This document shows positions 1 through 64,000 of a DNA stretch of 64,000 nt, in pieces. Source of the stretch: a marine actinobacterium MedAcidi-G2B. GTDB taxonomy: Bacteria > Actinomycetota > Acidimicrobiia > Acidimicrobiales > MedAcidi-G1. Positions within the stretch are counted from its first letter, which is position 1; each line of letters starts with the position of its first letter. Where the stretch lies: the NCBI GenBank assembly GCA_000817115.1, contig JUEO01000001.1:1-64000 (forward strand). The letters run 5' to 3'. The notes beneath the pieces were generated by a model. It ran no database searches. It was not told the origin of the DNA and saw nothing but the letters and a program-made list of their open reading frames with translations. A program made the translations under genes and the position numbers.

Positions 1-1035
1 TCGTTATCAGCTGTTGAGATAGTAACCGTTTGATCAGCGAGAGAATCAAAGCTGTTATCAGAACTCCCGTCAACAATACTCATGGTGATAGTTGTGTTTT
101 GACTGCCGTCAATCAGGCTGTCGTTTACTCCGGTGACGGTCACGGTTTGTGCGGAGTTCCAGTTTCCTGACGTGAATGTCAGGGTTGCTGGCGACACGGT
201 AGCTTCACCGGTATCCCCCGAAGTTACTGAAATAACTACGTCTGAAGCGGGTTGAGCATCCAAAACTACGGTGAAAGTATCGGTAGTTCCGGATTCAGCA
301 ACCGTTGTTGAGCCACCAGATTCAATTTTTGTAAATCCAGCGACATCCGTGTCTGCAGTAGTTACAGAAACCGTTTGATCAGCGAGAGAATCGAAGTTGT
401 TGTCGGAACTTGCGTCAACGACGCTCATGGTGGTTGTTGAAGTTTGTGTTCCATCAACTAGATCATCGTTTATTCCGGTAACGGTCACGGTTTGGGCGGA
501 ATTCCAGTTTCCTGACGTGAATGTCAGGGTTGCTGGAGACACGGTAGCTTCACCGGTATCCCCCGAAGTTACTGAAATAACTACGTTTGAAGCGGGTTGA
601 GCCCCCAAAACCACCGTGAAAGTATCAGTTGATCCAGATTCAGATACTGCAGTCGATCCACTTGACTGAGCCACCGTGAAACTAGCCGTATCGTTATCAG
701 TTGTTGAGACAGACACGGTCTTATCTGCCAGGGAATCGAAGTCATCATCAGAAATAGCGTCAACAACACTCAAGGTAATTGTTGTGGTTTGACTACCGTC
801 AATTAGGTCATCATTTACCCCGGTAACAGTGACTGTTTGGGCGGAATTCCAGTTCCCTGACGTAAATGTCAGTGTTGTGGGTGAAACGGTAGCTTCTCCC
901 GAATCTCCGGTTGAGACTGAAAATACAACATCAGATGAGGGTTGCTCATCTAAAACTACGGTGAAAGTATCCGTTGATCCAGATTCAGATACTGCAGTTG
1001 ATCCACTGGATTCTGTGACGGTAAAGCCTGCATCT
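1..1035 (-). repeat. 345-bp tandem coding repeats, about three copies
   Basis: The same DNA recurs with a 345-bp offset: the TGATCAGCGAGAGAATC block at 31-47 returns at 376-392 and, diverged, near 721-737. The period is a multiple of three and encodes the 115-residue protein domain of the gene at 1-1142. Units 1 and 2 (left) are closer to each other in DNA than to the N-terminal unit, which suggests recent duplication within the array. Confidence 0.85.
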
Positions 1036-1142
1036 GCAAGTGCAGTCCCGGAAAAAGGTCCAAGTATGAAGAAAAGGGACGCAAAGATTACACCGAGGTA
1101 ACGGCGAAAATACTTGTTTCTAACCTTTATCTTTTGTTTCAT
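1..1142 (-). CDS. Secreted tandem-repeat protein (Calx-beta-like repeats), 5' part only
   Basis: This reading frame stays open from an ATG at 1142 to the left edge, so only about 380 N-terminal residues are present. Residues 1-37 look like a signal peptide: a basic start (MKQKIKVRNK), a hydrophobic stretch (VIFASLFFILG) and a likely ALA|DA cleavage site. The rest is a tandem array with a 115-residue period, seen a little over three times. Each unit carries the phrases STDTFTVVLD, GEATVSP, LTFTSGNWNSAQTVTVTG, DGSQ and FDSLADQTVSV, a beta-rich pattern like the Calx-beta or surface-adhesion repeats of exported bacterial proteins. An adhesin or surface-layer role is inferred from this architecture only. 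Frames on the plus strand here are antisense shadows. Confidence 0.85.
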   Translation of the reverse strand, partial: MKQKIKVRNKYFRRYLGVIFASLFFILGPFSGTALADAGFTVTESSGSTAVSESGSTDTFTVVLDEQPSSDVVFSVSTGDSGEATVSPTTLTFTSGNWNSAQTVTVTGVNDDLIDGSQTTTITLSVVDAISDDDFDSLADKTVSVSTTDNDTASFTVAQSSGSTAVSESGSTDTFTVVLGAQPASNVVISVTSGDTGEATVSPATLTFTSGNWNSAQTVTVTGINDDLVDGTQTSTTTMSVVDASSDNNFDSLADQTVSVTTADTDVAGFTKIESGGSTTVAESGTTDTFTVVLDAQPASDVVISVTSGDTGEATVSPATLTFTSGNWNSAQTVTVTGVNDSLIDGSQNTTITMSIVDGSSDNSFDSLADQTVTISTADN

Positions 1143-1821
1143 TATGGCTTTTTCAATTAACAAATGATTTAGTTGTAAATTTTCATAAGCGTGAATTAAT
1201 GCATAAAAAAATTAAATTGCAACTAAAAAAGTTGTTATTTCTGCTAGCAACAGTGAATTTCAATATTGAGTTTTACTTCAACAATGATTTTCACTCTTTA
1301 TGTTTATAAACACCGAATAGCTAAATATTCGAGCCGATAAAACTACTTAGAATTAATTAAAACCAAAACCAGTATTTGTGACAGTTCCATTGCAGAATAA
1401 GTTTCATCTTTGTAGTTTGATTGAACTACAAGATTGTTATTAGCGAAAAAAATTTACATGGATCTTTAATCAGTGATTTAAATTTTTTTTAAAATTATTT
1501 TGCTTTAAATAAAGGCATTAGAAAGTTAAATTCACTTTTTCCGGATTTTTCAAAAAACTGTTTTTCGAAAAACCTTTAAATTCGGGGTTTTCCTAAAAAG
1601 TTAATTTCACTGTTCAGTTTTTTCTTGAGGTGTTCATTAAAATCTGAGTTAGAAAAGCTTCGAGCTGGAAATATTGTGAAAGCTCGAAATGGGATTTATT
1701 TGCAAGTGATGTGGTTAGAAATGTTTAAATCGCTAGGTTTTCAAGATTTTTCTCTACCAGGCACTGATATAGAGCATTTTTTATTTTGCTTTTAATTAAT
1801 TAAACCGCTAAAGTCGTTGTT
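1143..1821. other. 679-bp AT-rich intergenic region between divergent genes
   Basis: Very AT-rich, with no convincing gene. It must hold promoters for the repeat protein (minus) and the Lrp-type gene (plus). Visible elements are a perfect 14-bp palindrome at 1560-1573 (GTTTTTCGAAAAAC) and two near-identical 14-mers, AAAGTTAAATTCAC at 1522-1535 and AAAGTTAATTTCAC at 1597-1610, that flank it. A 72-codon frame is open on the plus strand at about 1580-1798 (possible TTG start at 1625), but it has no ribosome site and no family that I recognise. It may be a decayed remnant. Confidence 0.5.
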
Positions 1822-2535
1822 ATGGATGAAATTGATAGTCAAATTCTTTGTGCGTTGATTGTCGATAGCCGCGCTTCGGTTACAGAATTATCTGAACTCG
1901 TAGGTAAAAGTCATTCTGCAACTCGTCAACGTCTCCATAAGTTAAGCACTGACGGAACTATTGAAAAATTCACTATTGAAGTAAACCCAGAAGTTCTTGG
2001 TCTTGCGGTAGATGCTGTTGTTGACATCAAGTCCCCAGGTCATTGGCCAATCGGAGAATTTGACGCGGCTTTACTTAATAGACCAGAAGTGGTTGATGTC
2101 ATCTATTTAACAGGAGATTTCGACTACCAGATTCGGGTTAACTGCAAATCAGCTGAAGAACTAAACAGTATTTTGCATACTTTACGAACTGAACTTGAAT
2201 TTGAAGAAATAAATGTGCGGGTAGCGCTTGGAACAGCTCCTGGATTCCCACGCTCCATACAGCCAGATTTTGAACTAGGAACAATAGCTTTGCCTGTAGT
2301 TGTTGACGAGGTTGAAGAAGAAGTTGTTGACGAGGTTGAAGAAGAGATCGTTGACGAGGTTGAAGAAGAAGTTGTTGACGAGGTTGAAGAAGAGGTTGAA
2401 GAAGAAGTTGTTGACGAGGTTGAAGAAGAGATCGTTGACGAGGTTGAAGAAGAAGTTGAAGAAGAGATCGTTGACGAGCCTGTCGTTGTTACAAAAGTTC
2501 AACGTCGTTTCGATATTCAACGCGCACAGTTCTAA
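1822..2535 (+). CDS. Lrp/AsnC-family regulator with acidic repeat tail
   Basis: Residues 1-50 form an AsnC-type winged helix-turn-helix (MDEIDSQIL, then ASVTELSELVGKSHSATRQRL, then GTIEKFTIEVNP). Residues 60-150 match the ligand-binding RAM/ACT-like half (DVIYLTGDFDYQIRV). Normal family members end near residue 150. This one continues with about 60 residues built from VDEVEEE(V/I) units at 160-219, then a short basic end (VTKVQRRFDIQRAQF). The body points to a DNA-binding transcription regulator responding to an amino acid or similar small molecule; its target is unknown. The highly acidic tail is unusual for this family and could mimic DNA, bind a basic partner or block self-assembly. The downstream malic enzyme gene starts 72 bp later on the same strand. 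Confidence 0.8.
   Translation: MDEIDSQILCALIVDSRASVTELSELVGKSHSATRQRLHKLSTDGTIEKFTIEVNPEVLGLAVDAVVDIKSPGHWPIGEFDAALLNRPEVVDVIYLTGDFDYQIRVNCKSAEELNSILHTLRTELEFEEINVRVALGTAPGFPRSIQPDFELGTIALPVVVDEVEEEVVDEVEEEIVDEVEEEVVDEVEEEVEEEVVDEVEEEIVDEVEEEVEEEIVDEPVVVTKVQRRFDIQRAQF
2296..2480 (+). repeat. 24-bp tandem repeats encoding VDEVEEEV units
   Basis: The 24-bp unit GTTGTTGACGAGGTTGAAGAAGAA repeats with few changes (GTT/ATC and GAA/GAG alternation). Two 12-bp partial units (GTTGAAGAAGAA) interrupt it. All lengths are multiples of three, so copy-number change by slippage keeps the Lrp-type gene in frame. The same property keeps two other frames open here, and these should not be called genes. Confidence 0.9.
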
Positions 2536-2607
2536 TTTTTTGATTAAGTATTTTCATTCAAGCCATTAAGCAAAGGTGTCTTGATTTTGTCCCTCTAGGC
2601 TTTTCAT

Positions 2608-4014
2608 ATGCCTTTCCTCCCAACCGCCGCGCACTCAATCATGCTCCATGTGGAATTAGACAATATTCCTAACACTCTTGGACGACTAGCAACCGCAATT
2701 GGGGAAGTCCGCGGAAATATTATTTCCATGGAGGGATTCGATGTACGTGGAGACAAGTTAATTAACGATGTATGTGTGAACTGTATTGATGAAGAACATT
2801 CTTCAACAGTTGTGGCAGCAGTGAATGCTCTTAGCGGAGTGAAATTATTGTCGTGGTATGACCGAACCTTCGCAATGCACGAAGGTGGGAAAATCGGAAT
2901 AAAGAGCCTTTGTTCAGTAGATGATCGACATGATTTATCAATGGCGTACACCCCAGGAGTTGCTCGCGTATGTAATGCCATATTTGATGATCCAAATAAA
3001 TCTCATGACTTGACGATCAGAAAAAACACTGTCGCAATTGTTTCAGATGGAACAGCAGTACTTGGACTAGGGGACATAGGGCCATTAGCTGCGATGCCAG
3101 TTATGGAAGGTAAAGCACTTTTATTTAAAGAGTTCGCAGGAGTTGATGCATTTCCAGTTTGTTTAAACGTCAATGATCCATCGGAGATTGTCGAAACCGT
3201 TATACGACTTGCCCCATCATTTGGTGGAATCAATCTTGAAGATATTGCAGCCCCAGCAGCGTTCGAAGTTGAGGACGCTTTGAAAGAAGCATTAGATATT
3301 CCTGTTTTTCATGACGACCAACACGGAACAGCTGTAGTAACTCTTGCGGCACTTTGGAATGCCTGTCGAATAACTGAACGAAAGATAGAAGACCTTTCAG
3401 TAGTTATTGCAGGTATGGGAGCTGCTGGAGTAGCGGTAGGAAAGATTCTTTTAAATGCAGGAGTTGGTGAAATAGTAGGAGTTGATCGAACTGGAGCTAT
3501 TTATTCAGGGCGAGACAATCTAAATTTTGCGAAAGAATGGTTTGCTGACAATACAAATCCAGAAAGAAAGATGGGGTCTCTTCAAGACGTACTTGTTGGG
3601 GCAGATGTATTTATAGGTGTTAGTGGGCCTGGTCTTGTCACGGCATCAGATCTACGGACAATGAATTCAAATCCAATTGTTTTTGCAATGGCGAACCCTG
3701 ATCCAGAAATTCGTCCTGAAGAAGCAGATGGTATAGCAAAAGTCATGGCTACAGGCCGAAGCGATTACCCAAATCAGATCAATAATGTGCTCGCCTTTCC
3801 TGGCATATTTCGTGGGGCTCTGGATGCGCAAGCTATTGATATAACGGAAAACATGAAAATAGCTGCCGCTCGCGCAATAGCAGATTCAGTATCTGATGAA
3901 CAATTGAGTTCGAAGTTTATAGTTCCATCTGTTTTTGATAAATCGGTTCCTTTAGCTGTAGCAAAAGCTGTGGCAGAAGCAGCACGAACCGATGGAGTGT
4001 GTCGGGCACAATAA
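2608..4014 (+). CDS. NAD(P)-dependent malic enzyme with N-terminal ACT domain
   Basis: Converts malate to pyruvate and CO2 with reduction of NAD(P). Residues 9-80 form an ACT regulatory domain (MLHVELDNIPNTLGRLATAIGEV), a fusion seen in bacterial malic enzymes. The catalytic part follows: YTPGVARVC near 112, VSDGTAVLGLGDIGPLAAMPVMEGKA, then a dinucleotide fold with VVIAGMGAAGVAVGK near 270 and NPIVFAMANPDPEI near 360. The length of 468 residues fits an ACT-fused small malic enzyme. ATG 2608 is used; ATG 2641 is an alternative. The stop overlaps the next start by one base, so the two are probably co-transcribed. Confidence 0.92.
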   Translation: MPFLPTAAHSIMLHVELDNIPNTLGRLATAIGEVRGNIISMEGFDVRGDKLINDVCVNCIDEEHSSTVVAAVNALSGVKLLSWYDRTFAMHEGGKIGIKSLCSVDDRHDLSMAYTPGVARVCNAIFDDPNKSHDLTIRKNTVAIVSDGTAVLGLGDIGPLAAMPVMEGKALLFKEFAGVDAFPVCLNVNDPSEIVETVIRLAPSFGGINLEDIAAPAAFEVEDALKEALDIPVFHDDQHGTAVVTLAALWNACRITERKIEDLSVVIAGMGAAGVAVGKILLNAGVGEIVGVDRTGAIYSGRDNLNFAKEWFADNTNPERKMGSLQDVLVGADVFIGVSGPGLVTASDLRTMNSNPIVFAMANPDPEIRPEEADGIAKVMATGRSDYPNQINNVLAFPGIFRGALDAQAIDITENMKIAAARAIADSVSDEQLSSKFIVPSVFDKSVPLAVAKAVAEAARTDGVCRAQ

Positions 4015-4742
4015 TGGCAATGAAGAGTGAAAATATTCTGGTTGATTTTGAAGATTCATTAGCAACGATCACTTTAAATAGACCAAGTCGAAAGAATGCT
4101 ATTACTGGGCCGCTTAATGCAGAACTGGCGGCAGCATTTGAAGCAATAAATAATAAAGATGACGTTAAAGCTGTTCTTCTACATGGTGCTGATGGAGCTT
4201 TTTGTTCAGGGCTTGATCTCAAGGAATATAAAGCAGATCCTCCTCCTCCTTGGTTAGAGCAATCTTGGGACCTTATGAAAGAAGCACATCGGGCTATTTT
4301 CCAATGTCCTGTTCCTATTGTTGGTGCAATTGAACGATTTGCCATTAATGGTGGAGCTTCTCTTGCCTTTGCTTGTGATCTTTTGGTTGTCGGCGAAGAG
4401 GCTTACATTCAAGTTGGGGAAATAAAAATTGGTATGGCTGCACCCATGAATTTAGTTTGGCTTTTCGAAAATTATTCACCAGAGATAGCTCGCCAGCTAG
4501 TACTTACTGGAAGAAAATTCTTTGGTCCAGAACTTCAGAAACTAGGAATTGCCTTCGAAGTACCCCCAGATGAAAAAGTTTTAGAACACTCTCATCACTT
4601 GGCTAAAGAAATAAGTTCTAACCCGGCTGCCGGGATACATGCAATGAAAAAGATTTTGCGAGTTTCTTCTGATTGGGAGACAAGAGTAGAAAAATTTCAT
4701 GAAGTATCACAAGGCGGTATGAGACTTCCGTCTTTGGATTAG
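4014..4742 (+). CDS. Enoyl-CoA hydratase/isomerase family protein
   Basis: A crotonase-fold protein of about 242 residues. The family pattern is clear: DSLATITLNRPSRKNAIT near the start, the oxyanion-hole segment LLHGADGAFCSGLDLKEY, and NGGASLAFACDLLVVGEEAYIQVGEIKIGM. It likely hydrates or isomerises an acyl-CoA, perhaps with the acyl-CoA dehydrogenase encoded convergently at 4747-5904, but the substrate cannot be told from sequence. The start at ATG 4014 is chosen because it overlaps the preceding TAA by one base (TAATG). An upstream GTG at 3999 would lie inside the malic enzyme gene. Confidence 0.88.
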   Translation: MAMKSENILVDFEDSLATITLNRPSRKNAITGPLNAELAAAFEAINNKDDVKAVLLHGADGAFCSGLDLKEYKADPPPPWLEQSWDLMKEAHRAIFQCPVPIVGAIERFAINGGASLAFACDLLVVGEEAYIQVGEIKIGMAAPMNLVWLFENYSPEIARQLVLTGRKFFGPELQKLGIAFEVPPDEKVLEHSHHLAKEISSNPAAGIHAMKKILRVSSDWETRVEKFHEVSQGGMRLPSLD

Positions 4743-4746
4743 AGCA

Positions 4747-5904
4747 TTAATTTTTTTTGACTTCAGAAAATGGGATATCTATATCTACAGAAGGTTCGCG
4801 GGGGAGACCTAAAACTTTCTCTCCAAGAGTGTTTTTTTGAATTTCATCGGTTCCTCCTCCTAAAGAATGAGCAGGAGCATCACAAATTCCGTAAGCCCAA
4901 CGGTTAGTTTCACTTGAACCTAATTGCTCGCCTTCCCAAGCGGCGCCACCAGGAAAAGCTAACTTGGTAGCAATATGAGAGGCAGCCTGACCTTGCTTGG
5001 TTCTCCAAAGCTTCCCAATTGAAGGATGCATACCCGTTCTTAAACTCAGCCATTTAATGATCTCACTTCCAGAAAAAAGATCGGCAAGAAGTTGTCTTGT
5101 TAAAGGATCAGTATGGGCTTTAGATTGTTGCGCTAAATCAATCAAATCGGTAGTTGAAAGAGGTTGTCTGCCGCCGCCAGAACCTAAAGACGAGCGTTCA
5201 TGAGATAGAAGAGCGACTGCCATTCTCCAACCATTTCCTTGAGTCCCAACAACCCAACTAGCTGGAATTTTTGCATTATCCATAAACACCTCGTTAAAGC
5301 TCGCGGTTCCAGTCATTTGCTTTAGAGGCCTAACTTCAACACCATCTTGATTCATGGGAAGAACGAGCATGGAAATTCCTTGATGCTTAGGAACATCCCA
5401 ATTTGTGCGTGCAAGAAGAATTCCCAAATCTGCTACCGAGGCACCAGAAGTCCAGACTTTCTGCCCTGAAACTACCCATTCATCACCGTCAAGTTCTGCT
5501 CGAGTAGTTAATCCTGCAAGATCTGATCCTGCGCCTGGTTCAGAATAGAGCTGACACCATATTTCTTCACCACGCAATCCGGGTTTTAAAAAACGTTTTC
5601 GAATCTCTTCACTTCCATGATCTCGAATCGTTGGCAAACACATATCAATGCCGATACCGAGTCCATTTCCAACTGAAAAAGAATTTTGATTCCGTAACTC
5701 TTGGCGAAAGATATCAATAAAACGCTGTCCAAGTCCTCGACCACCATCTTCTACTGGGTAGTTAAGAGCTCCTAAGTTTGAGTCATAACTTGCAGCCAGA
5801 AAGGTGCGTTCTCTCTCAAAAGGGTCTTCTATTCCTTCTAGAAGTTGCGGGATGCGTTGAAAGAATGAAAGAACTTCTTCTTTAAATTCCGACTCTGATA
5901 TCAC
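4747..5904 (-). CDS. Acyl-CoA dehydrogenase family protein
   Basis: A flavoprotein that oxidises acyl-CoA thioesters at the alpha-beta bond. Family marks are CQLYSEPGAGSDLAGL and GDEWVVSGQKVWTSGA in the middle, GVEVRPLKQMTG afterwards, and a C-terminal AHSLGGGTDEIQKNTLGEKVLGLPREP. At 385 residues it has normal length. It starts at GTG 5904 and is transcribed convergently to the enoyl-CoA hydratase gene with only 4 bp between them. Fatty-acid or aromatic-acid degradation is the likely setting. The exact substrate is unknown. Confidence 0.9.
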   Translation of the reverse strand: MISESEFKEEVLSFFQRIPQLLEGIEDPFERERTFLAASYDSNLGALNYPVEDGGRGLGQRFIDIFRQELRNQNSFSVGNGLGIGIDMCLPTIRDHGSEEIRKRFLKPGLRGEEIWCQLYSEPGAGSDLAGLTTRAELDGDEWVVSGQKVWTSGASVADLGILLARTNWDVPKHQGISMLVLPMNQDGVEVRPLKQMTGTASFNEVFMDNAKIPASWVVGTQGNGWRMAVALLSHERSSLGSGGGRQPLSTTDLIDLAQQSKAHTDPLTRQLLADLFSGSEIIKWLSLRTGMHPSIGKLWRTKQGQAASHIATKLAFPGGAAWEGEQLGSSETNRWAYGICDAPAHSLGGGTDEIQKNTLGEKVLGLPREPSVDIDIPFSEVKKN

Positions 5905-5958
5905 GGTGGTACTTTATCTATAACCGTCTGCTTGCATAAAACTGGGATTGTTTGAATT

Positions 5959-8256
5959 ATGGCTCAAGATATAAAACGATTATTTAAAGACTCGACTGGA
6001 GAACCTTTAACTATTCCCTCTGGGCCAGAAGATGCTCCAAATGTTGTTGTGGTTCTTTTAGACGATGTTGGCTTTGGTTCTTTCGGGACTTTTGGCGGGC
6101 CAGTTCCAACCCCAACTTGTGATTTGATTGCTGAACAAGGACTTCGTTATAACCAATTTCATACCACAGCACTTTGTGCACCAACGCGTGCCGCTTTGTT
6201 GACGGGAAGAAATCATCATGCAGTACACATGGGCTCTATAACTGAAACAGCAACTTCTTTTCCCGGCTATGACTCAGTGATACCTGATGAAGCAGCCACC
6301 ATCGCAGAAATACTACGAACAAATGGCTACGCAACAGGAATGTTCGGTAAAGGCCATATCACTCCAGTTTGGGAAATAGGCCCTTCAGGCCCTTTTGATC
6401 ATTGGCCAACTGGGTTAGGTTTTGAAAAATTTTATGGATTTCCTGGAGCAGAAACTTCGCAGTTTGAACCCGCTCTTTACGACCAAACGACACCTATCGA
6501 GCCTTATGTCGGTCGTGATGATTACCACTTAACTGAAGATCTTGCTGAACAAGCCACGAAATGGATTAAACAGACAAAAGCCCATAGACCCGATCGTCCT
6601 TTTCTTTGCTACTTCGCTCCAGGAGCTGTACACACTCCGTTACAAGTTCCTAAAAACCGACTTGACGACTTTAAAGGACAATTTGATCAAGGATGGGATG
6701 TATTAAGAGAAGAAATTTATGAACGTCAATTAGCCATGGGAATCATTCCAAAAGAAACGGTTAACACACCAAGACCAGACGAAATACCAAGCTGGGATGA
6801 ATATCCCGATCGATATAAGCCAGTAGCTAGACGACTAATGGAAATTTTTGCCTCATTTCTTCATCACACAGATGAACAAGTAGGAAAAATTGTTACCAGT
6901 CTTCAAGAAATAGGGGAGTGGGATAACACTCTCTTTATTTATGTGACTGGAGATAATGGTGCTTCTGCAGAAGGAACAATCCATGGAGCCTGGTCTGCTC
7001 CTTCTTTTCAAAATGGTGTGCATGAAGATCCAGAATGGCTGTTAGAGCACATGGACGATTTCGGAACTGCAGCAAGTGAATGTCATTACAACGTAGGTTG
7101 GGCGTGGGCACAAGACTCTCCGTTCCAATGGATGAAACAAGTTGCATCCCATTTTGGTGGAACTAGAAACGGGATGGCAGTGTCTTGGCCAAAACGTATC
7201 AAAGACCAAGGCGGCCTCCGCAGCCAATTCCATCACGTGATTGATTTAGCTCCAACCATTCTTGAAGCTACTGGCATAGAAGCACCTGAAAAGGTAAATG
7301 GAGTTACTCAGATGCCAATTGAAGGAACATCAATGGGATACACATTTGACTCTTCTGAAACTGAGAGCACTCATAAAACTCAATATTTCGAAATACTTGG
7401 AAACCGCGGCATTTACCATGACGGTTTTATGGCATCTTGTTTTCATGGTCGGGTGCCATGGATAAGGATGGAAAGCAGGCCCTTTGATGGGCCACAAGAA
7501 AAATGGGAACTTTATGATATTCGAACCGATTTTTCACAAAGCAATGATTTATCGGAAGAATTACCGGAAAAATTAGCTGAACTACAAAAGTTATTTGATG
7601 AAGAGGCCAAAAGAAATAATGTTTACCCCCTGAGAGACCCAGGAGATCGTTTAACCCGAAAAACAAGTCCACCGTCACCGCTTCAAGGTGTTCGGAAAGT
7701 GACTTACACAACCGATCATGTTCGGATGCCCGAGCGAAGTGTTCTCAATATAAAGAACCATTCATTTCAATTAACAGCACAAATAGAAATCAATAACCCT
7801 GTTTCAGAAGGCGTCATTGTTTGTCAGGGCGGCAATTTGAATGGTTGGACTCTTTATCTAGATGAGGGACGACCTACGTGGCATTACAACCTTTTTGGGC
7901 ATGAACGCACAACTGTGGCAACAAAAGATCCGTTAACAATAGGGCAACACGAAATAAGAGTGTTCTTTGATTATGACGGCGGATTCGGAGCAGGCGGAAC
8001 TTTTCACCTCATAGTAAACAACGATCAGGAAGCATCAGGACGAGTAGAGAAAACTGTGCCGGTAATGTTTTCAATGAGCGGAGAAACATTTGACGTTGGA
8101 ATAGATACCGGAGCACCAGTTGGCTTGTATCCACACCTCTACCCTTGCACCGCAAAAATTAATGAAGTGGTCATTGAAGTACTTGATGAGTTAGATGAAG
8201 AAACTCGACAAGCTGTTTTAAATGGTGAATTTGAGGCAGGCCTTGCAGCCCAATAA
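5959..8256 (+). CDS. Arylsulfatase (sulfatase family, CxPxR type)
   Basis: Hydrolyses sulfate esters with a formylglycine made from the cysteine of the CAPTRAALLTGRN motif near residue 70. That motif is the C-x-P-x-R signature for maturation by formylglycine-generating enzyme. Metal-binding residues are seen in VVVLLDDVGFGSFGTFGG (N-terminus) and YVTGDNGAS (near 330). At 765 residues it belongs to the long actinobacterial/proteobacterial arylsulfatases with an extra C-terminal beta domain (here from about 590). No signal peptide is evident, so it may act in the cytoplasm. Its 3' end overlaps the next gene by 35 bp. Marine sulfated polymers or sterol sulfates are plausible substrates, by inference only. 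Confidence 0.93.
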   Translation: MAQDIKRLFKDSTGEPLTIPSGPEDAPNVVVVLLDDVGFGSFGTFGGPVPTPTCDLIAEQGLRYNQFHTTALCAPTRAALLTGRNHHAVHMGSITETATSFPGYDSVIPDEAATIAEILRTNGYATGMFGKGHITPVWEIGPSGPFDHWPTGLGFEKFYGFPGAETSQFEPALYDQTTPIEPYVGRDDYHLTEDLAEQATKWIKQTKAHRPDRPFLCYFAPGAVHTPLQVPKNRLDDFKGQFDQGWDVLREEIYERQLAMGIIPKETVNTPRPDEIPSWDEYPDRYKPVARRLMEIFASFLHHTDEQVGKIVTSLQEIGEWDNTLFIYVTGDNGASAEGTIHGAWSAPSFQNGVHEDPEWLLEHMDDFGTAASECHYNVGWAWAQDSPFQWMKQVASHFGGTRNGMAVSWPKRIKDQGGLRSQFHHVIDLAPTILEATGIEAPEKVNGVTQMPIEGTSMGYTFDSSETESTHKTQYFEILGNRGIYHDGFMASCFHGRVPWIRMESRPFDGPQEKWELYDIRTDFSQSNDLSEELPEKLAELQKLFDEEAKRNNVYPLRDPGDRLTRKTSPPSPLQGVRKVTYTTDHVRMPERSVLNIKNHSFQLTAQIEINNPVSEGVIVCQGGNLNGWTLYLDEGRPTWHYNLFGHERTTVATKDPLTIGQHEIRVFFDYDGGFGAGGTFHLIVNNDQEASGRVEKTVPVMFSMSGETFDVGIDTGAPVGLYPHLYPCTAKINEVVIEVLDELDEETRQAVLNGEFEAGLAAQ

Positions 8257-11200
8257 GAGAGCTGCGGCTATCGTCATTGCTGGAGGCCTTCTGTTTGCGT
8301 GCGGAGAGGCGAACATTGACACGACGCTGCCGTCCGATTCCTCAGTGGTGCTCACCACCGAGGACACGACACCAGCTGAACTAACACCGGTTGAACCACC
8401 ACTGGTCGAACCGACACCGGTCAACCTTGGTGAGATTCCAACGGTCTTTATCAAGTGCTACTTCAATGAGGATCCAATGGAAGCTGCTCAATTGGGTACT
8501 GGAGGTACTTGGCTCCAGTTCCGCGGTGATCGGGCATTATCTGGTCGGTCGGGGCTAGTTGGTACTACGACCTGTCCTGAGGTCTTCTGGTCTCATGACC
8601 TTGGCGCTCGGTTGTCATTACTTGAGGTGGAATTTGACTCGTCGGTTTCAAAATCCTTACCTCTTCCAGACACTGGGGAGTTGGGTGACCGCTTTGAACT
8701 TTTCAATAGGTATGCGGTGGGAGAGCGCTGGTTTGATCTCGACGGTGATGGGTGGAATCAAGAAAAGTCCACTGATCATGGAGTTCACCGGGTTGGCGAT
8801 CTGCTTCCTGACCTGCCTGGATACGAAATGATCAGTTGTGATACAGGGCAGTACCAAATTGGGGCAGGAGGTGGTGATCCACTTCCTTGCTATCTCCTAA
8901 ACCGTTCAAAGTACGCATGGGAGACCGTATGGATAAGCGAACCGTTTAGTGGGTTCACCAACGACATGTCCATAGCCGGTCAGCCTCTCATCGGTGACTT
9001 CGACGTCGATGGCGAACCTGAGGTTGCAGTCTTGCCGTGGTACGACGTTCAGATTCTTGACCTCGCCACCGGCACTCTCGAAGCCTCTGGTAACTACAAA
9101 ATCAACGTCGGGGGTGAAAGCCATGAGTACGACGCAGGTGATCCAACTACTGGCAGGGGATACGGGTTTTTTGGCGCATACGACCTAGGTAATGATGACC
9201 GTTCGGAGTTCGTGATTTTAGGTGATTTCGAAATGTTCGTCTCCGTGCTCGGGTGGAGAGACGATAAGCTCGTCGAACTCTGGGATCACCAGATCACCAA
9301 AGGAATTTACGAGAGTACTGTGATTCACGAGCCGGGCGCCTCACCGGTAGCAGACATAAATGGGGATGGCGCCCTCGATATTGTGACGTCGATTTTCAAC
9401 GAGCATGGCGACGGGCAGTGGCATGTCGTTGGCTTTGATGGGTTGACTGGAACAACCATCGTCGATCTCGTTAACCGGCATTTAGCTGCGCTCGGCGATC
9501 TAGATGGCGACGGTATAGCAGAATTGTTTGTGACCGTGACCGAAGGTTCAGCGGTTCCTGATTATGGGCCCGTGGAAATTCTTGATGCAACCCAAGCCTT
9601 GCCGCGGTCAGTGTGGTCCTCTAACAGTTCCGGCTTTGAGCGTCTCGATATTCCTGAGTTTCCTCTTCACGTCAACAGCCGTGCCACATGGCAACGAAAG
9701 TCAATTTTTCTCCACCAAGACCCTCAATCAAATGGATTGATGTTCGCGACAAGATCCCAGGAGCAAGAAACCGATAACGTGACAATCCACTTCAATCGGG
9801 CTACTGGTGGCATTGTTTCAGAGATTGGTTCCATAACTGGGCCGCTACTGGAACTCAGAGGTATTGATCAGGGCGCAGAGACCCTTCGTTTCCTTGTTGG
9901 GGCGTCCAATTCTCGGCCCGGGACCTCGGTCACTACAGACGGGTTGGAAGCGACGATTGCCTACAGCGGCCGCACTCAGGACAAAGACGGACATCTAGCT
10001 TCCAAAGAATCATTACTGACAGGTAGTGTGGTCGGCGATCTTGATGGCAGTGGGCCATTCGTAGTGACCCAAGGAGTTAACGAAACAATCCAAGCCCTCA
10101 AGGTTGATACTGAGTCAGGGTTAGCCAATATCGCCTGGACAACTTCCGGCTGGGGTATGGTCTCTGGATACCACACAATCACTTCGAATAGTCGGGGATT
10201 CGCTTCTGTTGCGCTCGCTGACATTTACGGAACTGGCGAACATGCTGTACTTGTAGCTGATAAGAGACCTAATGGCTTCGCTGTACTGAGAGCACTGGAC
10301 GGCAGTGGGGAGTCGATTTGGGAAACAGAGTTCGATGTTTCAGGAGATCCACCTATTTTTGGTACTAGTGGAATCACCCACTGGACTGCTGGACACTTCC
10401 GAGATCTCGATCGTGAGGACGTCCTTGTCGCTGTTCGCAAGACGAAGATGCACTCTGAACAACTTCATCTCTTAGATGGGCGTACCGGCGACGTCCTTTG
10501 GATCCGAGAAAGCGGTGGTTTGTACTCATGTAACGTTCCTTATGAAACAGGTGCGAGTGGTTCCCACATGGCTATCTTCGACTGGGATGGCGACGGTCTC
10601 GACGATATTCTCAACACCTACTCAGGATTGTTTGCGGTGTACGACGGCTCGGACGCCTCGATGCTCTTAAACCGGTGGACAACCGAATGTTGGAGAGGTT
10701 GGGGACCTGACTTGTCTGGGATATTCGATCAGGGCTTTAGAAAACACCCCCTCCCTGTCGCCGCCGATTTCCTCGGAAACGGAACCGAACAGATCCTCCT
10801 CGCTGGTATTGACAGCACGATCGCCGTGCTTGAGACTAGCGGCGATCCAATCTGGCATAGCGAGATGTTTTCTGGAAGCCCGAAGCGCACGATGCAGGGC
10901 ATCGGTGACATCGACGGTGATGGTGACCTTGACTTGGTCAGCGTCGGTCACTGCAATGAAGGAGACAGCGAAATCCAGGTTTTTGAGGCTTCCACCGGCG
11001 ATCTTCGATGGACTTTAGATCTCAATCCAGTGTGCAGTTTATGGATGGTACCGACCCATGTCGTAACTGTGGACCTAGACGGCGATGGTCGAGACGAAGC
11101 CCTGTTCACCTACGGCAACGTTCTCTACGCGATAGGAGAGGGCGAAGATGGAAGTGGTCACCTCGCATGGTATGCAACCTTCGCACCTAATTCATGGCAG

Positions 11201-11299
11201 GCTTTACTCGGCGATCTAGCAATCGGCGATGTTGACGGGACTGGAAAACCACAGATTTTAGTAAATACCGAATCCGGTCACCTCTATGGGATCGGATGA
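8222..11299 (+). CDS. FG-GAP/VCBS-repeat lipoprotein
   Basis: A large (1025-residue) predicted lipoprotein. After a basic start, residues 13-27 are hydrophobic and end in the lipobox LFAC (Cys27). A Thr/Pro-rich linker follows, then a long beta-propeller-like body with many calcium-binding loops of the type DxDGDGxxD, for example DLDGDGWNQ, DINGDGALDIV, DWDGDGLDDIL, DIDGDGDLDLV and DLDGDGRDEAL. Such proteins are exposed on the cell surface and bind ligands or matrix; no enzyme motif is visible. Possible starts (ATG 8222, GTG 8225, TTG 8231) all lie inside the sulfatase 3' end. The gene is visibly richer in G+C than its neighbours, which hints at separate ancestry. Confidence 0.85.
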   Translation: MVNLRQALQPNKRAAAIVIAGGLLFACGEANIDTTLPSDSSVVLTTEDTTPAELTPVEPPLVEPTPVNLGEIPTVFIKCYFNEDPMEAAQLGTGGTWLQFRGDRALSGRSGLVGTTTCPEVFWSHDLGARLSLLEVEFDSSVSKSLPLPDTGELGDRFELFNRYAVGERWFDLDGDGWNQEKSTDHGVHRVGDLLPDLPGYEMISCDTGQYQIGAGGGDPLPCYLLNRSKYAWETVWISEPFSGFTNDMSIAGQPLIGDFDVDGEPEVAVLPWYDVQILDLATGTLEASGNYKINVGGESHEYDAGDPTTGRGYGFFGAYDLGNDDRSEFVILGDFEMFVSVLGWRDDKLVELWDHQITKGIYESTVIHEPGASPVADINGDGALDIVTSIFNEHGDGQWHVVGFDGLTGTTIVDLVNRHLAALGDLDGDGIAELFVTVTEGSAVPDYGPVEILDATQALPRSVWSSNSSGFERLDIPEFPLHVNSRATWQRKSIFLHQDPQSNGLMFATRSQEQETDNVTIHFNRATGGIVSEIGSITGPLLELRGIDQGAETLRFLVGASNSRPGTSVTTDGLEATIAYSGRTQDKDGHLASKESLLTGSVVGDLDGSGPFVVTQGVNETIQALKVDTESGLANIAWTTSGWGMVSGYHTITSNSRGFASVALADIYGTGEHAVLVADKRPNGFAVLRALDGSGESIWETEFDVSGDPPIFGTSGITHWTAGHFRDLDREDVLVAVRKTKMHSEQLHLLDGRTGDVLWIRESGGLYSCNVPYETGASGSHMAIFDWDGDGLDDILNTYSGLFAVYDGSDASMLLNRWTTECWRGWGPDLSGIFDQGFRKHPLPVAADFLGNGTEQILLAGIDSTIAVLETSGDPIWHSEMFSGSPKRTMQGIGDIDGDGDLDLVSVGHCNEGDSEIQVFEASTGDLRWTLDLNPVCSLWMVPTHVVTVDLDGDGRDEALFTYGNVLYAIGEGEDGSGHLAWYATFAPNSWQALLGDLAIGDVDGTGKPQILVNTESGHLYGIG

Positions 11300-11345
11300 A
11301 GAACCCAGAAAGAACTGTCGCTTAATTCGCTTTTACTAATTGTTC

Positions 11346-11492
11346 TCAGAGGCGGTCGCCTATTTTCCAGCCTGCTATTGCTCCTGCTGGAATAAGTACC
11401 GCAAATGCCCACCACTCTCCTACAAGCCCACCAGAAATGATTCCACCTGAGATTGCGAAGATTATTCCAAAGAATAATGATTTGATATTCAT
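11346..11492 (-). CDS. Small hydrophobic membrane protein (48 aa)
   Basis: A 48-codon frame starting MNIKSLFFGIIFAISGG and ending GWKIGDRL. It is almost wholly hydrophobic, with two possible membrane segments joined by a GEWW turn. A good ribosome site (GAGG, about 8 bases before ATG 11492) precedes it. It lies 32 bp downstream of the aldehyde dehydrogenase gene on the same strand and is probably co-transcribed with it. I do not recognise a family. Confidence 0.55.
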   Translation of the reverse strand: MNIKSLFFGIIFAISGGIISGGLVGEWWAFAVLIPAGAIAGWKIGDRL

Positions 11493-11524
11493 GATAAAGC
11501 CTCTACCTGTTCTGGACTAACGTC

Positions 11525-12925
11525 CTAGGCTGGCATGTTTATTTGTTTTGCTTCGAGAAATTCTTCCATTCCGAAGCGACCTAACTCTCGACCGTTACCA
11601 GATTTTTTGTAGCCTCCGAATGGAGCATTTGTATTCAGGAAAGACCCGTTTACGTCCACTTCTCCGGTTTGCATTCGTTTAGCAACTTTAAGAGCTCGAT
11701 CAGTATCAGAACTCCAGACGCCACCAGATAGACCGTAATCAGAGTCGTTGGCGATTCTGATAGCGTCCTCTTCGTCGGTATAACCGATCACTGACAGCAC
11801 AGGTCCAAATATTTCTTCCTGAGCGATAGCCATCGAGTTATCAACGTTCGCGAATACGGTTGGTTGTACGTGATAGCCAACTTCACGGCCTTCAGGTTTC
11901 CCGGTGCCTCCAGCAACTAATGTGGCACCTTCATCGATACCTTTTTGGATGTATCCCTGAACTCGATCCCATTGTGCTTGAGAGACAAGTGGTCCAAGTC
12001 TGGCTCCGGCTGCTGTCGCAGCTTCTCCAGCTAATGCAGCAGCTTCATCCATGCGGTCTGCTGGAACGAGAAGACGAGTTAAAGCACTGCAAGTTTGACC
12101 AGAGTTAAGGAAGCAAGCGTTAATCGCACCTGGAATGGCTGAAGCAAAGTCTGCATCGTCAAGAATAATGTTTGCTGATTTACCGCCGAGTTCTTGATGA
12201 ACACGCGTAACGTTTGGAGCAGCAACTTCAGCAACACGAGTTCCTGCACGGGTTGATCCGGTAAAAGAGATCATGTCTATACCAGGATGAGCAGCAATGG
12301 CTTCGCCTACTACTGGCCCTACACCTGAAACAAGGTTGAAAACTCCTGGAGGGAAGTTAAGGCCATCAATAATTTCAGTGAGTAAGAAAGCATTCAAAGG
12401 AGCTACTTCACTTGGTTTTAAAACTACGGTGCAGCCCACTGCCATAGCTGGAGCTACTTTTGCCATAATTTGGTGAAGTGGATAATTCCAAGGTGTAATA
12501 CACCCAACGACACCCATCGGCTCACGAGTAACCAGAGTATTTCCCATTTGCTCTTCAAAGGCAAAATCACGAGCCGTTTGCGAAACACTGGAAGTTGTTC
12601 CTGCGGGCAAACCAGCTTGGATCATGTTGGCGAGAGGCTGCGGCATCCCCATTTCGGCGGAAATAAGTTCTCCTACTTCCTCCATGCGTTCTCCTAGTTG
12701 TCCAGCCAATCCTTCAATATAAGACAAGCGTTCCTCTAAGCTAAGAGCAGACCAAGAGGGAAAAGCGGCGCGAGCAGCTTCAACAGCTGCGTTAACATCG
12801 GAAGCGACTCCGTCAGGTATAGATCCTACAATTTCTTCGGTCGAAGGGTTCATGACATCAATTGAGCCATCTCCTCCAGAAGGGACCCAGGCCCCATTTA
12901 TATAAATGTTTTCATGGTTTTTCAT
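11525..12925 (-). CDS. Aldehyde dehydrogenase family protein
   Basis: NAD(P)-dependent oxidation of an aldehyde to an acid. The core motifs are intact: [32 protein letters not shown], the catalytic-base segment [12 protein letters not shown], and [11 protein letters not shown] with the catalytic cysteine. The C-terminal [17 protein letters not shown] is also typical. At 466 residues it is slightly short but complete. Substrate is not determined by sequence. The small membrane-protein gene at 11346-11492 follows it closely. Confidence 0.93.
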
Positions 12926-12996
12926 TGGTTCACCTCACTGTTGTACCTTGATGATACTGCTCTATTTTCTTGATGAATGCAAAGAGCAACCAAAGA

Positions 12997-13794
12997 TTAT
13001 TCAACCATAAAATTTAGAAAATTATTAAAATCGTTATCAGAAATTTTAAGACCATCTTTTCGAAAAATTTCCCACGACCCCCATTCAGACTTGATGGCTG
13101 AAAAAACTGACTGCATATATGAAGGCTTCGTCATTACTAGAGCACGTAAAGGATCGAGAAGATGGTCTTCTATTTCAGATTCAAGACAATCTTGCTGTTC
13201 CGCCAAACTTTTTCTATAAGAATCTAAATGCGATTCAATTTGGTTTTTCCTCACTTCATTACTAAGTAAAAAATCTTCTATGACTTCATCTTCACTTACT
13301 CCAAGAAGGCCGAGAAGAATTGCTGCCACAAAACCAGTCCGATCTTTTCCAGCAGTGCAGTTGAAAAGCAGGGGGTAATTGTTTGGATTCACGGCCAATT
13401 CAAACACAGGACGATAAAGATGTAGCCGGTCTGTGACTATTTCTCCAAAATATTTATCAATCATTCCAGAAGCCTGTTTAGCAATATCAGGATTATTGAG
13501 CGCTCCAGCAACAACGGCAAATTCGTTATCTGAAGATGAAACAGAAATCTCATTAATTGAACAGTCCTGGAGAAAAGGGTGGGGTCGTTCTTGGTTTTCT
13601 TTCGGCCGCCGTAAATCAATAATTGTTTTTAACTGCAAACTGCGCAAAAACTCTAGATCCGATTCTGTTAAATCAGATAGATGCCCAGATCTGTAAATGT
13701 GACTGGTTTGAACTTTATTTCCACCACAAACTTGAATTCCTCCAATATCGCGGAGGTTCGCTTTGGGTATGAGTATTCGGTTGTTGCTTCTCAT
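12997..13794 (-). CDS. Tyrosine/dual-specificity protein phosphatase, altered P-loop
   Basis: A 265-residue protein of the PTP family that includes mycobacterial PtpB. It begins with NLRDIGGIQ, then YRSGHLSDLT, IIDLRRPKE and the P-loop LLFNCTAGKDRTGFVAA at about 142-158. Cys146 and Arg152 of the CX5R catalytic loop are present, but the residue before the cysteine is Asn145 where nearly all family members have histidine. This may lower the reactivity of the thiol or shift substrate. Possible substrates are phosphoproteins or phosphoinositides. Transcribed alone, upstream of the tRNA group. Confidence 0.82.
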   Translation of the reverse strand: MRSNNRILIPKANLRDIGGIQVCGGNKVQTSHIYRSGHLSDLTESDLEFLRSLQLKTIIDLRRPKENQERPHPFLQDCSINEISVSSSDNEFAVVAGALNNPDIAKQASGMIDKYFGEIVTDRLHLYRPVFELAVNPNNYPLLFNCTAGKDRTGFVAAILLGLLGVSEDEVIEDFLLSNEVRKNQIESHLDSYRKSLAEQQDCLESEIEDHLLDPLRALVMTKPSYMQSVFSAIKSEWGSWEIFRKDGLKISDNDFNNFLNFMVE

Positions 13795-13860
13795 GGCTTA
13801 TTTAATAACCAATGATGACTCATATAAAAATTCATTGGTCCAATATTATGTCATTGTATT

Positions 13861-13936
13861 TGGTGGTCGGGACCGGCGTCGATCCGGTGACCTTCCGCTT
13901 TTCAGGCGGACGCTCTGCCAACTGAGCTACCCGACC
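13861..13936 (-). tRNA. tRNA-Phe (GAA)
   Basis: A complete cloverleaf can be drawn: acceptor GGTCGGG/CCCGACC, D-arm TAGCTCAGTTGGCAGAGC, anticodon stem TCCGC/GCGGA around loop CTGAAAA (anticodon GAA) and a T-arm ending in the GGTC...GACC region. The 3' ACCA is encoded. Confidence 0.95.
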
Positions 13937-13968
13937 CCAATGCCTATCCAAAGATAAACAATGGTTTG

Positions 13969-14043
13969 CGGTCCTGACGAGATTTGAACTCGCGACCTCC
14001 GCCTTGACAGGGCGGCGTGCACTCCAGGCTGCACCACAGGACC
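13969..14043 (-). tRNA. tRNA-Asp (GTC)
   Basis: Acceptor GGTCCTG/CAGGACC, anticodon stem CCGCC/GGCGG with loop CTGTCAA (anticodon GTC), T-loop GTTCAAATC. The 3' CCA is not encoded. It is the middle tRNA of a three-gene minus-strand group. Confidence 0.95.
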
Positions 14044-14085
14044 AGAACTGGTGAATGGTTAAAACCATACACCACTATATGTTCG

Positions 14086-14158
14086 CACCCCCAACGGGAT
14101 TTGAACCCGTGTTACCTGCGTGAAAGGCAGGCGTCCTAGGCCGCTAGACGATGGGGGC
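14086..14158 (-). tRNA. tRNA-Glu (TTC)
   Basis: Acceptor GCCCCCA/TGGGGGT (with the G1-U72 pair seen in actinobacterial tRNA-Glu), anticodon stem CCTGC/GCAGG with loop CTTTCAC (anticodon TTC), T-loop GTTCAAATC. CCA is not encoded. This tRNA is also the substrate that HemA (50711) consumes for heme synthesis. Confidence 0.95.
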
Positions 14159-14222
14159 TCTACCCACGTGAGGGCGAAATAACGTTATCAAATACAGTCT
14201 GTCGCCTGAAACGTGTTCTTGC

Positions 14223-14711
14223 TTATGTTTTATTAAAATCTTCTAAAGAAAAATTACTTGCTGTTACAGCTTCTTCAAGTAATACAGCTAACCAGATAAA
14301 GAGTGTCTGCTCTGGATTATGAATTTGTCCAAAGTCAAACTCATCTTCTTCCGACACATTAAGTCGAGTTCCAAGAATTAAACGGAGACTATTTATTACT
14401 AGCATCCACGCAAAAAAGTCCTCCAATTCAATGGATTCAAGCCAGATTGTTGTTTCAAGGACATCAATAGATTCCAGCTTCTCTTTAAGTAAGTCGTCAT
14501 GAACTAGATCGTCGTATTCGTCATTTAATTCTGAATCTTTTAGATAAGCCGGGGGGTAAAGCCTTTGAAGAGATTGATCAGAATCGTCAATTAGCATCGA
14601 GCGAAACTGTTTTACTAATTCAAGTAGTACTTCTCTGCTTTCGTTATCCAGACGAATTTCCACCTGCTTTAAATCAGGTCTGCCCAAAAATGCGTGAACA
14701 ACTTCACTCAT
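14223..14711 (-). CDS. DUF2017 family protein (ClpS partner gene)
   Basis: A helical, acidic protein of 162 residues that matches the actinobacterial DUF2017 family, whose genes lie directly after clpS. Its molecular role is not established. The start at ATG 14711 (MSEVVHAF) overlaps the clpS stop as ATGA, which supports translational coupling; the upstream in-frame ATG at 14741 would run deep into clpS. It is last in a ctaA-clpS-DUF2017 run. Confidence 0.82.
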
Positions 14712-15013
14712 GATGAACTGTCTTTTTCCATTGTTGCCCAAAGACCATGACCATGTAGACGAAAAACGTCAAACTCTGCTCGTTCACGATTGCCAGCCGA
14801 AACAACTGCACGTCCTTGGTGATGAACTTCAAGCATTAACTTGTCAGCTTTCTCCTTGCTGTATCCGAACAACTTTTGTAAAACAAAAGAGACATAGGAC
14901 ATCAGATTTATTGGATCATTCCAAACAATCACAATCCAAGGTTGATCATGTTTAACTTCGCTTGATTCTCCAACCGCAGGTTCAACGATTTCAATAGGGG
15001 AGAGACTCATCAT
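14708..15013 (-). CDS. clpS: ATP-dependent Clp protease adaptor ClpS
   Basis: Delivers N-end-rule substrates to the ClpAP/ClpCP protease. The fold signature is present: [47 protein letters not shown], holding the N-degron pocket (NDPxNxxxYV) and the Clp-contact helix. The start ATG 15013 overlaps the ctaA stop as ATGA and gives a 101-residue product, normal for ClpS. An earlier in-frame ATG at 15058 would lie inside ctaA and is rejected. Confidence 0.92.
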
Positions 15014-15921
15014 TTCGATCCATGAGCAATGAGCCACGACTTCACCAAAGTCGCCCATAGAGCAGTAGCGCCGGCAATATGTAAACCAACAAGCAACTCA
15101 GGGACTCCTGTGAAATATTGAACCCATCCCACTATCGCTTGACCAAGAGTGACAACACAAAGAACTGTTGTTATAGATCGAAGCGAATTAGCTTTTGAAC
15201 TCTTAAAAACATAAAACGAAAAAACTGTCATTAATACTAAGAAAATGATGACTGTCGAACTATGAACTCGAACTATCTCACGTATCGCAAAGGGAAGCCT
15301 CTCAATCGGATCATCCCTGCTACCAGTATGCGGCCCAGATCCAGTCACCAACATGCCCGAAGCAAGCATTACTAAAGCCCAACTTGTTAAAACAGTTGTG
15401 AACTTAAGAAAAAATTTCTCCGTTGGAGAATCCTTTGGGTCGCTTGCCTTATGGTGCAGAACAACTGCATTCCAAACAAGAACCATAGATAACGCAAAAT
15501 GACCAAGAACCAGCCAAGGGTTTAGATGGCTTAGTACAACAATTCCTCCAAGGACAATTTGCCCTATCAATCCTGCAACTAAACCCAATGACCATTTAAT
15601 TAAGTCATTACGTCTCGGCATTCTAAATAACGAACCAAGAACAGCGAGGATAACGATTACAGAAACAAGCCCCGTGATTAACCTATTTATAAATTCTACC
15701 CATCCGTGGATTCCTGATTCGGGAGAAAACTGGTCGTATTCACAAGTTGGCCAATCTGGACAACCCAAGCCTGAACTAGTCAGACGAACAGCACCACCAG
15801 TTACAACAATTGAGACCAAGAGAAAAAGAGCAACAGCGCAAATTTTTCGATAAGTGTTTGGCTTAAGATTCCTTACCACCTTGCATAGCCTATGACCCCA
15901 GTCAGGCATGACGGCAATCAT
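15010..15921 (-). CDS. ctaA: Heme A synthase (COX15/CtaA family)
   Basis: Oxidises the C8 methyl of heme O to give heme A for the aa3-type oxidase encoded at 17934-24901. The membrane protein begins with a basic tail, then [31 protein letters not shown], the CtaA/COX15 hallmark with its paired cysteines. Histidine-bearing membrane helices follow ([61 protein letters not shown]). About eight segments and 303 residues fit the family. It heads a minus-strand operon with clpS and DUF2017 and is divergent from the SDR gene. Confidence 0.93.
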
Positions 15922-15938
15922 CTTTCTAAGATCACCAT

Positions 15939-16763
15939 ATGGACATAAAAAATAAAGTTGCAGTTATTACTGGTGGAGCAAGCGGAATCGGCGCCGCTCT
16001 TGCTCAACGTTTCTATTCAGAAGGCGCTAAAGCAGTTGTTGTCGCAGATTTGGATGCAGAAAAAGTTAATCAGGTGGCTTCAACAATTGGAGGGCATTCG
16101 TCTGTTTGCGATGTTTCAAATGAAGAAGAAATTAAGAACCTTGTAAAAAAGACAGTCAGCGACCATGGAAGCATTGATCTTTTTGTATCAAACGCCGGCT
16201 ATGTGACGATCGGCGGATTGGAGGATGACGACTCAGAGATGAGAAAAATGTTTGATGTTCATGTTATGGCTCATCTTTATGCCGCGCGACATGCAATTCC
16301 TCACATGGTTGACCAAGGTGGCGGATGGTTACTTAACACTTCTTCTGCTGCAGGTTTACTAACTCAAATTGGTTCGCTTCACTATTCGGTTACAAAACAT
16401 GCCGCGGTTGCACTCGCTGAATGGATTCAAATTACTTATGGGGATAAAGGAATTGGTGTTTCAGTACTATGTCCACAAGCGGTAGCGACAAACATTAAAG
16501 AAAATAGTCCTTCAGCTCATCTTTTCTCTGAAGATGGTGAAAATGTCGCATCAATGGACGGCGTACTTTCAGCCGAAGAATTAGCTGAAGCAGTTATGGA
16601 GGCATTGGTAGATGAACGTTTCCATGTGCTCCCTCATCCAGATGTCGAGGAGTATGTACGTCGAAAAGGAGATGACGTTGATCGTTGGTTACTTGGTATG
16701 AGGCGTTTTCAGAATCGATTATTCCCAGAAGGTTCAACACCTGCAGATTGGTTACTTAGTTAA
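15939..16763 (+). CDS. Short-chain dehydrogenase/reductase (SDR)
   Basis: A classical SDR oxidoreductase of 274 residues. The nucleotide site is VAVITGGASGIGAALA at 7-22, DLDAEKV at 37-43 marks cofactor choice, and SNAG follows at 84-87. The catalytic residues are the serine pair near 135-136, Tyr149 and Lys153 (YSVTK). The substrate is not evident. The C-terminal part (LPHPDVEEYVRRKGDDVDRWLLGMRRF) resembles actinobacterial SDRs of unknown substrate. It sits between ctaA and ctaB without evident functional ties. Confidence 0.9.
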   Translation: MDIKNKVAVITGGASGIGAALAQRFYSEGAKAVVVADLDAEKVNQVASTIGGHSSVCDVSNEEEIKNLVKKTVSDHGSIDLFVSNAGYVTIGGLEDDDSEMRKMFDVHVMAHLYAARHAIPHMVDQGGGWLLNTSSAAGLLTQIGSLHYSVTKHAAVALAEWIQITYGDKGIGVSVLCPQAVATNIKENSPSAHLFSEDGENVASMDGVLSAEELAEAVMEALVDERFHVLPHPDVEEYVRRKGDDVDRWLLGMRRFQNRLFPEGSTPADWLLS

Positions 16764-16805
16764 ATTTTCTTCCTAGAGCACTTACTGTGAATAGTTTCTC
16801 CTAGT

Positions 16806-17699
16806 GTGGTGGTGATGTCGGGTCGAAGTTTACCATTCTTAAATGAGCAGATAGTTGGGTATATCGCCTTAACTAAGCCTCGAATAATTGAACTTCTTCT
16901 TATAACTACTGTTCCGCCAATGTTCGTTGCCGCAGGTGCAGTACCAGGAGCATGGTTGATGATTGCAACTGTGGTTGGGGGGACTTTCGCGGCAGGTGGA
17001 GCAAACGCAATAAATATGTTTATAGATCGCGATATCGATCAACTTATGGAACGCACGAAGAGTCGTCCGCTAGTGACTGGTGTGATATCGCCTAAAAATG
17101 CTTTAATTTTTGCTCTTACTCTAGAAGTCATTGCTTTTATTTGGTTATGGCAATTCGTTAATTTTCTTAGTGCTGTACTTGCGATTTCTGCCACTTTGTT
17201 TTACGTGTTTATCTATTCGCTTTGGTTAAAAAGAACTTCTTCTTTGAACATAGTTATAGGTGGTGCTGCAGGAGCTGTTCCTGTTTTAGTTGGTTGGGCT
17301 GCTGTTACTAATTCACTGAATTGGTCTCCACTAATACTTTTCTTAATCATATTCTTCTGGACGCCTCCGCATTCTTGGGCTTTGATGATTAAATATCGAG
17401 ATGATTACTCGAATGCATCAGTGCCGATGCTTCCTTCAGTGGAAAGCCTTTCTGCAGTTGCGGATCGAATCATTTTGTACACAATTGTACAAATTGCGCT
17501 TACGATCGTTTTTGCTTTTGTAGCAGATATGGGCGTCTTTTATCTTGTTTCAGCAATTGTTCTTGGAGCGATATTTGGTGCTCTTACGTTGCCAGTTAAA
17601 AGAGATCTGAGCGAACGTTCAGCTATGCGTCTCTTCTCATTTTCCATTGTTTATATCACCCTACTTTTTGGGGCCATAACACTGGATGTGGTCATTTAA
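16806..17699 (+). CDS. ctaB: Protoheme IX farnesyltransferase (heme O synthase)
   Basis: Adds a farnesyl group to heme B, giving heme O, the substrate of CtaA. This is a polytopic UbiA-family enzyme: GYIALTKPRIIELLLITTVPPMF at the start, the first prenyl-diphosphate/Mg motif NMFIDRDIDQLMERTKSRPL near 80, and the second region PPHSWALMIKYRDDYSNASVPMLP near 200. At 297 residues it is normal. The start is uncertain among GTG 16806, 16809, 16812 and ATG 16815. A weak, half-conserved Rex-like sequence lies at 16785-16802. Confidence 0.95.
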   Translation: MVVMSGRSLPFLNEQIVGYIALTKPRIIELLLITTVPPMFVAAGAVPGAWLMIATVVGGTFAAGGANAINMFIDRDIDQLMERTKSRPLVTGVISPKNALIFALTLEVIAFIWLWQFVNFLSAVLAISATLFYVFIYSLWLKRTSSLNIVIGGAAGAVPVLVGWAAVTNSLNWSPLILFLIIFFWTPPHSWALMIKYRDDYSNASVPMLPSVESLSAVADRIILYTIVQIALTIVFAFVADMGVFYLVSAIVLGAIFGALTLPVKRDLSERSAMRLFSFSIVYITLLFGAITLDVVI

Positions 17700-17808
17700 A
17701 AGCTGATTGTTAAGAGAGGATGCACCTCATAACTGGCTTAGGGCTTTATCGTTGTTTTAACGAAATGTGCCCGGTTCGCGACCCTTAATAAATATCAACT
17801 AATTTATG

Positions 17809-17852
17809 TTGAGGTTAGGTGTCATAAACGGACATATTTCGTCTAACCTCAA
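17809..17852 (+). promoter_or_regulatory. 10-bp inverted repeat ahead of the oxidase operon
   Basis: TTGAGGTTAG at 17809-17818 is perfectly inverted as CTAACCTCAA at 17843-17852, with 24 bases between. A smaller nested stem (TGTC 17820-17823 / GACA 17831-17834) can form in the loop. No T-run follows, so it is not an obvious terminator. It may be an mRNA leader structure or a protein-binding dyad. It lies just upstream of the Rex-like site. Confidence 0.5.
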
Positions 17853-17862
17853 ACTTAGATGA

Positions 17863-17880
17863 TCGTGAAGTGTTTCACGA
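17863..17880. promoter_or_regulatory. Rex-operator-like palindrome upstream of the oxidase operon
   Basis: TCGTGAAGTGTTTCACGA is a perfect 7-4-7 dyad. It has the spacing of the actinobacterial Rex operator (TTGTGAA-n4-TTCACAA) and differs from it only at the second and the symmetric second-last base. It ends 53 bp before the first gene of the operon (17934), where a repressor could block transcription. A Rex protein is encoded in this window at 49898-50545. Confidence 0.6.
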
Positions 17881-17933
17881 ACTGACAATAATTATGGGAA
17901 AATTGTCTAGGCCTACAGAGTGATTAACCTTCA

Positions 17934-19445
17934 ATGAAGAACGAATCCACAGTTGTTGAACGAATTGTTACAACTACCGAATCAGGGACCCTTTCGCGCT
18001 ACTGGATGGTCTCTGCACTAGTCGGCTTATTGTTCAGTTCAGTTGCAGGATTATTAGTCAGCCTTGAACGTATTGATCTATCTTCGGCAAGTATTTTTTC
18101 AACTGCCGATGACGTATTTCAATTTTGGACAGCCCACCGAGTAGCGCTAGTTCTCATCGCTGTTCTTCCCCTAATGGTTGGTTTAGCAACAGCAATAGTG
18201 CCTAGACAAGTAGGGGCATCACGGCTTGTTTTCCCAAAAATGAGTGCGTTTAGTTTCTGGGTCTGGTTATTTGGGGCATTAATCATCATTACTGGTTTTC
18301 TTGCGAATGGTGGGGTAGGAACTCCAGAAGCTACTAGTGAGACTCAATCTGTTGCGTTAACGCTTGTAGGCGTGCTTTTAACAATAATTGGACTTTGTGG
18401 GGCCTCAACCAGTGTCTTGACAACGATTGTTGCAGGTCGAGTTTCAGGCATTTCTTTACTCAACATTCCAGCATTTAGTTGGTCTGTATTAGTAGCAGGG
18501 ACTATGTGGCTAGCCACTTTGCCAGTTCTCGCTGCTAACACGGTACTTGTTTATGTAGATATGAGAGGGAGGGCGCCGGTTAATTTCGGGGGTGAAGCAG
18601 TTGTTTGGGAGCAGTTATCTTGGGCATTTACACACCCACAGGTTTATTTATGGGTGCTGCCGCTATTAGGAATTGTTGCTGAAATTGTTTCTGCTGCATT
18701 TAAAAATAAAATGTCAAACCCCCTCTTATTCACTGCTATTGGCCTAACAGGTTTTGCTGGGTTTGGGGCCTATGCCCAAACCTATTTCGATATTGGCACT
18801 CCAGTCTTTGAAGAATCTTTTTCAATCATTCAAGCATTTATCGCTATTCCTGCAGTCCTTCTTGTTGTTGCTTTTATTTCTCCAAAAATCAAAGATGTCA
18901 AAGGTTTTGATAAACAAACAACCATTCCGACAGTTTTAGCGACTTTATCTATAGTTCTTCTTCTACATGGCGTAGTTGTGGGTGCAGTACACGTAATTGG
19001 ACCGCTTGAACTCGCAACAAAATCAACGGTCTCAGCTCAGATAGTTCTTACTTTGGGTGCCGGTGTGTTGGCGGGTATGGCCGCCTTCTCATGGTGGGGA
19101 GAGCTTTTGATTGGTAAATCTATTTCCCAGAGAAAAATTTTGATTTCAGGTCTAATCTTCCATTTCGGAGTGGGCATATTTGCCGTAGCAGACTTCTTAG
19201 TTGGCTTTACAGGACAGAATGATTTCACTGGTGTATCCGAATTCGCTGCTGGCACGGATAATTCAAGTTGGGTTGAAACTCTTAACATCATCTCATTTAT
19301 TGGCTCCCTTTTGATTCTTTTGGGAGTTATTGCAGCCATAGCTACAAGTGTTCAAAATGCTCTTTCAAAAACTCCTGCTAGTGGAAACCCTTGGGGTGCA
19401 GACACACTTGAGTGGGAATCAAAAGAAAAAGAAGAGGTCGCTTAA
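17934..19445 (+). CDS. Degenerate cytochrome oxidase subunit I paralogue (COX1-like)
   Basis: A 503-residue, 12-helix protein that aligns with COX1, including TAHRVALVLIAVLPLMVGLATAIVPRQVGA (helix II), HPQVYLWVLPLLGIVAE (helix VI) and the C-terminal NPWGADTLEWE tag. His68 (helix II) and His234/Tyr238 (helix VI) are kept. The other metal ligands are not: the CuB pair HH of helix VII is Gln282-Thr283, the helix X heme histidines are Ser367 and Gln369, the K-channel lysine is absent, and HPEVY is HPQVY. It therefore cannot bind the normal heme a, a3 and CuB set. It is intact, not a pseudogene. It heads the operon before the true oxidase genes, with a Rex-like site upstream. A structural, assembly or altered-cofactor role is inferred. 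Confidence 0.8.
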   Translation: MKNESTVVERIVTTTESGTLSRYWMVSALVGLLFSSVAGLLVSLERIDLSSASIFSTADDVFQFWTAHRVALVLIAVLPLMVGLATAIVPRQVGASRLVFPKMSAFSFWVWLFGALIIITGFLANGGVGTPEATSETQSVALTLVGVLLTIIGLCGASTSVLTTIVAGRVSGISLLNIPAFSWSVLVAGTMWLATLPVLAANTVLVYVDMRGRAPVNFGGEAVVWEQLSWAFTHPQVYLWVLPLLGIVAEIVSAAFKNKMSNPLLFTAIGLTGFAGFGAYAQTYFDIGTPVFEESFSIIQAFIAIPAVLLVVAFISPKIKDVKGFDKQTTIPTVLATLSIVLLLHGVVVGAVHVIGPLELATKSTVSAQIVLTLGAGVLAGMAAFSWWGELLIGKSISQRKILISGLIFHFGVGIFAVADFLVGFTGQNDFTGVSEFAAGTDNSSWVETLNIISFIGSLLILLGVIAAIATSVQNALSKTPASGNPWGADTLEWESKEKEEVA

Positions 19446-20026
19446 TGGCTACTGTTCTTCCACCCGCACCTTTAAATCGTCCTAGAACATTGATGGTTGG
19501 GACAGCATTCATTACTTCGGCTGCACTCATGTTCTTTGGATGCTTATTCTCAATCTATTTCAGCATCAGATCTGACACAATGGCTTGGGGTATGGAATGG
19601 TTTCCAGAAAATGCTATTGAGCTTGTTCCTGGTGGGATGAATATGGCAACCCTGTCAATATCCGTGGCCACTATGGGATGGGCGGTCTATGCAGTAAAGA
19701 ACGATGATCGGGTACATGCTTATCTTGCGCTTATCCTTACATCGTTAATGGGTGTTGCGATGATTAACCAAACCGTGTTTTATTACATGGACATTGGTTT
19801 ACCTATTGATCACAGTGAAGCGGCACTCCTCCTATATGTAATAACTGGAGCCCACTTAGTAATGGTTGGAATTGGAGTTATTTGGTTGGGGCTACTCCTG
19901 CTAAGAGCTTTCGGAGGACAAGACACAAGTCGCCACCGTGACTTAGTTTCTGCAGTATCCATTTATTGGTATTCAACAGTCTTCATTTACATTTTTATTT
20001 GGCTATTTATCTACATCGGGAAATAG
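19445..20026 (+). CDS. Degenerate cytochrome oxidase subunit III paralogue (COX3-like)
   Basis: A five-helix membrane protein of 193 residues. It aligns loosely with the true CtaE at 23973-24554: GAHLVMVGIGVIWLG for GFHGVHVSLGIVMIM, and SIYWYSTVFIYIFIWLFIYIG for GLYWHFVDVVWIIIFTVIYLV. The lipid-site glutamate region (LGSECLLFG) and the helix histidines of COX3 are changed. It starts at ATG 19445, overlapping the previous TAA by one base, so the two degenerate subunits are tightly coupled. This is an inference by paralogue comparison; a search against heme-copper oxidase subunit III profiles would test it. Confidence 0.65.
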   Translation: MATVLPPAPLNRPRTLMVGTAFITSAALMFFGCLFSIYFSIRSDTMAWGMEWFPENAIELVPGGMNMATLSISVATMGWAVYAVKNDDRVHAYLALILTSLMGVAMINQTVFYYMDIGLPIDHSEAALLLYVITGAHLVMVGIGVIWLGLLLLRAFGGQDTSRHRDLVSAVSIYWYSTVFIYIFIWLFIYIGK

Positions 20027-20036
20027 GACGTTCACT

Positions 20037-20828
20037 ATGCTGACAACTGGTTTTAAGCTTTGGTTCGGTCTACTTGTTGCTACTTTTACAGCGGCAGTTT
20101 TTGTCGGATATACAACCGGTGGAACTGAAACTGGCCCTTTGACTCTTGGATGGAAAGGCGCTGTAGGAAATCACATCGCTTACGGCATTCTTATGATGGC
20201 AGCCACGACTTCAGGACTGCTAGCCATATTGTCTCAATCTTTCCGTGATGCTGATGCTGAAGCTGCAGCAGAAATACTTGAAGTAGATATAGACAAAGTC
20301 CCTGAAGCACAAATATCCACCGGATCGTCACCATGGCCGTTATTTACTGCGTTAGGGGTAGTAACGATGGCGGTTGGGCTAGTTGCACATCCATTTGTAT
20401 TCGGAACAGGTCTTATCATCTCATTAGTCATTGCAGTCGAGTGGACAATGACAAATTGGTCAGAAAGAGCAACTGGAGATTCTGAAAAGAATCGTGAATT
20501 GAAAGAAGGGCTACTACGTCCAATAGAAATTCCTGTTCTTGGACTTGTCGGTATCGGTGTGATAGTCGTGGCAGTATCAAGAATCTTATTGGCCGCATCA
20601 GTTCTAGGTGCCGTTTGGATTGCAACTGTCGTAGGAACCATAATTTTCCTCACGGCTTACTTCATTAGTAAGCGACCATCTATTCCAAGGGGAGTAGTTC
20701 AAGGCATTCTGGCTGTTGGATTTATAGCGGTTATTGTTAGCGGTATATTCGCAGCAATTAACGGTGAGCGCGACTTCCACCATGTTGGCGGAGAACATGG
20801 AGATTCCCATATGGAGGAAGACCATTGA
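20037..20828 (+). CDS. Unrecognised membrane protein of the oxidase operon
   Basis: 263 residues with about six membrane segments. I do not recognise a family. Residues 1-70 hold two helices, residues 70-95 an acidic loop (DADAEAAAEILEVDIDKVPEAQ), then SPWPLFTALGVVTMAVGLVAHPFVF, which resembles both the actinobacterial oxidase subunit IV start and the CtaD C-terminal segment (SPSYWPLIFAIGLPFLGLGLIF). Further helices follow and the protein ends in a His/Asp/Glu-rich tail (HHVGGEHGDSHMEEDH). Placed between the degenerate COX1/COX3 pair and ctaC, whose TTG start overlaps its TGA, it is probably an accessory oxidase subunit or assembly factor. Confidence 0.6.
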   Translation: MLTTGFKLWFGLLVATFTAAVFVGYTTGGTETGPLTLGWKGAVGNHIAYGILMMAATTSGLLAILSQSFRDADAEAAAEILEVDIDKVPEAQISTGSSPWPLFTALGVVTMAVGLVAHPFVFGTGLIISLVIAVEWTMTNWSERATGDSEKNRELKEGLLRPIEIPVLGLVGIGVIVVAVSRILLAASVLGAVWIATVVGTIIFLTAYFISKRPSIPRGVVQGILAVGFIAVIVSGIFAAINGERDFHHVGGEHGDSHMEEDH

Positions 20829-22027
20829 TCACTAAAATTATTAAAAAGACTTGGTTGGCTTTATTCACCTCTGCATTGCTCTTAGTTACTGGATGCGCCT
20901 CAGGCGCTGAGCTTGACACTCTTCAACCTCAAGGACCAATAGCTCGAGAAATAGACAATCTATTAGATCCAGTTTTGATCGTTGCATATGTTGTTTTTTT
21001 CCTAGTGTTTGGCGCAACAATCTTTATTTGGTGGAAGTTCCGTGATCGTCACGAAGACGAAGAATTTCCAACTCAGGTTCATGGAAATACCAAACTAGAA
21101 ATACTTTGGACCATTATTCCAACTTTAATTCTCGCTGTTGTTTCGGTATTCACGCTTATTACGCTGTCTTCAATAAATAGCACTGACACAAACGAAGTGA
21201 TGATTACCGTTGAAGAAGAATCAGTACTTTGGGAACCGGAAGTTGTGGTTATAGGGCAACAGTGGTGGTGGGAGTTCCGATACTACTTTGATGGTTTAGA
21301 TGGAGTTGATTTGAGTGATGCTCGTAATCTTCCTCCAGCAGATATTGTTACTGCCGGTCAACTAGTCATGCCTGCTGGACAGGAAATAGAACTTTCTATA
21401 ACAAGTCGAGATGTTATCCATAGCTTCTGGATTCCTGCATTAAATGGTAAACGAGATGCTGCTCCAGGAAGAGTGCATCCATGGAAATTAGAGGCAGACG
21501 AACCTGGTGTTTACTTTGGCCAATGTACAGAATTCTGTGGGCTGTCTCACTCCCGAATGCGGATGCAGGCAATTGCGCTCGAACCAGAAGATTTCCAAAT
21601 CTGGGTTGACGAGCAATTAACTGATCAAGATTCAGATTTAATAACCAATGAAGCCGTATCGCGAGGGCTAACAGTTTTTGAAAACCAATGCGCTAGATGT
21701 CACGTAGTGAATGGGGTGAACGATGAGACAAGTATTGGCGCAGACCTTGTTTCTAATGCAGCTCCAAATCTGACTCACTTTATGAGCCGAACCACCTATG
21801 CAGGAGGTATTTTTAACCTCTACGAACCAGACGGCACTATTGATAGAACTCAGCTGGAAGCATGGCTAAGAAATGCTCCAGCAGAAAAACCTGCATATGC
21901 CGAAGGTAGACGAGGCATGCCTGCTCTAGGACTAAGTGAAGATGAAATTGATGATGTCGTTGCTTACCTAGAAACCCTCGGCACAATACCAAGTTCGTTC
22001 ATTATCCAAGCCACGGAGGTCGAATAA
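20825..22027 (+). CDS. ctaC: Cytochrome c oxidase subunit II with fused cytochrome c
   Basis: Accepts electrons and passes them to CtaD. It is a lipoprotein (LLLVTGC, Cys24) with two membrane helices, then a cupredoxin domain with all CuA ligands: His199, Cys234, Glu236, Cys238, His242, Met245 (CTEFCGLSHSRM). Residues 275-390 form a class I cytochrome c: Cys289-Ala-Arg-Cys292-His293 and axial Met365 (GMPALG). This is a caa3-type arrangement, unlike typical actinobacterial aa3 oxidases that take electrons from a diheme QcrC. Translation starts at TTG 20825, in a TTGA overlap with the upstream gene. Confidence 0.95.
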   Translation: MITKIIKKTWLALFTSALLLVTGCASGAELDTLQPQGPIAREIDNLLDPVLIVAYVVFFLVFGATIFIWWKFRDRHEDEEFPTQVHGNTKLEILWTIIPTLILAVVSVFTLITLSSINSTDTNEVMITVEEESVLWEPEVVVIGQQWWWEFRYYFDGLDGVDLSDARNLPPADIVTAGQLVMPAGQEIELSITSRDVIHSFWIPALNGKRDAAPGRVHPWKLEADEPGVYFGQCTEFCGLSHSRMRMQAIALEPEDFQIWVDEQLTDQDSDLITNEAVSRGLTVFENQCARCHVVNGVNDETSIGADLVSNAAPNLTHFMSRTTYAGGIFNLYEPDGTIDRTQLEAWLRNAPAEKPAYAEGRRGMPALGLSEDEIDDVVAYLETLGTIPSSFIIQATEVE

Positions 22028-23980
22028 ATGACCGACACCATGTCTGAAGAAACTCCAACCGAAGAACAACGCCCACTGGGTGTCTATACCCGCCCCAAAG
22101 GCGGTAATGGATGGCGAGATTGGGTCACCACCGTAGACCATAAGAAAATCGGCATTCTTTATGGAGCCGCAGCTCTGTTCTTCTTCATAATTGGCGGTAT
22201 TGAAGCACTTCTTATACGCCTTCAACTCGCAACACCAAATGGCACAGTTCTTGGTGCAGAGATGTATAACCAAGTCTTTACTATGCATGGCATAACAATG
22301 ATTTTCTTAGCTGCTATGCCACTAGCTGCAGCTTTTGCGAATTACCTCATCCCACTACAAATAGGCGCAAGAGATGTTGCTTTCCCCCGACTTAATGCAA
22401 TGAGCTTCTGGGTATTTCTTGCTGGAGGAATCTTTATTAATCTTTCATGGCTGCTTGGAGGAGCCCCCGATGGTGGATGGTTTGGGTATGCCCCAAATAG
22501 TGGAATCGTTTTTTCACCTAGCGTTGGAATGGATTTTTACGCTATCGGACTTCAAATAACAGGTATCGCATCGTTAGTGTCAGCAATAAACCTGACTGTA
22601 ACCATCCTAAACATGCGTGCACCTGGCATGACACTCTTTAAAATGCCGGTGTTTACTTGGATGCTTTTTGTCGTTCAGTTGTTGCTCGTTTTCGCAATGC
22701 CAGTAATAGCTGTAGCGCTTTTCCTTTTAATGTTTAGCCGTCAATTTGGAGCAAATTTTTTCAACACCGAAATGGGAGCAGACCCTCTTCTTTGGCAACA
22801 CTTATTCTGGATTTTCGGCCACCCAGAGGTATATATCTTGATCCTTCCTTCATTTGGAATTATTTCTGAAGTAATTCCAACGTTTAGTCGTAAGCCAATT
22901 TTTGGTTATGATTTCATGGTTTTCTCGGGAATCGCTATCGGCTTTATGGGGTGGGGTGTATGGGCTCACCATATGTTTGCTTCGGGTATAGGCCCACTAT
23001 CTGTTGCCGCTTTCTCAATCTCAACAATGTTTATCGCTGTACCTACGGGAGTAAAAATACTTAATTGGATAGCAACCATGTGGGGAGGACGTGTCAAATT
23101 CTCTGCACCGATGCTCTTCTCTGTTGGTGTTATCAGCATGTTTACTATCGGTGGTCTTTCTGGTGTAACTCACGCACTTTCACCCGCTGACACTCAGCAG
23201 ACAGACACCTATTACGTCGTTGCTCACTTCCATTATGTAATTTTTGGTGGAATCATTTTTGGTCTTTTCGCTGGCCTTTATTTTTGGTGGCCAAAAGTAT
23301 TTGGGCACATGCTTGATGAAAAAATGGGAAAAATTAATTTCTGGGTGATGTTAGTTGGATTCAATATGACCTTTGGACCCATGCACGTTCTGGGATTACA
23401 AGGTATGTCCAGACGCATAGATACTTATAGCCCAGGATTTGGTTTTGAAGCTTGGAATATGGTCGCGACAATCGGGTCTTTCATCATTGCATTAAGTGTC
23501 TTAATTTTCTTGATCAATGTTGTTGTTTCAGTGAAACGAGCAAAAGGCCAACCACCATGCCCACCCGATCCATGGGATGCTCGAAGTCTTGAATGGATAA
23601 CCCCTAATCCAACTCCGGAACACAATTTTGATGAGATCCCCACCGTAGAAAGCCTTGATGAATTTTGGCATCGCAAATGGGGTACAGATGACGAAGGACA
23701 AATCGTTCGAGTCGCTACAGCTGAAGAGGTTTGTCAAGATGGCACAGCAACAGGTGTTCACTTACCCTCACCATCGTATTGGCCACTTATTTTTGCAATA
23801 GGACTTCCATTCCTTGGCTTAGGCCTAATTTTCAATCTTTGGTTAACGCTTCCAGGAGCAATACTCATTGTTGTGTCTCTGTACGCATGGATCTTCGAGC
23901 CAGTGGATGATCCAGATGGGCCACACGGAGAACATCACAGCGATAAAGAAGAAGTATCTCAGGAGGCTTCAGATGTCTGA
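22028..23980 (+). CDS. ctaD: Cytochrome c oxidase subunit I
   Basis: The catalytic subunit that reduces O2 to water and pumps protons. All ligands are present: His87 (heme a), His265/Tyr269 (CuB, cross-link; GHPEVY with the A1-type glutamate), His314-His315 (CuB), His400 (a3), His402 (a), and the K-channel Lys343. After the family C-terminus DPWDARSLEW (near 515) the protein continues with a linker and two more membrane helices (SPSYWPLIFAIGLPF...), then PHGEHHSDKEE. The 650-residue length reflects this fused extra segment, which may replace a small subunit. It begins directly after the ctaC stop. Confidence 0.96.
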   Translation: MTDTMSEETPTEEQRPLGVYTRPKGGNGWRDWVTTVDHKKIGILYGAAALFFFIIGGIEALLIRLQLATPNGTVLGAEMYNQVFTMHGITMIFLAAMPLAAAFANYLIPLQIGARDVAFPRLNAMSFWVFLAGGIFINLSWLLGGAPDGGWFGYAPNSGIVFSPSVGMDFYAIGLQITGIASLVSAINLTVTILNMRAPGMTLFKMPVFTWMLFVVQLLLVFAMPVIAVALFLLMFSRQFGANFFNTEMGADPLLWQHLFWIFGHPEVYILILPSFGIISEVIPTFSRKPIFGYDFMVFSGIAIGFMGWGVWAHHMFASGIGPLSVAAFSISTMFIAVPTGVKILNWIATMWGGRVKFSAPMLFSVGVISMFTIGGLSGVTHALSPADTQQTDTYYVVAHFHYVIFGGIIFGLFAGLYFWWPKVFGHMLDEKMGKINFWVMLVGFNMTFGPMHVLGLQGMSRRIDTYSPGFGFEAWNMVATIGSFIIALSVLIFLINVVVSVKRAKGQPPCPPDPWDARSLEWITPNPTPEHNFDEIPTVESLDEFWHRKWGTDDEGQIVRVATAEEVCQDGTATGVHLPSPSYWPLIFAIGLPFLGLGLIFNLWLTLPGAILIVVSLYAWIFEPVDDPDGPHGEHHSDKEEVSQEASDV

Positions 23981-24554
23981 AGAAACAACCACAGGATTAA
24001 GCCATAACAAACTGGCAATGTGGGTATTCCTAGGATCAGAATGCCTACTCTTTGGTGCCCTTATCTCTACATACCTTCTCTACCGAAACAAGTTCTATGA
24101 CGGCCCTGCCCCCGGGGACATTTTTGACATTCCATTTACTTCCGTTAGTTCGTTTGTTCTGCTTATGAGTTCACTAACGATGGTTCTTGCCCTTTCAGCT
24201 CTGCAAAAAGGAGACATTCGGAATAACCGTCTCTGGTTATTAACCACGGCTCTACTGGGTGCGGTATTTATCGGAGGCCAAGTCTATGAGTTCACTACCT
24301 TCATACGAGAAGGATTGGGATACACCACAAGCCCCTTCTCTTCAGCATTTTTCACTCTCACAGGTTTCCATGGAGTTCACGTAAGCCTCGGTATTGTAAT
24401 GATCATGTCGTTACTGATTTCTTCTTACCGAGGAAAATTAACAAAGAAAAATACTGAAACAGTAGAAATTATTGGCCTTTATTGGCATTTTGTTGATGTA
24501 GTTTGGATCATCATCTTTACAGTCATCTACCTTGTACCTAACCCAACAAGTTAA
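23973..24554 (+). CDS. ctaE: Cytochrome c oxidase subunit III
   Basis: A five-helix subunit (193 residues) that stabilises proton pumping by subunit I. It carries the family glutamate (LGSECLLFGALISTYLLYR), SAFFTLTGFHGVHVSLGIVMI and the end YWHFVDVVWIIIFTVIYLVP. The start ATG 23973 lies within the last codons of ctaD and has a perfect AGGAGG site 6 bases upstream (23961). A longer frame back to 23868 lies entirely inside ctaD. Confidence 0.94.
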   Translation: MSEETTTGLSHNKLAMWVFLGSECLLFGALISTYLLYRNKFYDGPAPGDIFDIPFTSVSSFVLLMSSLTMVLALSALQKGDIRNNRLWLLTTALLGAVFIGGQVYEFTTFIREGLGYTTSPFSSAFFTLTGFHGVHVSLGIVMIMSLLISSYRGKLTKKNTETVEIIGLYWHFVDVVWIIIFTVIYLVPNPTS

Positions 24555-24565
24555 TAGGAACAACC

Positions 24566-24901
24566 ATGAGTACTAGCGAAACTAGAACTGAAGATCACGA
24601 AGATCACGAAGATCACGAAGATCACGAGCACCCTTCAGACCAAAAGTACATGCAGATAGCTCTACTGTTGGCAGTAATTACCGCCGCAGAAGTTGCAACT
24701 TATTTTGTTCACATCGGTCCAGCCCTTATCCCCACACTCATGGTGATGATGGTGGTTAAGTTCTTCATCGTTGCAGCTTGGTTCATGCATTTACGTTTTG
24801 ATAGCAAGATGTTTACACGATTCTTTGTAGCTGGAATAGTGCTAGCAGTATCTGTTTATTTCATATTCCTCACGGTTTTTGAATTCTGGACAAAAGGCTA
24901 A
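24566..24901 (+). CDS. Cytochrome c oxidase subunit IV family protein
   Basis: 111 residues. The N-terminal 23 residues contain four DHE repeats (a 9-bp DNA repeat at 24594-24629), followed by three membrane helices that match the small prokaryotic COX4 family: YMQIALLLAVITAAEVATYFVH, LMVMMVVKFFIVAAWFMHLRFD, FFVAGIVLAVSVYFIFLTVFEF. It completes the oxidase subunit set. The His/Asp/Glu-rich start is unusual and may hold metal or form a flexible tail on the cytoplasmic side. Confidence 0.85.
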   Translation: MSTSETRTEDHEDHEDHEDHEHPSDQKYMQIALLLAVITAAEVATYFVHIGPALIPTLMVMMVVKFFIVAAWFMHLRFDSKMFTRFFVAGIVLAVSVYFIFLTVFEFWTKG

Positions 24902-24945
24902 ATGATTTTCTCCCACCCTGTGCAGCAGGGGGGCTCTGATACGTA

Positions 24946-25776
24946 ATGGACTTGTATGCACTAGCGAGCGACCCTTGGAGATGGCAACCTCATCCAGAAG
25001 TCTGGTTACTGGTTCTGTCAGTTATTTTCTTCGGTTTCTGGGCAAAACGTATCGGGCCAAAAGTTTTGCCCACGGGGACACCAATCGCGACGAGAGCACA
25101 GAAAGTTTCATTTATAGCAGCAGTGTTTTTACTTTATGTGGCAGCTGATTGGCCGGTGCATGATATAGCTGAAGAACATCTCTACTTTGTGCACATGATT
25201 CAACATCTTGTGATAACTCTTATAGCTCCTCCCTTATTTCTTCTCGCACTCCCTGCTTGGCTGGCACGGTTAGTAATTCTTGAAGGAGGTTACGGATCAA
25301 GAATTATTCGACGACTTAGTCACCCCATAACTGCCGCACTAATTTTTAATGGTTTAAGTGCACTCACACACTGGACAGGTGTAGTTCAGTGGTCTTATGA
25401 CAGCGGCATATTTCACTACTTTGTTCACTTAATTCTTTTTATTTCTGGACTACTTATGTGGATGCCCGTTGTCTCGCCATTAAAAGAGTTACGAATATCC
25501 CCACCAGCACAAATGCTGTACTTATTTTTGAACTCAGTTATTCCAACAATCCCATCTGCTTGGTTAACTTTTGCTGAAGGAACTGTTTATAAGCACTATG
25601 ACGATGGATTTGAATTGTGGGGAATTTCTGTCGTCACTGATCAACAAACAGCAGGTGCCATAATGAAAATCATTGGGGGCTTTTATCTTTGGGGAATAAT
25701 AGTCGTAAAGTTTTTCCGCTACACAAGTAAAGCCCGCGAGGAAAATCAACACCTGCGACCGGCCGCAGGACGCTAA
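24946..25776 (+). CDS. ctaG: Cytochrome c oxidase assembly protein, caa3-type CtaG
   Basis: A polytopic membrane protein of 276 residues in the caa3_CtaG family, needed for oxidase maturation in Bacillus and probably involved in copper insertion. Seven helices are visible with histidine-bearing motifs: YFVHMIQHLVITLIAPPLFLLALPAWLARL, LTHWTGVVQWSYDSGIFHYFVHLILFISGLLMWMPV and TDQQTAGAIMKIIGGFYLWG. It ends the oxidase operon; serS starts 10 bp later. A small GC hairpin without a T-run lies in the 44-bp gap before it. Confidence 0.9.
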   Translation: MDLYALASDPWRWQPHPEVWLLVLSVIFFGFWAKRIGPKVLPTGTPIATRAQKVSFIAAVFLLYVAADWPVHDIAEEHLYFVHMIQHLVITLIAPPLFLLALPAWLARLVILEGGYGSRIIRRLSHPITAALIFNGLSALTHWTGVVQWSYDSGIFHYFVHLILFISGLLMWMPVVSPLKELRISPPAQMLYLFLNSVIPTIPSAWLTFAEGTVYKHYDDGFELWGISVVTDQQTAGAIMKIIGGFYLWGIIVVKFFRYTSKAREENQHLRPAAGR

Positions 25777-25786
25777 GTTCTTTATC

Positions 25787-27067
25787 ATGATTGATCTTCG
25801 AAACTTACGAAATAACCCAGAAGGTGTAATTCAAGCTATTGAAAGACGCGGTGAAGATCGTAAGGCTCTTGACGATGTGCTTACTTTGGACGTGCAGCAG
25901 CGTGAAGTTGCCGCAGAAAGAGATGAAATACGGAACCAAATAAGAAATCTTTCACAAGAGGTGGGGGGTCTTCATAAAGACGGGCGTGGAGACGAGGCAA
26001 CAAAACTTCAAGAGCAAAGTCGAGAGTTAGGAAAAATTGAAGAGAAGCTAAATGACAAAGCAGACCAGATTGCTGAAGAAATAAAAAACATACTGCTTTC
26101 AGTGCCAAATATTCCTGCAACAGAGTGTCCAGATGGAAGTGGGGAAGAAGACAACATAATTCTTCGGTACGAAAATTTTGATAAGAACTCGTACAAAGAT
26201 CATCAACGAGTACCTCATTGGGAAATCGCCACAGAACTTGGCTTATTAGACGTTGAGCGTGGAACCAAAATGTCTGGTGCCATGTTTGTTATGTACACAG
26301 GGCTCGGAGCAACTTTATGCAGAGCATTGATTCAATACGGACTTGATCGAAATGCTGATACTTATAAAGAAATTCGTCCGCCAACCTTAGTAAAAACTGA
26401 AACCATGGTTTCTACAGGCCACCTGCCAAAATTCGTAGACGACGCTTATCATCTTGAACGAGATGACCTTTGGGCAATCCCTACAGCTGAAGTTCCATTG
26501 ACCTCATTGGCACGTGATGAAACTCTTGATGAATCAGACTTACCCATGAAACTTATGGCACATACCTCATGTTTCCGACGTGAAGCAGGATCTGCTGGTC
26601 GCGATACAAGAGGATTACTACGAGTTCATGAATTCGACAAAGTTGAATTGCTTGCCTACGCAACCCCGGAACAGTCCGAGGAAGTTCATGCCGATATTTT
26701 AAACAGAGCCGAAACAGCGATCTCTGATCTTGGTTTGGCCTACAGAGTTCTTGATCTTTGTACAGGAGACCTTGGCGCATCATCGGCTCGTACATTTGAT
26801 ATTGAGGTTTATGCTCCAGGAGCAGATCAGTGGCTGGAGGTTTCTTCCGTGTCGTGGTTCAGCGACTATCAAGCACGCAGAGCTAACGTTCGCTACAGAC
26901 AACAAGACCAAAAAGGCACATCAGTCGTTAACACTCTAAATGGATCAGGCTTAGCTGTGCCGCGAGTATGGGCTGCAGTGGTTGAGACATGGCGACAACC
27001 AGATGGGACGATCACAGTTCCTGAACCCTTGCAACCTTATATGCGTGGAGCGACTGTCATTAACTAA
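25787..27067 (+). CDS. serS: Seryl-tRNA synthetase
   Basis: Charges tRNA-Ser with serine. The N-terminal 110 residues form the antiparallel coiled-coil arm that clasps the tRNA variable loop. The class II core follows with motif 2 (TSCFRREAGSAGRDTRGLLRVHEFDKVELL) and motif 3 (NGSGLAVPRVWAAVVETWRQPDG), plus the serine-site TAEVPLT. At 426 residues it is complete. It lies 10 bp after ctaG and its 3' end overlaps the convergent crcB gene by 8 bp. Confidence 0.97.
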   Translation: MIDLRNLRNNPEGVIQAIERRGEDRKALDDVLTLDVQQREVAAERDEIRNQIRNLSQEVGGLHKDGRGDEATKLQEQSRELGKIEEKLNDKADQIAEEIKNILLSVPNIPATECPDGSGEEDNIILRYENFDKNSYKDHQRVPHWEIATELGLLDVERGTKMSGAMFVMYTGLGATLCRALIQYGLDRNADTYKEIRPPTLVKTETMVSTGHLPKFVDDAYHLERDDLWAIPTAEVPLTSLARDETLDESDLPMKLMAHTSCFRREAGSAGRDTRGLLRVHEFDKVELLAYATPEQSEEVHADILNRAETAISDLGLAYRVLDLCTGDLGASSARTFDIEVYAPGADQWLEVSSVSWFSDYQARRANVRYRQQDQKGTSVVNTLNGSGLAVPRVWAAVVETWRQPDGTITVPEPLQPYMRGATVIN

Positions 27068-27380
27068 TTGACAATCCAAGTCCAGCAGCAGAAATACTTA
27101 ACACTGCAGTCCCAGCCACATAACTTGACGCAATTAGTAAACCTCGGCTTTCTTGGAGTGAGACGCTATCGGAAGCAAAAGCAGAAAAAGTCGTAAAAGC
27201 TCCTAGCCCTCCAATCCCGATTGCGGTGATCTGTGCATCCACCCAATTAGAAGTACATGCAAGAAGAAACGAACCAATTACATTAACCATCAGAATACCA
27301 ATCGGTCCGCGCTCACCAATAATCCATCGGACGTATGCGCCTAACGCAGATAAAAATATAAAAGAAAAAATTACAACCAT
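27060..27380 (-). CDS. crcB: Fluoride channel CrcB/Fluc, copy 1
   Basis: A four-helix membrane protein of 106 residues that lets fluoride leave the cell. The Fluc signature is GIGGLGAFTTFSAFASD near 53-69, with the conserved central threonine-rich turn and phenylalanines; the N-terminal GAYVRWIIG segment also fits. It overlaps the upstream paralogue (27371-27739) by 10 bp. Two adjacent, diverged copies usually make a heterodimer with opposed subunits. Confidence 0.9.
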   Translation of the reverse strand: MVVIFSFIFLSALGAYVRWIIGERGPIGILMVNVIGSFLLACTSNWVDAQITAIGIGGLGAFTTFSAFASDSVSLQESRGLLIASSYVAGTAVLSISAAGLGLSIS

Positions 27381-27739
27381 CGTTTACTCGTCTCACGTCC
27401 AACTAGAAAAAATAACAGTCCACCAATTATGGAAATAGACGCATAAATCAAAGCCTCATTTAACTGAGAGTCTCTCATGAGAGAAGCTGTGTCAACAGCA
27501 AACGTAGAAAAGGTTGTCATCCCACCACAAAACCCAACTCCAAGAAGTAAATAAATTTTTTGGGTTACTTTTTTACCTAATAAAATTCCAAGAAAACAGC
27601 ACCCGGTGACGTTTATAGACAAAATCATCCAAGGAATTTGACCATATGAAGATAAAGAAAATTTGGTTTGGAGGATCCATCGAACCCCAGCCCCGCACAC
27701 CCCTCCAAAAGCAACTGCTAATGATTTAGTGAATCGCAT
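27371..27739 (-). CDS. crcB: Fluoride channel CrcB/Fluc, copy 2
   Basis: The first gene of the Fluc pair, 122 residues, four helices. It holds GGVCGAGVRWILQTKF at the start, INVTGCCFLGILLG with the channel Asn, and GFCGGMTTFSTFAVDTASL. It is probably the partner of the protein encoded at 27060-27380, giving an inward/outward-facing heterodimer. I saw no fluoride riboswitch in the 57-bp upstream gap shared with pdxH. Confidence 0.9.
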   Translation of the reverse strand: MRFTKSLAVAFGGVCGAGVRWILQTKFSLSSYGQIPWMILSINVTGCCFLGILLGKKVTQKIYLLLGVGFCGGMTTFSTFAVDTASLMRDSQLNEALIYASISIIGGLLFFLVGRETSKRWL

Positions 27740-27796
27740 TCCAGAACCTTAGACCTTTAGCAGTCATTAACGGTTCAGATTAGGTACTCTGCCAGT

Positions 27797-28432
27797 GTGG
27801 ACTTAAGTGAAATACGCCAAACCTATGAAACAAAAGGACTGGATTTACCTGATCTCTCTCCAAATCCAACTACTCAATTTCAAACCTGGTATGAGGAAGT
27901 AACTAAGGCAGGATATTTAGAACCAAACGCAATGGTTCTCTCAACAACAACCTCGGAAGGATGGCCAAGAGCACGAATTGTTCTTTTAAAAACATTTAAT
28001 GACGATGGATTTTGCTTCTTTACAAATTTGACGAGCGACAAAGCATCAGATTTGGCTGCAACAGTGAACGCTTCGCTTACTTTTCCTTGGGTGTCTTTAC
28101 GGCGACAAGTCAACATCTTTGGGAGGTCCAAACAACTGACACCAGAAGAGGTTGACACTTATTGGCTAACTCGACCAAGAGGAAGCCAAATAGGAGCTTG
28201 GGCTTCTAATCAAAGTTCGGTGATCCCTAACAGGGAATATCTAGATGATCGATTTAAATTTGAAGAAGAACGATGGGAAGACCAACTGATAGAACGGCCA
28301 AGTCATTGGGGTGGATTTCGGATTGTTCCAGAAAGGTTTGAATTTTGGCAAGGGCGGCTAAATCGTCTTCATGACCGCCTTTGTTACCGACGGATAGAAA
28401 ACGATTGGGTTATTGAACGGTTATCGCCGTAA
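27797..28432 (+). CDS. pdxH: Pyridoxamine 5'-phosphate oxidase
   Basis: An FMN enzyme that makes pyridoxal 5'-phosphate, the cofactor used by HemL and the aldolase-like protein in this window. The 211 residues include AMVLSTTTSEGWPRARIVLLKTFNDDGFCFFTN, the FMN site SLRRQVNIFGRSKQL, WLTRPRGSQIGAWASNQS and the C-terminal FWQGRLNRLHDRLCYRR. It starts at GTG 27797. The 3' end overlaps the convergent ccdA-like gene by 12 bp. Confidence 0.95.
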   Translation: MDLSEIRQTYETKGLDLPDLSPNPTTQFQTWYEEVTKAGYLEPNAMVLSTTTSEGWPRARIVLLKTFNDDGFCFFTNLTSDKASDLAATVNASLTFPWVSLRRQVNIFGRSKQLTPEEVDTYWLTRPRGSQIGAWASNQSSVIPNREYLDDRFKFEEERWEDQLIERPSHWGGFRIVPERFEFWQGRLNRLHDRLCYRRIENDWVIERLSP

Positions 28433-29521
28433 TTTATTTAAAGATTTTATTGCCAACATAAAAAATAAAATCAATATGAATAAAGTTAAAAATATTTCTA
28501 AAGGAGTCGCCCACCGCGATGGATAAGTCAGCCAATTAGACATACGAGATGGCCAATTCAGAAGAAGTTTATAAAGCGGAAGAGCCAGCATTTCTCCTCT
28601 ATAAATCAGTCCTTCGCCGGTAACCCAACACGCCAAAACCAGCCAGTAACTCATTTTCTTAATTCTGCTATTTAAAGCGGGCCCAACTCCCCAAATCACC
28701 GTAGTTAGAACGAGTAGCCATAAGGTAAGACCGACTTGCACTCCACCGATGCCAGTAACCCAGTTTGCTAGATGAGCTTGTGCTTTACTTACAGCGTCGA
28801 GAAGCGAATTAGAATTAGTAGCAGGATTGTTTAAAATTTGGAGTTCAAAGATTCCGTAAGAAATTAAATAGCACCCTCCCGCAATTAAAAGAACACCACT
28901 TAAACGATCCATGTAGGGAAGGAGTTTTCTTAGGTTCAGAACAATGCCGCTTCTTGCAGCAGCTAAAGAAACCGTGAGAATAGTAATAACTGAAGCCATT
29001 CCAAAAGCAAAAACAAAGTAAGTAATGACACCTTCTAAGACTCCTTCACGGCTAAAACTATCGGCTACTTGGAGAAGAAAAATAGGGGCAGCGCAACCTA
29101 TTGAGACGATTGCATATGACACGCCAAAACCAAAAACCGACCAAAGTTCCGTTGTGTTCGGACCTCGAGGAGATGCACCTAAAGAAAATTTGATTTGCCG
29201 ACCCGAAATTATTGCTAACCCATAAGGGATAAACAACCCTCCAAATACAATGGTTAACCAAGGAGATACTCGTGCAATGGATTCTTCGGTAGTTAGGAAA
29301 CTCACCGCCAGCCCGACGCCACCGAAAACCAGTACAAACCCACTTGCCATTGTGAGGCTGATGAGGAAGGCTCTCCAAATTTGTTCAGGCCTTGGTTCTT
29401 GATTAGAGGACCCTTTGCTTAAAAAATATCCCAACCAAGTGGGGAGCATGGCAAAACCACAAGGGTTAATAGCTGTGATTAAACCCAAAGTGAAGGGGAG
29501 TGCCAGTTTTATATCAATCAT
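28421..29521 (-). CDS. CcdA-like cytochrome c biogenesis / thiol-transport membrane protein
   Basis: A membrane protein of 366 residues in the DsbD/CcdA family, which carries reducing power across the membrane for cytochrome c maturation. The N-terminal half has the family start LPFTLGLITAINPCGFAMLPTWLGYFL and VSIGCAAPIFLLQV, each with one cysteine of the expected pair. The C-terminal third adds extra helices beyond the usual six. ATG 29521 overlaps the stop of the TlpA-like gene by one base (TAATG), so the two work as a unit. The cytochromes c encoded here (ctaC, 58786, 63216) are likely beneficiaries. Confidence 0.85.
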   Translation of the reverse strand: MIDIKLALPFTLGLITAINPCGFAMLPTWLGYFLSKGSSNQEPRPEQIWRAFLISLTMASGFVLVFGGVGLAVSFLTTEESIARVSPWLTIVFGGLFIPYGLAIISGRQIKFSLGASPRGPNTTELWSVFGFGVSYAIVSIGCAAPIFLLQVADSFSREGVLEGVITYFVFAFGMASVITILTVSLAAARSGIVLNLRKLLPYMDRLSGVLLIAGGCYLISYGIFELQILNNPATNSNSLLDAVSKAQAHLANWVTGIGGVQVGLTLWLLVLTTVIWGVGPALNSRIKKMSYWLVLACWVTGEGLIYRGEMLALPLYKLLLNWPSRMSNWLTYPSRWATPLEIFLTLFILILFFMLAIKSLNKLRR

Positions 29522-30021
29522 TAACGAATCCAAGATATTTTCATGTCAAGATCAGTGCTTGAGATTTGACCAATGTGTAAATCAATTAAGTCGCCTTGCT
29601 TGCTGATGAAAACAGTAGCTGGAAGTCCAACTACTCCTAACTCAATTAAGAAATTTCCTTCTGGGTCACTTCCGGTGAGATAGCTAATTTCGGTAGCATT
29701 TATCATCTCTTTTGCTTTGGTGGGAGAGTCGCTAACATTTATGCCCAAAAAATCAATTTCATCTTTAAACCTTTGATTTGAAGATTCAAACATTGGCAAT
29801 TCCTCAAGACATGGCGCACACCAGGTAGCCCAGAAGTTCACTATTAAGGGCCGCCCAGTTTCAGATACTAAATCTCCAAGAGTTGTATCTCTTCCATCGG
29901 TTAAAGAAACGGGAAGAGAAAAAAGATCAGTAGATGCCGATTCGTTTCTTGAGTCGCTCAGAAAAAAGATTGCGATCCCAACTAAAAGAGCAAGTATGGC
30001 TGCTATTAATAATTTACGCAC
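29521..30021 (-). CDS. TlpA/ResA-like membrane-anchored thioredoxin
   Basis: An extracytoplasmic thiol-disulfide oxidoreductase of 166 residues. One N-terminal anchor helix (LLIAAILALLVGIAIFFL) is followed by a thioredoxin fold with the active site WATWCAPCLEELP and the cis-proline segment VVGLPATVFI. It probably keeps apocytochrome c cysteines reduced for heme attachment, using electrons from the CcdA-like protein encoded immediately downstream. It starts at GTG 30021. Confidence 0.9.
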   Translation of the reverse strand: MRKLLIAAILALLVGIAIFFLSDSRNESASTDLFSLPVSLTDGRDTTLGDLVSETGRPLIVNFWATWCAPCLEELPMFESSNQRFKDEIDFLGINVSDSPTKAKEMINATEISYLTGSDPEGNFLIELGVVGLPATVFISKQGDLIDLHIGQISSTDLDMKISWIR

Positions 30022-30102
30022 ACTTGCAACGTATCGTGATCAGAAGCCGACGGGTCGGGGCTCGCCTAAACGTCACCCCAACCCGCCATTTTTTTCATTC
30101 AG

Positions 30103-30441
30103 TTATGCTGAACGTAGCTCTGACTGAAGGTGAATCGGAACTGGGATTACGGGCAGTTCTTCATCTGGTCGTGGAACTTTTGACGGTCGGCCACGTCTTC
30201 GTTTGTTTGCAATAAGTTTTCCTTTTCGGAATATTTGCCCTCCCCAGACACCCCATGGCTCATGTCGAGCAATTGCTGCTTCTAAGCATTCCAATATCAC
30301 GGGACAATCCGCGCATATACGTTTTGCTTCTGCAATATCACCAAGATGATCTGAGAAGAACACATCAGTGGGGACGCCAACTCGCATACATGCGGCCTCT
30401 GACCTCCAAATTTCTGGTTTAAATTCTAAAAGTGTTTCCAT
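30103..30441 (-). CDS. whiB7: WhiB7-type iron-sulfur transcription regulator
   Basis: 112 residues. The WhiB cluster ligands are Cys18, Cys43, Cys46 and Cys52 (ICADCPVILEC). The turn EPWGVWGGQIF (61-71) and a C-terminal AT-hook KRRRGRPSK (80-88) match mycobacterial WhiB7, which binds sigma A and AT-rich promoter DNA to turn on ribosome-protection and drug-resistance genes. This copy has an extra 24 residues after the hook. A ribosome site AAAGGA lies 7 bases before ATG 30441. The 5' leader (30442-30790) contains a terminator and an upstream ORF, as expected for whiB7 attenuation. Confidence 0.88.
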   Translation of the reverse strand: METLLEFKPEIWRSEAACMRVGVPTDVFFSDHLGDIAEAKRICADCPVILECLEAAIARHEPWGVWGGQIFRKGKLIANKRRRGRPSKVPRPDEELPVIPVPIHLQSELRSA

Positions 30442-30492
30442 AGTTTTTCCTTTGTTTGATTAATAGATGATTAGCGAGAACGGTGAAAAATT

Positions 30493-30518
30493 AAAAAAGC
30501 CGCCGGATTTCCGGCGGC
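30493..30518 (-). terminator. Rho-independent terminator in the whiB7 leader
   Basis: On the minus strand the RNA reads GCCGCCGG-AAAU-CCGGCGGC followed by six U. This is a perfect 8-bp GC stem with a 4-base loop, the strongest intrinsic terminator in the window. It lies 50 bp upstream of the whiB7 start, not after a long gene, so it would stop transcripts entering whiB7 unless it is prevented from folding. Confidence 0.88.
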
Positions 30519-30608
30519 CTCAAGGAATTTGTTGTTCTAGTTAGTTAACTAGTTACTCCCCGAGGCCTTTGATGGTTTGTCCAGAACATAAATGTGTTCT
30601 TAAAGGCC
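30516..30608 (-). promoter_or_regulatory. Competing leader hairpins (candidate whiB7 attenuator)
   Basis: In transcript order: GGCCUUU (30608-30602) can pair with AAAGGCC (30570-30564), enclosing AGAACA/UGUUCU (30600-30595 / 30588-30583). The 3' arm of that hairpin overlaps GGCCUCGGGG (30567-30558), which can instead pair over 10 bp (two G-U pairs) with CCUUGAGGCC (30525-30516). That second pairing takes the first three bases of the terminator stem. The first and second hairpins exclude each other, and the second disturbs the terminator. This is the logic of an attenuator. Confidence 0.55.
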
Positions 30609-30703
30609 CAAGATTTTGGTGAATAGGCAAAGGTGGATAGACGCGAAGCGAGAACCGATTTAACGGTTTTGTGAATCAAATTGTGGTTGATTTTCGCTTT
30701 CAT
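30545..30703 (-). CDS. Upstream ORF (52 aa) in the whiB7 leader
   Basis: A 52-codon frame starting at ATG 30703 with AAAGGA four bases before it, encoding a basic peptide that starts MKAKINHNLIHK and ends RPRGVTS. It covers both arms of the first leader hairpin and stops 27 bases before the terminator stem. Translation would therefore decide which hairpins form. Mycobacterial whiB7 also has a leader ORF, although usually shorter. The peptide itself has no family that I recognise. Confidence 0.45.
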   Translation of the reverse strand: MKAKINHNLIHKTVKSVLASRLSTFAYSPKSWAFKNTFMFWTNHQRPRGVTS

Positions 30704-30769
30704 GATTCCTTTAGTATCTCTTTACTCTAAAACTCCAACTTAATGATAGAGGAATTCACTAAGAGTGAC

Positions 30770-30799
30770 TACTCAACACCATTTAGTGAGGAATGTCAA
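30770..30799 (-). promoter_or_regulatory. Possible whiB7 leader promoter
   Basis: A perfect -35 hexamer TTGACA lies at 30799-30794 on the minus strand, preceded by AT-rich sequence (AGTAATTTATTCA). That is the site where WhiB7 with sigma A would bind for autoregulation. The -10 element is weak (TTGAGT with a 17-base spacer). Transcription from here would give a leader of about 320 bases. Confidence 0.3.
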
Positions 30800-30808
30800 A
30801 TGAATAAA

Positions 30809-31912
30809 TTACTTGATCTTATAAATTTTGAGTCCTTGCGATTCTTCTTCAGAGGCTTCACCTAAAAACCGTAAATGGAGAAGGTGAGCGTAAGTTTCAC
30901 TTGCAGCCATATCTCCCCAAGATCGTTCTTTAAACAGACGTTTCATATAAGTTTCAACAGTCGCAGGGCCTAATTCATCTCCAGCTTCACGAATTGAATC
31001 AAGACGTTCTACATGATGTTCAATGATATTTTCGGCCCGCCCCTTTAGATCTACAAAAGGATGGCCATGGGCTGGTAAAACTTTCGAAACATCAGAGAAT
31101 TCGTTCATCCGCTTTAAAGATTCAATAAAGGTAGCAAGAGGATTTTCTAGATTCGTTATTCCTCCGATGTGAGGAGTAATTGTAGGGAGAACATGATCTC
31201 CTGAAAAAAATAACCCATCATTTGGATCGTATAAGCAAAGGTGGTCGTGGGTGTGTCCTGGAGTATGGACCGCCAACCAGTTTCTCTTACCAAGAGAAAT
31301 TTCTTCCAGATCACCGACTGTCCAGTTCGCTTCAGGGGGTCTAAATATTTTGCTATTTATGCCAAATCCAGTGGCTCCCCATGCTCGGATTTGCTCTGAG
31401 CTTGGTGGTTCTCGTTCAGTGCCCCAAGGGTTTGTACGTCTCATATGATTACGAAATTTTTCGATATCCTCATCATCAGCAAGATCAAGAGCTGTTATAT
31501 CAGGATCTTCAAAATATTCACTTGGATCAGGTGGAGCATAGGCAGAACTAAAATCATGATGAGTAAGTACTTTTATTTCATGGTCCGCTTGTAAGCGGTG
31601 GACACCGCCATAGTGATCCGGATGACTATGGGTCACAACAGCAGTGTGAATATTTTTTATATCAGCATTAAGTTGGCCTAAGCGAGACCTAAGTGCTGCC
31701 CACGATTCTTCACTTGGTAATCCTGGGTCAATTAAAGCGAAACCATCTTCATCTTCAAGCGCATAACAATTGACGTGGCCAAGGCCGGGCATAGACACAG
31801 GTAGTTGCATCCGATAAATACCTTCAGCTACCTCTGTAATGAGTTCTTCAGCTTGTTCTTGTTCTTGTCTTGGGGGCTTGACGGCTTGCAGCTCGTCGTG
31901 CGTATGAGTCAC
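30809..31912 (-). CDS. Metallo-beta-lactamase-fold hydrolase
   Basis: A 367-residue dinuclear-zinc hydrolase. Ligand motifs are THSHPDHYGG (about 95-104), HTPGHTHDHLCLYD (about 218-231), FFSGDHVLP and KVLPAHGHPF. The C-terminal helical part (HHVERLDSIREAGDELGPATVETYMKRLF) matches the winged-helix extension of the LACTB2-like and glyoxalase-II-like groups. It may hydrolyse a thioester or RNA. The substrate is not clear. Its stop lies just upstream of the whiB7 leader on the same strand. Confidence 0.88.
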   Translation of the reverse strand: MTHTHDELQAVKPPRQEQEQAEELITEVAEGIYRMQLPVSMPGLGHVNCYALEDEDGFALIDPGLPSEESWAALRSRLGQLNADIKNIHTAVVTHSHPDHYGGVHRLQADHEIKVLTHHDFSSAYAPPDPSEYFEDPDITALDLADDEDIEKFRNHMRRTNPWGTEREPPSSEQIRAWGATGFGINSKIFRPPEANWTVGDLEEISLGKRNWLAVHTPGHTHDHLCLYDPNDGLFFSGDHVLPTITPHIGGITNLENPLATFIESLKRMNEFSDVSKVLPAHGHPFVDLKGRAENIIEHHVERLDSIREAGDELGPATVETYMKRLFKERSWGDMAASETYAHLLHLRFLGEASEEESQGLKIYKIK

Positions 31913-31951
31913 GGTTGATACCTCAGGGTTTATTTCATTATGAAAGGACAG

Positions 31952-32488
31952 TTAATTAGAATTAATGAAGTGGTCACGATAATAGCGAAGTTCAATGACT
32001 GATTCTTGAATATCATTCAACGCCCTATGACCTCCACTTTTTTTCGGAGCATTGGTTAACACATCAGGATTCCATCTTCGAGCCAACTCTTTGATTGTAG
32101 ATACGTCAATGCAGCGGTAATGAAGAAAGTTATCGATCTCAGGGAAAGCCTTAATTAAAAACCTTCGGTCAGTCCCTATAGAGTTTCCACAAAGAGGCAC
32201 CGAACCTGCTTCTTGAACATGAGATTGAATAAATTGGAGAGTTTCTATACCTGCCTGCTCAAGTGAAAGAGAGGACTGCTCTATCTCTGTAAGAAGTCCT
32301 GAAGTTTCGTGCATATTTCTTACGTAATCGTTCATAATTGAGAGGGTTTCATCTGGATGATGAATAACTAGATCAGGACCCTCTGCAACGATTTCTAATT
32401 CATCGCTGGTGATCAAAGTAGCAATTTCAACAATCACGTCTCTTTCTGGATCTAAACCAGTCATTTCAAGATCTATCCAAACCAACAT
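31952..32488 (-). CDS. orn: Oligoribonuclease
   Basis: A DEDDh 3'-5' exoribonuclease that degrades dinucleotides and other short RNAs. Exo I is WIDLEMTGLDPERDVIVEIATLIT at the start, Exo II is VPLCGNSIGTDRRFLIKAFPEIDNFLHYRCIDVSTIKEL, and Exo III is HRALNDIQESVIELRYYR. At 178 residues it is full length. It is divergent from dut. Confidence 0.96.
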   Translation of the reverse strand: MLVWIDLEMTGLDPERDVIVEIATLITSDELEIVAEGPDLVIHHPDETLSIMNDYVRNMHETSGLLTEIEQSSLSLEQAGIETLQFIQSHVQEAGSVPLCGNSIGTDRRFLIKAFPEIDNFLHYRCIDVSTIKELARRWNPDVLTNAPKKSGGHRALNDIQESVIELRYYRDHFINSN

Positions 32489-32559
32489 GTAATTCAGTCT
32501 ATGGCGCTTTATTGGTACTGAATCATGATCAATGCCTCAATGAAGCGTAAGATCGTTTT

Positions 32560-32997
32560 ATGATGGAAATCCCAATTACACGTATTGATTCTGACCTACC
32601 TCTTCCTGCATATGCAAAAGAAGGTGATGCAGGTGCAGATCTAGTTGCTAATGAAAATGTCATGCTCCCTCCAGCAGGTGGACGCGCTCTAATCTCTACA
32701 GGTGTAGCGATCGCGATTCCGGAAGGTTACGCAGGTTTTGTTCAACCACGAAGTGGTCTTGCAGCTAAACATGGTGTTACATGCCTAAACACTCCGGGGC
32801 TTATTGATTCTGGTTATCGAGGAGAATTAAAAGTTTTATTAGTGAATACTGATCCAGAGACACCATTTGCGGTAGTTAAAGGTGAGAGAATAGCGCAACT
32901 GGTTATACAAAGAGTTGAGTCTGTGGAATTTATTGAAGTAGAAGCGTTAAGTGATTCAGATAGAGGATCTGGAGGATTTGGATCAACCGGACGCTAA
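32560..32997 (+). CDS. dut: dUTP diphosphatase
   Basis: Hydrolyses dUTP to dUMP, keeping uracil out of DNA and feeding dTMP synthesis. All five motifs are present: EGDAGADLVA, PRSGLAAKHGV, NTPGLIDSGYRGELKVLLVNTD, GERIAQLVIQRVE and the mobile C-terminal arm RGSGGFGSTGR. At 145 residues it is a trimeric-type enzyme. ATG 32560 is followed directly by a second ATG, so the start may be 3 bases later. Confidence 0.96.
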   Translation: MMEIPITRIDSDLPLPAYAKEGDAGADLVANENVMLPPAGGRALISTGVAIAIPEGYAGFVQPRSGLAAKHGVTCLNTPGLIDSGYRGELKVLLVNTDPETPFAVVKGERIAQLVIQRVESVEFIEVEALSDSDRGSGGFGSTGR

Positions 32998-33073
32998 TCA
33001 ACTAAAGCAAGAGCTTTGTTTTGAAATGATTCTTAACAAGATTCAATAAATTTAAAAGTTTGAGAGACATCAC

Positions 33074-33727
33074 TTGAAAGGCCAAATTACGAAGCTTCCC
33101 AGTTTTGATGGAGTAGACCAAGCAACTCGGCTTACTCCAGTTACCCATCGCATGCGTGAAGTTACATATCAACTAGCTGAGAATGGAATATGGGATTCTC
33201 AATTAATCAAAGAAGTACGTGAGCTCTTTGATTCACTTGCGGAAGAATGGACAGCAACCCGAGATCATCCTCAACGAAATCTGCCGCTATTAGATGCGCT
33301 TGAACGAGGCAACGTTAACGGAGAAGTAGCTTTAGAACTCGGCGCAGGGACATGTATCTCTGCTCGTGTACTCATACCTAAATTTCAGAATTTTTTTGCA
33401 ATAGATCTTTCGTTTGAAATGCTGAAGAATGTAGTTGAAACTGCTCCACCATTGGTCTGTGCTGATGGTTCTTCGCTGCCTTTATCTGACGGAGCTGTAG
33501 ATGTTCTTATTCTCCAGAACATGTTTTTATTTCCAAATGAGGTGTCTCGGTGTATTTCCGAAAAGGGATGTTTAGTTTGGGTGAATAGCAGAGGGTCCGG
33601 AACACCTATACACCTTCCTGTTGAAAAAGTAATTCAATCTCTTGAGGCTGCAACCGGATATGCATGGAATGCTGTTTGCTCAACTATGGGTGAAGCAACA
33701 TGGGCAGTGATTCGCAAAGCACTATAA
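33074..33727 (+). CDS. SAM-dependent methyltransferase (class I, DUF-type)
   Basis: A 217-residue protein with a class I methyltransferase core: GEVALELGAGTCISARVLIPKFQNFFAIDLSFEMLKNV (SAM-binding GxG loop near 95) and CADGSSLPLSDGAVDVLILQNMFLFPNEVSRCISEKGCLVWVNSRG. The substrate is unknown. Translation starts at TTG 33074. It lies downstream of dut with a 76-bp gap. Confidence 0.8.
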   Translation: MKGQITKLPSFDGVDQATRLTPVTHRMREVTYQLAENGIWDSQLIKEVRELFDSLAEEWTATRDHPQRNLPLLDALERGNVNGEVALELGAGTCISARVLIPKFQNFFAIDLSFEMLKNVVETAPPLVCADGSSLPLSDGAVDVLILQNMFLFPNEVSRCISEKGCLVWVNSRGSGTPIHLPVEKVIQSLEAATGYAWNAVCSTMGEATWAVIRKAL

Positions 33728-33732
33728 AACAG

Positions 33733-34008
33733 TTAAGAAAAAGAGGATGAGAATTGTAATTTTTTCCCATCACATTGTAAGTCAATAACTATTTGTCCCT
33801 CATCAATTTTGTAATATGCGACAATATCTCGTCCGGTTTGTGAAAGTTCATCTACGCCTTTTTGAACTGAATTTGTAAAAGTTTCAAGATCGTCAGAACT
33901 AATTCGATGTATACGTAAAAGAGTCGTTAAACCGACGCGTATCAAGTGAGTAAAAGATGAAGAATTAGGTATCTTCACCATTATTACGTCTTGATTATTT
34001 TTGTTCAT
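33733..34008 (-). CDS. Small protein, possibly an anti-sigma-kinase-like fragment
   Basis: 91 residues. The segment HLIRVGLTTLLRIHRISSDDLETFTNSVQKGVDELSQ resembles the N-terminal helices of the RsbW/SpoIIAB-type ATP-binding fold (where the usual text is like RxxVAGLASRxGFxxDDxEDLxxAVDEAC). The ATP-lid motifs that should follow are not present, and the chain ends after two predicted strands. It may be a short stand-alone relative. The match is weak. Transcribed convergently to the methyltransferase. Confidence 0.5.
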   Translation of the reverse strand: MNKNNQDVIMVKIPNSSSFTHLIRVGLTTLLRIHRISSDDLETFTNSVQKGVDELSQTGRDIVAYYKIDEGQIVIDLQCDGKKLQFSSSFS

Positions 34009-34054
34009 TCACCGATTTTGGCATTTATTGACCTAAAAAGGGCACCATAGGAGG

Positions 34055-34558
34055 ATGACAATTCTTGTTGACTCAGCAATATGGCCATGGAGAGGTAAAA
34101 ATTGGGCTCATCTCATTAGCGATGAAACATATTTCGAATTACATAGTTTCGCTGAAAAAATTGGGTTAAGACGAATGAGTTTTCAAGGCGATCACTACGA
34201 CGTTTCATCTCAAACTCGAGATATAGCGATCAAAAATGGAGCAAAACCAGTAGATGGGCGAGAGTTGATTACCAGTTTGAAAGAAGCAGGTTTACGACTC
34301 TCACCATCTGAACGTCCAGGTAAGTGGGAACAAATTGAAGATGACCCACCAAAAGTTTTTGAAAAACATTTAAGTCAAATCGAATTGGACTGGGAGTTAG
34401 CAACCACTGAAACATTCAAAAGATCATCTGAATTGGCTGTGGTGGTTGAATGCAGTACAGGAATCAAATTAGGGGAGAGTAATAGAGCCGACGATATTGA
34501 AGTTCGAATAACAAATAACAACTGCCGTCTCGAGCTTCTTATAAAGATAGTCGACTAG
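34055..34558 (+). CDS. DUF4031 domain protein
   Basis: 167 residues. The N-terminal 90 match DUF4031: MTILVDSAIWPWRGKNWAHLISDETYFELHSFAEKIGLRR, then QGDHYDVSSQTRDIAIKNGAKPVDGREL. This is a small domain common in actinobacteria and proteobacteria with no established function. The C-terminal half has no recognised match. The end abuts the convergent gene at 34564. Confidence 0.75.
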   Translation: MTILVDSAIWPWRGKNWAHLISDETYFELHSFAEKIGLRRMSFQGDHYDVSSQTRDIAIKNGAKPVDGRELITSLKEAGLRLSPSERPGKWEQIEDDPPKVFEKHLSQIELDWELATTETFKRSSELAVVVECSTGIKLGESNRADDIEVRITNNNCRLELLIKIVD

Positions 34559-34563
34559 TTTCT

Positions 34564-35241
34564 TCAACAACCTCCATCAAGCATTTCGGCCCATGGCAGT
34601 CGACCAGCCCAAAATCGTATGATTTCTTCTCCGTCGCTAACAAACATGATCCTGAATGACTTATCTGACTCATCTTTTGGAACGTATGCCAGCAAGTTTC
34701 CTGAGGCATCTGGAAGTGGAGTAGTAACAATTCTCTCTCCAAACATTTCACGAATCCTATTTTCAGTATTTCCTATGCCAGCTCCAGACCGGGTGGTTAT
34801 ATCCGTGGTATCAATGTCAACACGTTCAATAGTTCCGTCAACGACCCAGAAAGTAATCCCATCTGGAGCCTCATTAGGGGTAGCTCGATAACAAACTTCA
34901 TTAACTGGAGTAACGGGCGTAAAACGAGTCCCTGCTCTTTGTTGTGCTCGATAAACCGTTAGACCAAAATCAACTTCATCTATTCCTACAGTGCTAACTG
35001 ACGAAGCAAGATTTAAAGATGGAGAACCTAAATTTTCAACTGGAGGGAGCGTTCCAAGTGATATTGGATCAAAAGTTGTCGTCGTTGTCGTCGTTGTCGT
35101 TGATGTCGTTGATGTTGTTGAAGGCGCTGAAGTCGTTGTTGTTGCTGGAGGATCATCCCCATCGAATGCAACACAGGCACCATAGAAAACAACAATAACT
35201 ATGAGAATAATACTGAGTATAAAAATTGCTGTATTACGCAT
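34564..35241 (-). CDS. Membrane-anchored exported protein with Thr-rich linker
   Basis: 225 residues: an N-terminal anchor or signal helix (AIFILSIILIVIVVFYGACVAF), a linker of almost pure Ser/Thr (about 34-58), then a globular domain of 150 residues. The domain has SSVSTVGIDEVDFGLTVYRAQQRAGTRFTP and a C-terminal RFWAGRLPWAEMLDGGC. I do not recognise a family. The linker suggests a surface-exposed, tethered domain. Confidence 0.75.
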   Translation of the reverse strand: MRNTAIFILSIILIVIVVFYGACVAFDGDDPPATTTTSAPSTTSTTSTTTTTTTTTFDPISLGTLPPVENLGSPSLNLASSVSTVGIDEVDFGLTVYRAQQRAGTRFTPVTPVNEVCYRATPNEAPDGITFWVVDGTIERVDIDTTDITTRSGAGIGNTENRIREMFGERIVTTPLPDASGNLLAYVPKDESDKSFRIMFVSDGEEIIRFWAGRLPWAEMLDGGC

Positions 35242-35290
35242 AAACGTAAGAGTAGATCAACATCTAACGCGATTAAAGGTCGCGTAATAA

Positions 35291-36154
35291 CTAAGTCAAA
35301 TTATTTTCCAAAGTAACTGAGTCAAGATCATTCGCAACAATCAATTCACCAGCAAAACCGCCGTCACGAATATCATCTATAAATGCTTGTTCATCTTCTT
35401 TAGAACAAGGTTCAGGAATTAGATGTGTCAAAATTAAAGTTTTGACACCGATTTCTTGAACTTGAGCACCAATGAGACGAGTGTCGGCATGATAATCAAG
35501 AATAAATTGTCTTTTTTCAGGAAGAGCCTGAATCTCTTCAAAACGCATTGCTTCGTAAACTAGAACGTCAGCACCCGTAGCAAGGGTAACTACTTCGTCA
35601 CAAACTAATGTGTCACCAGTAATGGCTACCACACCATCTGAAGACTCAACTCGGTAACCAACCGCAGGAAATACTGGCTCATGCCGAACCCGGCAAGCTG
35701 AAACTCTTGTATCTCCACTTGACCAAACCTCTTCTAACTTGTTCGTAGCAGCAAAGGAAAAAATTTCAGTTCCCGGTTCAGTTAATCGTTGCGAGTGTTT
35801 TTTTCTTACTGCAATGTCGTCTAACCAGGCATCTAACACATGATTTACAAATTTTTCAGCCGGGCCCTCAGGAACAATTACTGGTAAGTCTGAAATGCTG
35901 TCAGTACGGTCCATTACCCACCTAGTTAAGAGTAAATCTGCAAAACCAACTAAATGATCGCTGTGATGGTGTGTAGCGAAAAAAGCATCAAGATCTGTCG
36001 GCCATAACTCGCAACTTGCAAGGCGTTGAGTTGTTCCTCGACCAGCATCAAATTGTAGGGCAACATCATTTGTTTGGACTAACACACCTGGTCCAGAACG
36101 ATGAGCCGAAGGAATCGGGCATCCGGTTCCTGTAATAGTGACAGTTGTTGTCAT
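35291..36154 (-). CDS. Metallo-beta-lactamase-fold hydrolase, RNase Z / AtsA-like
   Basis: 287 residues with the first zinc motif FFATHHHSDHLVGFADLLL near 58-76 and further ligands in VSACRVRHEPVFPAVGYRV, VAITGDTLVCDE and LILTHLIPE. The start MTTTVTITGTGCPIPSAHRSGPGVLVQTN is like RNase Z-type and AtsA-type arylsulfatase hydrolases. It lies 3 bp after the arylsulfotransferase-like gene on the same strand, so the pair may handle a common compound. Confidence 0.85.
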   Translation of the reverse strand: MTTTVTITGTGCPIPSAHRSGPGVLVQTNDVALQFDAGRGTTQRLASCELWPTDLDAFFATHHHSDHLVGFADLLLTRWVMDRTDSISDLPVIVPEGPAEKFVNHVLDAWLDDIAVRKKHSQRLTEPGTEIFSFAATNKLEEVWSSGDTRVSACRVRHEPVFPAVGYRVESSDGVVAITGDTLVCDEVVTLATGADVLVYEAMRFEEIQALPEKRQFILDYHADTRLIGAQVQEIGVKTLILTHLIPEPCSKEDEQAFIDDIRDGGFAGELIVANDLDSVTLENNLT

Positions 36155-36157
36155 TCT

Positions 36158-37924
36158 TTATTCCCAATTCGGTCCAAAATATAAAGAAGGAAGTCTTTCC
36201 GCACGATAGACCGTGACAGGAACATCTGCATCCCCTAAAGCAAGGTCCCAGACAATATCTCCGCCATTAATTCCCTCTGGAACGACTTCAATTATTCGAG
36301 CCCGCTGAGTACCTGGTTTTGGATAAGTTGGCCAAATCCCACCATGGGTAATCAAAACATTACCGTTTTCCATTCGATCGGTGTCTCCGACAATCGTTGC
36401 GTAGAGCGGCTTATCATCAACGTCATCAACCCTGTGTTCCCAGAGTTGAGTAGCTTTCCATTCCGAAGAATCGCTACCGCTATCACTGATTTCATAGAGA
36501 ACCGCTCTGCTGTAATTAAGCATTGCGAGATCATCAGGATTTGTGCCAGGTCGAAAATTACCATTGTCGTAAAGCAAAATTGATCCATCTGACTGAAGTT
36601 CAACAGCATGAGGATGGTAGAAAAGCTCTCCTTCAAGAGGCAATGTTCCTTGGTTCCCTAAAATCCACCGAACGCTATTTTGCGGCCCAGTTGAGTTGAG
36701 GTGATCAAACGCGATTATTTGATCGGTATGGCGTGAAGAAACAATAACTGCATCTCTAATTTCATCGTAAATTACTGCATTCGCGTGAGTCCAATCTCTG
36801 AAATCGATGCTTACAAATCGTCCGTCGACAGTACATATATGATTTCCAGGTATTTCTTCCACATCAAGTACGTCCCACAAATCCCATGTTCGAATTGCTT
36901 CCCCGTCTGGAGTGAATTCAACAATAACGTCACTGGTGATTTCAAAATCTGATTCATCACCTGGGCAAAGAAGCTCCCTTTGCTCTGGCGTAGTTGGGTG
37001 ATTAGTCGTAGATAGTCCGAGAAAATTACCGTTTTGCATGGGAAATACTTCATGGTGGAAAGAAGTTAAGTTAACCCAGTCAGGTTTAACAAGAATAGGA
37101 TCAGGGTCTCCTGGATTACCGCTAATTGATTCTCCAAGGCTTTCTAAAGCAGCTAAAGCGTCGGCACTCCTTAACTCCGCGATTCCTTCTGGGGGTTCAG
37201 GAGAAACTTGCCAGTTGTAAGCCACATTTCCTAACAAATCAAATTCTCTCGCACCGAGAGGAAAATATTGAGATATGAAAGTTCCTCTCTCTGTTGGTTC
37301 CACTGCACCAGTCACACTCGTATTTCGGTACCAGAAGACAACCTGACCTTCATGATCAATCCCTATAACAGGATCTCCATCACCGAACTCTTCAGGAACT
37401 TCCCAAGCGTTGTACTCAATTAAAGTAACCCCCGGTTGCGCAAGTTCAAGATCAACATAAAGATCAAATTCTGGAAGAGGAAAATTGATCTCTCCTGAAA
37501 TAAACGTCCCGCCGCTAAAAGTTGAAGTTTCCCCAGATTCATCAATTGCTAAAACCTCTATGTCATATAACTGAGATTGCCGAAGACCAACCAGAGGGAA
37601 GATATGTGAAGAAGAGAAAGTTGATGTTCTTGCTGTTGTTACTGCATGTTCTTCCGAACTGGCGATTACCTGTACCGAAACCGGAAGCGAAGACTGGATA
37701 TCCAAAGATGCAGCAATGGGGCTATAAGGGGCTGGCTCAATAGATACCGATAAAGACAAAGCTTCGTTTAATTCTTCAGTAGGTGCCTCTGTAGTCGAAG
37801 ATTGAACTGTTTCTTTCGGTGGGTCACTTGTTGTTGACGAATCTAATGAAGTTGTTGATGAATCTGATGAGCATGAAATTAAGCAAAGAAGAAAAAAGAG
37901 AAAGGAAAATGATTTCAATCGCAT
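36158..37924 (-). CDS. Arylsulfotransferase-family lipoprotein
   Basis: 588 residues. It begins with a lipoprotein signal (FLFFLLCLISC, Cys18) and a Ser/Thr-rich linker. The body resembles the ASST beta-propeller family with histidine-containing segments FHHEVFPMQNGNFLGLS, THANAVIYDEIRDAVIVSSRHTDQIIAFDH and YHPHAVELQSDGSILLYDNG. Classical ASST moves sulfate between phenolic compounds in the periplasm through a histidine. Whether this copy does so, or is only a structural relative, cannot be told. Co-transcribed with the hydrolase at 35291-36154. Confidence 0.82.
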   Translation of the reverse strand: MRLKSFSFLFFLLCLISCSSDSSTTSLDSSTTSDPPKETVQSSTTEAPTEELNEALSLSVSIEPAPYSPIAASLDIQSSLPVSVQVIASSEEHAVTTARTSTFSSSHIFPLVGLRQSQLYDIEVLAIDESGETSTFSGGTFISGEINFPLPEFDLYVDLELAQPGVTLIEYNAWEVPEEFGDGDPVIGIDHEGQVVFWYRNTSVTGAVEPTERGTFISQYFPLGAREFDLLGNVAYNWQVSPEPPEGIAELRSADALAALESLGESISGNPGDPDPILVKPDWVNLTSFHHEVFPMQNGNFLGLSTTNHPTTPEQRELLCPGDESDFEITSDVIVEFTPDGEAIRTWDLWDVLDVEEIPGNHICTVDGRFVSIDFRDWTHANAVIYDEIRDAVIVSSRHTDQIIAFDHLNSTGPQNSVRWILGNQGTLPLEGELFYHPHAVELQSDGSILLYDNGNFRPGTNPDDLAMLNYSRAVLYEISDSGSDSSEWKATQLWEHRVDDVDDKPLYATIVGDTDRMENGNVLITHGGIWPTYPKPGTQRARIIEVVPEGINGGDIVWDLALGDADVPVTVYRAERLPSLYFGPNWE

Positions 37925-37979
37925 TTTTCTAGGCTACTGCATAAGAATTTGTTGAAATTATTTTTACCGAATTAATTTG

Positions 37980-38052
37980 TGGGCCGCCTGGGGCTCGAAC
38001 CCAGCGCCTACGGATTAAAAGTCCGTTGCTCTACCCGATGAGCTAGCGGCCC
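37980..38052 (-). tRNA. tRNA-Lys (TTT)
   Basis: Acceptor GGGCCGC/GCGGCCC, D-arm TAGCTCATCGGGTAGAGC, anticodon stem ACGGA/TCCGT with loop CTTTTAA (anticodon TTT), T-arm CTGGG/CCCAG with loop TTCGAGC. No CCA is encoded. Confidence 0.95.
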
Positions 38053-38116
38053 ACAAGCAGGATACATAGGATTCGGCCTACGCTCACCATATTTATTTAA
38101 AAGAGTAAGTTTTCCA

Positions 38117-39367
38117 CTAACCAGAAGGACCTTCATTAAAAGTTTGAACCTCATCAAATCGGTCAACCTTTCTCAGAACAGGAAAACAAAACCACCAAAT
38201 AACTACGACAGCAAGAGTTCCCGCTCCTCCAAAGATGATCGCTCCGGTTAGACCCATAAGAGCAGCCGTAACACCTGATTCAAAAGCGCCAAGTTCATTT
38301 GATGCCCCAATAAAAACATTTTCAAGGGCAAGAACACGTCCACGCATATGTCCGGGAGTGGCAAGAGGCACCAGAGTGGCTCTAATAAACATTGAAACAG
38401 CGTCAGCTCCAGAGAGGATCAAAACCGCTACAAAAGCCAAAGCGTAATTACGGCTTAAACCCAAAACAATTGTGCCTAATCCAAATACTGCTACAACTGA
38501 AAGAAGGGTTTTCCCGATACGACGGTTTAGAGGTCGAATAGCCAGAGTAATTGCGACTACACCAGCACCCATACCTACAGCAGCGCGTAGCCATCCAAGC
38601 CCCACAGCTCCCACTCCCAATCGATCTTCTGCAATTGCAGGAAGCAAGGCAACAGCTCCTCCAAATAGCACTGCAGCTAGGTCCAGACTTATGGCTCCAA
38701 AAAGCATCGGAGTGCGTCGAATAAATTTAAATCCTTCCATGGCATCTTTTAGAGCGGTTTTCGCGCCACTTGTTTCTAAACGTTGGATTTTACTACTAGG
38801 TACAAAAATGAGAATAAAAGCTCCTGCTCCAAGACAAATTGCTGAAACAAGATAAGGAAGTGGCTCGTATGCAACGAAAAGAAATCCAAATAATACGGGC
38901 CCAATTATTAAACCAGATTGAAAAGAAATACTGCTGAAAGCAACAACTCTAGGGACGGTAGAGACTGGAGACATATCTATTGCAAGAGCTCGACCAGAAG
39001 GCGCTGCAAACGCCCTACACACACCAAAAATAATTACTAAACCGAAAATCGGTAACACTGAAGTAGGTTTAGTGGTGGCATACCAAAAAAGTATTATTGA
39101 GACGACTCCTTCTCCTAAAAGAGCCCATAAAAAAAGAATCCGTCGGTCCATTCGGTCAGCAAGTGAACCAGTAAATGGAGCAAGAAGGAATGTTGGAGCA
39201 AATTCGGCTAGCCCAAGAAGACCTAAGTCAAGCTCTCTCCCGGTGATGTCATAAACCTGCTTTCCAAGAATTGTTATTTGACCCACAATTGACAGAACAG
39301 AAAGAAAAGAAACAAAGAGAATGGCATAAATTTTGAGCGGAATTTTTTCCCCAGTCTCTTCAACCAT
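38117..39367 (-). CDS. MFS transporter (EntS-like, 12 helices)
   Basis: A 416-residue efflux-type major facilitator protein. The first loop has GLLGLAEFAPTFLLAPFTGSLADRMDRRILFL, the family signature, and a symmetric half starts near 215. It resembles the MFS_3/EntS group that exports siderophores or drugs, but the substrate is not known. It is transcribed alone, beside tRNA-Lys. Confidence 0.88.
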   Translation of the reverse strand: MVEETGEKIPLKIYAILFVSFLSVLSIVGQITILGKQVYDITGRELDLGLLGLAEFAPTFLLAPFTGSLADRMDRRILFLWALLGEGVVSIILFWYATTKPTSVLPIFGLVIIFGVCRAFAAPSGRALAIDMSPVSTVPRVVAFSSISFQSGLIIGPVLFGFLFVAYEPLPYLVSAICLGAGAFILIFVPSSKIQRLETSGAKTALKDAMEGFKFIRRTPMLFGAISLDLAAVLFGGAVALLPAIAEDRLGVGAVGLGWLRAAVGMGAGVVAITLAIRPLNRRIGKTLLSVVAVFGLGTIVLGLSRNYALAFVAVLILSGADAVSMFIRATLVPLATPGHMRGRVLALENVFIGASNELGAFESGVTAALMGLTGAIIFGGAGTLAVVVIWWFCFPVLRKVDRFDEVQTFNEGPSG

Positions 39368-39529
39368 TAGCGCACGCTAGCCGTTTTTATACTTAAAAGT
39401 GAGTGACCATTATCAAATATGTTCTTAAGTAAATAGTCCACTTTTATTTCCCTGTTGTGGCATCTAGTTAGAAGATAGAAATAAAGTGGAGTATTACATG
39501 ATCAAGAAAAATCTTTGGAGACTCGAACC

Positions 39530-40144
39530 ATGATTCAACGCCTACGAACTGTATTCAAACGAGCAAAAGTTCTTACTGCTAGCCAGGGGGATATTAAACA
39601 TCTCAGCACTGATGAACTTGAGGCAGGGTTAGAAACAGCTTTAATTTCTCCCACGAATAACGGAATCGTTGAACTAATTGTTTGCCGCCCTGACGTTGGT
39701 CAAAGAAAAGTGGTACAAAGTGCTGAATTTTCAACTGATGTAGGACTCGTAGGAGATAATTGGAGTAAAAAGCCTTACAGTAAGAGCCCCGATGGCGGGC
39801 CACATCCAGAAATGCAAGTGACGATGATAAATCGCAGAGTGTTAGACCTCATTACTGCTGGTGATACAAACCGGAGAGCGGTTCCAGGTGACCAACTGGT
39901 TGTTGATTTTGATCTGTCACTTGTCAATCTCCCACCTGGAACAAAATTGAATATTGGTTCAACCATTATTGAAGTCACAGAGGAGCCACATACTGGTTGC
40001 TCACAGTTTGTGGGTTGGTTTGGTGCTGATGCAATGCGATTCGTTAACTCTTCACGAGGCCGACAACTTTGCTTACGCGGCATAAATGCAAAAGTTGTTC
40101 AATCAGGAAAAATTTCACAAGGGGATCAGATAACTAAGGGATGA
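39530..40144 (+). CDS. MOSC-domain protein
   Basis: 204 residues. The MOSC sulfur-carrier fold is indicated by GIVELIVCRPDVGQRKVVQSAEFSTDVGLVGDNW, NRRVLDLI, NRRAVPGDQLVVDFDLSLVNLPPGTKLNIGSTIIEVTEEPHTGCSQFVGWFG (with the likely sulfur-carrying cysteine) and NSSRGRQLCLRGINAKVV. Such proteins bind molybdenum cofactor or sulfur. ATG 39530 with an upstream GGAG is preferred to TTG 39515. It is followed after 3 bp by the aldolase-like gene. Confidence 0.85.
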   Translation: MIQRLRTVFKRAKVLTASQGDIKHLSTDELEAGLETALISPTNNGIVELIVCRPDVGQRKVVQSAEFSTDVGLVGDNWSKKPYSKSPDGGPHPEMQVTMINRRVLDLITAGDTNRRAVPGDQLVVDFDLSLVNLPPGTKLNIGSTIIEVTEEPHTGCSQFVGWFGADAMRFVNSSRGRQLCLRGINAKVVQSGKISQGDQITKG

Positions 40145-40147
40145 CTT

Positions 40148-41164
40148 ATGAAAGTTGGTGAAATTAACACACCTGCATTGTTGGTTGACAGCAAAACACT
40201 TGCCAAAAATATTGCATGTATGACAAAAGCTCGGCCAGGGGCCTCACTGCGCCCACATGTAAAAGCATTCAAGTCATCGGTATTAGCCAAAGAACTAGTA
40301 TCTGCTGGGCATGAAAATTTCTGCTGCGCCACGGTTCGAGAAATAGAAGGGATGGTTGCTGCAGGTTTAGATTATGACTTACTTCTTGCCAACCAAGTCG
40401 TAAATACCAGACGGCTTGGCGCTTTAATGGATAAAAAATCTACTCGTATAACCGTTGCAGTTGATTCGGAAGAAACAATTCAGGCAGCAAAAAGTGGCGG
40501 AATTTCTGAAGTTTTGATTGATGTAGATGTGGGGATGCCGCGATGCGGCTGTCATCCTAATGAAGCAGGAGATCTCGCTAAAAAAGCTCGTGATGCTGGT
40601 TTAAATGTGCGGGGAGTTATGGGATACGAAGGACACCTCATGCACGAACAAGATCATCAAAAACATGAAAATGGGATAGAGCGGTCAATGGCCAAACTAG
40701 AGGCAGCTCATGCAGATGTTGGTGGTGAGATTATTTCTGGTGGTGGGACCGGTACCTGGGAGTCCAATACTCTTGTAACTGAGCTTCAGGCCGGCTCTTA
40801 CGTCCTTATGGACACTGAATACGCTCGTCTAGATTTACCCTTCGAACAAGGATTATTTCTCCTTACAACAGTTATTTCAGTTAGCGGCCGCGGGCACGCG
40901 GTATTGGATGGGGGACTAAAAGCAGTAGCTATGGATTCAGGGCCACCATCGCTAGTTGGCCAAGGAGAAGTTATGTATTGTGCTGATGAGCACACCGGAG
41001 TCACTGGTGGTTCTTGGAAAGTAGGCGAAAGAGTTTTACTAAGACCCGCACATATTGATCCAACTATTGCGAAACATGAAACATTACATGTAGTTGAAGA
41101 AGTCGCAGACATAAATGATGGTTCAGTCTTAGATAGCTGGCCTATAGACCTAAGAGGGTGGTAA
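40148..41164 (+). CDS. D-threonine aldolase / D-serine dehydratase-like PLP enzyme
   Basis: 338 residues in the alanine-racemase-fold DSD1 family. The PLP lysine is Lys39 or Lys42 in RPHVKAFKS near 35-43. Other family marks are FCCATVREIEGMVAAGLDYDLLLANQVV, IDVDVGMPRCGC, GYEGHLM and the metal-binding end CADEHTGVTGG. It would act on a D-hydroxy amino acid using PLP and a divalent metal. The last codons overlap the start of the lactone-oxidase gene. Confidence 0.87.
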   Translation: MKVGEINTPALLVDSKTLAKNIACMTKARPGASLRPHVKAFKSSVLAKELVSAGHENFCCATVREIEGMVAAGLDYDLLLANQVVNTRRLGALMDKKSTRITVAVDSEETIQAAKSGGISEVLIDVDVGMPRCGCHPNEAGDLAKKARDAGLNVRGVMGYEGHLMHEQDHQKHENGIERSMAKLEAAHADVGGEIISGGGTGTWESNTLVTELQAGSYVLMDTEYARLDLPFEQGLFLLTTVISVSGRGHAVLDGGLKAVAMDSGPPSLVGQGEVMYCADEHTGVTGGSWKVGERVLLRPAHIDPTIAKHETLHVVEEVADINDGSVLDSWPIDLRGW

Positions 41165-42531
41165 CTGTGCAATTTATGTGGCCTAAAAATGGATTCCAAA
41201 ATGATGGCACTTGGACTAATTGGGCTGGGAATCAAACCGCACATCCAGTACGAATAGAACGACCTCGAAATGAAATGGAAATAGTAAATCTCGTTCAAGC
41301 AGCAGCCAAAGAGGATAGACGAGTCCGAGTAGTCGGTGCAGGACATTCATTTACTGGTCTTGCAGTAACTGATGAGGTGCTTGTAACGCTGGATGACATG
41401 GATTCTGTTGTTTCCCTAGACCGGGATAGCGGCAAAGCAACGGTTGAGTCTGGTATTCGTCTTTTCAACCTCAACCCCCTTTTAGCTGCTGCTGGATTAG
41501 CGATGTCAAACCTTGGAGATATTGCTTATCAATCAGTTGCAGGAGCGATCTCTACATCAACTCATGGAACAGGTTTGAAATTTCAAAGCATCGCCGCTGC
41601 AGTAACAGGTCTCCGTATAGTCACTGGAGACGGGTCAATAATTGAATGCGATGAAGAAAAAAATTCAGAAATTCTTCATGTCGCGCGAGTAGGACTTGGC
41701 GCTTTAGGAATTATTACTGAAGTAACACTGCAATGTGTCCCAACGTTTAACTTGCACGCAGTTGAAGAAGTTCTCCAGATAGACGATCTACTAAAAGACT
41801 TCGATGAGCATGTCGAGAGCACTGATCACACCGAATTTTTCTGGATGCCTCACACTACTAATGCATTATTGAAGAGAAATACTCGAACAAATGAAGAACC
41901 TCCTCCACCAAAAGATTTCAAACAGACACTAAGACGTAAATGGAAACGATTTAAAAATGATGAATTGCTGCAGAACTTTGGCTTCGGCGCAATGAATTAC
42001 CTCGGAAGAATTCAACCGTCACTAATTCCAAAGATGAATAGTTTGGTGATTCCAGATGTTGGCGCAGCAAACTATATAACCAAAAGTTATGAGGTTTTTG
42101 CGAGTGAGCGCCGCGTCCGTTTTTATGAAATGGAATATGCAATACCAAGAAAAAACGGAATTGAAGCTTTCCGTCAAGTCCAAGCACTTATAGAGACTCT
42201 TGACCAACCAATAAGTTTTCCCATCGAAGTCAGAGTCCTAGGAGCAGACGATATTCCACTCTCTACAGCTTCGGGGCAAGAAACTATGTATATAGCTGTG
42301 CATGTGTTCCATGGAACTTCATACGAAAAATATTTCCAAGGCGTGGAATCAATCATGAATCAGTTCCAAGGACGACCTCACTGGGGAAAAATTCATTTCC
42401 AGACAGCAGAAATGCTTTCAAAAAAATACCCAGAATGGGATGTGTTTCAGGAGTTGAGGTCTGGCTTAGACCCATTTGGCCGATTTACAAATAATGAGTT
42501 AGATCGCGTATTAGGCAAAATAGAAACTTAG
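41158..42531 (+). CDS. FAD-linked oxidase, D-arabinono-1,4-lactone-oxidase family
   Basis: 457 residues. The VAO/PCMH FAD-binding half is shown by RVRVVGAGHSFTGLAVTDEVLVTLDDM, GDIAYQSVAGAISTSTHGTG and LGALGIITEVTLQCVP. The C-terminal ALO domain ends in GRPHWGKIHF, the flavin-facing HWGK motif. It probably oxidises a sugar lactone or alditol with O2. It starts at GTG 41158 or 41167, overlapping or following the previous stop. Convergent with yaaA. Confidence 0.9.
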   Translation: MVTVQFMWPKNGFQNDGTWTNWAGNQTAHPVRIERPRNEMEIVNLVQAAAKEDRRVRVVGAGHSFTGLAVTDEVLVTLDDMDSVVSLDRDSGKATVESGIRLFNLNPLLAAAGLAMSNLGDIAYQSVAGAISTSTHGTGLKFQSIAAAVTGLRIVTGDGSIIECDEEKNSEILHVARVGLGALGIITEVTLQCVPTFNLHAVEEVLQIDDLLKDFDEHVESTDHTEFFWMPHTTNALLKRNTRTNEEPPPPKDFKQTLRRKWKRFKNDELLQNFGFGAMNYLGRIQPSLIPKMNSLVIPDVGAANYITKSYEVFASERRVRFYEMEYAIPRKNGIEAFRQVQALIETLDQPISFPIEVRVLGADDIPLSTASGQETMYIAVHVFHGTSYEKYFQGVESIMNQFQGRPHWGKIHFQTAEMLSKKYPEWDVFQELRSGLDPFGRFTNNELDRVLGKIET

Positions 42532-43323
42532 TTATTTCTTAGAAACAAGTGCTATATCGATAGTATTTCCCGACGTTATAGATAGTTCAGGAGCAAAAAC
42601 ATACCCTTCTGGATGAGAGAAATTTGTAAGTCCTGAAGGATCGAGTAGCTGATTCTCAATCACGTATTGAACTAGTGCTCCTTTAAGGAGTTTGTTCCAA
42701 TGCGATACAGAAACAAGTTGTTGCTTTCCATTTTTTACTATGTCGTCTAGAAATTTTACGCGGATTCTTCTTTCTGCGATTAAAGGATCCCATCCAGCGG
42801 AATGCTCTCCAGGCAAAAGGTCCCACACAAACTTTGTGTTAGATGAACGTAGTACAGAAGTTAAATGTGGTTTCCAAAACCGTGAAAGAACACCAAGGTG
42901 GGGAAGTTTTGCACCCATTTTTAACTTATAGTCAGGGATTAAATCTTTCGGTTTCAACGCCCCCCATAAACCAGAGAAAATGACGACTTGGTCATCAATC
43001 TTTTTCTGTAACGACGCAGGTAAGGAAGAGTAACTCAGAGCATCGTAAAGAACGCCCGTATAACGTTCAATAGCTGGCATTGTTGCCGACTTATCAACAT
43101 TAAGGTTCGCCTTAGTTGCTTCTCCAACTTTTTTCCCTTTTACCCCAAGCAGCTTTGAGCGATTTACTTCTGCTTCTTTCATAGACTTTTTTAAAGCTTT
43201 TATGACTTCAAGACGTGGTCCCTGTAAATCCTTGAAGAAGTGATCAGTTTCCAACCATGGCCATCCTTCACCTCCAGAAGATTTACCTTCAGATGGGGGA
43301 ATAAGAATTAAAGGCTTACTCAT
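42532..43323 (-). CDS. yaaA: YaaA/DUF328 peroxide-stress protein
   Basis: 263 residues. The family opening LILIPPSEGKSSGGEG is exact, followed by RYTGVLYDALSY, VVIFSGLWGALKPKDLIPDYKLKMGAKL and the C-terminal SHWNKLLKGALVQYVIENQ. In E. coli YaaA lowers free iron under H2O2 stress and binds DNA. The gene follows a propeller-protein gene by 4 bp on the same strand. Confidence 0.9.
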   Translation of the reverse strand: MSKPLILIPPSEGKSSGGEGWPWLETDHFFKDLQGPRLEVIKALKKSMKEAEVNRSKLLGVKGKKVGEATKANLNVDKSATMPAIERYTGVLYDALSYSSLPASLQKKIDDQVVIFSGLWGALKPKDLIPDYKLKMGAKLPHLGVLSRFWKPHLTSVLRSSNTKFVWDLLPGEHSAGWDPLIAERRIRVKFLDDIVKNGKQQLVSVSHWNKLLKGALVQYVIENQLLDPSGLTNFSHPEGYVFAPELSITSGNTIDIALVSKK

Positions 43324-43327
43324 TTAC

Positions 43328-44680
43328 TTACTCCCACTGAACATGAGCAACAGTATTTGTTGTGCAGTAAATCACACCATTCTCACCTGTGGGGCTAAGA
43401 AACATTCCATTAGCGAGTTTTGCCCCAGTCTTAACCCGGTCAATTAGTTCACCCGATTCAATATCGATAACTATCAAATCATCTCCACTATCAACAAAGT
43501 CGTTAATAACAAGCTCTTTCGATCCAGGAAAAACAACCGGCTGCATTGTTGGACGTGCATCAAAATGCCACACCACTTCCAGCTCTCCACCAGCATCAGA
43601 TACACCCGCTAATCCTCCATTAATAGAGTCCCAAGTAATAGCCATTTCTGACTCAGGTACATAAACCGGTGGAGCAATAATCCCACCTCCAGGGGTTCCA
43701 AAAGGTTCAATACTTTTAATGTCATCAGGATTATTGAGATCTATCCGAATAAGTCTTTGTGCACCGGACCAAGGAGCTGGCAATCTCCAAGAAAGACGTC
43801 GAACGTTATCTTTAGATTCTTCTGTAACGAATCTTCCATTTGGTTCAGTTGTATGAATAGCCCGAACTGACCCAATATCCCCACAGTCCATAACCCAGCA
43901 CGATCCACCAGATATACAAGCATCCCAAGCTAGTCCATGATCGGAATTCTCCGACCTGTACTGAGGCTGCCATCCATCTACCTCCATTGAATCTTCTTCA
44001 ATAATTAAACGCCAGACTTTATGAATCCCAGGTACATAAACGTATTCAACTGACGAACCATCAGGCATACTCACGATGTCAGCGGCAATGCGACCCATTG
44101 AACCTTCCGGTAAAGAGAACTGATCCAGTATTTCAAGAGTTTCTGAACAGATACGTGTGATTGTAGTTCTGCCTTCACCTTCAATTCGAAGGTCCTTAGT
44201 GATAAGAGTTCCATCGGAAAGTGCAAGTAATCCGTTATGCGCACGATCAGCTGGTAATTCAAGTTCACCTTCAATAGAAAGATCTATCGGAGAAAGCCGA
44301 TGTAAATAAGACCCGTTGATAGACATCACTGAACCATTTGAGTGAATCAAAATCGCTCCACACCAAACGTGCTCCCCACATGGTAATTTTTCTGACTCAA
44401 TAATCGGTTCAAGAGTTGATAAATCAATTTTTTGAACCCAACCAAAAGGTGGGGGACCAATAAAAGCTGGCATTGTCCCGCCTAAATACCATTCTCCTTT
44501 ATCACGCTCAACTGCCATCACATTCCAGCGGTCATTCTGTTTAGTAATAACTTTAGAAGTCCCTGTCCGAGCACCCAGTGCTCCAACAGTCGATTTTTGT
44601 CTTCGATTTCCGCCACACTCCACGGGCCACGAACTATTCCAATAACCAAAGTGTTTCTGCTGCCTGTCTAGACCTGTCAT
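43328..44680 (-). CDS. Beta-propeller-like protein of unknown function
   Basis: 450 residues with no signal peptide. The text has repeated strand-turn units (KGEWYLGGTMPAF; GAILIHSNGSVMSINGSYLHRLSP; GLLALSDGTLITKDLRI; AADIVSMPDGSSVEYVYVPGIHKVWRLI; GMFLSPTGENGVIYCTTNTVAHVQWE) typical of six- or seven-bladed propellers such as SMP-30 or NHL-like proteins. No catalytic motif is evident. It is just upstream of yaaA on the same strand. Confidence 0.7.
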   Translation of the reverse strand: MTGLDRQQKHFGYWNSSWPVECGGNRRQKSTVGALGARTGTSKVITKQNDRWNVMAVERDKGEWYLGGTMPAFIGPPPFGWVQKIDLSTLEPIIESEKLPCGEHVWCGAILIHSNGSVMSINGSYLHRLSPIDLSIEGELELPADRAHNGLLALSDGTLITKDLRIEGEGRTTITRICSETLEILDQFSLPEGSMGRIAADIVSMPDGSSVEYVYVPGIHKVWRLIIEEDSMEVDGWQPQYRSENSDHGLAWDACISGGSCWVMDCGDIGSVRAIHTTEPNGRFVTEESKDNVRRLSWRLPAPWSGAQRLIRIDLNNPDDIKSIEPFGTPGGGIIAPPVYVPESEMAITWDSINGGLAGVSDAGGELEVVWHFDARPTMQPVVFPGSKELVINDFVDSGDDLIVIDIESGELIDRVKTGAKLANGMFLSPTGENGVIYCTTNTVAHVQWE

Positions 44681-44782
44681 TTAATAAAGTTACTCAAAGA
44701 ATGAAACTTTTATAAATCCGCTCAACAATAAAAATGTTTATCCACACTAGAGAGCCCCCATGGCAGTAATGTCAAAGTCGTT

Positions 44783-44799
44783 CAGATCAGATCAGATCA
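44783..44799. repeat. Short CAGAT tandem repeat in the Nudix leader
   Basis: Three copies of CAGAT plus two bases lie 23 bp before the Nudix start codon, between promoter and ribosome site. Short repeats can vary by slippage, but three units are too few to claim phase variation. Confidence 0.4.
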
Positions 44800-44821
44800 A
44801 TTATGAATTAGAGACAGGTAT

Positions 44822-45469
44822 ATGGAAGAACTAACACAAGAACACAACTCTTCGTCAACCTCTGCCGTAGACATACATGCTGCTGGAGGCCTTGTCTATA
44901 GAGACACTTCTGGGAAAAAAATTCCTGAAATCTTGTTAATTCATCGTCCAAATCGCGACTGGAGTTTTCCAAAAGGGAAGCAAGATCCAGGAGAAACTCT
45001 TTTACAAACTGCAATAAGAGAAGTAAAAGAAGAAACCGGTTTAACTTGTCTTGCCCAAGATTTAGTTGGCCAAGTGAATTACGTGGTTAGTGAAAAGAAA
45101 CTTAAAAAAGAAGTCACCTATTGGACGATGACTGTTGAGTCGGGAGAATTTAAACCGAATAATGAAGTAGATGAAATTCAATGGGTCAGTGTTGAAGAAG
45201 CAAAAAAGCTACTTACTTGGGAAAGAGATCAAGAATTTTTAAATACTTTTGTGGTCTGGTACGAGAAAAAATCAGAAAAAAGTATTTCTGAAAACAAAAC
45301 TTCTTCCACTCCGGCAGATGCCGAATCTACAGTGCAAGAAACAGTGGAATTAGATTCTGACCTAGAAAAGATTGAATCAAATCTTGCAATTATTGAATCT
45401 GCAATGAACCGAGTAGCAGATGGCGACCTTGATGCCGCTGAAGCTCTGATTTCAGAACTAACAAACTAA
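44822..45469 (+). CDS. Nudix hydrolase with C-terminal acidic tail
   Basis: 215 residues. The Nudix box is complete: GKQDPGETLLQTAIREVKEETGL at about 56-78. Flanking DIHAAGGLVYRDTSGKKIPEILLIHRPNRDWSFPK fits the group that acts on diadenosine polyphosphates or damaged nucleotides. The C-terminal 70 residues are acidic and helical and are not part of the Nudix fold. It is convergent with the histidine phosphatase gene at 45481-46068. A combination of Nudix and histidine-phosphatase functions is known in actinobacterial MutT1-type enzymes; here the two are separate genes. Confidence 0.9.
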   Translation: MEELTQEHNSSSTSAVDIHAAGGLVYRDTSGKKIPEILLIHRPNRDWSFPKGKQDPGETLLQTAIREVKEETGLTCLAQDLVGQVNYVVSEKKLKKEVTYWTMTVESGEFKPNNEVDEIQWVSVEEAKKLLTWERDQEFLNTFVVWYEKKSEKSISENKTSSTPADAESTVQETVELDSDLEKIESNLAIIESAMNRVADGDLDAAEALISELTN

Positions 45470-45480
45470 GAATATTTTAT

Positions 45481-46068
45481 TCAGAGTAAATCTGGGATAG
45501 CCGCATCTCCGACCAAGTCAACTCTGTCTCCGAGACTTATTTCACCTTCATCAAAGTAAATCCATCGGCCACCTAGATTCGGTATTCGAACCATTGGTTC
45601 CCCACACGATCCTTCAACTGAATAGATCACACCTCCATGGGTTACGACAAGCACATCACCGTCACTTTCTAAAGTATCCACAATCTTTACTAATGCATTT
45701 TGAACGCGAGACAATACTTGATGATCAGGTTCATACCCTTCAGGCCGTTCTCCAGAAACCAATGCCCCAGGCCATCCTTTCTCAATTTCCTCACGAGTTA
45801 AACCTTGCCAAAGACCGGCACACCGCTCTTGTAAATCAGGTTCTACCAAAACCGGGCCGATCCCAATAATTTCTGAGATTATTACTGCGGTTTCTGTCGC
45901 GCGCTGTAGCCCTGAAGAAAAAATTGCATCAAATTTTCCTACAACAGGTCCTGCTTTTTGGGCCTGTTGACGACCGGTACCAGTCAACGGAGGATCTGCT
46001 TGTCCTTGCCATTTTCCGAGAGCATTCCATTCAGATTGGCCATGGCGAACAAGTAGCAAACGAGTCAT
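45481..46068 (-). CDS. Histidine phosphatase family (phosphoglycerate-mutase-like)
   Basis: 195 residues. The catalytic LLVRHGQSEWNALGKWQGQADPPLTGTGRQQA begins at residue 5, with His9 as the phospho-acceptor. DAIFSSGLQRATETA, the acid/base glutamate segment LQERCAGLWQGLTREEIE and VVTHGGVIYSVEGSC complete the site. It is a general phosphatase; possible substrates include phosphosugars and nucleotide derivatives. Confidence 0.9.
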   Translation of the reverse strand: MTRLLLVRHGQSEWNALGKWQGQADPPLTGTGRQQAQKAGPVVGKFDAIFSSGLQRATETAVIISEIIGIGPVLVEPDLQERCAGLWQGLTREEIEKGWPGALVSGERPEGYEPDHQVLSRVQNALVKIVDTLESDGDVLVVTHGGVIYSVEGSCGEPMVRIPNLGGRWIYFDEGEISLGDRVDLVGDAAIPDLL

Positions 46069-46130
46069 TTAAACGACTTTATCGTCATAACGAGATTTCA
46101 TAAAAGGTAAACCGTTCCTAAACTGAATGA

Positions 46131-46367
46131 ATGGCCGTATTAAGACTTTTCGCTTCAATTCGAGTAGCCGCAGGAACTGGGAAAACTATCATCCCAGGCA
46201 ATACTGTTGGTGAGATTGTAGATGCAGCAAATACACGTTTCGGTCAGGCTTTTACAGAGCTACTCCCTGCTTGCAGAATTTGGGTAAATGGAGAACAAGC
46301 AGAATTGGATACAGCAGTAATTGAAGATGATGAAGTAGCTATTCTTCCGCCTATTTCTGGAGGTTAG
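46131..46367 (+). CDS. MoaD/ThiS-family sulfur carrier
   Basis: 78 residues with the beta-grasp sequence MAVLRLFASIRVAAGTGKTIIPG and the C-terminal diglycine tail VAILPPISGG that is thiocarboxylated during molybdopterin or thiamine synthesis, or in thiouridine and amino-acid pathways. No partner is adjacent, so the pathway is not settled. It is followed after 2 bp by the MshA-like gene. Confidence 0.9.
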   Translation: MAVLRLFASIRVAAGTGKTIIPGNTVGEIVDAANTRFGQAFTELLPACRIWVNGEQAELDTAVIEDDEVAILPPISGG

Positions 46368-46369
46368 AT

Positions 46370-47584
46370 ATGAATCGTCTTGCTGTTTTATCGTTACATA
46401 CTTCCCCGTTAGTTCAACCAGGATCCGGAGATAGTGGAGGAATGAATGTTTATGTGAGAGAACTCATATCAGCTTTTGCGAGACTTGGCCGTGAATCAAC
46501 CGTCTTTGTTCGACGCACAGATCTCACCACTCCCGAAATTGTGGATGTTGAACCAGGATTCCGCGTAGTGCACGTCACAGCAGGAGCTCTTAATCTTTCG
46601 AAAGAGGAATTACCTGAAGTAGTAGATCAGTTTGCTGATCAAGTTGCAAAATGGATACGTAAACATGGCGGTTTCGACGGACTACTTGCGAACTATTGGC
46701 TTAGTGGTTTAGCTGGCCACCGTTTGAAACATGAATTGGATTTACCACTAACCACTGTGTTTCATACTTTGGCTCGAGTTAAAGCTGAAACTGGTGATAT
46801 TGAACCACAACGTCGTATGGATGCAGAGACAACTGTTGCTCGATGTTCAGACATTATTCTTGCAAACAGCGAAGAAGAAGCACATCAACTTGTTGATTTA
46901 TATGGAGCTGACATTTCTCGGATTGAAATAGTTCCTCCAGGTGTGGACCACTCTTTGTTTTCACCAGGAGATCAACAAGAAGCACGAAATGCCATTGGGT
47001 TAAATGGAGACCCTGTTTTACTTTTCGTAGGTCGTATCCAGCCGCTAAAAGGCGTGGAGCTAGCGATAAAAACTTTAGCCGACTTAAAAAAATACCCAAA
47101 TGCTCAGCTCATAATTGTTGGAGGGTCAAGTGGACCAGAGGGTCCATCAACAGAAGAAACAATATGGTCGCTTGTTAACCAACTAGAACTTGTTGATCGA
47201 GTTATGTTCATCCCACCTCAGGCTCACCACGATTTGTGTATGTGGTATAGATCAGCAGATGTTTTAATCATGCCAAGCCGCTCCGAATCTTTTGGTTTAG
47301 TAGCGTTAGAAGCAGCAGCATGCGGCATACCAGTAGTCGCATCTGATGTAGGAGGATTAAGAACTCTAGTCGACCATGGCCAAACAGGTTTCCTAGTGGA
47401 AGGACGCAGCTCAGAAGATTTTGCTAAGTACTCCAGCATGTTGTTCGCAGACCCCATAAAAACAGCGGAGATGGCAGTTGCAGCTGCTGAAAAATCATGG
47501 TCTTTTACTTGGTCAGCAACAGCGGAACGCTTGCGAAATATTTGTGACAGCCAAGCGTCACAAGCTTTAGTTGAATGTAGTTGA
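46370..47584 (+). CDS. mshA: Glycosyltransferase, MshA-like (mycothiol pathway)
   Basis: A GT4 glycosyltransferase of 404 residues. The MshA-like N-terminus is MNRLAVLSLHTSPLVQPGSGDSGGMNVYVRELISAFARLG, and the GT4 donor site is PSRSESFGLVALEAAACGIPVVASDVGGLRTLVDHGQTGFLV. MshA joins GlcNAc from UDP-GlcNAc to inositol-3-phosphate, the first step of mycothiol synthesis. It is supported by the phylum, but other GT4 enzymes share these motifs. The downstream YbjN gene overlaps its stop. Confidence 0.85.
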   Translation: MNRLAVLSLHTSPLVQPGSGDSGGMNVYVRELISAFARLGRESTVFVRRTDLTTPEIVDVEPGFRVVHVTAGALNLSKEELPEVVDQFADQVAKWIRKHGGFDGLLANYWLSGLAGHRLKHELDLPLTTVFHTLARVKAETGDIEPQRRMDAETTVARCSDIILANSEEEAHQLVDLYGADISRIEIVPPGVDHSLFSPGDQQEARNAIGLNGDPVLLFVGRIQPLKGVELAIKTLADLKKYPNAQLIIVGGSSGPEGPSTEETIWSLVNQLELVDRVMFIPPQAHHDLCMWYRSADVLIMPSRSESFGLVALEAAACGIPVVASDVGGLRTLVDHGQTGFLVEGRSSEDFAKYSSMLFADPIKTAEMAVAAAEKSWSFTWSATAERLRNICDSQASQALVECS

Positions 47585-48063
47585 TAGTGAACGAAAATCT
47601 TCCACTTGCAGATACTGAATTCCAAGAGTTAAGAGAACGAATTAACAGTTGGTTTATGGATCAGCTAACCAGTAATTCAATTTTGGCAAGCGTTGAAGAA
47701 GATCCTGAGTCCAGTAAAACTCAACATATTTGGCATGCGCGAATCCTTGGTGAAGAAAAAGAATCAAGCATGCTTAACCTCTCTCTAAAGCAACGAATGC
47801 TTCACTATGAGACGTACTTGATGCCAGGGCCTGAAGAAAATTTTTCTGATTTCTGGGAATACTTATTACGGCGAAATCGTCGATTAATTGGAGTAACTCT
47901 CTGCATAGGAGAAGAAGATGCGGTATTCCTTGTAGGAGCAATACCTGCAGCCACCGTTACAGAAGAAGAACTTGATCGAATTCTTGGTACATGCTGGATG
48001 GCTATTGAAGACTGTTTTAAGCCCGGTCTAAAGATAGGTTTTGCTAGTCGGTTTAATCCATAG
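47581..48063 (+). CDS. YbjN-domain protein
   Basis: 160 residues of the YbjN/type III chaperone-like fold: FLMPGP-like segment near 80 (YLMPGPEENFSDFWEYLLRRNRRLIGVTLCIGEEDAVFLVGAIPA) and EEELDRILGTCWMAIEDCF. Genes of this family commonly follow mshA in actinobacteria, but its function is unknown. The start is TTG 47581 or GTG 47587; the former overlaps the mshA TGA. Confidence 0.8.
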   Translation: MIVNENLPLADTEFQELRERINSWFMDQLTSNSILASVEEDPESSKTQHIWHARILGEEKESSMLNLSLKQRMLHYETYLMPGPEENFSDFWEYLLRRNRRLIGVTLCIGEEDAVFLVGAIPAATVTEEELDRILGTCWMAIEDCFKPGLKIGFASRFNP

Positions 48064-48087
48064 GAGCCGGAAGGCTAATCATCGGAT

Positions 48088-48894
48088 ATGTTCCACAATG
48101 TGGATAAAAAATTACAGGTTATTGGCGGCGGCAAAATGGGAGAAGCTCTCCTTGGGGGACTCATCTCTACCGGGTGGGCCCCATCGGAATCTCTGCATAT
48201 TGTTGAGCCTGATTCGGATAGAAGAGAATATTTAGAGAGCGCACTCGAAGGTGTCTCCTTGGGAACAGATCCCCTCGAAGGTATTGACGCTCTGATTGCA
48301 GTTAAACCTCACATCGTCTCAGATGCTTGTTTGGCTTTACATAGTTCAAATGTTAAGAGGGTTTTGTCAATTGCTGCGGGCATTACGCTGTCCGCTTTAG
48401 AAAACTCATTAAATCCTGGTACAGCAGTACTGCGAGCAATGCCAAACACCCCCTCACTAGTTGGACAAGGAGCATCTGGTCTTGCAGGGGGATCCGCTAC
48501 CTCCGAAAATGATCTGACATGGGCAGTAAGTATTTTGTCAGCAGTGGGTGGAGTAGTTGTAGTAGATGAGTCTGACTTAGATGCAGTAACTGGTGTGTCT
48601 GGATCTGGACCAGCGTATGTTTTCTTGCTAGCTGAAAAAATGATTGAAGCGGCTGTAGCTGAAGGGCTTACACACGAAGTTGGAGTGGAGTTAACTGAAA
48701 GAACTTTATTAGGTGCGGCGACGTTACTTCGAGAAAGTGATGAACCACCTTCTGTATTAAGAGAAAACGTCACCTCAAAAGGCGGGACGACAGCTGCAGG
48801 ACTTGCTGTGTTTGAGCAGGCAAATTTTTCAAACCTCATAAAAGAAGTGGTAAAGGCTGCTGCAGACCGATCTCGTGAACTCGGAGCCAGTTAA
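48088..48894 (+). CDS. proC: Pyrroline-5-carboxylate reductase
   Basis: Reduces pyrroline-5-carboxylate to proline, the last step of proline synthesis. The NAD(P) site is LQVIGGGKMGEALLGGLI near 9-26; AGITLSALE, RAMPNTPSLVGQGASGL and the signature VTGVSGSGPAYVFLLAEKMIEAAVAEGL with VTSKGGTTAAGL are all present. At 268 residues it is full length. ATG 48088 is preferred; GTG 48100 is possible. Confidence 0.95.
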   Translation: MFHNVDKKLQVIGGGKMGEALLGGLISTGWAPSESLHIVEPDSDRREYLESALEGVSLGTDPLEGIDALIAVKPHIVSDACLALHSSNVKRVLSIAAGITLSALENSLNPGTAVLRAMPNTPSLVGQGASGLAGGSATSENDLTWAVSILSAVGGVVVVDESDLDAVTGVSGSGPAYVFLLAEKMIEAAVAEGLTHEVGVELTERTLLGAATLLRESDEPPSVLRENVTSKGGTTAAGLAVFEQANFSNLIKEVVKAAADRSRELGAS

Positions 48895-48895
48895 G

Positions 48896-49753
48896 GTGCC
48901 TAGTCGGTATAAAACTGTTTCATTTTTGTCTGACTTCGGAACAAGGGATGAGTTTGTTGGTGTTGTTCATTCAGTGCTTCATAACATTGCCCCTCAAATT
49001 GATGTGATTGATATCACCCATGGGATACCCGCTCATGACGTAAGAGCTGGGTCATTAGCTTTAGCTAGGAGCGTGGAGTATTTGTGCCCAGGAATTGTAT
49101 TGGCTGTAGTTGATCCTGGGGTAGGAACTGAACGAAAAAAAATAGCTGTCGAAGTTGGAGAGGGTGAATCAGTTTTAATCGGTCCAGATAACGGCCTATT
49201 AGCGCCTGCAGTAGCAATGGTTGGTGGCCCAAAAAGAGTTATTGAACTTACGAATTTAGATTTTCAATTGAACGGACCTTCAACGACTTTTGATGGAAGA
49301 GATGTTTTTGCCCCTGCTGCTGCACATTTAGTGAATGGAGTCGACATTACAGAACTTGGTGAAGTTATAGATCCAAACGGCTTAGTTCCTGCACTCATTC
49401 CAGTTTCTTACCTTGATGGAGAGACCCTACATACCGAAGTTCTATGGATAGATCAGTATGGAAATATTCAACTTAATATTGGTCCTGAAGATCTGCCTCA
49501 AGACGAACTGCAGATAAAAATAGACGATCAAATATACTCAGTAGACCGTGTTACCGCTTTTGAGCAGATTTCTGATGGCGGGTTGGGTTTCATAGTAAAT
49601 TCAACAGGTTTAGTTGAAATAGCAGCCCTCAGAAGTTCAGCTGCGAACGAACTTCGCGCTTCTGTCGGTGACTCAATTCAAATAGTTCGTACTTCTCGTG
49701 ACTCAGGAATCTCTACTCCAGTAGTACTTCAACCAAAAAAGGAAAATTCATGA
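48896..49753 (+). CDS. SAM hydroxide adenosyltransferase (DUF62)
   Basis: 285 residues. It converts S-adenosylmethionine with water to adenosine and methionine. The family body starts TVSFLSDFGTRDEFVGVVHSV and holds DVIDITHGIPAHDVRAGSLALARSV, VVDPGVGTERKKIAVE, LIGPDNGLLAPAV, STTFDGRDVFAPAAAHL and DQYGNIQLNI. GTG 48896 is chosen because GGAG lies 10 bases upstream (48882-48885) and it starts just after the proC stop; the longer GTG 48875 lacks a ribosome site. Confidence 0.9.
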   Translation: MPSRYKTVSFLSDFGTRDEFVGVVHSVLHNIAPQIDVIDITHGIPAHDVRAGSLALARSVEYLCPGIVLAVVDPGVGTERKKIAVEVGEGESVLIGPDNGLLAPAVAMVGGPKRVIELTNLDFQLNGPSTTFDGRDVFAPAAAHLVNGVDITELGEVIDPNGLVPALIPVSYLDGETLHTEVLWIDQYGNIQLNIGPEDLPQDELQIKIDDQIYSVDRVTAFEQISDGGLGFIVNSTGLVEIAALRSSAANELRASVGDSIQIVRTSRDSGISTPVVLQPKKENS

Positions 49754-49839
49754 GATTAGGGACAACTATGGCAACAGCTGTATTGCTGCTAGCAATTATG
49801 GGAGCTGCAGTAGTCCAATTTGTGTGGCTAGTTGACTAG
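49750..49839 (+). CDS. Single-helix small membrane protein (29 aa)
   Basis: An ATG at 49750 overlaps the preceding TGA as ATGA and opens a 29-codon frame: MRLGTTMATAVLLLAIMGAAVVQFVWLVD. Nearly all of it is one hydrophobic helix. The coupling overlap makes translation plausible, but it is very short and I do not know the family. Confidence 0.45.
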   Translation: MRLGTTMATAVLLLAIMGAAVVQFVWLVD

Positions 49840-49897
49840 CTATCAGTTATTGGCAACGATCCTTCTTCTCACGTGCGTAAACATCTAAGTTAAAGAT

Positions 49898-50545
49898 GTG
49901 GATGAGGTCTCAACTCCGTTAGTGCCGGAAGCTACTGTTGCTCGCTTACCGGTTTACCTCAGAGGACTTGCTGCTTTAGCAAACGATGGAATAGAAACCG
50001 TCTCGTCTGAACAATTAGCGGCTATTGCAGGAGTCAATGCGGAAAATGTTCGTAAAGATTTGTCAATTCTTGGCTCTTATGGAAAACGCGGAGTCGGCTA
50101 TGAAGTTGATTTTCTTATTGAACAAATTAGACGTGTGTTAGGTGCCGGAGACTCAGTATCAGTTGTAATCGTTGGAGCTGGAAACCTTGGAAGAGCCTTA
50201 ACTTATTATGGAGGCTTCGCATCTGGAGGTTTCCCGATTAAAGGACTAGTGGATTCTTCTCCAGAAGTGATAGGTCAAGAAGTGGCTGGTATAACTGTTG
50301 AACCATTTGAAAAATTAAAAGATGTAGTTCAGAAAAATAGTTGCACACTCGGAATAATCGCCACTCCCGCTACAGCTGCACAGTTGGTTGCAGATCAATT
50401 ATTTGATGCCGGAATCTACTCCATTTTAAACTTTGCCCCGGGTCTTGTTGCTGTCCCAGAATCCGTAACTCTTCGGAAAGTAGATCTCGCCACTGAACTT
50501 CATATCCTCGCTTTTCATGAACAACAAAGAGAAAGAAATGAATAG
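49898..50545 (+). CDS. rex: Redox-sensing transcriptional repressor Rex
   Basis: 215 residues. Rex senses the NADH/NAD+ ratio and represses respiratory genes when NADH is low. The N-terminal winged helix is RLPVYLRGLAALANDGIETVSSEQLAAIAGVNAENVRKDLSILGSYGKRGVGYEV, and the Rossmann half is VVIVGAGNLGRALTYYGGF and LGIIATPATAAQLVADQL, ending with the domain-swapped helix LHILAFHEQQRE. It starts at GTG 49898. The rex-hemA-hemC-hemD order matches Streptomyces. Candidate operators lie at 17863-17880 and 59780-59797. Confidence 0.96.
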   Translation: MDEVSTPLVPEATVARLPVYLRGLAALANDGIETVSSEQLAAIAGVNAENVRKDLSILGSYGKRGVGYEVDFLIEQIRRVLGAGDSVSVVIVGAGNLGRALTYYGGFASGGFPIKGLVDSSPEVIGQEVAGITVEPFEKLKDVVQKNSCTLGIIATPATAAQLVADQLFDAGIYSILNFAPGLVAVPESVTLRKVDLATELHILAFHEQQRERNE

Positions 50546-50710
50546 TAAATAGTGACTTTTTTCTCTTTCTACCAAGTTGTTAAACGGGCTCTCAATCCGT
50601 AATGATAGGTGTATAACAAGAGTTTTAAATAAAAGAATTAAGTTCCTACAAAGCCAAAGTGCAGAAATTGATGTGTTGGGATTGTCATCAGTAACTAAGG
50701 AGACCGGACA
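50546..50710 (+). promoter_or_regulatory. hemA leader with possible promoter
   Basis: A 165-bp gap between rex and hemA. TATAAC at 50612-50617 is a good -10 hexamer, with only a weak -35 (CTCTCA at 50589-50594). No Rex-like dyad was found here. The leader of about 90 bases to the GTG of hemA contains no hairpin terminator. Confidence 0.3.
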
Positions 50711-51970
50711 GTGTCTGTTGTTGTCGTAGGTCTAAATCATAAAAATGTTCCGCTTGAAATTCTGGAACGAATGACTATTCAAAAGACTGACTTACCTAAA
50801 GCACTTGCTGATCTCACTTCAAGAGAACATGTGACGGAAGCAGTTGTGTTATCCACGTGCAACAGAATCGAAGTGTACGCATTCGCGGAGAAATTTCATG
50901 GAGGGTATGAAGATATTCGTAATTTCCTTGCAGAAATAACACATGTAGCTCCTGAAGAATTCTCTGACTACTTAACTGGTCTATATGATGTTGACGCAGT
51001 AAGACATCTGTTTGCAGTCGCATCGGGACTAGATTCTGTAGTCCTTGGAGAAAATGAAATCCTCGGTCAAGTTCGATTGGCGTGGGAAGCGGCAGCCGAA
51101 GAGTCAACTGTTGGCCCAGTTCTGAATCCAATGTTCCGACACGCACTTCAGGTAGGGAAACGTGTTAGAACCGAAACAGAAATTTCTCAAAAAACAACGT
51201 CAGTTTCTCAAGCTGCAGTAGCAATGGCCGAGCAACGTCTCGGCGGACTAAGCGATCGACGGGTTCTCGTCGTTGGAACGGGGAAAATGGGAGAAGGATT
51301 GGCTCGCGCCTTAAATGGCGGAGGAGTTTCAGAGATTTTGGTTGCAAATAGAACATGGGAAAAAGCTGTTCAAGTCGCAGATCGACTTCAGGGTAAACCT
51401 GTTGAACTTAACGAACTTCCAAAGTATCTTGCCGAAATTGACGTGTTGCTAACTTCAACTGGGGCTTCTTCGGTCATCCTTGAGCATGGAGATCTTAATG
51501 ATGTTATGCGAGAAAGATCAGGTCGAGAACTCCTTGTTGTTGATATAGCTGTGCCGAGAGATGTAGATCCCGCTGCGGGAGAAATCGCTGGAGTGACTTT
51601 GCTGGATATGGATGACTTACGGGCATTTGCCGAAGAAGGAATCCAAGCACGACGTAGAGAGATTACTGGAGTTCAGGCGATTATTGATGATGAACTTGAT
51701 AGTTATGCAGATGAATCAACAGCTCGCTCCGTGGCTCCTCTAGTAGCAGGGCTTCGTGACCGAGCTACAGGAATAACTGAAAGTGAATTTTCTCGCTTTG
51801 CTTCGAAATTAGAAGGAATGGATGAGAATCAACGCAAAGTCGTGGAGAGCCTCGTTACTGGTGTAGTAGGAAAACTTCTACATGAACCTACAGTTCGTAT
51901 GAAAGATGCTGCTGGAACCGCTCGAGGTGAACGTTTAGCTGAAGCATTGCGCGACTTGTTTAACCTATAG
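50711..51970 (+). CDS. hemA: Glutamyl-tRNA reductase
   Basis: Reduces glutamyl-tRNA to glutamate-1-semialdehyde with NADPH, the first committed step of the C5 heme pathway. The catalytic cysteine is Cys50 in VVLSTCNRIEVYA. FAVASGLDSVVLGENEILGQVR and the NADPH site RRVLVVGTGKMGEGLARALNG follow, then the dimerisation helices. At 419 residues it is full length. It starts at GTG 50711 with AAGGAG upstream. It heads the hem run. Confidence 0.96.
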   Translation: MSVVVVGLNHKNVPLEILERMTIQKTDLPKALADLTSREHVTEAVVLSTCNRIEVYAFAEKFHGGYEDIRNFLAEITHVAPEEFSDYLTGLYDVDAVRHLFAVASGLDSVVLGENEILGQVRLAWEAAAEESTVGPVLNPMFRHALQVGKRVRTETEISQKTTSVSQAAVAMAEQRLGGLSDRRVLVVGTGKMGEGLARALNGGGVSEILVANRTWEKAVQVADRLQGKPVELNELPKYLAEIDVLLTSTGASSVILEHGDLNDVMRERSGRELLVVDIAVPRDVDPAAGEIAGVTLLDMDDLRAFAEEGIQARRREITGVQAIIDDELDSYADESTARSVAPLVAGLRDRATGITESEFSRFASKLEGMDENQRKVVESLVTGVVGKLLHEPTVRMKDAAGTARGERLAEALRDLFNL

Positions 51971-51980
51971 CATCAAACCT

Positions 51981-52877
51981 ATGAAGATCAGGGCCGCTAC
52001 TCGAGGCAGCTCCCTGGCTCTGTGGCAAACAAAGAAATCTATTTCTTTACTAGTCGACGCGTTCCCTGAATTAGAAGTTGAGACGGTTGTTGTAGAAACT
52101 ACAGGCGATCGAGATCGTGAAACACCACTAAATGAATTGGGAGGTCAAGGAATCTTTGTGAAAGAAGTGCAGATAGCGGTTCTTGAAGGAAGAGCAGATT
52201 TCGCAGTTCATTCTGCAAAAGACTTGCCAGCGCTATCACCTGCTGGACTGCAAATAATTGCATTTCCAGAGAGAGCAGATCCGAGAGATGCACTCATTGG
52301 GAATCGGTGGTTAGATCTTCCTCCAAAAGCACGTATTGCTACTGGTTCTATTCGCCGTCAAACTCATTTGAAATATTTACGACCGGACCTGTGTTTTGAG
52401 GAGTTACGAGGAAACATTGAGACACGGTTAAAGAAGGCAGAACAGTATGACGGAATAGTTATGGCCAAGGCAGCTTTGGACAGATTGAACTTGAAACCAC
52501 AAATTGTTGATGTATTACACCCATCGGTGCTTCTTCCTCAAGTAGGGCAAGGAGCACTCGCTATCGAATGTCGTGTAGATGAATCAGAAATTTCAGTACT
52601 CTTATCAGAAATCAATCATTTAGATACTTACCGTTCTGTAATGGCAGAAAGGGCATTTTTATCTGAACTAGGAACAGGCTGTGACCTCCCAATAGCAGCG
52701 CATGCCATTACTAAAGATGATGATGTTTTGTTAACTGCAGCACTTTCTTCATATGACGGGAAAACGCTGCTTCGGACTACAGAAACAGGTAAAGACGGTT
52801 TAGCTCTCGGGAAAAAAGTCGCACAGTCTCTGCTTGACATTCAAGACGGCAGACAACTCATGGAAAAAAATGAATAG
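51981..52877 (+). CDS. hemC: Porphobilinogen deaminase (hydroxymethylbilane synthase)
   Basis: Joins four porphobilinogens into hydroxymethylbilane. The N-terminus IRAATRGSSLALWQT, VKEVQIAVLEGRADFAVHSAKDLP, RIATGSIRRQTHL, GNIETRLKK and the cofactor cysteine segment ELGTGCDLPIAAHA are all in place. 298 residues. It begins 10 bp after hemA and overlaps hemD by 8 bp. Confidence 0.96.
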   Translation: MKIRAATRGSSLALWQTKKSISLLVDAFPELEVETVVVETTGDRDRETPLNELGGQGIFVKEVQIAVLEGRADFAVHSAKDLPALSPAGLQIIAFPERADPRDALIGNRWLDLPPKARIATGSIRRQTHLKYLRPDLCFEELRGNIETRLKKAEQYDGIVMAKAALDRLNLKPQIVDVLHPSVLLPQVGQGALAIECRVDESEISVLLSEINHLDTYRSVMAERAFLSELGTGCDLPIAAHAITKDDDVLLTAALSSYDGKTLLRTTETGKDGLALGKKVAQSLLDIQDGRQLMEKNE

Positions 52878-53607
52878 TTTTTTATCTGGGCGAACAGTGG
52901 TTGTAACACGTGCAACAGAACAAGCAAGAACTTTGTCTGAATACTTGACTAGAGAAGGGGCTACCGTAATAGAACTACCGATGGTAGAAATCCAAGATCC
53001 AGAAGATGGAGGAGCTGCTTTAGGAAAAGCGGTTCATGATCTTAAAAACTATGACTGGGTTGTAGTTACCTCTCCAAACGCAGCTAGTCGATTAATTGAA
53101 GTTCACGATAAGGTCGTTCCTCCTGTTCCTTTTGCGGTGATTGGAACTCAAACCGCTGAAGTTTTGGTAAAAGCTGGATACCAAGTAAAACTCATACCAA
53201 AGAAAGCAGTTGGCGAATCCCTCCTGTCTGAATTTACTCCACCCAAAAATGATGAAGCGAGAATACTTTTTATTCGTGCTGAAAAAGTTCGACCACTACT
53301 AGCGAATGGATTACGAAACCTTGGATGGAGAGTGGAAGAGGTAATTGCCTACAGAAACGTTCAACCACAAGTCGATGAAGAAAAATTGAAACAAGCCCAA
53401 GAAGCAGATGCAGTTATTTTCGCTTCAACTTCAGCCGTTGAGCGCTACACCGCATTGAATAAGGAATCGACTCCGAAAACAGCTTTGTGTATTGGGCCAA
53501 TTACGGCAAAAGCTGCGAGTGAAAACGGTTATAAAGACATTTATCAGGCTGACCCATACTCAGTAGAAGGACTTATATTGGCCGCGCGAGAGTGGGCAGC
53601 GAACTAA
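52870..53607 (+). CDS. hemD: Uroporphyrinogen-III synthase
   Basis: Cyclises hydroxymethylbilane with inversion of ring D. The family is divergent but recognisable: LSGRTVVVTRATEQARTLSEYLTREGATVIELPMVEI, WVVVTSPNAASRL, FAVIGTQTAEVL, ILFIRAEKVRPLL, DAVIFASTSAVERY and ALCIGPITAKAASENGY. The start ATG 52870 overlaps hemC by 8 bp, giving 245 residues. A TTG at 52834 is less likely. Confidence 0.93.
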   Translation: MNSFLSGRTVVVTRATEQARTLSEYLTREGATVIELPMVEIQDPEDGGAALGKAVHDLKNYDWVVVTSPNAASRLIEVHDKVVPPVPFAVIGTQTAEVLVKAGYQVKLIPKKAVGESLLSEFTPPKNDEARILFIRAEKVRPLLANGLRNLGWRVEEVIAYRNVQPQVDEEKLKQAQEADAVIFASTSAVERYTALNKESTPKTALCIGPITAKAASENGYKDIYQADPYSVEGLILAAREWAAN

Positions 53608-53626
53608 CTGCCTAGAATTATTTTCT

Positions 53627-54604
53627 ATGATAGAACGTCGTCCTCGCCGTTTACGTAGAACGGAAGCTCTTCGCCGACTTGTGGCTGAAACACAATTGTC
53701 GGTTAATGACTTAGTCGCGCCTCTATTTGTACGAGAAGGGATCACAGAACCCCAACCGGTCCATTCCTTACCAGGAGTTTTCCAGCACACCCGAAGCAGC
53801 CTTCTAGAAGAAGTAAAAAAACTCAGAGACAGAGAGATTCCAGGCCTCGTACTATTTGGGATTCCTGAGAAAAAAGACTCAACTGGTTCAGAAGCATGGA
53901 ATCCTGAAGGAATAGTTCAACAAGCGCTTGGTGACTTAAGAAACGAATTCGGCGATGAGATGGTTCTTATCGCCGATCTCTGTGTTGATGAATACACCGA
54001 TCATGGTCATTGTGGAATCGTAAAAAATAATGGAGCGGTGGATAATGATGCGACGCTGGAGTTATATCAAAATATAGCTATTGCTCAAGCAGAAGCTGGG
54101 GCACATGTGACCGCACCTTCAGGGATGATGGACGGCCAAGTGAAAGCAATACGTACCGCGCTAGATAGCAAGGGTTATGAGGACATTTCAATTCTCGCTT
54201 ATGCCGCGAAATATGCTTCAGCTCTTTATGGTCCATTTCGAGACGCAGTAGATGTAGAAATTGCTGATGGTGGAGACAGAAAGGGCTATCAGCAAGATCC
54301 ATCAAATAGTCGAGAAGCAGTTACGGAAGTCCTTCTTGATATTTCGGAAGGAGCAGACATGGTGATGGTGAAGCCCGCTCTTGCTTACCTTGACGTTATT
54401 TCACAAATCCGATCAGAAGTTAGTGTTCCTTTAGCCGCTTACCACGTGAGTGGAGAATACGCCATGGTAGAAGCAGCGGCAGCTAACGGATGGATAGATG
54501 GCGAAAGTGTTGGGATGGAACATCTTCTATCAATAAAAAGAGCCGGTGCTGATTTCATACTCACCTATTTAGCTTGTCGAGCTGCTGAAAATCTTCAAAA
54601 ATGA
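53627..54604 (+). CDS. hemB: Porphobilinogen synthase (delta-aminolevulinate dehydratase)
   Basis: Condenses two aminolevulinates to porphobilinogen. The Schiff-base lysines lie in YAAKYASALYGPFRDA and MVKPALAYLDV. The metal site reads DLCVDEYTDHGHCG: Cys119, Asp121 and Cys129. Zinc enzymes usually have three cysteines and the Mg-type have aspartates, so this is an intermediate pattern. 325 residues. Ends in an ATGA overlap with hemL. Confidence 0.96.
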   Translation: MIERRPRRLRRTEALRRLVAETQLSVNDLVAPLFVREGITEPQPVHSLPGVFQHTRSSLLEEVKKLRDREIPGLVLFGIPEKKDSTGSEAWNPEGIVQQALGDLRNEFGDEMVLIADLCVDEYTDHGHCGIVKNNGAVDNDATLELYQNIAIAQAEAGAHVTAPSGMMDGQVKAIRTALDSKGYEDISILAYAAKYASALYGPFRDAVDVEIADGGDRKGYQQDPSNSREAVTEVLLDISEGADMVMVKPALAYLDVISQIRSEVSVPLAAYHVSGEYAMVEAAAANGWIDGESVGMEHLLSIKRAGADFILTYLACRAAENLQK

Positions 54605-55860
54605 CATCAAATTCTGATTTATTTCTTCGTGCTAAACAAGTCATACCTGGTGGAGTAAATTCTCCAGTAAGAGCCTTTGGTTCAGTCGGTGGAACACCAT
54701 ATTTCGTTACACACGCTAAAGGTCCTTTCATTTACGACGCTGAAGAAAATTGTTATATCGACTATGTGCAGTCATACGGGCCAGGAATTTTAGGACATGC
54801 TCATCCAGCAGTTATAGAAGCAATCACAGAAGCTGCTGCTAAGGGAACTACTTTTGGAGCGCCGACTGAAGCGGAAATAAAGCTTGCAGAAATGGTTAGC
54901 GAAAGAATTCAAGGACTTGAACTTGTGAGATTTGTTTCCAGCGGCACAGAAGCAACAATGTCTGCTATCCGGCTTGCACGAGGGGCAACCGGAAGAAATC
55001 GAATATTGAAATTTGCTGGCTGTTATCACGGGCATTCTGATGCACTTCTTGCTGCTGGGGGAAGTGGAGTAGCAAACCAAGGGCTTAGTGGATGCGAAGG
55101 AGTGACACCAGGTGCAGTTGCTGACACAATTGTTGCTCCATATAACGTTGTGCCTGAAATTGATGAAACAGTCGCAGCAATCATTGTTGAACCAGTTGCT
55201 GCGAATATGGGCTTAGTGGCACCAAATCCAAGTTTTCTAAACGAACTTAGAAAAGTATGCGATCAGACTGGGGCACTACTCATCTTTGATGAAGTAATAA
55301 CTGGCTTCCGTCTCGCTTATGGAGGGGCTGCTGAATATTTTGGAGTCGCCCCTGATATTTGGTGCTTTGGAAAAGTAGTTGGTGGAGGACTGCCAGTTGG
55401 AGCGTTTGGTGCTCGAAGAGAAATAATGGAAAATCTTGCACCTCTAGGAGGGGTATATCAAGCGGGTACTCTCTCAGGGAACCCATTAGCCATGGCTGCT
55501 GGTCGTGCCACTTTAGAACTACTTAATCAGGAAGCACATACTCAATTGGCTACTACTGCCACTCGTTTGGCAGATGGACTTGATGAAGTGTTTTCCACTG
55601 CTGGATTTTCTGTTTCAGTACCTCGAGTTGGTTCATTGGTGGGGCTATTTTTCGGAGATCAAAACCCACCTACTAATTTTGATGAAGCTCAAAAGCTGGC
55701 TGAAAATGGAATATATTCAAAAGTCTTTCACGCTCTTCTTAAAAACGGAGTTGCTTTAGCCCCTGGACCGTATGAAGGGTTATTCCCAAGTCTCGTTCAT
55801 TCAGACCAGATTATTGACACAACACTCGAACGAGCAGCATCTGCTGTAGCTTCAATTTAA
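54601..55860 (+). CDS. hemL: Glutamate-1-semialdehyde 2,1-aminomutase
   Basis: Makes 5-aminolevulinate from the HemA product, using PLP. The PLP lysine sits in CFGKVVGGGLPVGAFG; other marks are VRFVSSGTEATMSAIRLARG, YHGHSDALL and IFDEVITGFRLA. 419 residues. It closes the hem run; the PLP comes from PdxH, also in this window. Confidence 0.97.
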   Translation: MTSNSDLFLRAKQVIPGGVNSPVRAFGSVGGTPYFVTHAKGPFIYDAEENCYIDYVQSYGPGILGHAHPAVIEAITEAAAKGTTFGAPTEAEIKLAEMVSERIQGLELVRFVSSGTEATMSAIRLARGATGRNRILKFAGCYHGHSDALLAAGGSGVANQGLSGCEGVTPGAVADTIVAPYNVVPEIDETVAAIIVEPVAANMGLVAPNPSFLNELRKVCDQTGALLIFDEVITGFRLAYGGAAEYFGVAPDIWCFGKVVGGGLPVGAFGARREIMENLAPLGGVYQAGTLSGNPLAMAAGRATLELLNQEAHTQLATTATRLADGLDEVFSTAGFSVSVPRVGSLVGLFFGDQNPPTNFDEAQKLAENGIYSKVFHALLKNGVALAPGPYEGLFPSLVHSDQIIDTTLERAASAVASI

Positions 55861-55867
55861 TTAAAGA

Positions 55868-57433
55868 TTAATCATTTCGCCAATGCATATAGCGGGTTAT
55901 AAGACTCTTAGTTGAACTGTCATGGTTTGACGAAACTTCTGAATTTTTTAACTCGCTAATTATTTTCAACGCCGATTTTTTACCATACTCAACTCCCCAT
56001 TGATCAAATGGGTTAATTCCCCAAACCACTCCTGTGGCAACTGTTCGATGTTCGTACAGGGCTATTAGCTGTCCAAGAATATTTGGAGAAAGTTCAGGAG
56101 CAAGAATTACAGTTGAAGGTCTGCTGCCTGGGAGGATCTCATATTCAGAAAACGAATCGGTATCTTCTTTGTGATCTTGTCCAAAAGCCAAAGTTTGTGC
56201 TTGTGCAATCAAATTGGCAATTATTTCGTCATTAGCTTTATCTGAAAGTCGAGCGAATCCGATTAGGTCTATTGGCATAGTTTCGGTGCCTTGGTGCAGC
56301 GCTTGGAAAAAAGAATGTTGAGCATCGGTTCCACTTGCACCCCATACAGCCATACCAGTTTCTATTTCAATGTTTTCTCCGGTTGATGAGATTGATTTAC
56401 CTAAACTTTCCATCATGAGCTGTTGCAGATATGAAGAAAATTCCCGTAATCGGTAGCTATAGGGCACGACAGCTAAAGAGTTAGCACCTAATACAGAGCG
56501 ATTCCATACATCTATAAGTCCTAAAAGTACGGGAACACTTTTATCATTTGCAAGAACATCCATATCAATTAGATGCATGCCCTGAAGCATTTCATCAAAA
56601 TGCTCATACCCGATTGAAAGCATTAATCCAAGAGAAACGGGCGAAGCGAGAGAGAACCGTCCTCCAATAGAACTAGAAAAAGAAAAGATATTTTCTGCTT
56701 CAATCCCAAAAGCCATGGCATTTTCTAGCGCAGAGGTGGCTGCAAACATTTGCGAAGAAAAATTACTTACGCCTCCTTCTAAAAACCAGTTCTGAGTACG
56801 ACGTGCCGCAGAAAGAGTCTCGAAAGTACTAAAAGTTTTTGAACAAACAATAACTATTGTTTGTTCGGGATCAAGTCCCATTAGTGCATCATCCAAATCA
56901 GCAACATCTAACCCCGATGACCACCGCACTTCTAATTCAGGATTTCCATAGTCTTTGAGTGCTTCAAAAGCCATAAATGAACCGAGATGCGATCCGCCTA
57001 TACCAAGGTTTACTACTGAGCAAATTTGTTTTCCTGAAGATCCAACCAAATGTCCATTCTTTAATTTTTCATGTAACTCTCTCATCCGCGCAAGATTCTT
57101 TTCCACCATTTCTGAGGGAAGAGGATTCCGCAAAGAGATATGTAACGCAGCTTCTTCTTCCGACAAATTAACAACATCGCCTTTTGACATGGAATGAAAG
57201 AAATCGTTCACACCTCGTTCTCGGGCCAACTGGAAAAGAAGTTCAGCAGTTTGAGCATCAATTGATTGTTTTGATACATCTACCCAAAGATCGCCACAAG
57301 AAAAACTTAGTTGGTCGCCTCTTTCAGGATTAGCATTAAATCTTTCAATTAAGGACAGATCAACATTATCTTCGTGATGTTGGAAGAGATTCTTCCATGC
57401 TTGAGAATTTGAAGATGTATTCACATCTTCCAT
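55868..57433 (-). CDS. pgi: Glucose-6-phosphate isomerase
   Basis: Interconverts glucose-6-phosphate and fructose-6-phosphate. Signatures are VVNLGIGGSHLGSFMAFEAL, IVCSKTFSTFETL, GGRFSLASPVSLGLMLSIG, GASGTDAQHSFFQALHQGTETMP and GINPFDQWGVEYGKKSA. 521 residues. Convergent with hemL, only 7 bp apart. Confidence 0.96.
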   Translation of the reverse strand: MEDVNTSSNSQAWKNLFQHHEDNVDLSLIERFNANPERGDQLSFSCGDLWVDVSKQSIDAQTAELLFQLARERGVNDFFHSMSKGDVVNLSEEEAALHISLRNPLPSEMVEKNLARMRELHEKLKNGHLVGSSGKQICSVVNLGIGGSHLGSFMAFEALKDYGNPELEVRWSSGLDVADLDDALMGLDPEQTIVIVCSKTFSTFETLSAARRTQNWFLEGGVSNFSSQMFAATSALENAMAFGIEAENIFSFSSSIGGRFSLASPVSLGLMLSIGYEHFDEMLQGMHLIDMDVLANDKSVPVLLGLIDVWNRSVLGANSLAVVPYSYRLREFSSYLQQLMMESLGKSISSTGENIEIETGMAVWGASGTDAQHSFFQALHQGTETMPIDLIGFARLSDKANDEIIANLIAQAQTLAFGQDHKEDTDSFSEYEILPGSRPSTVILAPELSPNILGQLIALYEHRTVATGVVWGINPFDQWGVEYGKKSALKIISELKNSEVSSNHDSSTKSLITRYMHWRND

Positions 57434-57473
57434 TCTTCCCTACTTATAAAGAATTTAGGCGTTATTTCACAAT

Positions 57474-58739
57474 TTAGTTGCGAACGAGTTTGTCGGGAGT
57501 GAGTCTTACAATGTTCGCAATTGCGCTATATGCAGTTTCAGCAAAACCTTTGTCTTCATCTCGCATGAGATTTGCCATTACTCGTAAGGCCCATTCCATT
57601 AGAGGTTTAGACCGCATACCAACGCGAGTTAATTCACGTATGAGTATTGGATTTCCGATGACTTTTCCAAATAAACTTGCTACTCGAAAATATAAGCCAA
57701 ATTCGTCTTCAAGCATTCCTGGATATCTGGTCAAAATCATTGGATCGTTATGGTTTACAGCACCTACAACAAGATTTGCAGCGAGTCTCCCAGTTTCGTA
57801 GGCGTAGTCAATTCCCTCCCCATTAAAAGGGTTAATAGATCCGGCAGCGTCACCGACTAGTAGCCAGTTTGGGCCACATTTCGGACCGACCGAACTGGCC
57901 ATGGGCAGTCGGCCTCCGGTCGGAGGAGCGACAGGAGTATCAGGATTGATTCCCCAATATTCAGGAAGTGAGTAAGCAAATTCTTCAAAAAGATGACTCG
58001 TATTAATTGACTTATAATCTCGAAATGTAGAGAGTAAACCAATCCCTACATTTATCGTTCCGTTACCAACTGGAAAGATCCAACCGTAACCTGGCATAGC
58101 ATTCCCATTGCGGTCTTGAATGTCCAAGGAACTTTCTATCCATGGGTCATCATGTAGTGGGCTTTCAAAATAACCACGAATGGCTATACCCATGGGCAAA
58201 CTTTTATCTCGGGAAGCACCGAGGGCTCTCCCAAATCTTGAGTTTGATCCATCAGCTATTACTACATAGCGAGCGTGTATTTCACGTTCAGATCCTGTTT
58301 CTTTATCGAGTACTACAGCACCCTCGATTGCCTGATTTTCGCCCTCTATCGGGCGTAGGGCTTCTACTCCTTGATGAAGAGATGCTCCAGCCGACACAGC
58401 ATTTTTGGCTACAAACTCATCTAAGTCACAGCGACGCACCACATAGCCATGCTGTGGGTAAATTGAGTGTTCAGGCCATGACATTTCTAGCGTCTTACCA
58501 TGAGCGATAGCTCTCAACCCATGAAAGCGATGGTATTCCTTGAGTTTGTCTTCAAGCCCCATTTCAATTAATTGATGAACGCCGCGTGGCGGTATGCCAT
58601 CACCACAAGTTTTCTCCCGTGGAAAAGTTTTTTTCTCAACAAATACAGTGTCAAGCCCAGCAGAAGCAGCCCAAAAGGCAGTTGCTGCTCCAGCAGGGCC
58701 TCCGCCGATGACTAGAAGATCGTGTACATGCTTAACCAT
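57474..58739 (-). CDS. Geranylgeranyl reductase family flavoprotein (menaquinone-reductase-like)
   Basis: 421 residues. FAD-binding starts at HDLLVIGGGPAGAATAFWAASAGLDTVFVEKKTFPREKTCGDGIPPRG, with GYGWIFPVGNGTINVGIGLL and WLLVGDAAGSINPFNGEGIDYAYETGRLAA later. Mycobacterial MenJ of this family saturates one isoprene unit of menaquinone. Its place next to the quinol-oxidising complex genes fits that role, but lipid reduction for membranes is also possible. Confidence 0.88.
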   Translation of the reverse strand: MVKHVHDLLVIGGGPAGAATAFWAASAGLDTVFVEKKTFPREKTCGDGIPPRGVHQLIEMGLEDKLKEYHRFHGLRAIAHGKTLEMSWPEHSIYPQHGYVVRRCDLDEFVAKNAVSAGASLHQGVEALRPIEGENQAIEGAVVLDKETGSEREIHARYVVIADGSNSRFGRALGASRDKSLPMGIAIRGYFESPLHDDPWIESSLDIQDRNGNAMPGYGWIFPVGNGTINVGIGLLSTFRDYKSINTSHLFEEFAYSLPEYWGINPDTPVAPPTGGRLPMASSVGPKCGPNWLLVGDAAGSINPFNGEGIDYAYETGRLAANLVVGAVNHNDPMILTRYPGMLEDEFGLYFRVASLFGKVIGNPILIRELTRVGMRSKPLMEWALRVMANLMRDEDKGFAETAYSAIANIVRLTPDKLVRN

Positions 58740-58785
58740 TAGAAAGACTCAACATTCATTGTTTTGCTTTATAGAGCGTAATCAT

Positions 58786-59526
58786 TTAGTCGCTGTAGTC
58801 CGCCACAGGACTCATCAAAGATTCCAAACTCTCAATTGTTGCAGACATTGGGTCGAAGTATTCAGGAAGCATTAATGAGCCATCTTCAATGGCATATTCA
58901 ATTGCTTCTGCAAGAGCGGTGTCTTCTTCCGAATCTGCATGATTAGAACGTTCATAGAGAACTACACCGATGAGTTCTTCCGCAGTTAATACATCACCCC
59001 AACCCGGCATGCCGCCTCCCACTACTCTTCCCGCAGCAGGGTCACCGTAGGTGTTACCCACGCCATACCCGTCAGACCCTTTTACAATCCAGTCATATTG
59101 GCTTTCCGCTGAAGGGAAAACTACCAACAACTCTCCATTATTTAAGGCTGGCCCACTTCCTCCTCCACCGTTTGCCCCATGACATGAAGCGCATCGAGCA
59201 GAGTAAATTTGTTCACCAACGGCAAGGAGTCCATATGTCTCTTCTGGTGGGCGTTCAAGGGTTCCAACATAAACGTACGCCCATAGCGGAAGGAATATAA
59301 GTGTGCTCGCTGCCCACCAAGGAATCTTTCTACGTTTATTAGCAGAAGAAACATAAGGAGCTTTAGGCTCTGGAGGAGCTTCAACTTGCGGAGTTTCTGA
59401 TTTTGCTTCAACAACTTCAGATCCGGATTTTACTGGCGTCTCTTCTTTTGCAGGTTCGGGAGAATCAGTTTTTTCTCCGCGTGCTGCTTTAGAACGCTTT
59501 AGAAGATGTTCGGGTATTTCAGTCAA
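58786..59526 (-). CDS. Membrane-anchored cytochrome c (MTEIPEHL-type N-terminus)
   Basis: 246 residues: a charged N-terminus MTEIPEHLLKRSKAAR, a Pro/Glu-rich linker, one membrane helix (IPWWAASTLIFLPLWAYVYVG), then class I cytochrome c with heme site CASCH (112-116) and the Met-ligand segment GGGMPGWGDVL. The TTG 59526 start is chosen because GGAGG lies 5 bases upstream and because the cytochrome b C-terminal subunit (61546) begins with nearly the same residues. It is divergent from the bc operon and probably its electron acceptor or partner. Confidence 0.9.
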   Translation of the reverse strand: MTEIPEHLLKRSKAARGEKTDSPEPAKEETPVKSGSEVVEAKSETPQVEAPPEPKAPYVSSANKRRKIPWWAASTLIFLPLWAYVYVGTLERPPEETYGLLAVGEQIYSARCASCHGANGGGGSGPALNNGELLVVFPSAESQYDWIVKGSDGYGVGNTYGDPAAGRVVGGGMPGWGDVLTAEELIGVVLYERSNHADSEEDTALAEAIEYAIEDGSLMLPEYFDPMSATIESLESLMSPVADYSD

Positions 59527-59779
59527 CGTGGCCTCCAAGGCAACGGATCTGGTTTGGAAACATTAATACTAAATACTCTCGGCAGGGTAGCGGCGGACTG
59601 AAGATAAATGGTGCAATAACTCATAGATTTGTAAAATTGATTTACATAAATTCTAATCAGAAAATTCTTTCTCTGGTATAGCCGGATCCATATTTTAAGT
59701 GCTAGAAAAAATATTGTAGGAACTTTAAAAGAAGCACACCGCGTTAACGATTGGTCGGTTACGCTGGTTGTTATAAACT

Positions 59780-59797
59780 TTGTGCAATATTTCACTA
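59780..59797. promoter_or_regulatory. Rex-operator-like site upstream of the bc operon
   Basis: TTGTGCAATATTTCACTA agrees with the Rex dyad TTGTGAA-n4-TTCACAA at 12 of 14 defined positions. It lies 35 bp before the first gene of the bc operon (59832), in the 305-bp divergent region shared with the cytochrome c gene. The rest of that region is AT-rich with no ORF seen. Confidence 0.5.
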
Positions 59798-59831
59798 AGT
59801 CCATCTACTGACTGAGGGAGCTGAAAATAAT

Positions 59832-60287
59832 ATGGTTGCGTTTGTCGTATCCATCATTGTTACCGCATTGTTGGCTCTCGGGATTAATTGGTATACAAAA
59901 CGCTGTCCAGCAGACAAAGTCTTTACTTGGGGCGAATCTATGCTTTTTGCTACCTACGTATTTTTCATCTTTTGGTGGATTTACGGAGTTGTTCCTCATC
60001 AATGGCTTGTTTGGGCAGACAGTGAACTTAACTGGCGCCCTGATCGATATATCACCGGACCAAAACTCTTTTGGACAGGCGAGCAAGGAGTAGTCGAGTG
60101 GGCATTACCTTTCACTACGACCTATCAACTGATTCGTGACTTCATCGCTGTCGGGATCTATATCGTGGCTTTAGGTGGAAATATAGCGATGTGGAGATCT
60201 TGGCAACAAAGAGGCCAAGAAAAGAACGAACCAGCACCAACCTCAGAATATGGAAGACCGTTAATTAAAGATGGAGTGGGATCATGA
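59832..60287 (+). CDS. Unrecognised membrane protein at the head of the bc operon
   Basis: 151 residues with three membrane helices (FVVSIIVTALLALGINWYT; SMLFATYVFFIFWWIYGVV; DFIAVGIYIVALGGNIAMW). A short loop with tryptophan-rich VVPHQWLVWADSELNWRP separates the second and third. I do not recognise the family. It overlaps the ferredoxin start by 4 bp (ATGA), so it is very likely part of the complex, perhaps anchoring the ferredoxin. GGGAG precedes ATG 59832. Confidence 0.65.
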   Translation: MVAFVVSIIVTALLALGINWYTKRCPADKVFTWGESMLFATYVFFIFWWIYGVVPHQWLVWADSELNWRPDRYITGPKLFWTGEQGVVEWALPFTTTYQLIRDFIAVGIYIVALGGNIAMWRSWQQRGQEKNEPAPTSEYGRPLIKDGVGS

Positions 60288-60700
60288 GCAGTGTCGATGC
60301 AAACCCAGACCACCCAAAGTTTATTGATGATTATGTTTTACGCGAAGTTGACGCGGATTGGTTACTCAAAGCAGTAAAACCTAAGCAATTTATTCACATT
60401 GACCAATCTGAATGCATTATGTGCGAAGGGTGTGTCGACATATGCCCATGGAAGTGCATTCACATGGTTAAGACTGAGGCAATTGCAGAGTCAATTGGGA
60501 CAGAAAAACCTGGTGATGATCCAAGCGACCATGTAATTTTTACTATTGATGATGATGCTTGTACACGATGTGCACTTTGTGTAGACCGTTGTCCAACAGG
60601 AGTTATTATTTTAGGTCGTGTTGGTGAACCTTCAGCCGAGGGAGATGCTCATCAACGCACAAATAGCCATGGATATGGCTATGGGATGAGACTGGCATAA
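60284..60700 (+). CDS. Two-cluster 4Fe-4S ferredoxin of the bc operon
   Basis: 138 residues. Two CX2CX2CX3C motifs: Cys44, 47, 50, 54 (CIMCEGCVDIC) and Cys93, 96, 99, 103 (CTRCALCVDRC). Each is followed by a proline in the usual way, and a further Cys58 lies after the first. A ferredoxin is not a normal bc1 or b6f subunit, yet its gene lies between the membrane protein and cytochrome b with tight spacing. It might feed or draw electrons at the quinone sites. Confidence 0.88.
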   Translation: MSSVDANPDHPKFIDDYVLREVDADWLLKAVKPKQFIHIDQSECIMCEGCVDICPWKCIHMVKTEAIAESIGTEKPGDDPSDHVIFTIDDDACTRCALCVDRCPTGVIILGRVGEPSAEGDAHQRTNSHGYGYGMRLA

Positions 60701-60743
60701 AGAAGAACTAAAAATTTATTAAGTGTAGGGAAAGAGTTAAAAG

Positions 60744-61532
60744 GTGAGCGAAGAAAACGGTAAAAAGCCTGCAGGGCAAGCGCTTCAAGAGCGGCTTGGT
60801 CAAGCAGGCGACCGCATGCAGGACTCCCAAGCTTGGGCATCGATTTTCCGCCCAGGATCTATTTTCCGCAAGGGATATAGCGATAGTCCAAGAAACAGGT
60901 CCTACGTGATCATGAATAGCGTCATGTATCACCTCCACCCAGTCAAAGTTAAGCGACATGCGGTAAAAGTTAGTTACACACTTTGCCTTGGTGGTCTTAG
61001 TTTCTTCTTGTTTATCCTCTTGACGGTTACAGGAATTTTCTTGATGTTCTTTTATCGACCTACAGCCGCACAGGCATGGGACGATATACAAATTCTTCAA
61101 ACCGCAGTTGGCTTTGGTCTATTGGTAAGAAATATGCATCGTTGGGCAGCTCACCTCATGGTTCTTACCGTTTTCTTACATATGGCAAGAGTTTTCTATC
61201 ACGGTGCCTACAAGCCACCAAGAGAATTCAACTGGGTTATTGGAGTTATGCTCTTGCAGTTAACTCTTCTACTTTCATTCACTGGATATCTTCTACCTTG
61301 GGATCAGTTAGCTCTTTGGGCAGTGACTGTGGGAACCAACATGATGGGATTTACTCCAGTTTTCGGGGAACAAGTCCGTTTCGTTTTACTAGGAGGCGTA
61401 GAAATCGGTACAGATACATTACTTCGATGGTATGTACTACACGTTTTGATGTTGCCCTTTGTAATCGTAATCTTCATGGCTATCCATTTCTGGCGCGTCC
61501 GTAAAGACGGCGGCATCTCAGGTCCGCTGTAG
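60744..61532 (+). CDS. Cytochrome b, b6-like N-terminal subunit
   Basis: 262 residues with four membrane helices. The heme ligands fit b6: RNMHRWAAHLMVLTVFLHMARVFYHG and LLRWYVLHVLMLPFVIVIFMAIHFWRVRKDGGISGPL, the latter almost the same as the end of chloroplast b6. In the first helix Cys81 (TLCLGGL) aligns with Cys35 of b6 (FYCLGGI), the covalent attachment point of heme c_i. It starts at GTG 60744. A split cytochrome b is unlike typical actinobacterial QcrB. Confidence 0.92.
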   Translation: MSEENGKKPAGQALQERLGQAGDRMQDSQAWASIFRPGSIFRKGYSDSPRNRSYVIMNSVMYHLHPVKVKRHAVKVSYTLCLGGLSFFLFILLTVTGIFLMFFYRPTAAQAWDDIQILQTAVGFGLLVRNMHRWAAHLMVLTVFLHMARVFYHGAYKPPREFNWVIGVMLLQLTLLLSFTGYLLPWDQLALWAVTVGTNMMGFTPVFGEQVRFVLLGGVEIGTDTLLRWYVLHVLMLPFVIVIFMAIHFWRVRKDGGISGPL

Positions 61533-61545
61533 GTAGGGGTATGAA

Positions 61546-62274
61546 GTGACAGAAATACCTGAACACCTACGTAAACGAGCGGAAGAAGCGCGCGCTAAAG
61601 CAGCTGGAACAAAAGGAGATAGTTCTTCATCTCCAGAATCAGACACACCAGTTGCTTCTGGTGAAGTCTCTTCAACTGATGAAAAAATTCCAGCTCATCT
61701 GCTTGATCGAGGGAAAGCGGCATCTGATCAACCAGCACCTGTTGAATCTTCTGATCCAGGTTTAGGAACGGGACCTGATGGTAATACTCAACGGTTGCTT
61801 GCCGTCGTAAAATCAGGATCCATTCAGGATACGAAAGCAACTCCTATAGATAAAGTTCACGTTTGGCCTCATCTTCTAGTAATTGAGTTTCTTGCAGCAC
61901 TGGGTATCACCTTATTTACTCTCTTGTTTTCAATTTTTGTTAATGCACCACTGCTAGAACTGGCAGACTTCAATAAAACACCTAACCCGTCAAAAGCTCC
62001 TTGGTACTTTCTTGGGCTCCAAGAACTTTTGACAATGTTCCACCCGATGGTTGCAGGGGTAACAATTCCAGGTATGGGACTTATTCTTTTAGTGATGGCC
62101 CCCTATATGGATAAAAACCCTTCAAGAAAGCCAGAAGACCGTAAGTTCGCTATCTCGCTCTGGACAGTACATTTAATGTTTTGGGCAGTGCTAGTGATGA
62201 TTGGGTCATTTTTCCGTGGCCCTGGTTTCAACTTCGTGTTCCCTTGGGACGCCGGACTTTTCTTCGAATTATGA
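61546..62274 (+). CDS. Cytochrome b C-terminal subunit (subunit IV-like)
   Basis: 242 residues. The N-terminal 80 are hydrophilic with two copies of a motif: MTEIPEHLRKRAEEARAK (1-18) and EKIPAHLLDRGKAAS (46-60). Three membrane helices follow. The quinol-site motif normally reads PEWY; here it is APWY (151-154, SKAPWYFLGLQELL), so the Qo glutamate is absent at that place. It ends FFRGPGFNFVFPWDAGLFFEL. Starts at GTG 61546. Confidence 0.9.
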   Translation: MTEIPEHLRKRAEEARAKAAGTKGDSSSSPESDTPVASGEVSSTDEKIPAHLLDRGKAASDQPAPVESSDPGLGTGPDGNTQRLLAVVKSGSIQDTKATPIDKVHVWPHLLVIEFLAALGITLFTLLFSIFVNAPLLELADFNKTPNPSKAPWYFLGLQELLTMFHPMVAGVTIPGMGLILLVMAPYMDKNPSRKPEDRKFAISLWTVHLMFWAVLVMIGSFFRGPGFNFVFPWDAGLFFEL

Positions 62275-62320
62275 GAACTGAACACATGCTTAATATTGAC
62301 TCAAGGACAAGGAGCTAACC

Positions 62321-63187
62321 ATGGTTATTGCTATTGCCATAATTATTCTTGTTCTTCTCTCAACAGTGCTTCTTGTAGGTGCCTCAAAACGTCGAGACCG
62401 TATCGCAACAGGACTATCAAAAGAAGCTAAGCAACGAGATAAATCCAATCCAGTTTTAACAGATATCCCCACTCAACCAAGTGGGCGTGAAGTAGAAGCA
62501 GCGGCAGTTGCTGCACGTAACGAAGTGCCAGCACCTGTAGTTGAATCAACTCCAGAAGAAACATTCGCTCCTCCTGATCCGCAAACTCTCGGAGTAACAC
62601 GGCGGCAATTCTTTAACCGAAGTCTTGTTGGAATGATGGGGTTTGGCTTGTCGGGATTTGGCGCCGCTTGTATCGCCTTTTTATGGCCACAAGGAGTAAG
62701 TGGATTCGGATCAAAAATAAAAGTTGGGAATATGGTTGAAATCTTGGCTGAAATTGATGCGAACAATGGGTTTCTCTATAAACCAGAAGGTCGCATGTGG
62801 GTAACTGCTTACCCCAATAATGCAGTTGAGAAGGCACGTAATGCTTATTCTCCCGCAGAATTAAGTGGTATGACTGCTGGAGTCGATCAAGGATTTGAAG
62901 CAGGAGTTGTTGCTCTCTACCAGAAATGCCCACATCTAGGTTGTAGAGTACCAAATTGCGTTTCTTCCCAATGGTTTGAATGTCCATGCCATGGGTCTCA
63001 GTACAACCAAGTTGGAGAAAAACGTGGCGGCCCAGCACCCCGAGGTATGGACCGGTTCGGAGTTTCAGTTGACAACGGAGTTTTAACTGTAAACACAGGA
63101 ATGATTGTTCAAGGTCCGCCAATCGGTATAAATACAACTGGTCAAGAAGCTGAAGGACCCAACTGCATAGGTCAGGCCGACCACTAG
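62321..63187 (+). CDS. Rieske iron-sulfur protein of the bc complex
   Basis: 288 residues. An N-terminal helix (VIAIAIIILVLLSTVLLVG), a linker, then a Tat-type segment TRRQFFNRSLVGMMGFGLSGFG with a second helix. The 2Fe-2S site is Cys203/His205 (CPHLGC, with Cys208) and Cys221/His224 (CPCHGS, with disulfide Cys223). The N-terminal helix before the Tat motif is a feature also seen in actinobacterial QcrA. Starts at ATG 62321. Confidence 0.94.
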   Translation: MVIAIAIIILVLLSTVLLVGASKRRDRIATGLSKEAKQRDKSNPVLTDIPTQPSGREVEAAAVAARNEVPAPVVESTPEETFAPPDPQTLGVTRRQFFNRSLVGMMGFGLSGFGAACIAFLWPQGVSGFGSKIKVGNMVEILAEIDANNGFLYKPEGRMWVTAYPNNAVEKARNAYSPAELSGMTAGVDQGFEAGVVALYQKCPHLGCRVPNCVSSQWFECPCHGSQYNQVGEKRGGPAPRGMDRFGVSVDNGVLTVNTGMIVQGPPIGINTTGQEAEGPNCIGQADH

Positions 63188-63215
63188 TCGCTGTTAAGGA
63201 GAAGTTAGAAACCAA

Positions 63216-64000
63216 ATGTCCCAAATGATCCTCGCTGCAAGCACCCAGAGAACAATAGGTGTAGTTATTGCATCTGTCGTCGCGGTCGGATTCTTGGTAT
63301 ATCTGCTTTTTAGTTTCCGTATTGGTAAAAAAGAAATCGGTTCAGAAATTGAAATTGCTGCAAATCGTAAGGAACATGCAGACGATGATGAACTCGAAAC
63401 ACGCAAACTCGATTCTCATCTTGGTTGGTCTCTCGTAACATTGGCAGCAATATCTATCATTCTTCCTTTGTATTGGCTAATGGAACCTGCCCGTCAAGAA
63501 AATGCTGAATATGGTTGGGTGAAGCGTTTTGAAAAACGAGGAGCTGCAGAATACGAAGAAGCATGCGCGGGTTGTCATGGACCTGGTGGTGTAGGAGGCT
63601 TAACCTCATACACACTTACAGATAGCAATGGAGGATTTGTCGCTCAAGTTGACTGGAAAGCGCCCGCACTTACCACAGTGCTTTCAAGATTTGATGAGTC
63701 TGAAGTAACACACATACTGAACTATGGACGCGGAGGAAGTCCAATGCCTGCTTGGGGACTTCCAGGAGGTGGCCCGCTTACCGAACAACAAATTCACCAA
63801 TTAGTGGTCTACTTACGTTCAATACAATTAGATCAGGAAGACATAATAACGCAAGTCAATTCTGGGTTAGCAGTAGGAGCACGAGTTATGGTTGCGGCTT
63901 CAAATCCTGAACTTTCTTCAGAAGAAATTGACACAGCTGTAGAAATTTGGTTGGAAGAAGCATCTCAACCAGAAAGTGAAAACTATTTGGACTATGGAGA
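63216..64000 (+). CDS. Membrane-bound cytochrome c of the bc operon, 3' end missing
   Basis: At least 261 residues; the frame runs off the window. Two membrane helices (TIGVVIASVVAVGFLVYLLFSF; LGWSLVTLAAISIILPLYWLM) precede one cytochrome c domain with CAGCH (117-121) and the Met-ligand segment GGSPMPAWGLPGGG. It starts at ATG 63216 with AAGGAG upstream at 63197. It likely carries electrons from the Rieske protein to the caa3 oxidase. Confidence 0.88.
   Translation, partial: MSQMILAASTQRTIGVVIASVVAVGFLVYLLFSFRIGKKEIGSEIEIAANRKEHADDDELETRKLDSHLGWSLVTLAAISIILPLYWLMEPARQENAEYGWVKRFEKRGAAEYEEACAGCHGPGGVGGLTSYTLTDSNGGFVAQVDWKAPALTTVLSRFDESEVTHILNYGRGGSPMPAWGLPGGGPLTEQQIHQLVVYLRSIQLDQEDIITQVNSGLAVGARVMVAASNPELSSEEIDTAVEIWLEEASQPESENYLDYG

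Follow-up and report, generated by a model that had tools for sequence, protein, structure and literature searches.

A conserved COX1 homologue without catalytic ligands accompanies the ctaC-ctaD-ctaE oxidase genes of Acidimicrobiales

Introduction

Few known catalytic proteins are as conserved as subunit I of the heme-copper oxidases, whose histidine ligands define the superfamily. Annotation pipelines label any PF00115 protein an oxidase. The window analysed here, which is the whole 64,000-nucleotide stretch of DNA from the marine actinobacterium MedAcidi-G2B, contains a COX1-like gene that has lost most of these ligands in the same operon as an intact oxidase. What is such a protein, and why is it there? 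A preliminary description regarded it and the COX3-like gene that follows as a conserved pseudo-oxidase, which could be an assembly scaffold, a decoy in a supercomplex or a new heme or quinone protein, and knew of no earlier account. Consistent with this, no described pseudo-COX1 was found in the literature that we searched, which was restricted to open-licence papers.

Results and discussion

Gene order of the locus

The COX1-like gene is here called pCOX1, the COX3-like gene pCOX3, and the gene of 263 residues behind them P263. The features of the locus are listed below by window position.

16806..17699, forward strand: ctaB, heme O synthase, preceding pCOX1 in nearly all loci
17863..17880, no strand assigned: Rex-like palindrome TCGTGAAGTGTTTCACGA, 5' of pCOX1 (genome motif search)
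17934..19445, forward strand: pCOX1, COX1 (subunit I) homologue without heme, 503 aa (PF00115, fold, ligand loss, dN/dS)
19445..20026, forward strand: pCOX3, COX3/CtaE homologue without the signature Glu and His, 193 aa from ATG (PF00510, alignment, dN/dS)
20037..20828, forward strand: P263, 263 aa, CtaF-like (subunit IV) N half plus three extra transmembrane helices (profile and fold matches)
20825..22027, forward strand: ctaC, subunit II, CuA domain with fused cytochrome c
22028..23980, forward strand: ctaD, catalytic subunit I, intact (no ligand or channel residue missing)
23973..24554, forward strand: ctaE, intact subunit III
24566..24901, forward strand: COX4_pro, prokaryotic COX4
24946..25776, forward strand: ctaG, caa3 assembly factor CtaG

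The coordinates first given for pCOX1 and pCOX3 held, as did their 1-nt overlap (TAATG at 19445). The statement that the pair lies directly before ctaC-ctaD-ctaE had to be corrected, as P263 intervenes. P263 and ctaC overlap by 4 nt, and the two start-stop overlaps suggest coupled synthesis. The ctaA gene is located upstream in the divergent orientation. pCOX1 and ctaD are the only COX1 proteins of the genome and no bd oxidase was recognisable in it, the assembly being 85% complete; ctaC is its single COX2. Genes of a bc complex were observed at 59832-63998 of the window, encoding a cytochrome b split in two proteins, a Rieske protein and cytochrome c domains, among which only cytochrome b is backed by a Pfam search.

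pCOX1 is a COX1 homologue that has lost its metal sites

pCOX1 matches PF00115 with an E value of 4e-43 over positions 22-459 and is 24% identical to the adjacent CtaD. Its AlphaFold2 model, built from a 33-row alignment (pLDDT 89, pTM 0.92), has M. smegmatis CtaD as the best VIA-align match (Z 39.2, 2.8 A over 472 residues). Both its sequence and its modelled fold mark pCOX1 as a true COX1 homologue, as had been proposed for the 503-residue protein. An unrelated membrane family, a match to which would have removed that proposal, is ruled out, the best match being COX1.

The helix VII His-His is replaced by Gln282-Thr283 in the window protein, exactly as first described. The helix X histidines are also lost. 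They align here with Gln369 and Val371, which differs from the Ser367 and Gln369 of the preliminary description; a gap in helix X makes the pairing ambiguous but the loss is unambiguous. Helix II His68 and helix VI His234 and Tyr238 remain, His234 being the only CuB histidine (helices VI and VII) and the helix II His the only heme a3/heme a histidine (helices II and X). Their presence had been noted correctly for the window, yet they are not conserved in the family. Among 52 homologues across Acidimicrobiales, on which the residue counts for pCOX1 are based, 22 keep His68 and 13 keep His234.

None of the 52 sequences has two or more of the three CuB histidines. The helix VII His-His is gone in every one (a single His is left in two sequences), and only a few still have the helix X histidines. 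The helix II/X low-spin heme His pair persists in 4/52, with the a3 His alongside in 2/52. The D-channel Asp, both Asn and the K-channel Lys are present in 0/52 pCOX1 proteins versus 70/70 ctaD sequences, in which every ligand and channel residue is kept. No conserved His, Cys or Met that might act as an alternative ligand was found in the membrane part of pCOX1, and on this ground heme retention in the window protein was rejected. A nitric-oxide-reductase-like FeB site was likewise rejected because the CuB position is without ligands.

Relative to ctaD, pCOX1 has kept most constraint in the cytoplasmic II-III loop (ratio 0.64), helix III (0.65), helix V (0.59) and the C-terminal tag (0.78). 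It has kept least in the helices lining the metal sites, VI-XI (0.32-0.40). The tag, TLEW, had been reported as a remaining DxLEW-type tag, and this held. Helices III and V are the ones turned towards subunit III in COX structures, a placement that applies to pCOX1 by analogy only. pCOX1 thus shares with A-family CtaD/COX1 the sequence family (PF00115), the 12-helix fold, the TLEW tag and an operon with ctaC-ctaD-ctaE, whereas it lacks the ligands of CuB, heme a3 and, in the crown lineages, heme a, as well as the D and K channels and a subunit II of its own.

pCOX3 resembles subunit III and P263, more weakly, subunit IV

pCOX3 matches PF00510 (E 1e-12) and shares 26% identity with CtaE. In the alignment YEF has lost its Glu and WHFVD its His/Asp, which are conserved transmembrane residues of ctaE, and the earlier reading that it had lost the corresponding glutamate and histidines held.

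The assignment of P263 rests on weaker matches. Its two best fold matches are the CtaF chains of M. smegmatis and C. glutamicum, both weak, and the fold search returned nothing significant beyond them. The resemblance to CtaF lies in the N half. In a profile search, mycobacterial CtaF chains were the best natural sequences, again weakly (E 0.01-0.06, with CtaF chains overall at 0.01-0.19), and PF12270 (CtaF) was matched in 3 of the 33 P263 members (best E 0.0013). The C half matches a free-standing protein of three helices and a cupredoxin (L176, L178, L181), which sits 3' of ctaG in other Acidimicrobiia and actinobacteria. P263 itself carries a C-terminal cupredoxin in L146, L163 and L164 (PF13473, E 3e-9 to 2e-11), with type-1 copper residues visible in the sequence, and not in L117; within the 33-member alignment a recognisable cupredoxin is confined to one member (L146).

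A further observation concerns family f2 (L119, L121, L124, L130, L131, L135, L136, L137), where the C-terminus of P263 adds an extracytoplasmic domain of about 110 residues. It gave no Pfam match in the member tested (L131), and may possibly be a degenerate cupredoxin.

Contact with QcrB is made in M. smegmatis by two subunits of complex IV, CtaE and CtaF, which mediate the link between complexes III and IV (PMC8361435). Since these subunits dock complex IV there, the module copies docking subunits together with subunit I. We read pCOX1, pCOX3 and P263 as a heme-free copy of the complex IV core, comprising subunits I, III and IV and no subunit II of its own. The bc-aa3 supercomplex of M. smegmatis and C. 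glutamicum (CtaC-F with QcrABC) is similar in that its CtaE and, by weak matches, its CtaF have homologues in the module, and bc genes are likewise present in the window. It differs in that Acidimicrobiales add a second, metal-free I-III-IV set, and in that P263 has three helices more than CtaF and, in deep lineages, a cupredoxin.

The module is under purifying selection and tied to one oxidase

The distribution of the module was derived from a class-wide search of 296 genomes and from 40 + 20 fetched regions. The order ctaB-pCOX1-pCOX3-P263-ctaC-ctaD-ctaE was found in about 16 families of the order Acidimicrobiales, so that the preliminary observation was right and also wider than stated, being order-wide. 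No full-length P263 was seen outside Acidimicrobiales in the search of 296 genomes. Thirteen close loci from named assemblies have identical gene order and identical losses. pCOX1 is full-length in the sampled loci, with one copy (L095) containing an internal TGA. dN/dS of pCOX1 is 0.06-0.12 in 10 pairs of close relatives; among close relatives the values are 0.02-0.06 for pCOX3, 0.06-0.09 for P263 and about 0.02 for ctaD. The tree length of pCOX1 is 21.8 versus 7.1 for ctaD, which corresponds to about threefold faster evolution.

We compared 78 genomes of the order. All 44 with the P263 module also carry a ctaD at least 60% identical to that of the window. A canonical ctaD is found in none of the 34 genomes without P263, where the best match reaches 49% and one genome has no ctaD match at all. 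This co-occurrence should be viewed with caution, as one operon deletion takes out everything and the 34 absences may reflect few events. The sampled genomes without the module use a ctaC-ctaD2 oxidase (L127, L138-L145). In other orders of the class ctaCDE is used with no pCOX1 beside it (L128, L129, L178, L180, L181), which indicates that pCOX1 is dispensable for a CtaCDE oxidase in general.

These data bear on the simplest alternative, that pCOX1 is a decaying duplicate of ctaD heading for loss. Its fast evolution and lost catalytic residues favour this explanation. Against it, the gene is full-length across about 16 families, is kept in a 1.44-Mb genome and groups away from ctaD. The preliminary description had named two results that would point to decay, namely homologues that retain the ligands and a dN/dS near 1. 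The ligands are not retained, 52/52 homologues being without the CuB site and the proton channels, and dN/dS is not near 1. Together, the loss in the homologues and the low dN/dS leave practically no room for decay, and the term 'conserved pseudo-oxidase' is supported. pCOX1 is conserved, is under purifying selection, is tied to one oxidase and, by ligand loss, is metal-free in most lineages.

pCOX1 probably groups with a second oxidase and appears to have lost its redox centres stepwise

In a tree with outgroups, pCOX1 forms a single clade (100/100), whose sister group is the Acidimicrobiia ctaD2 oxidase (100/99) and not the neighbouring canonical ctaD. Holding pCOX1 and ctaD together was rejected (AU p 0.004). 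The branches of pCOX1 are long, and the sister placement is supported, though not beyond doubt. With the same caution, the tree and the AU test disfavour an origin as a duplicate of the adjacent ctaD, and 'clear paralogue of ctaD', as the gene had been called, is loose wording for a protein placed nearer another oxidase lineage. That sister, the ctaC-ctaD2 oxidase, differs from pCOX1 in keeping all ligands, and occurs without the canonical operon or as a second oxidase.

Some deep lineages retain parts of the metal sites. The pCOX1 proteins of G079 and G138 (L163, L164) retain His in helix II, the two His of helix X, and Glu and Tyr in helix VI, with Arg in place of the CuB His and Ala-Gly in place of His-His. 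Those of G225 (L146) and G196 (L117) retain His in helix II and, in helix X, the His for heme a, with Gln or Thr in place of the a3 His. All four are basal within the pCOX1 group (L117 is basal in its crown), and in the ctaD tree L146, L163 and L164 are basal in the order as well. Since these lineages keep heme histidines and, in three of them, a blue-copper domain, the redox centres were likely lost stepwise, beginning with CuB, followed by heme a3 and finally by heme a and the blue copper, an order inferred from sequence alone. If the sister placement to ctaD2 is right, a second oxidase joined the operon and was then disarmed. A separate A-family oxidase with a blue-copper partner would have entered the cta operon, lost CuB, heme a3, and heme a with the blue copper, and remained as structure. 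With intermediate states (CuB gone, hemes and blue copper present) held by deep lineages, the order of loss is open to study.

The same lineages provide the support for a redox role, in which the module would go on carrying electrons or quinol by means of heme or some other cofactor, held in a different way. The low-spin heme His pair is present in L117, L146, L163 and L164, with the a3 His too in L163 and L164, and the blue-copper domain on P263 is intact in three deep lineages. However, the His pair is gone in the window and in almost all lineages, no conserved transmembrane His, Cys or Met replaces it, and the cupredoxin is absent or unrecognisable in most. We regard this role as unlikely; it may apply to the four deep lineages only. 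The heme protein among the roles first suggested is thus argued against in the crown lineages.

The role inferred to fit best is structural or docking

The folds, the order-wide loss of CuB, heme and channel residues, the purifying selection, the fixed place in the operon and the strict co-occurrence with ctaD are shown by sequence. What the module does is inferred, and no physical interaction has been shown. A role as structural or docking partner of CtaCDE is, in our judgement, as probable as not. It is suggested by the parts that are kept, namely the II-III loop, helices III and V, the TLEW tag and the CtaE and CtaF copies. pCOX1, pCOX3 and P263 would assemble into a single membrane module with a permanent attachment to the working CtaCDE oxidase, being either the inert half of an asymmetric complex or a docking piece to the bc complex. 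The range of roles raised previously is narrowed, and a structural or docking role fits best, without being shown. Non-catalytic homologues or fold-mates of a catalytic subunit that are kept as its partner include CydB of cytochrome bd and the alpha subunit of F-ATPase. The analogy differs in that no such subunit was found described for heme-copper oxidases in the open-licence literature searched.

The main competitor is an assembly factor, a possible explanation in which the pCOX1-pCOX3-P263 scaffold holds CtaC, CtaD or CtaE during heme and copper insertion and then leaves. In its favour, nearly all loci place the module after ctaB (heme O synthase) and before ctaC, with ctaG in the operon and ctaA divergent, and a homologue of the client could template folding. 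Branch rates of pCOX1 correlate with those of ctaB (rho 0.42). On the other hand, the tight translational coupling to pCOX3 and ctaC suggests equal amounts, a whole I-III-IV copy exceeds the needs of known assembly factors, and close relatives in other orders assemble ctaCDE without the module. The branch rates do not decide between roles. The correlation of pCOX1 with P263 (rho 0.38-0.52) is matched in strength by that with ctaB, and correlation with ctaC, ctaD and ctaE appears only with ctaB and serS as background and vanishes with other operon genes as background. The roughly threefold faster evolution of pCOX1 is also compatible with an assembly factor.

A transporter or channel derived from the COX1 fold, for example for copper, heme, O2 or lipid, was considered as well. 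The strong selection on pCOX1 speaks for it, and the COX1 fold has membrane-spanning pores that are empty once the hemes are lost. Against it, there is no conserved polar transmembrane motif beyond structural Gly, Pro and Trp and a few Arg and Asp, and the protein is always made with COX3 and CtaF homologues, which a transporter would not need. This explanation is unlikely, as is a redox or transport role when the two are taken jointly.

Whatever the role of pCOX1 may prove to be, selection across the order after ligand loss means that the fold alone is useful in respiration. Recognition of pCOX1 would correct oxidase counts in environmental genomes, and the protein offers a direct route to asking what a complex IV partner does without catalysis.

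A second family of ligand-less subunit I proteins

CcoN-like (cbb3-type) proteins that match PF00115 (E 6e-24 to 5e-42) and have lost all six ligands were observed in other orders of the class (21/21 examined). Their loci are L200-L219 and L179, for example L203:7906-9486, L201:7984-9714 and L211:7113-8519. In the loci checked, the neighbouring genes encode FixO-like proteins (L201, L203, L211) and CcoP-like cytochrome c (L201, L203, L205). The family also occurs in very small genomes of about 1 Mb. In G012 (L179:8090-10237, reverse strand), the ligand-less CcoN-like protein is fused to a three-helix cupredoxin and lies directly 5' of ctaC. We take this protein as an independent metal-free subunit I tied to ctaCDE. 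With the CcoN-like family as a whole, which is independent of pCOX1, metal-free subunit I is a repeated feature of the class.

A bolder reading can be formulated, which we consider rather more doubtful than not. Respiration in Acidimicrobiales would rely on an asymmetric complex IV, with a redox-dead I/III/IV copy as the obligate structural or docking partner of CtaCDE, and the class would have made subunit I metal-free at least twice, in the A-family pCOX1 and in the cbb3-type CcoN-like proteins.

A Rex-like site precedes pCOX1 in the closest relatives

The palindrome TCGTGAAGTGTTTCACGA ends 53 nt 5' of the pCOX1 start codon and is the sole exact match to TYGTGAANNNNTTCACRA in the 1.44-Mb genome; at one mismatch, 0.07 such sites are expected in the window. 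A rex gene, confirmed by Pfam, is found at 49898-50545. The palindrome fits a Rex site, an assignment inferred from sequence alone. Its arms are kept in L003-L006, with a varying centre (changed in L004 and L005), and it was not found in L007 or more distant loci. The shared Rex-like site of the preliminary description is thus present in the window and is local to the closest relatives; as an order-wide feature it is unsupported.

Two minor observations were also made. The rex gene is followed in one run (49898-54604) by hemA, hemC, a hemD-like gene and hemB; the run was assigned by reading, and Pfam backs rex only. Where the Rex-like site is missing, a hairpin-like GGTCTGA...TCAGACC is seen in the pCOX1 leader (L007:3656-3891, L010:2996-3275, L015:5638-5861).
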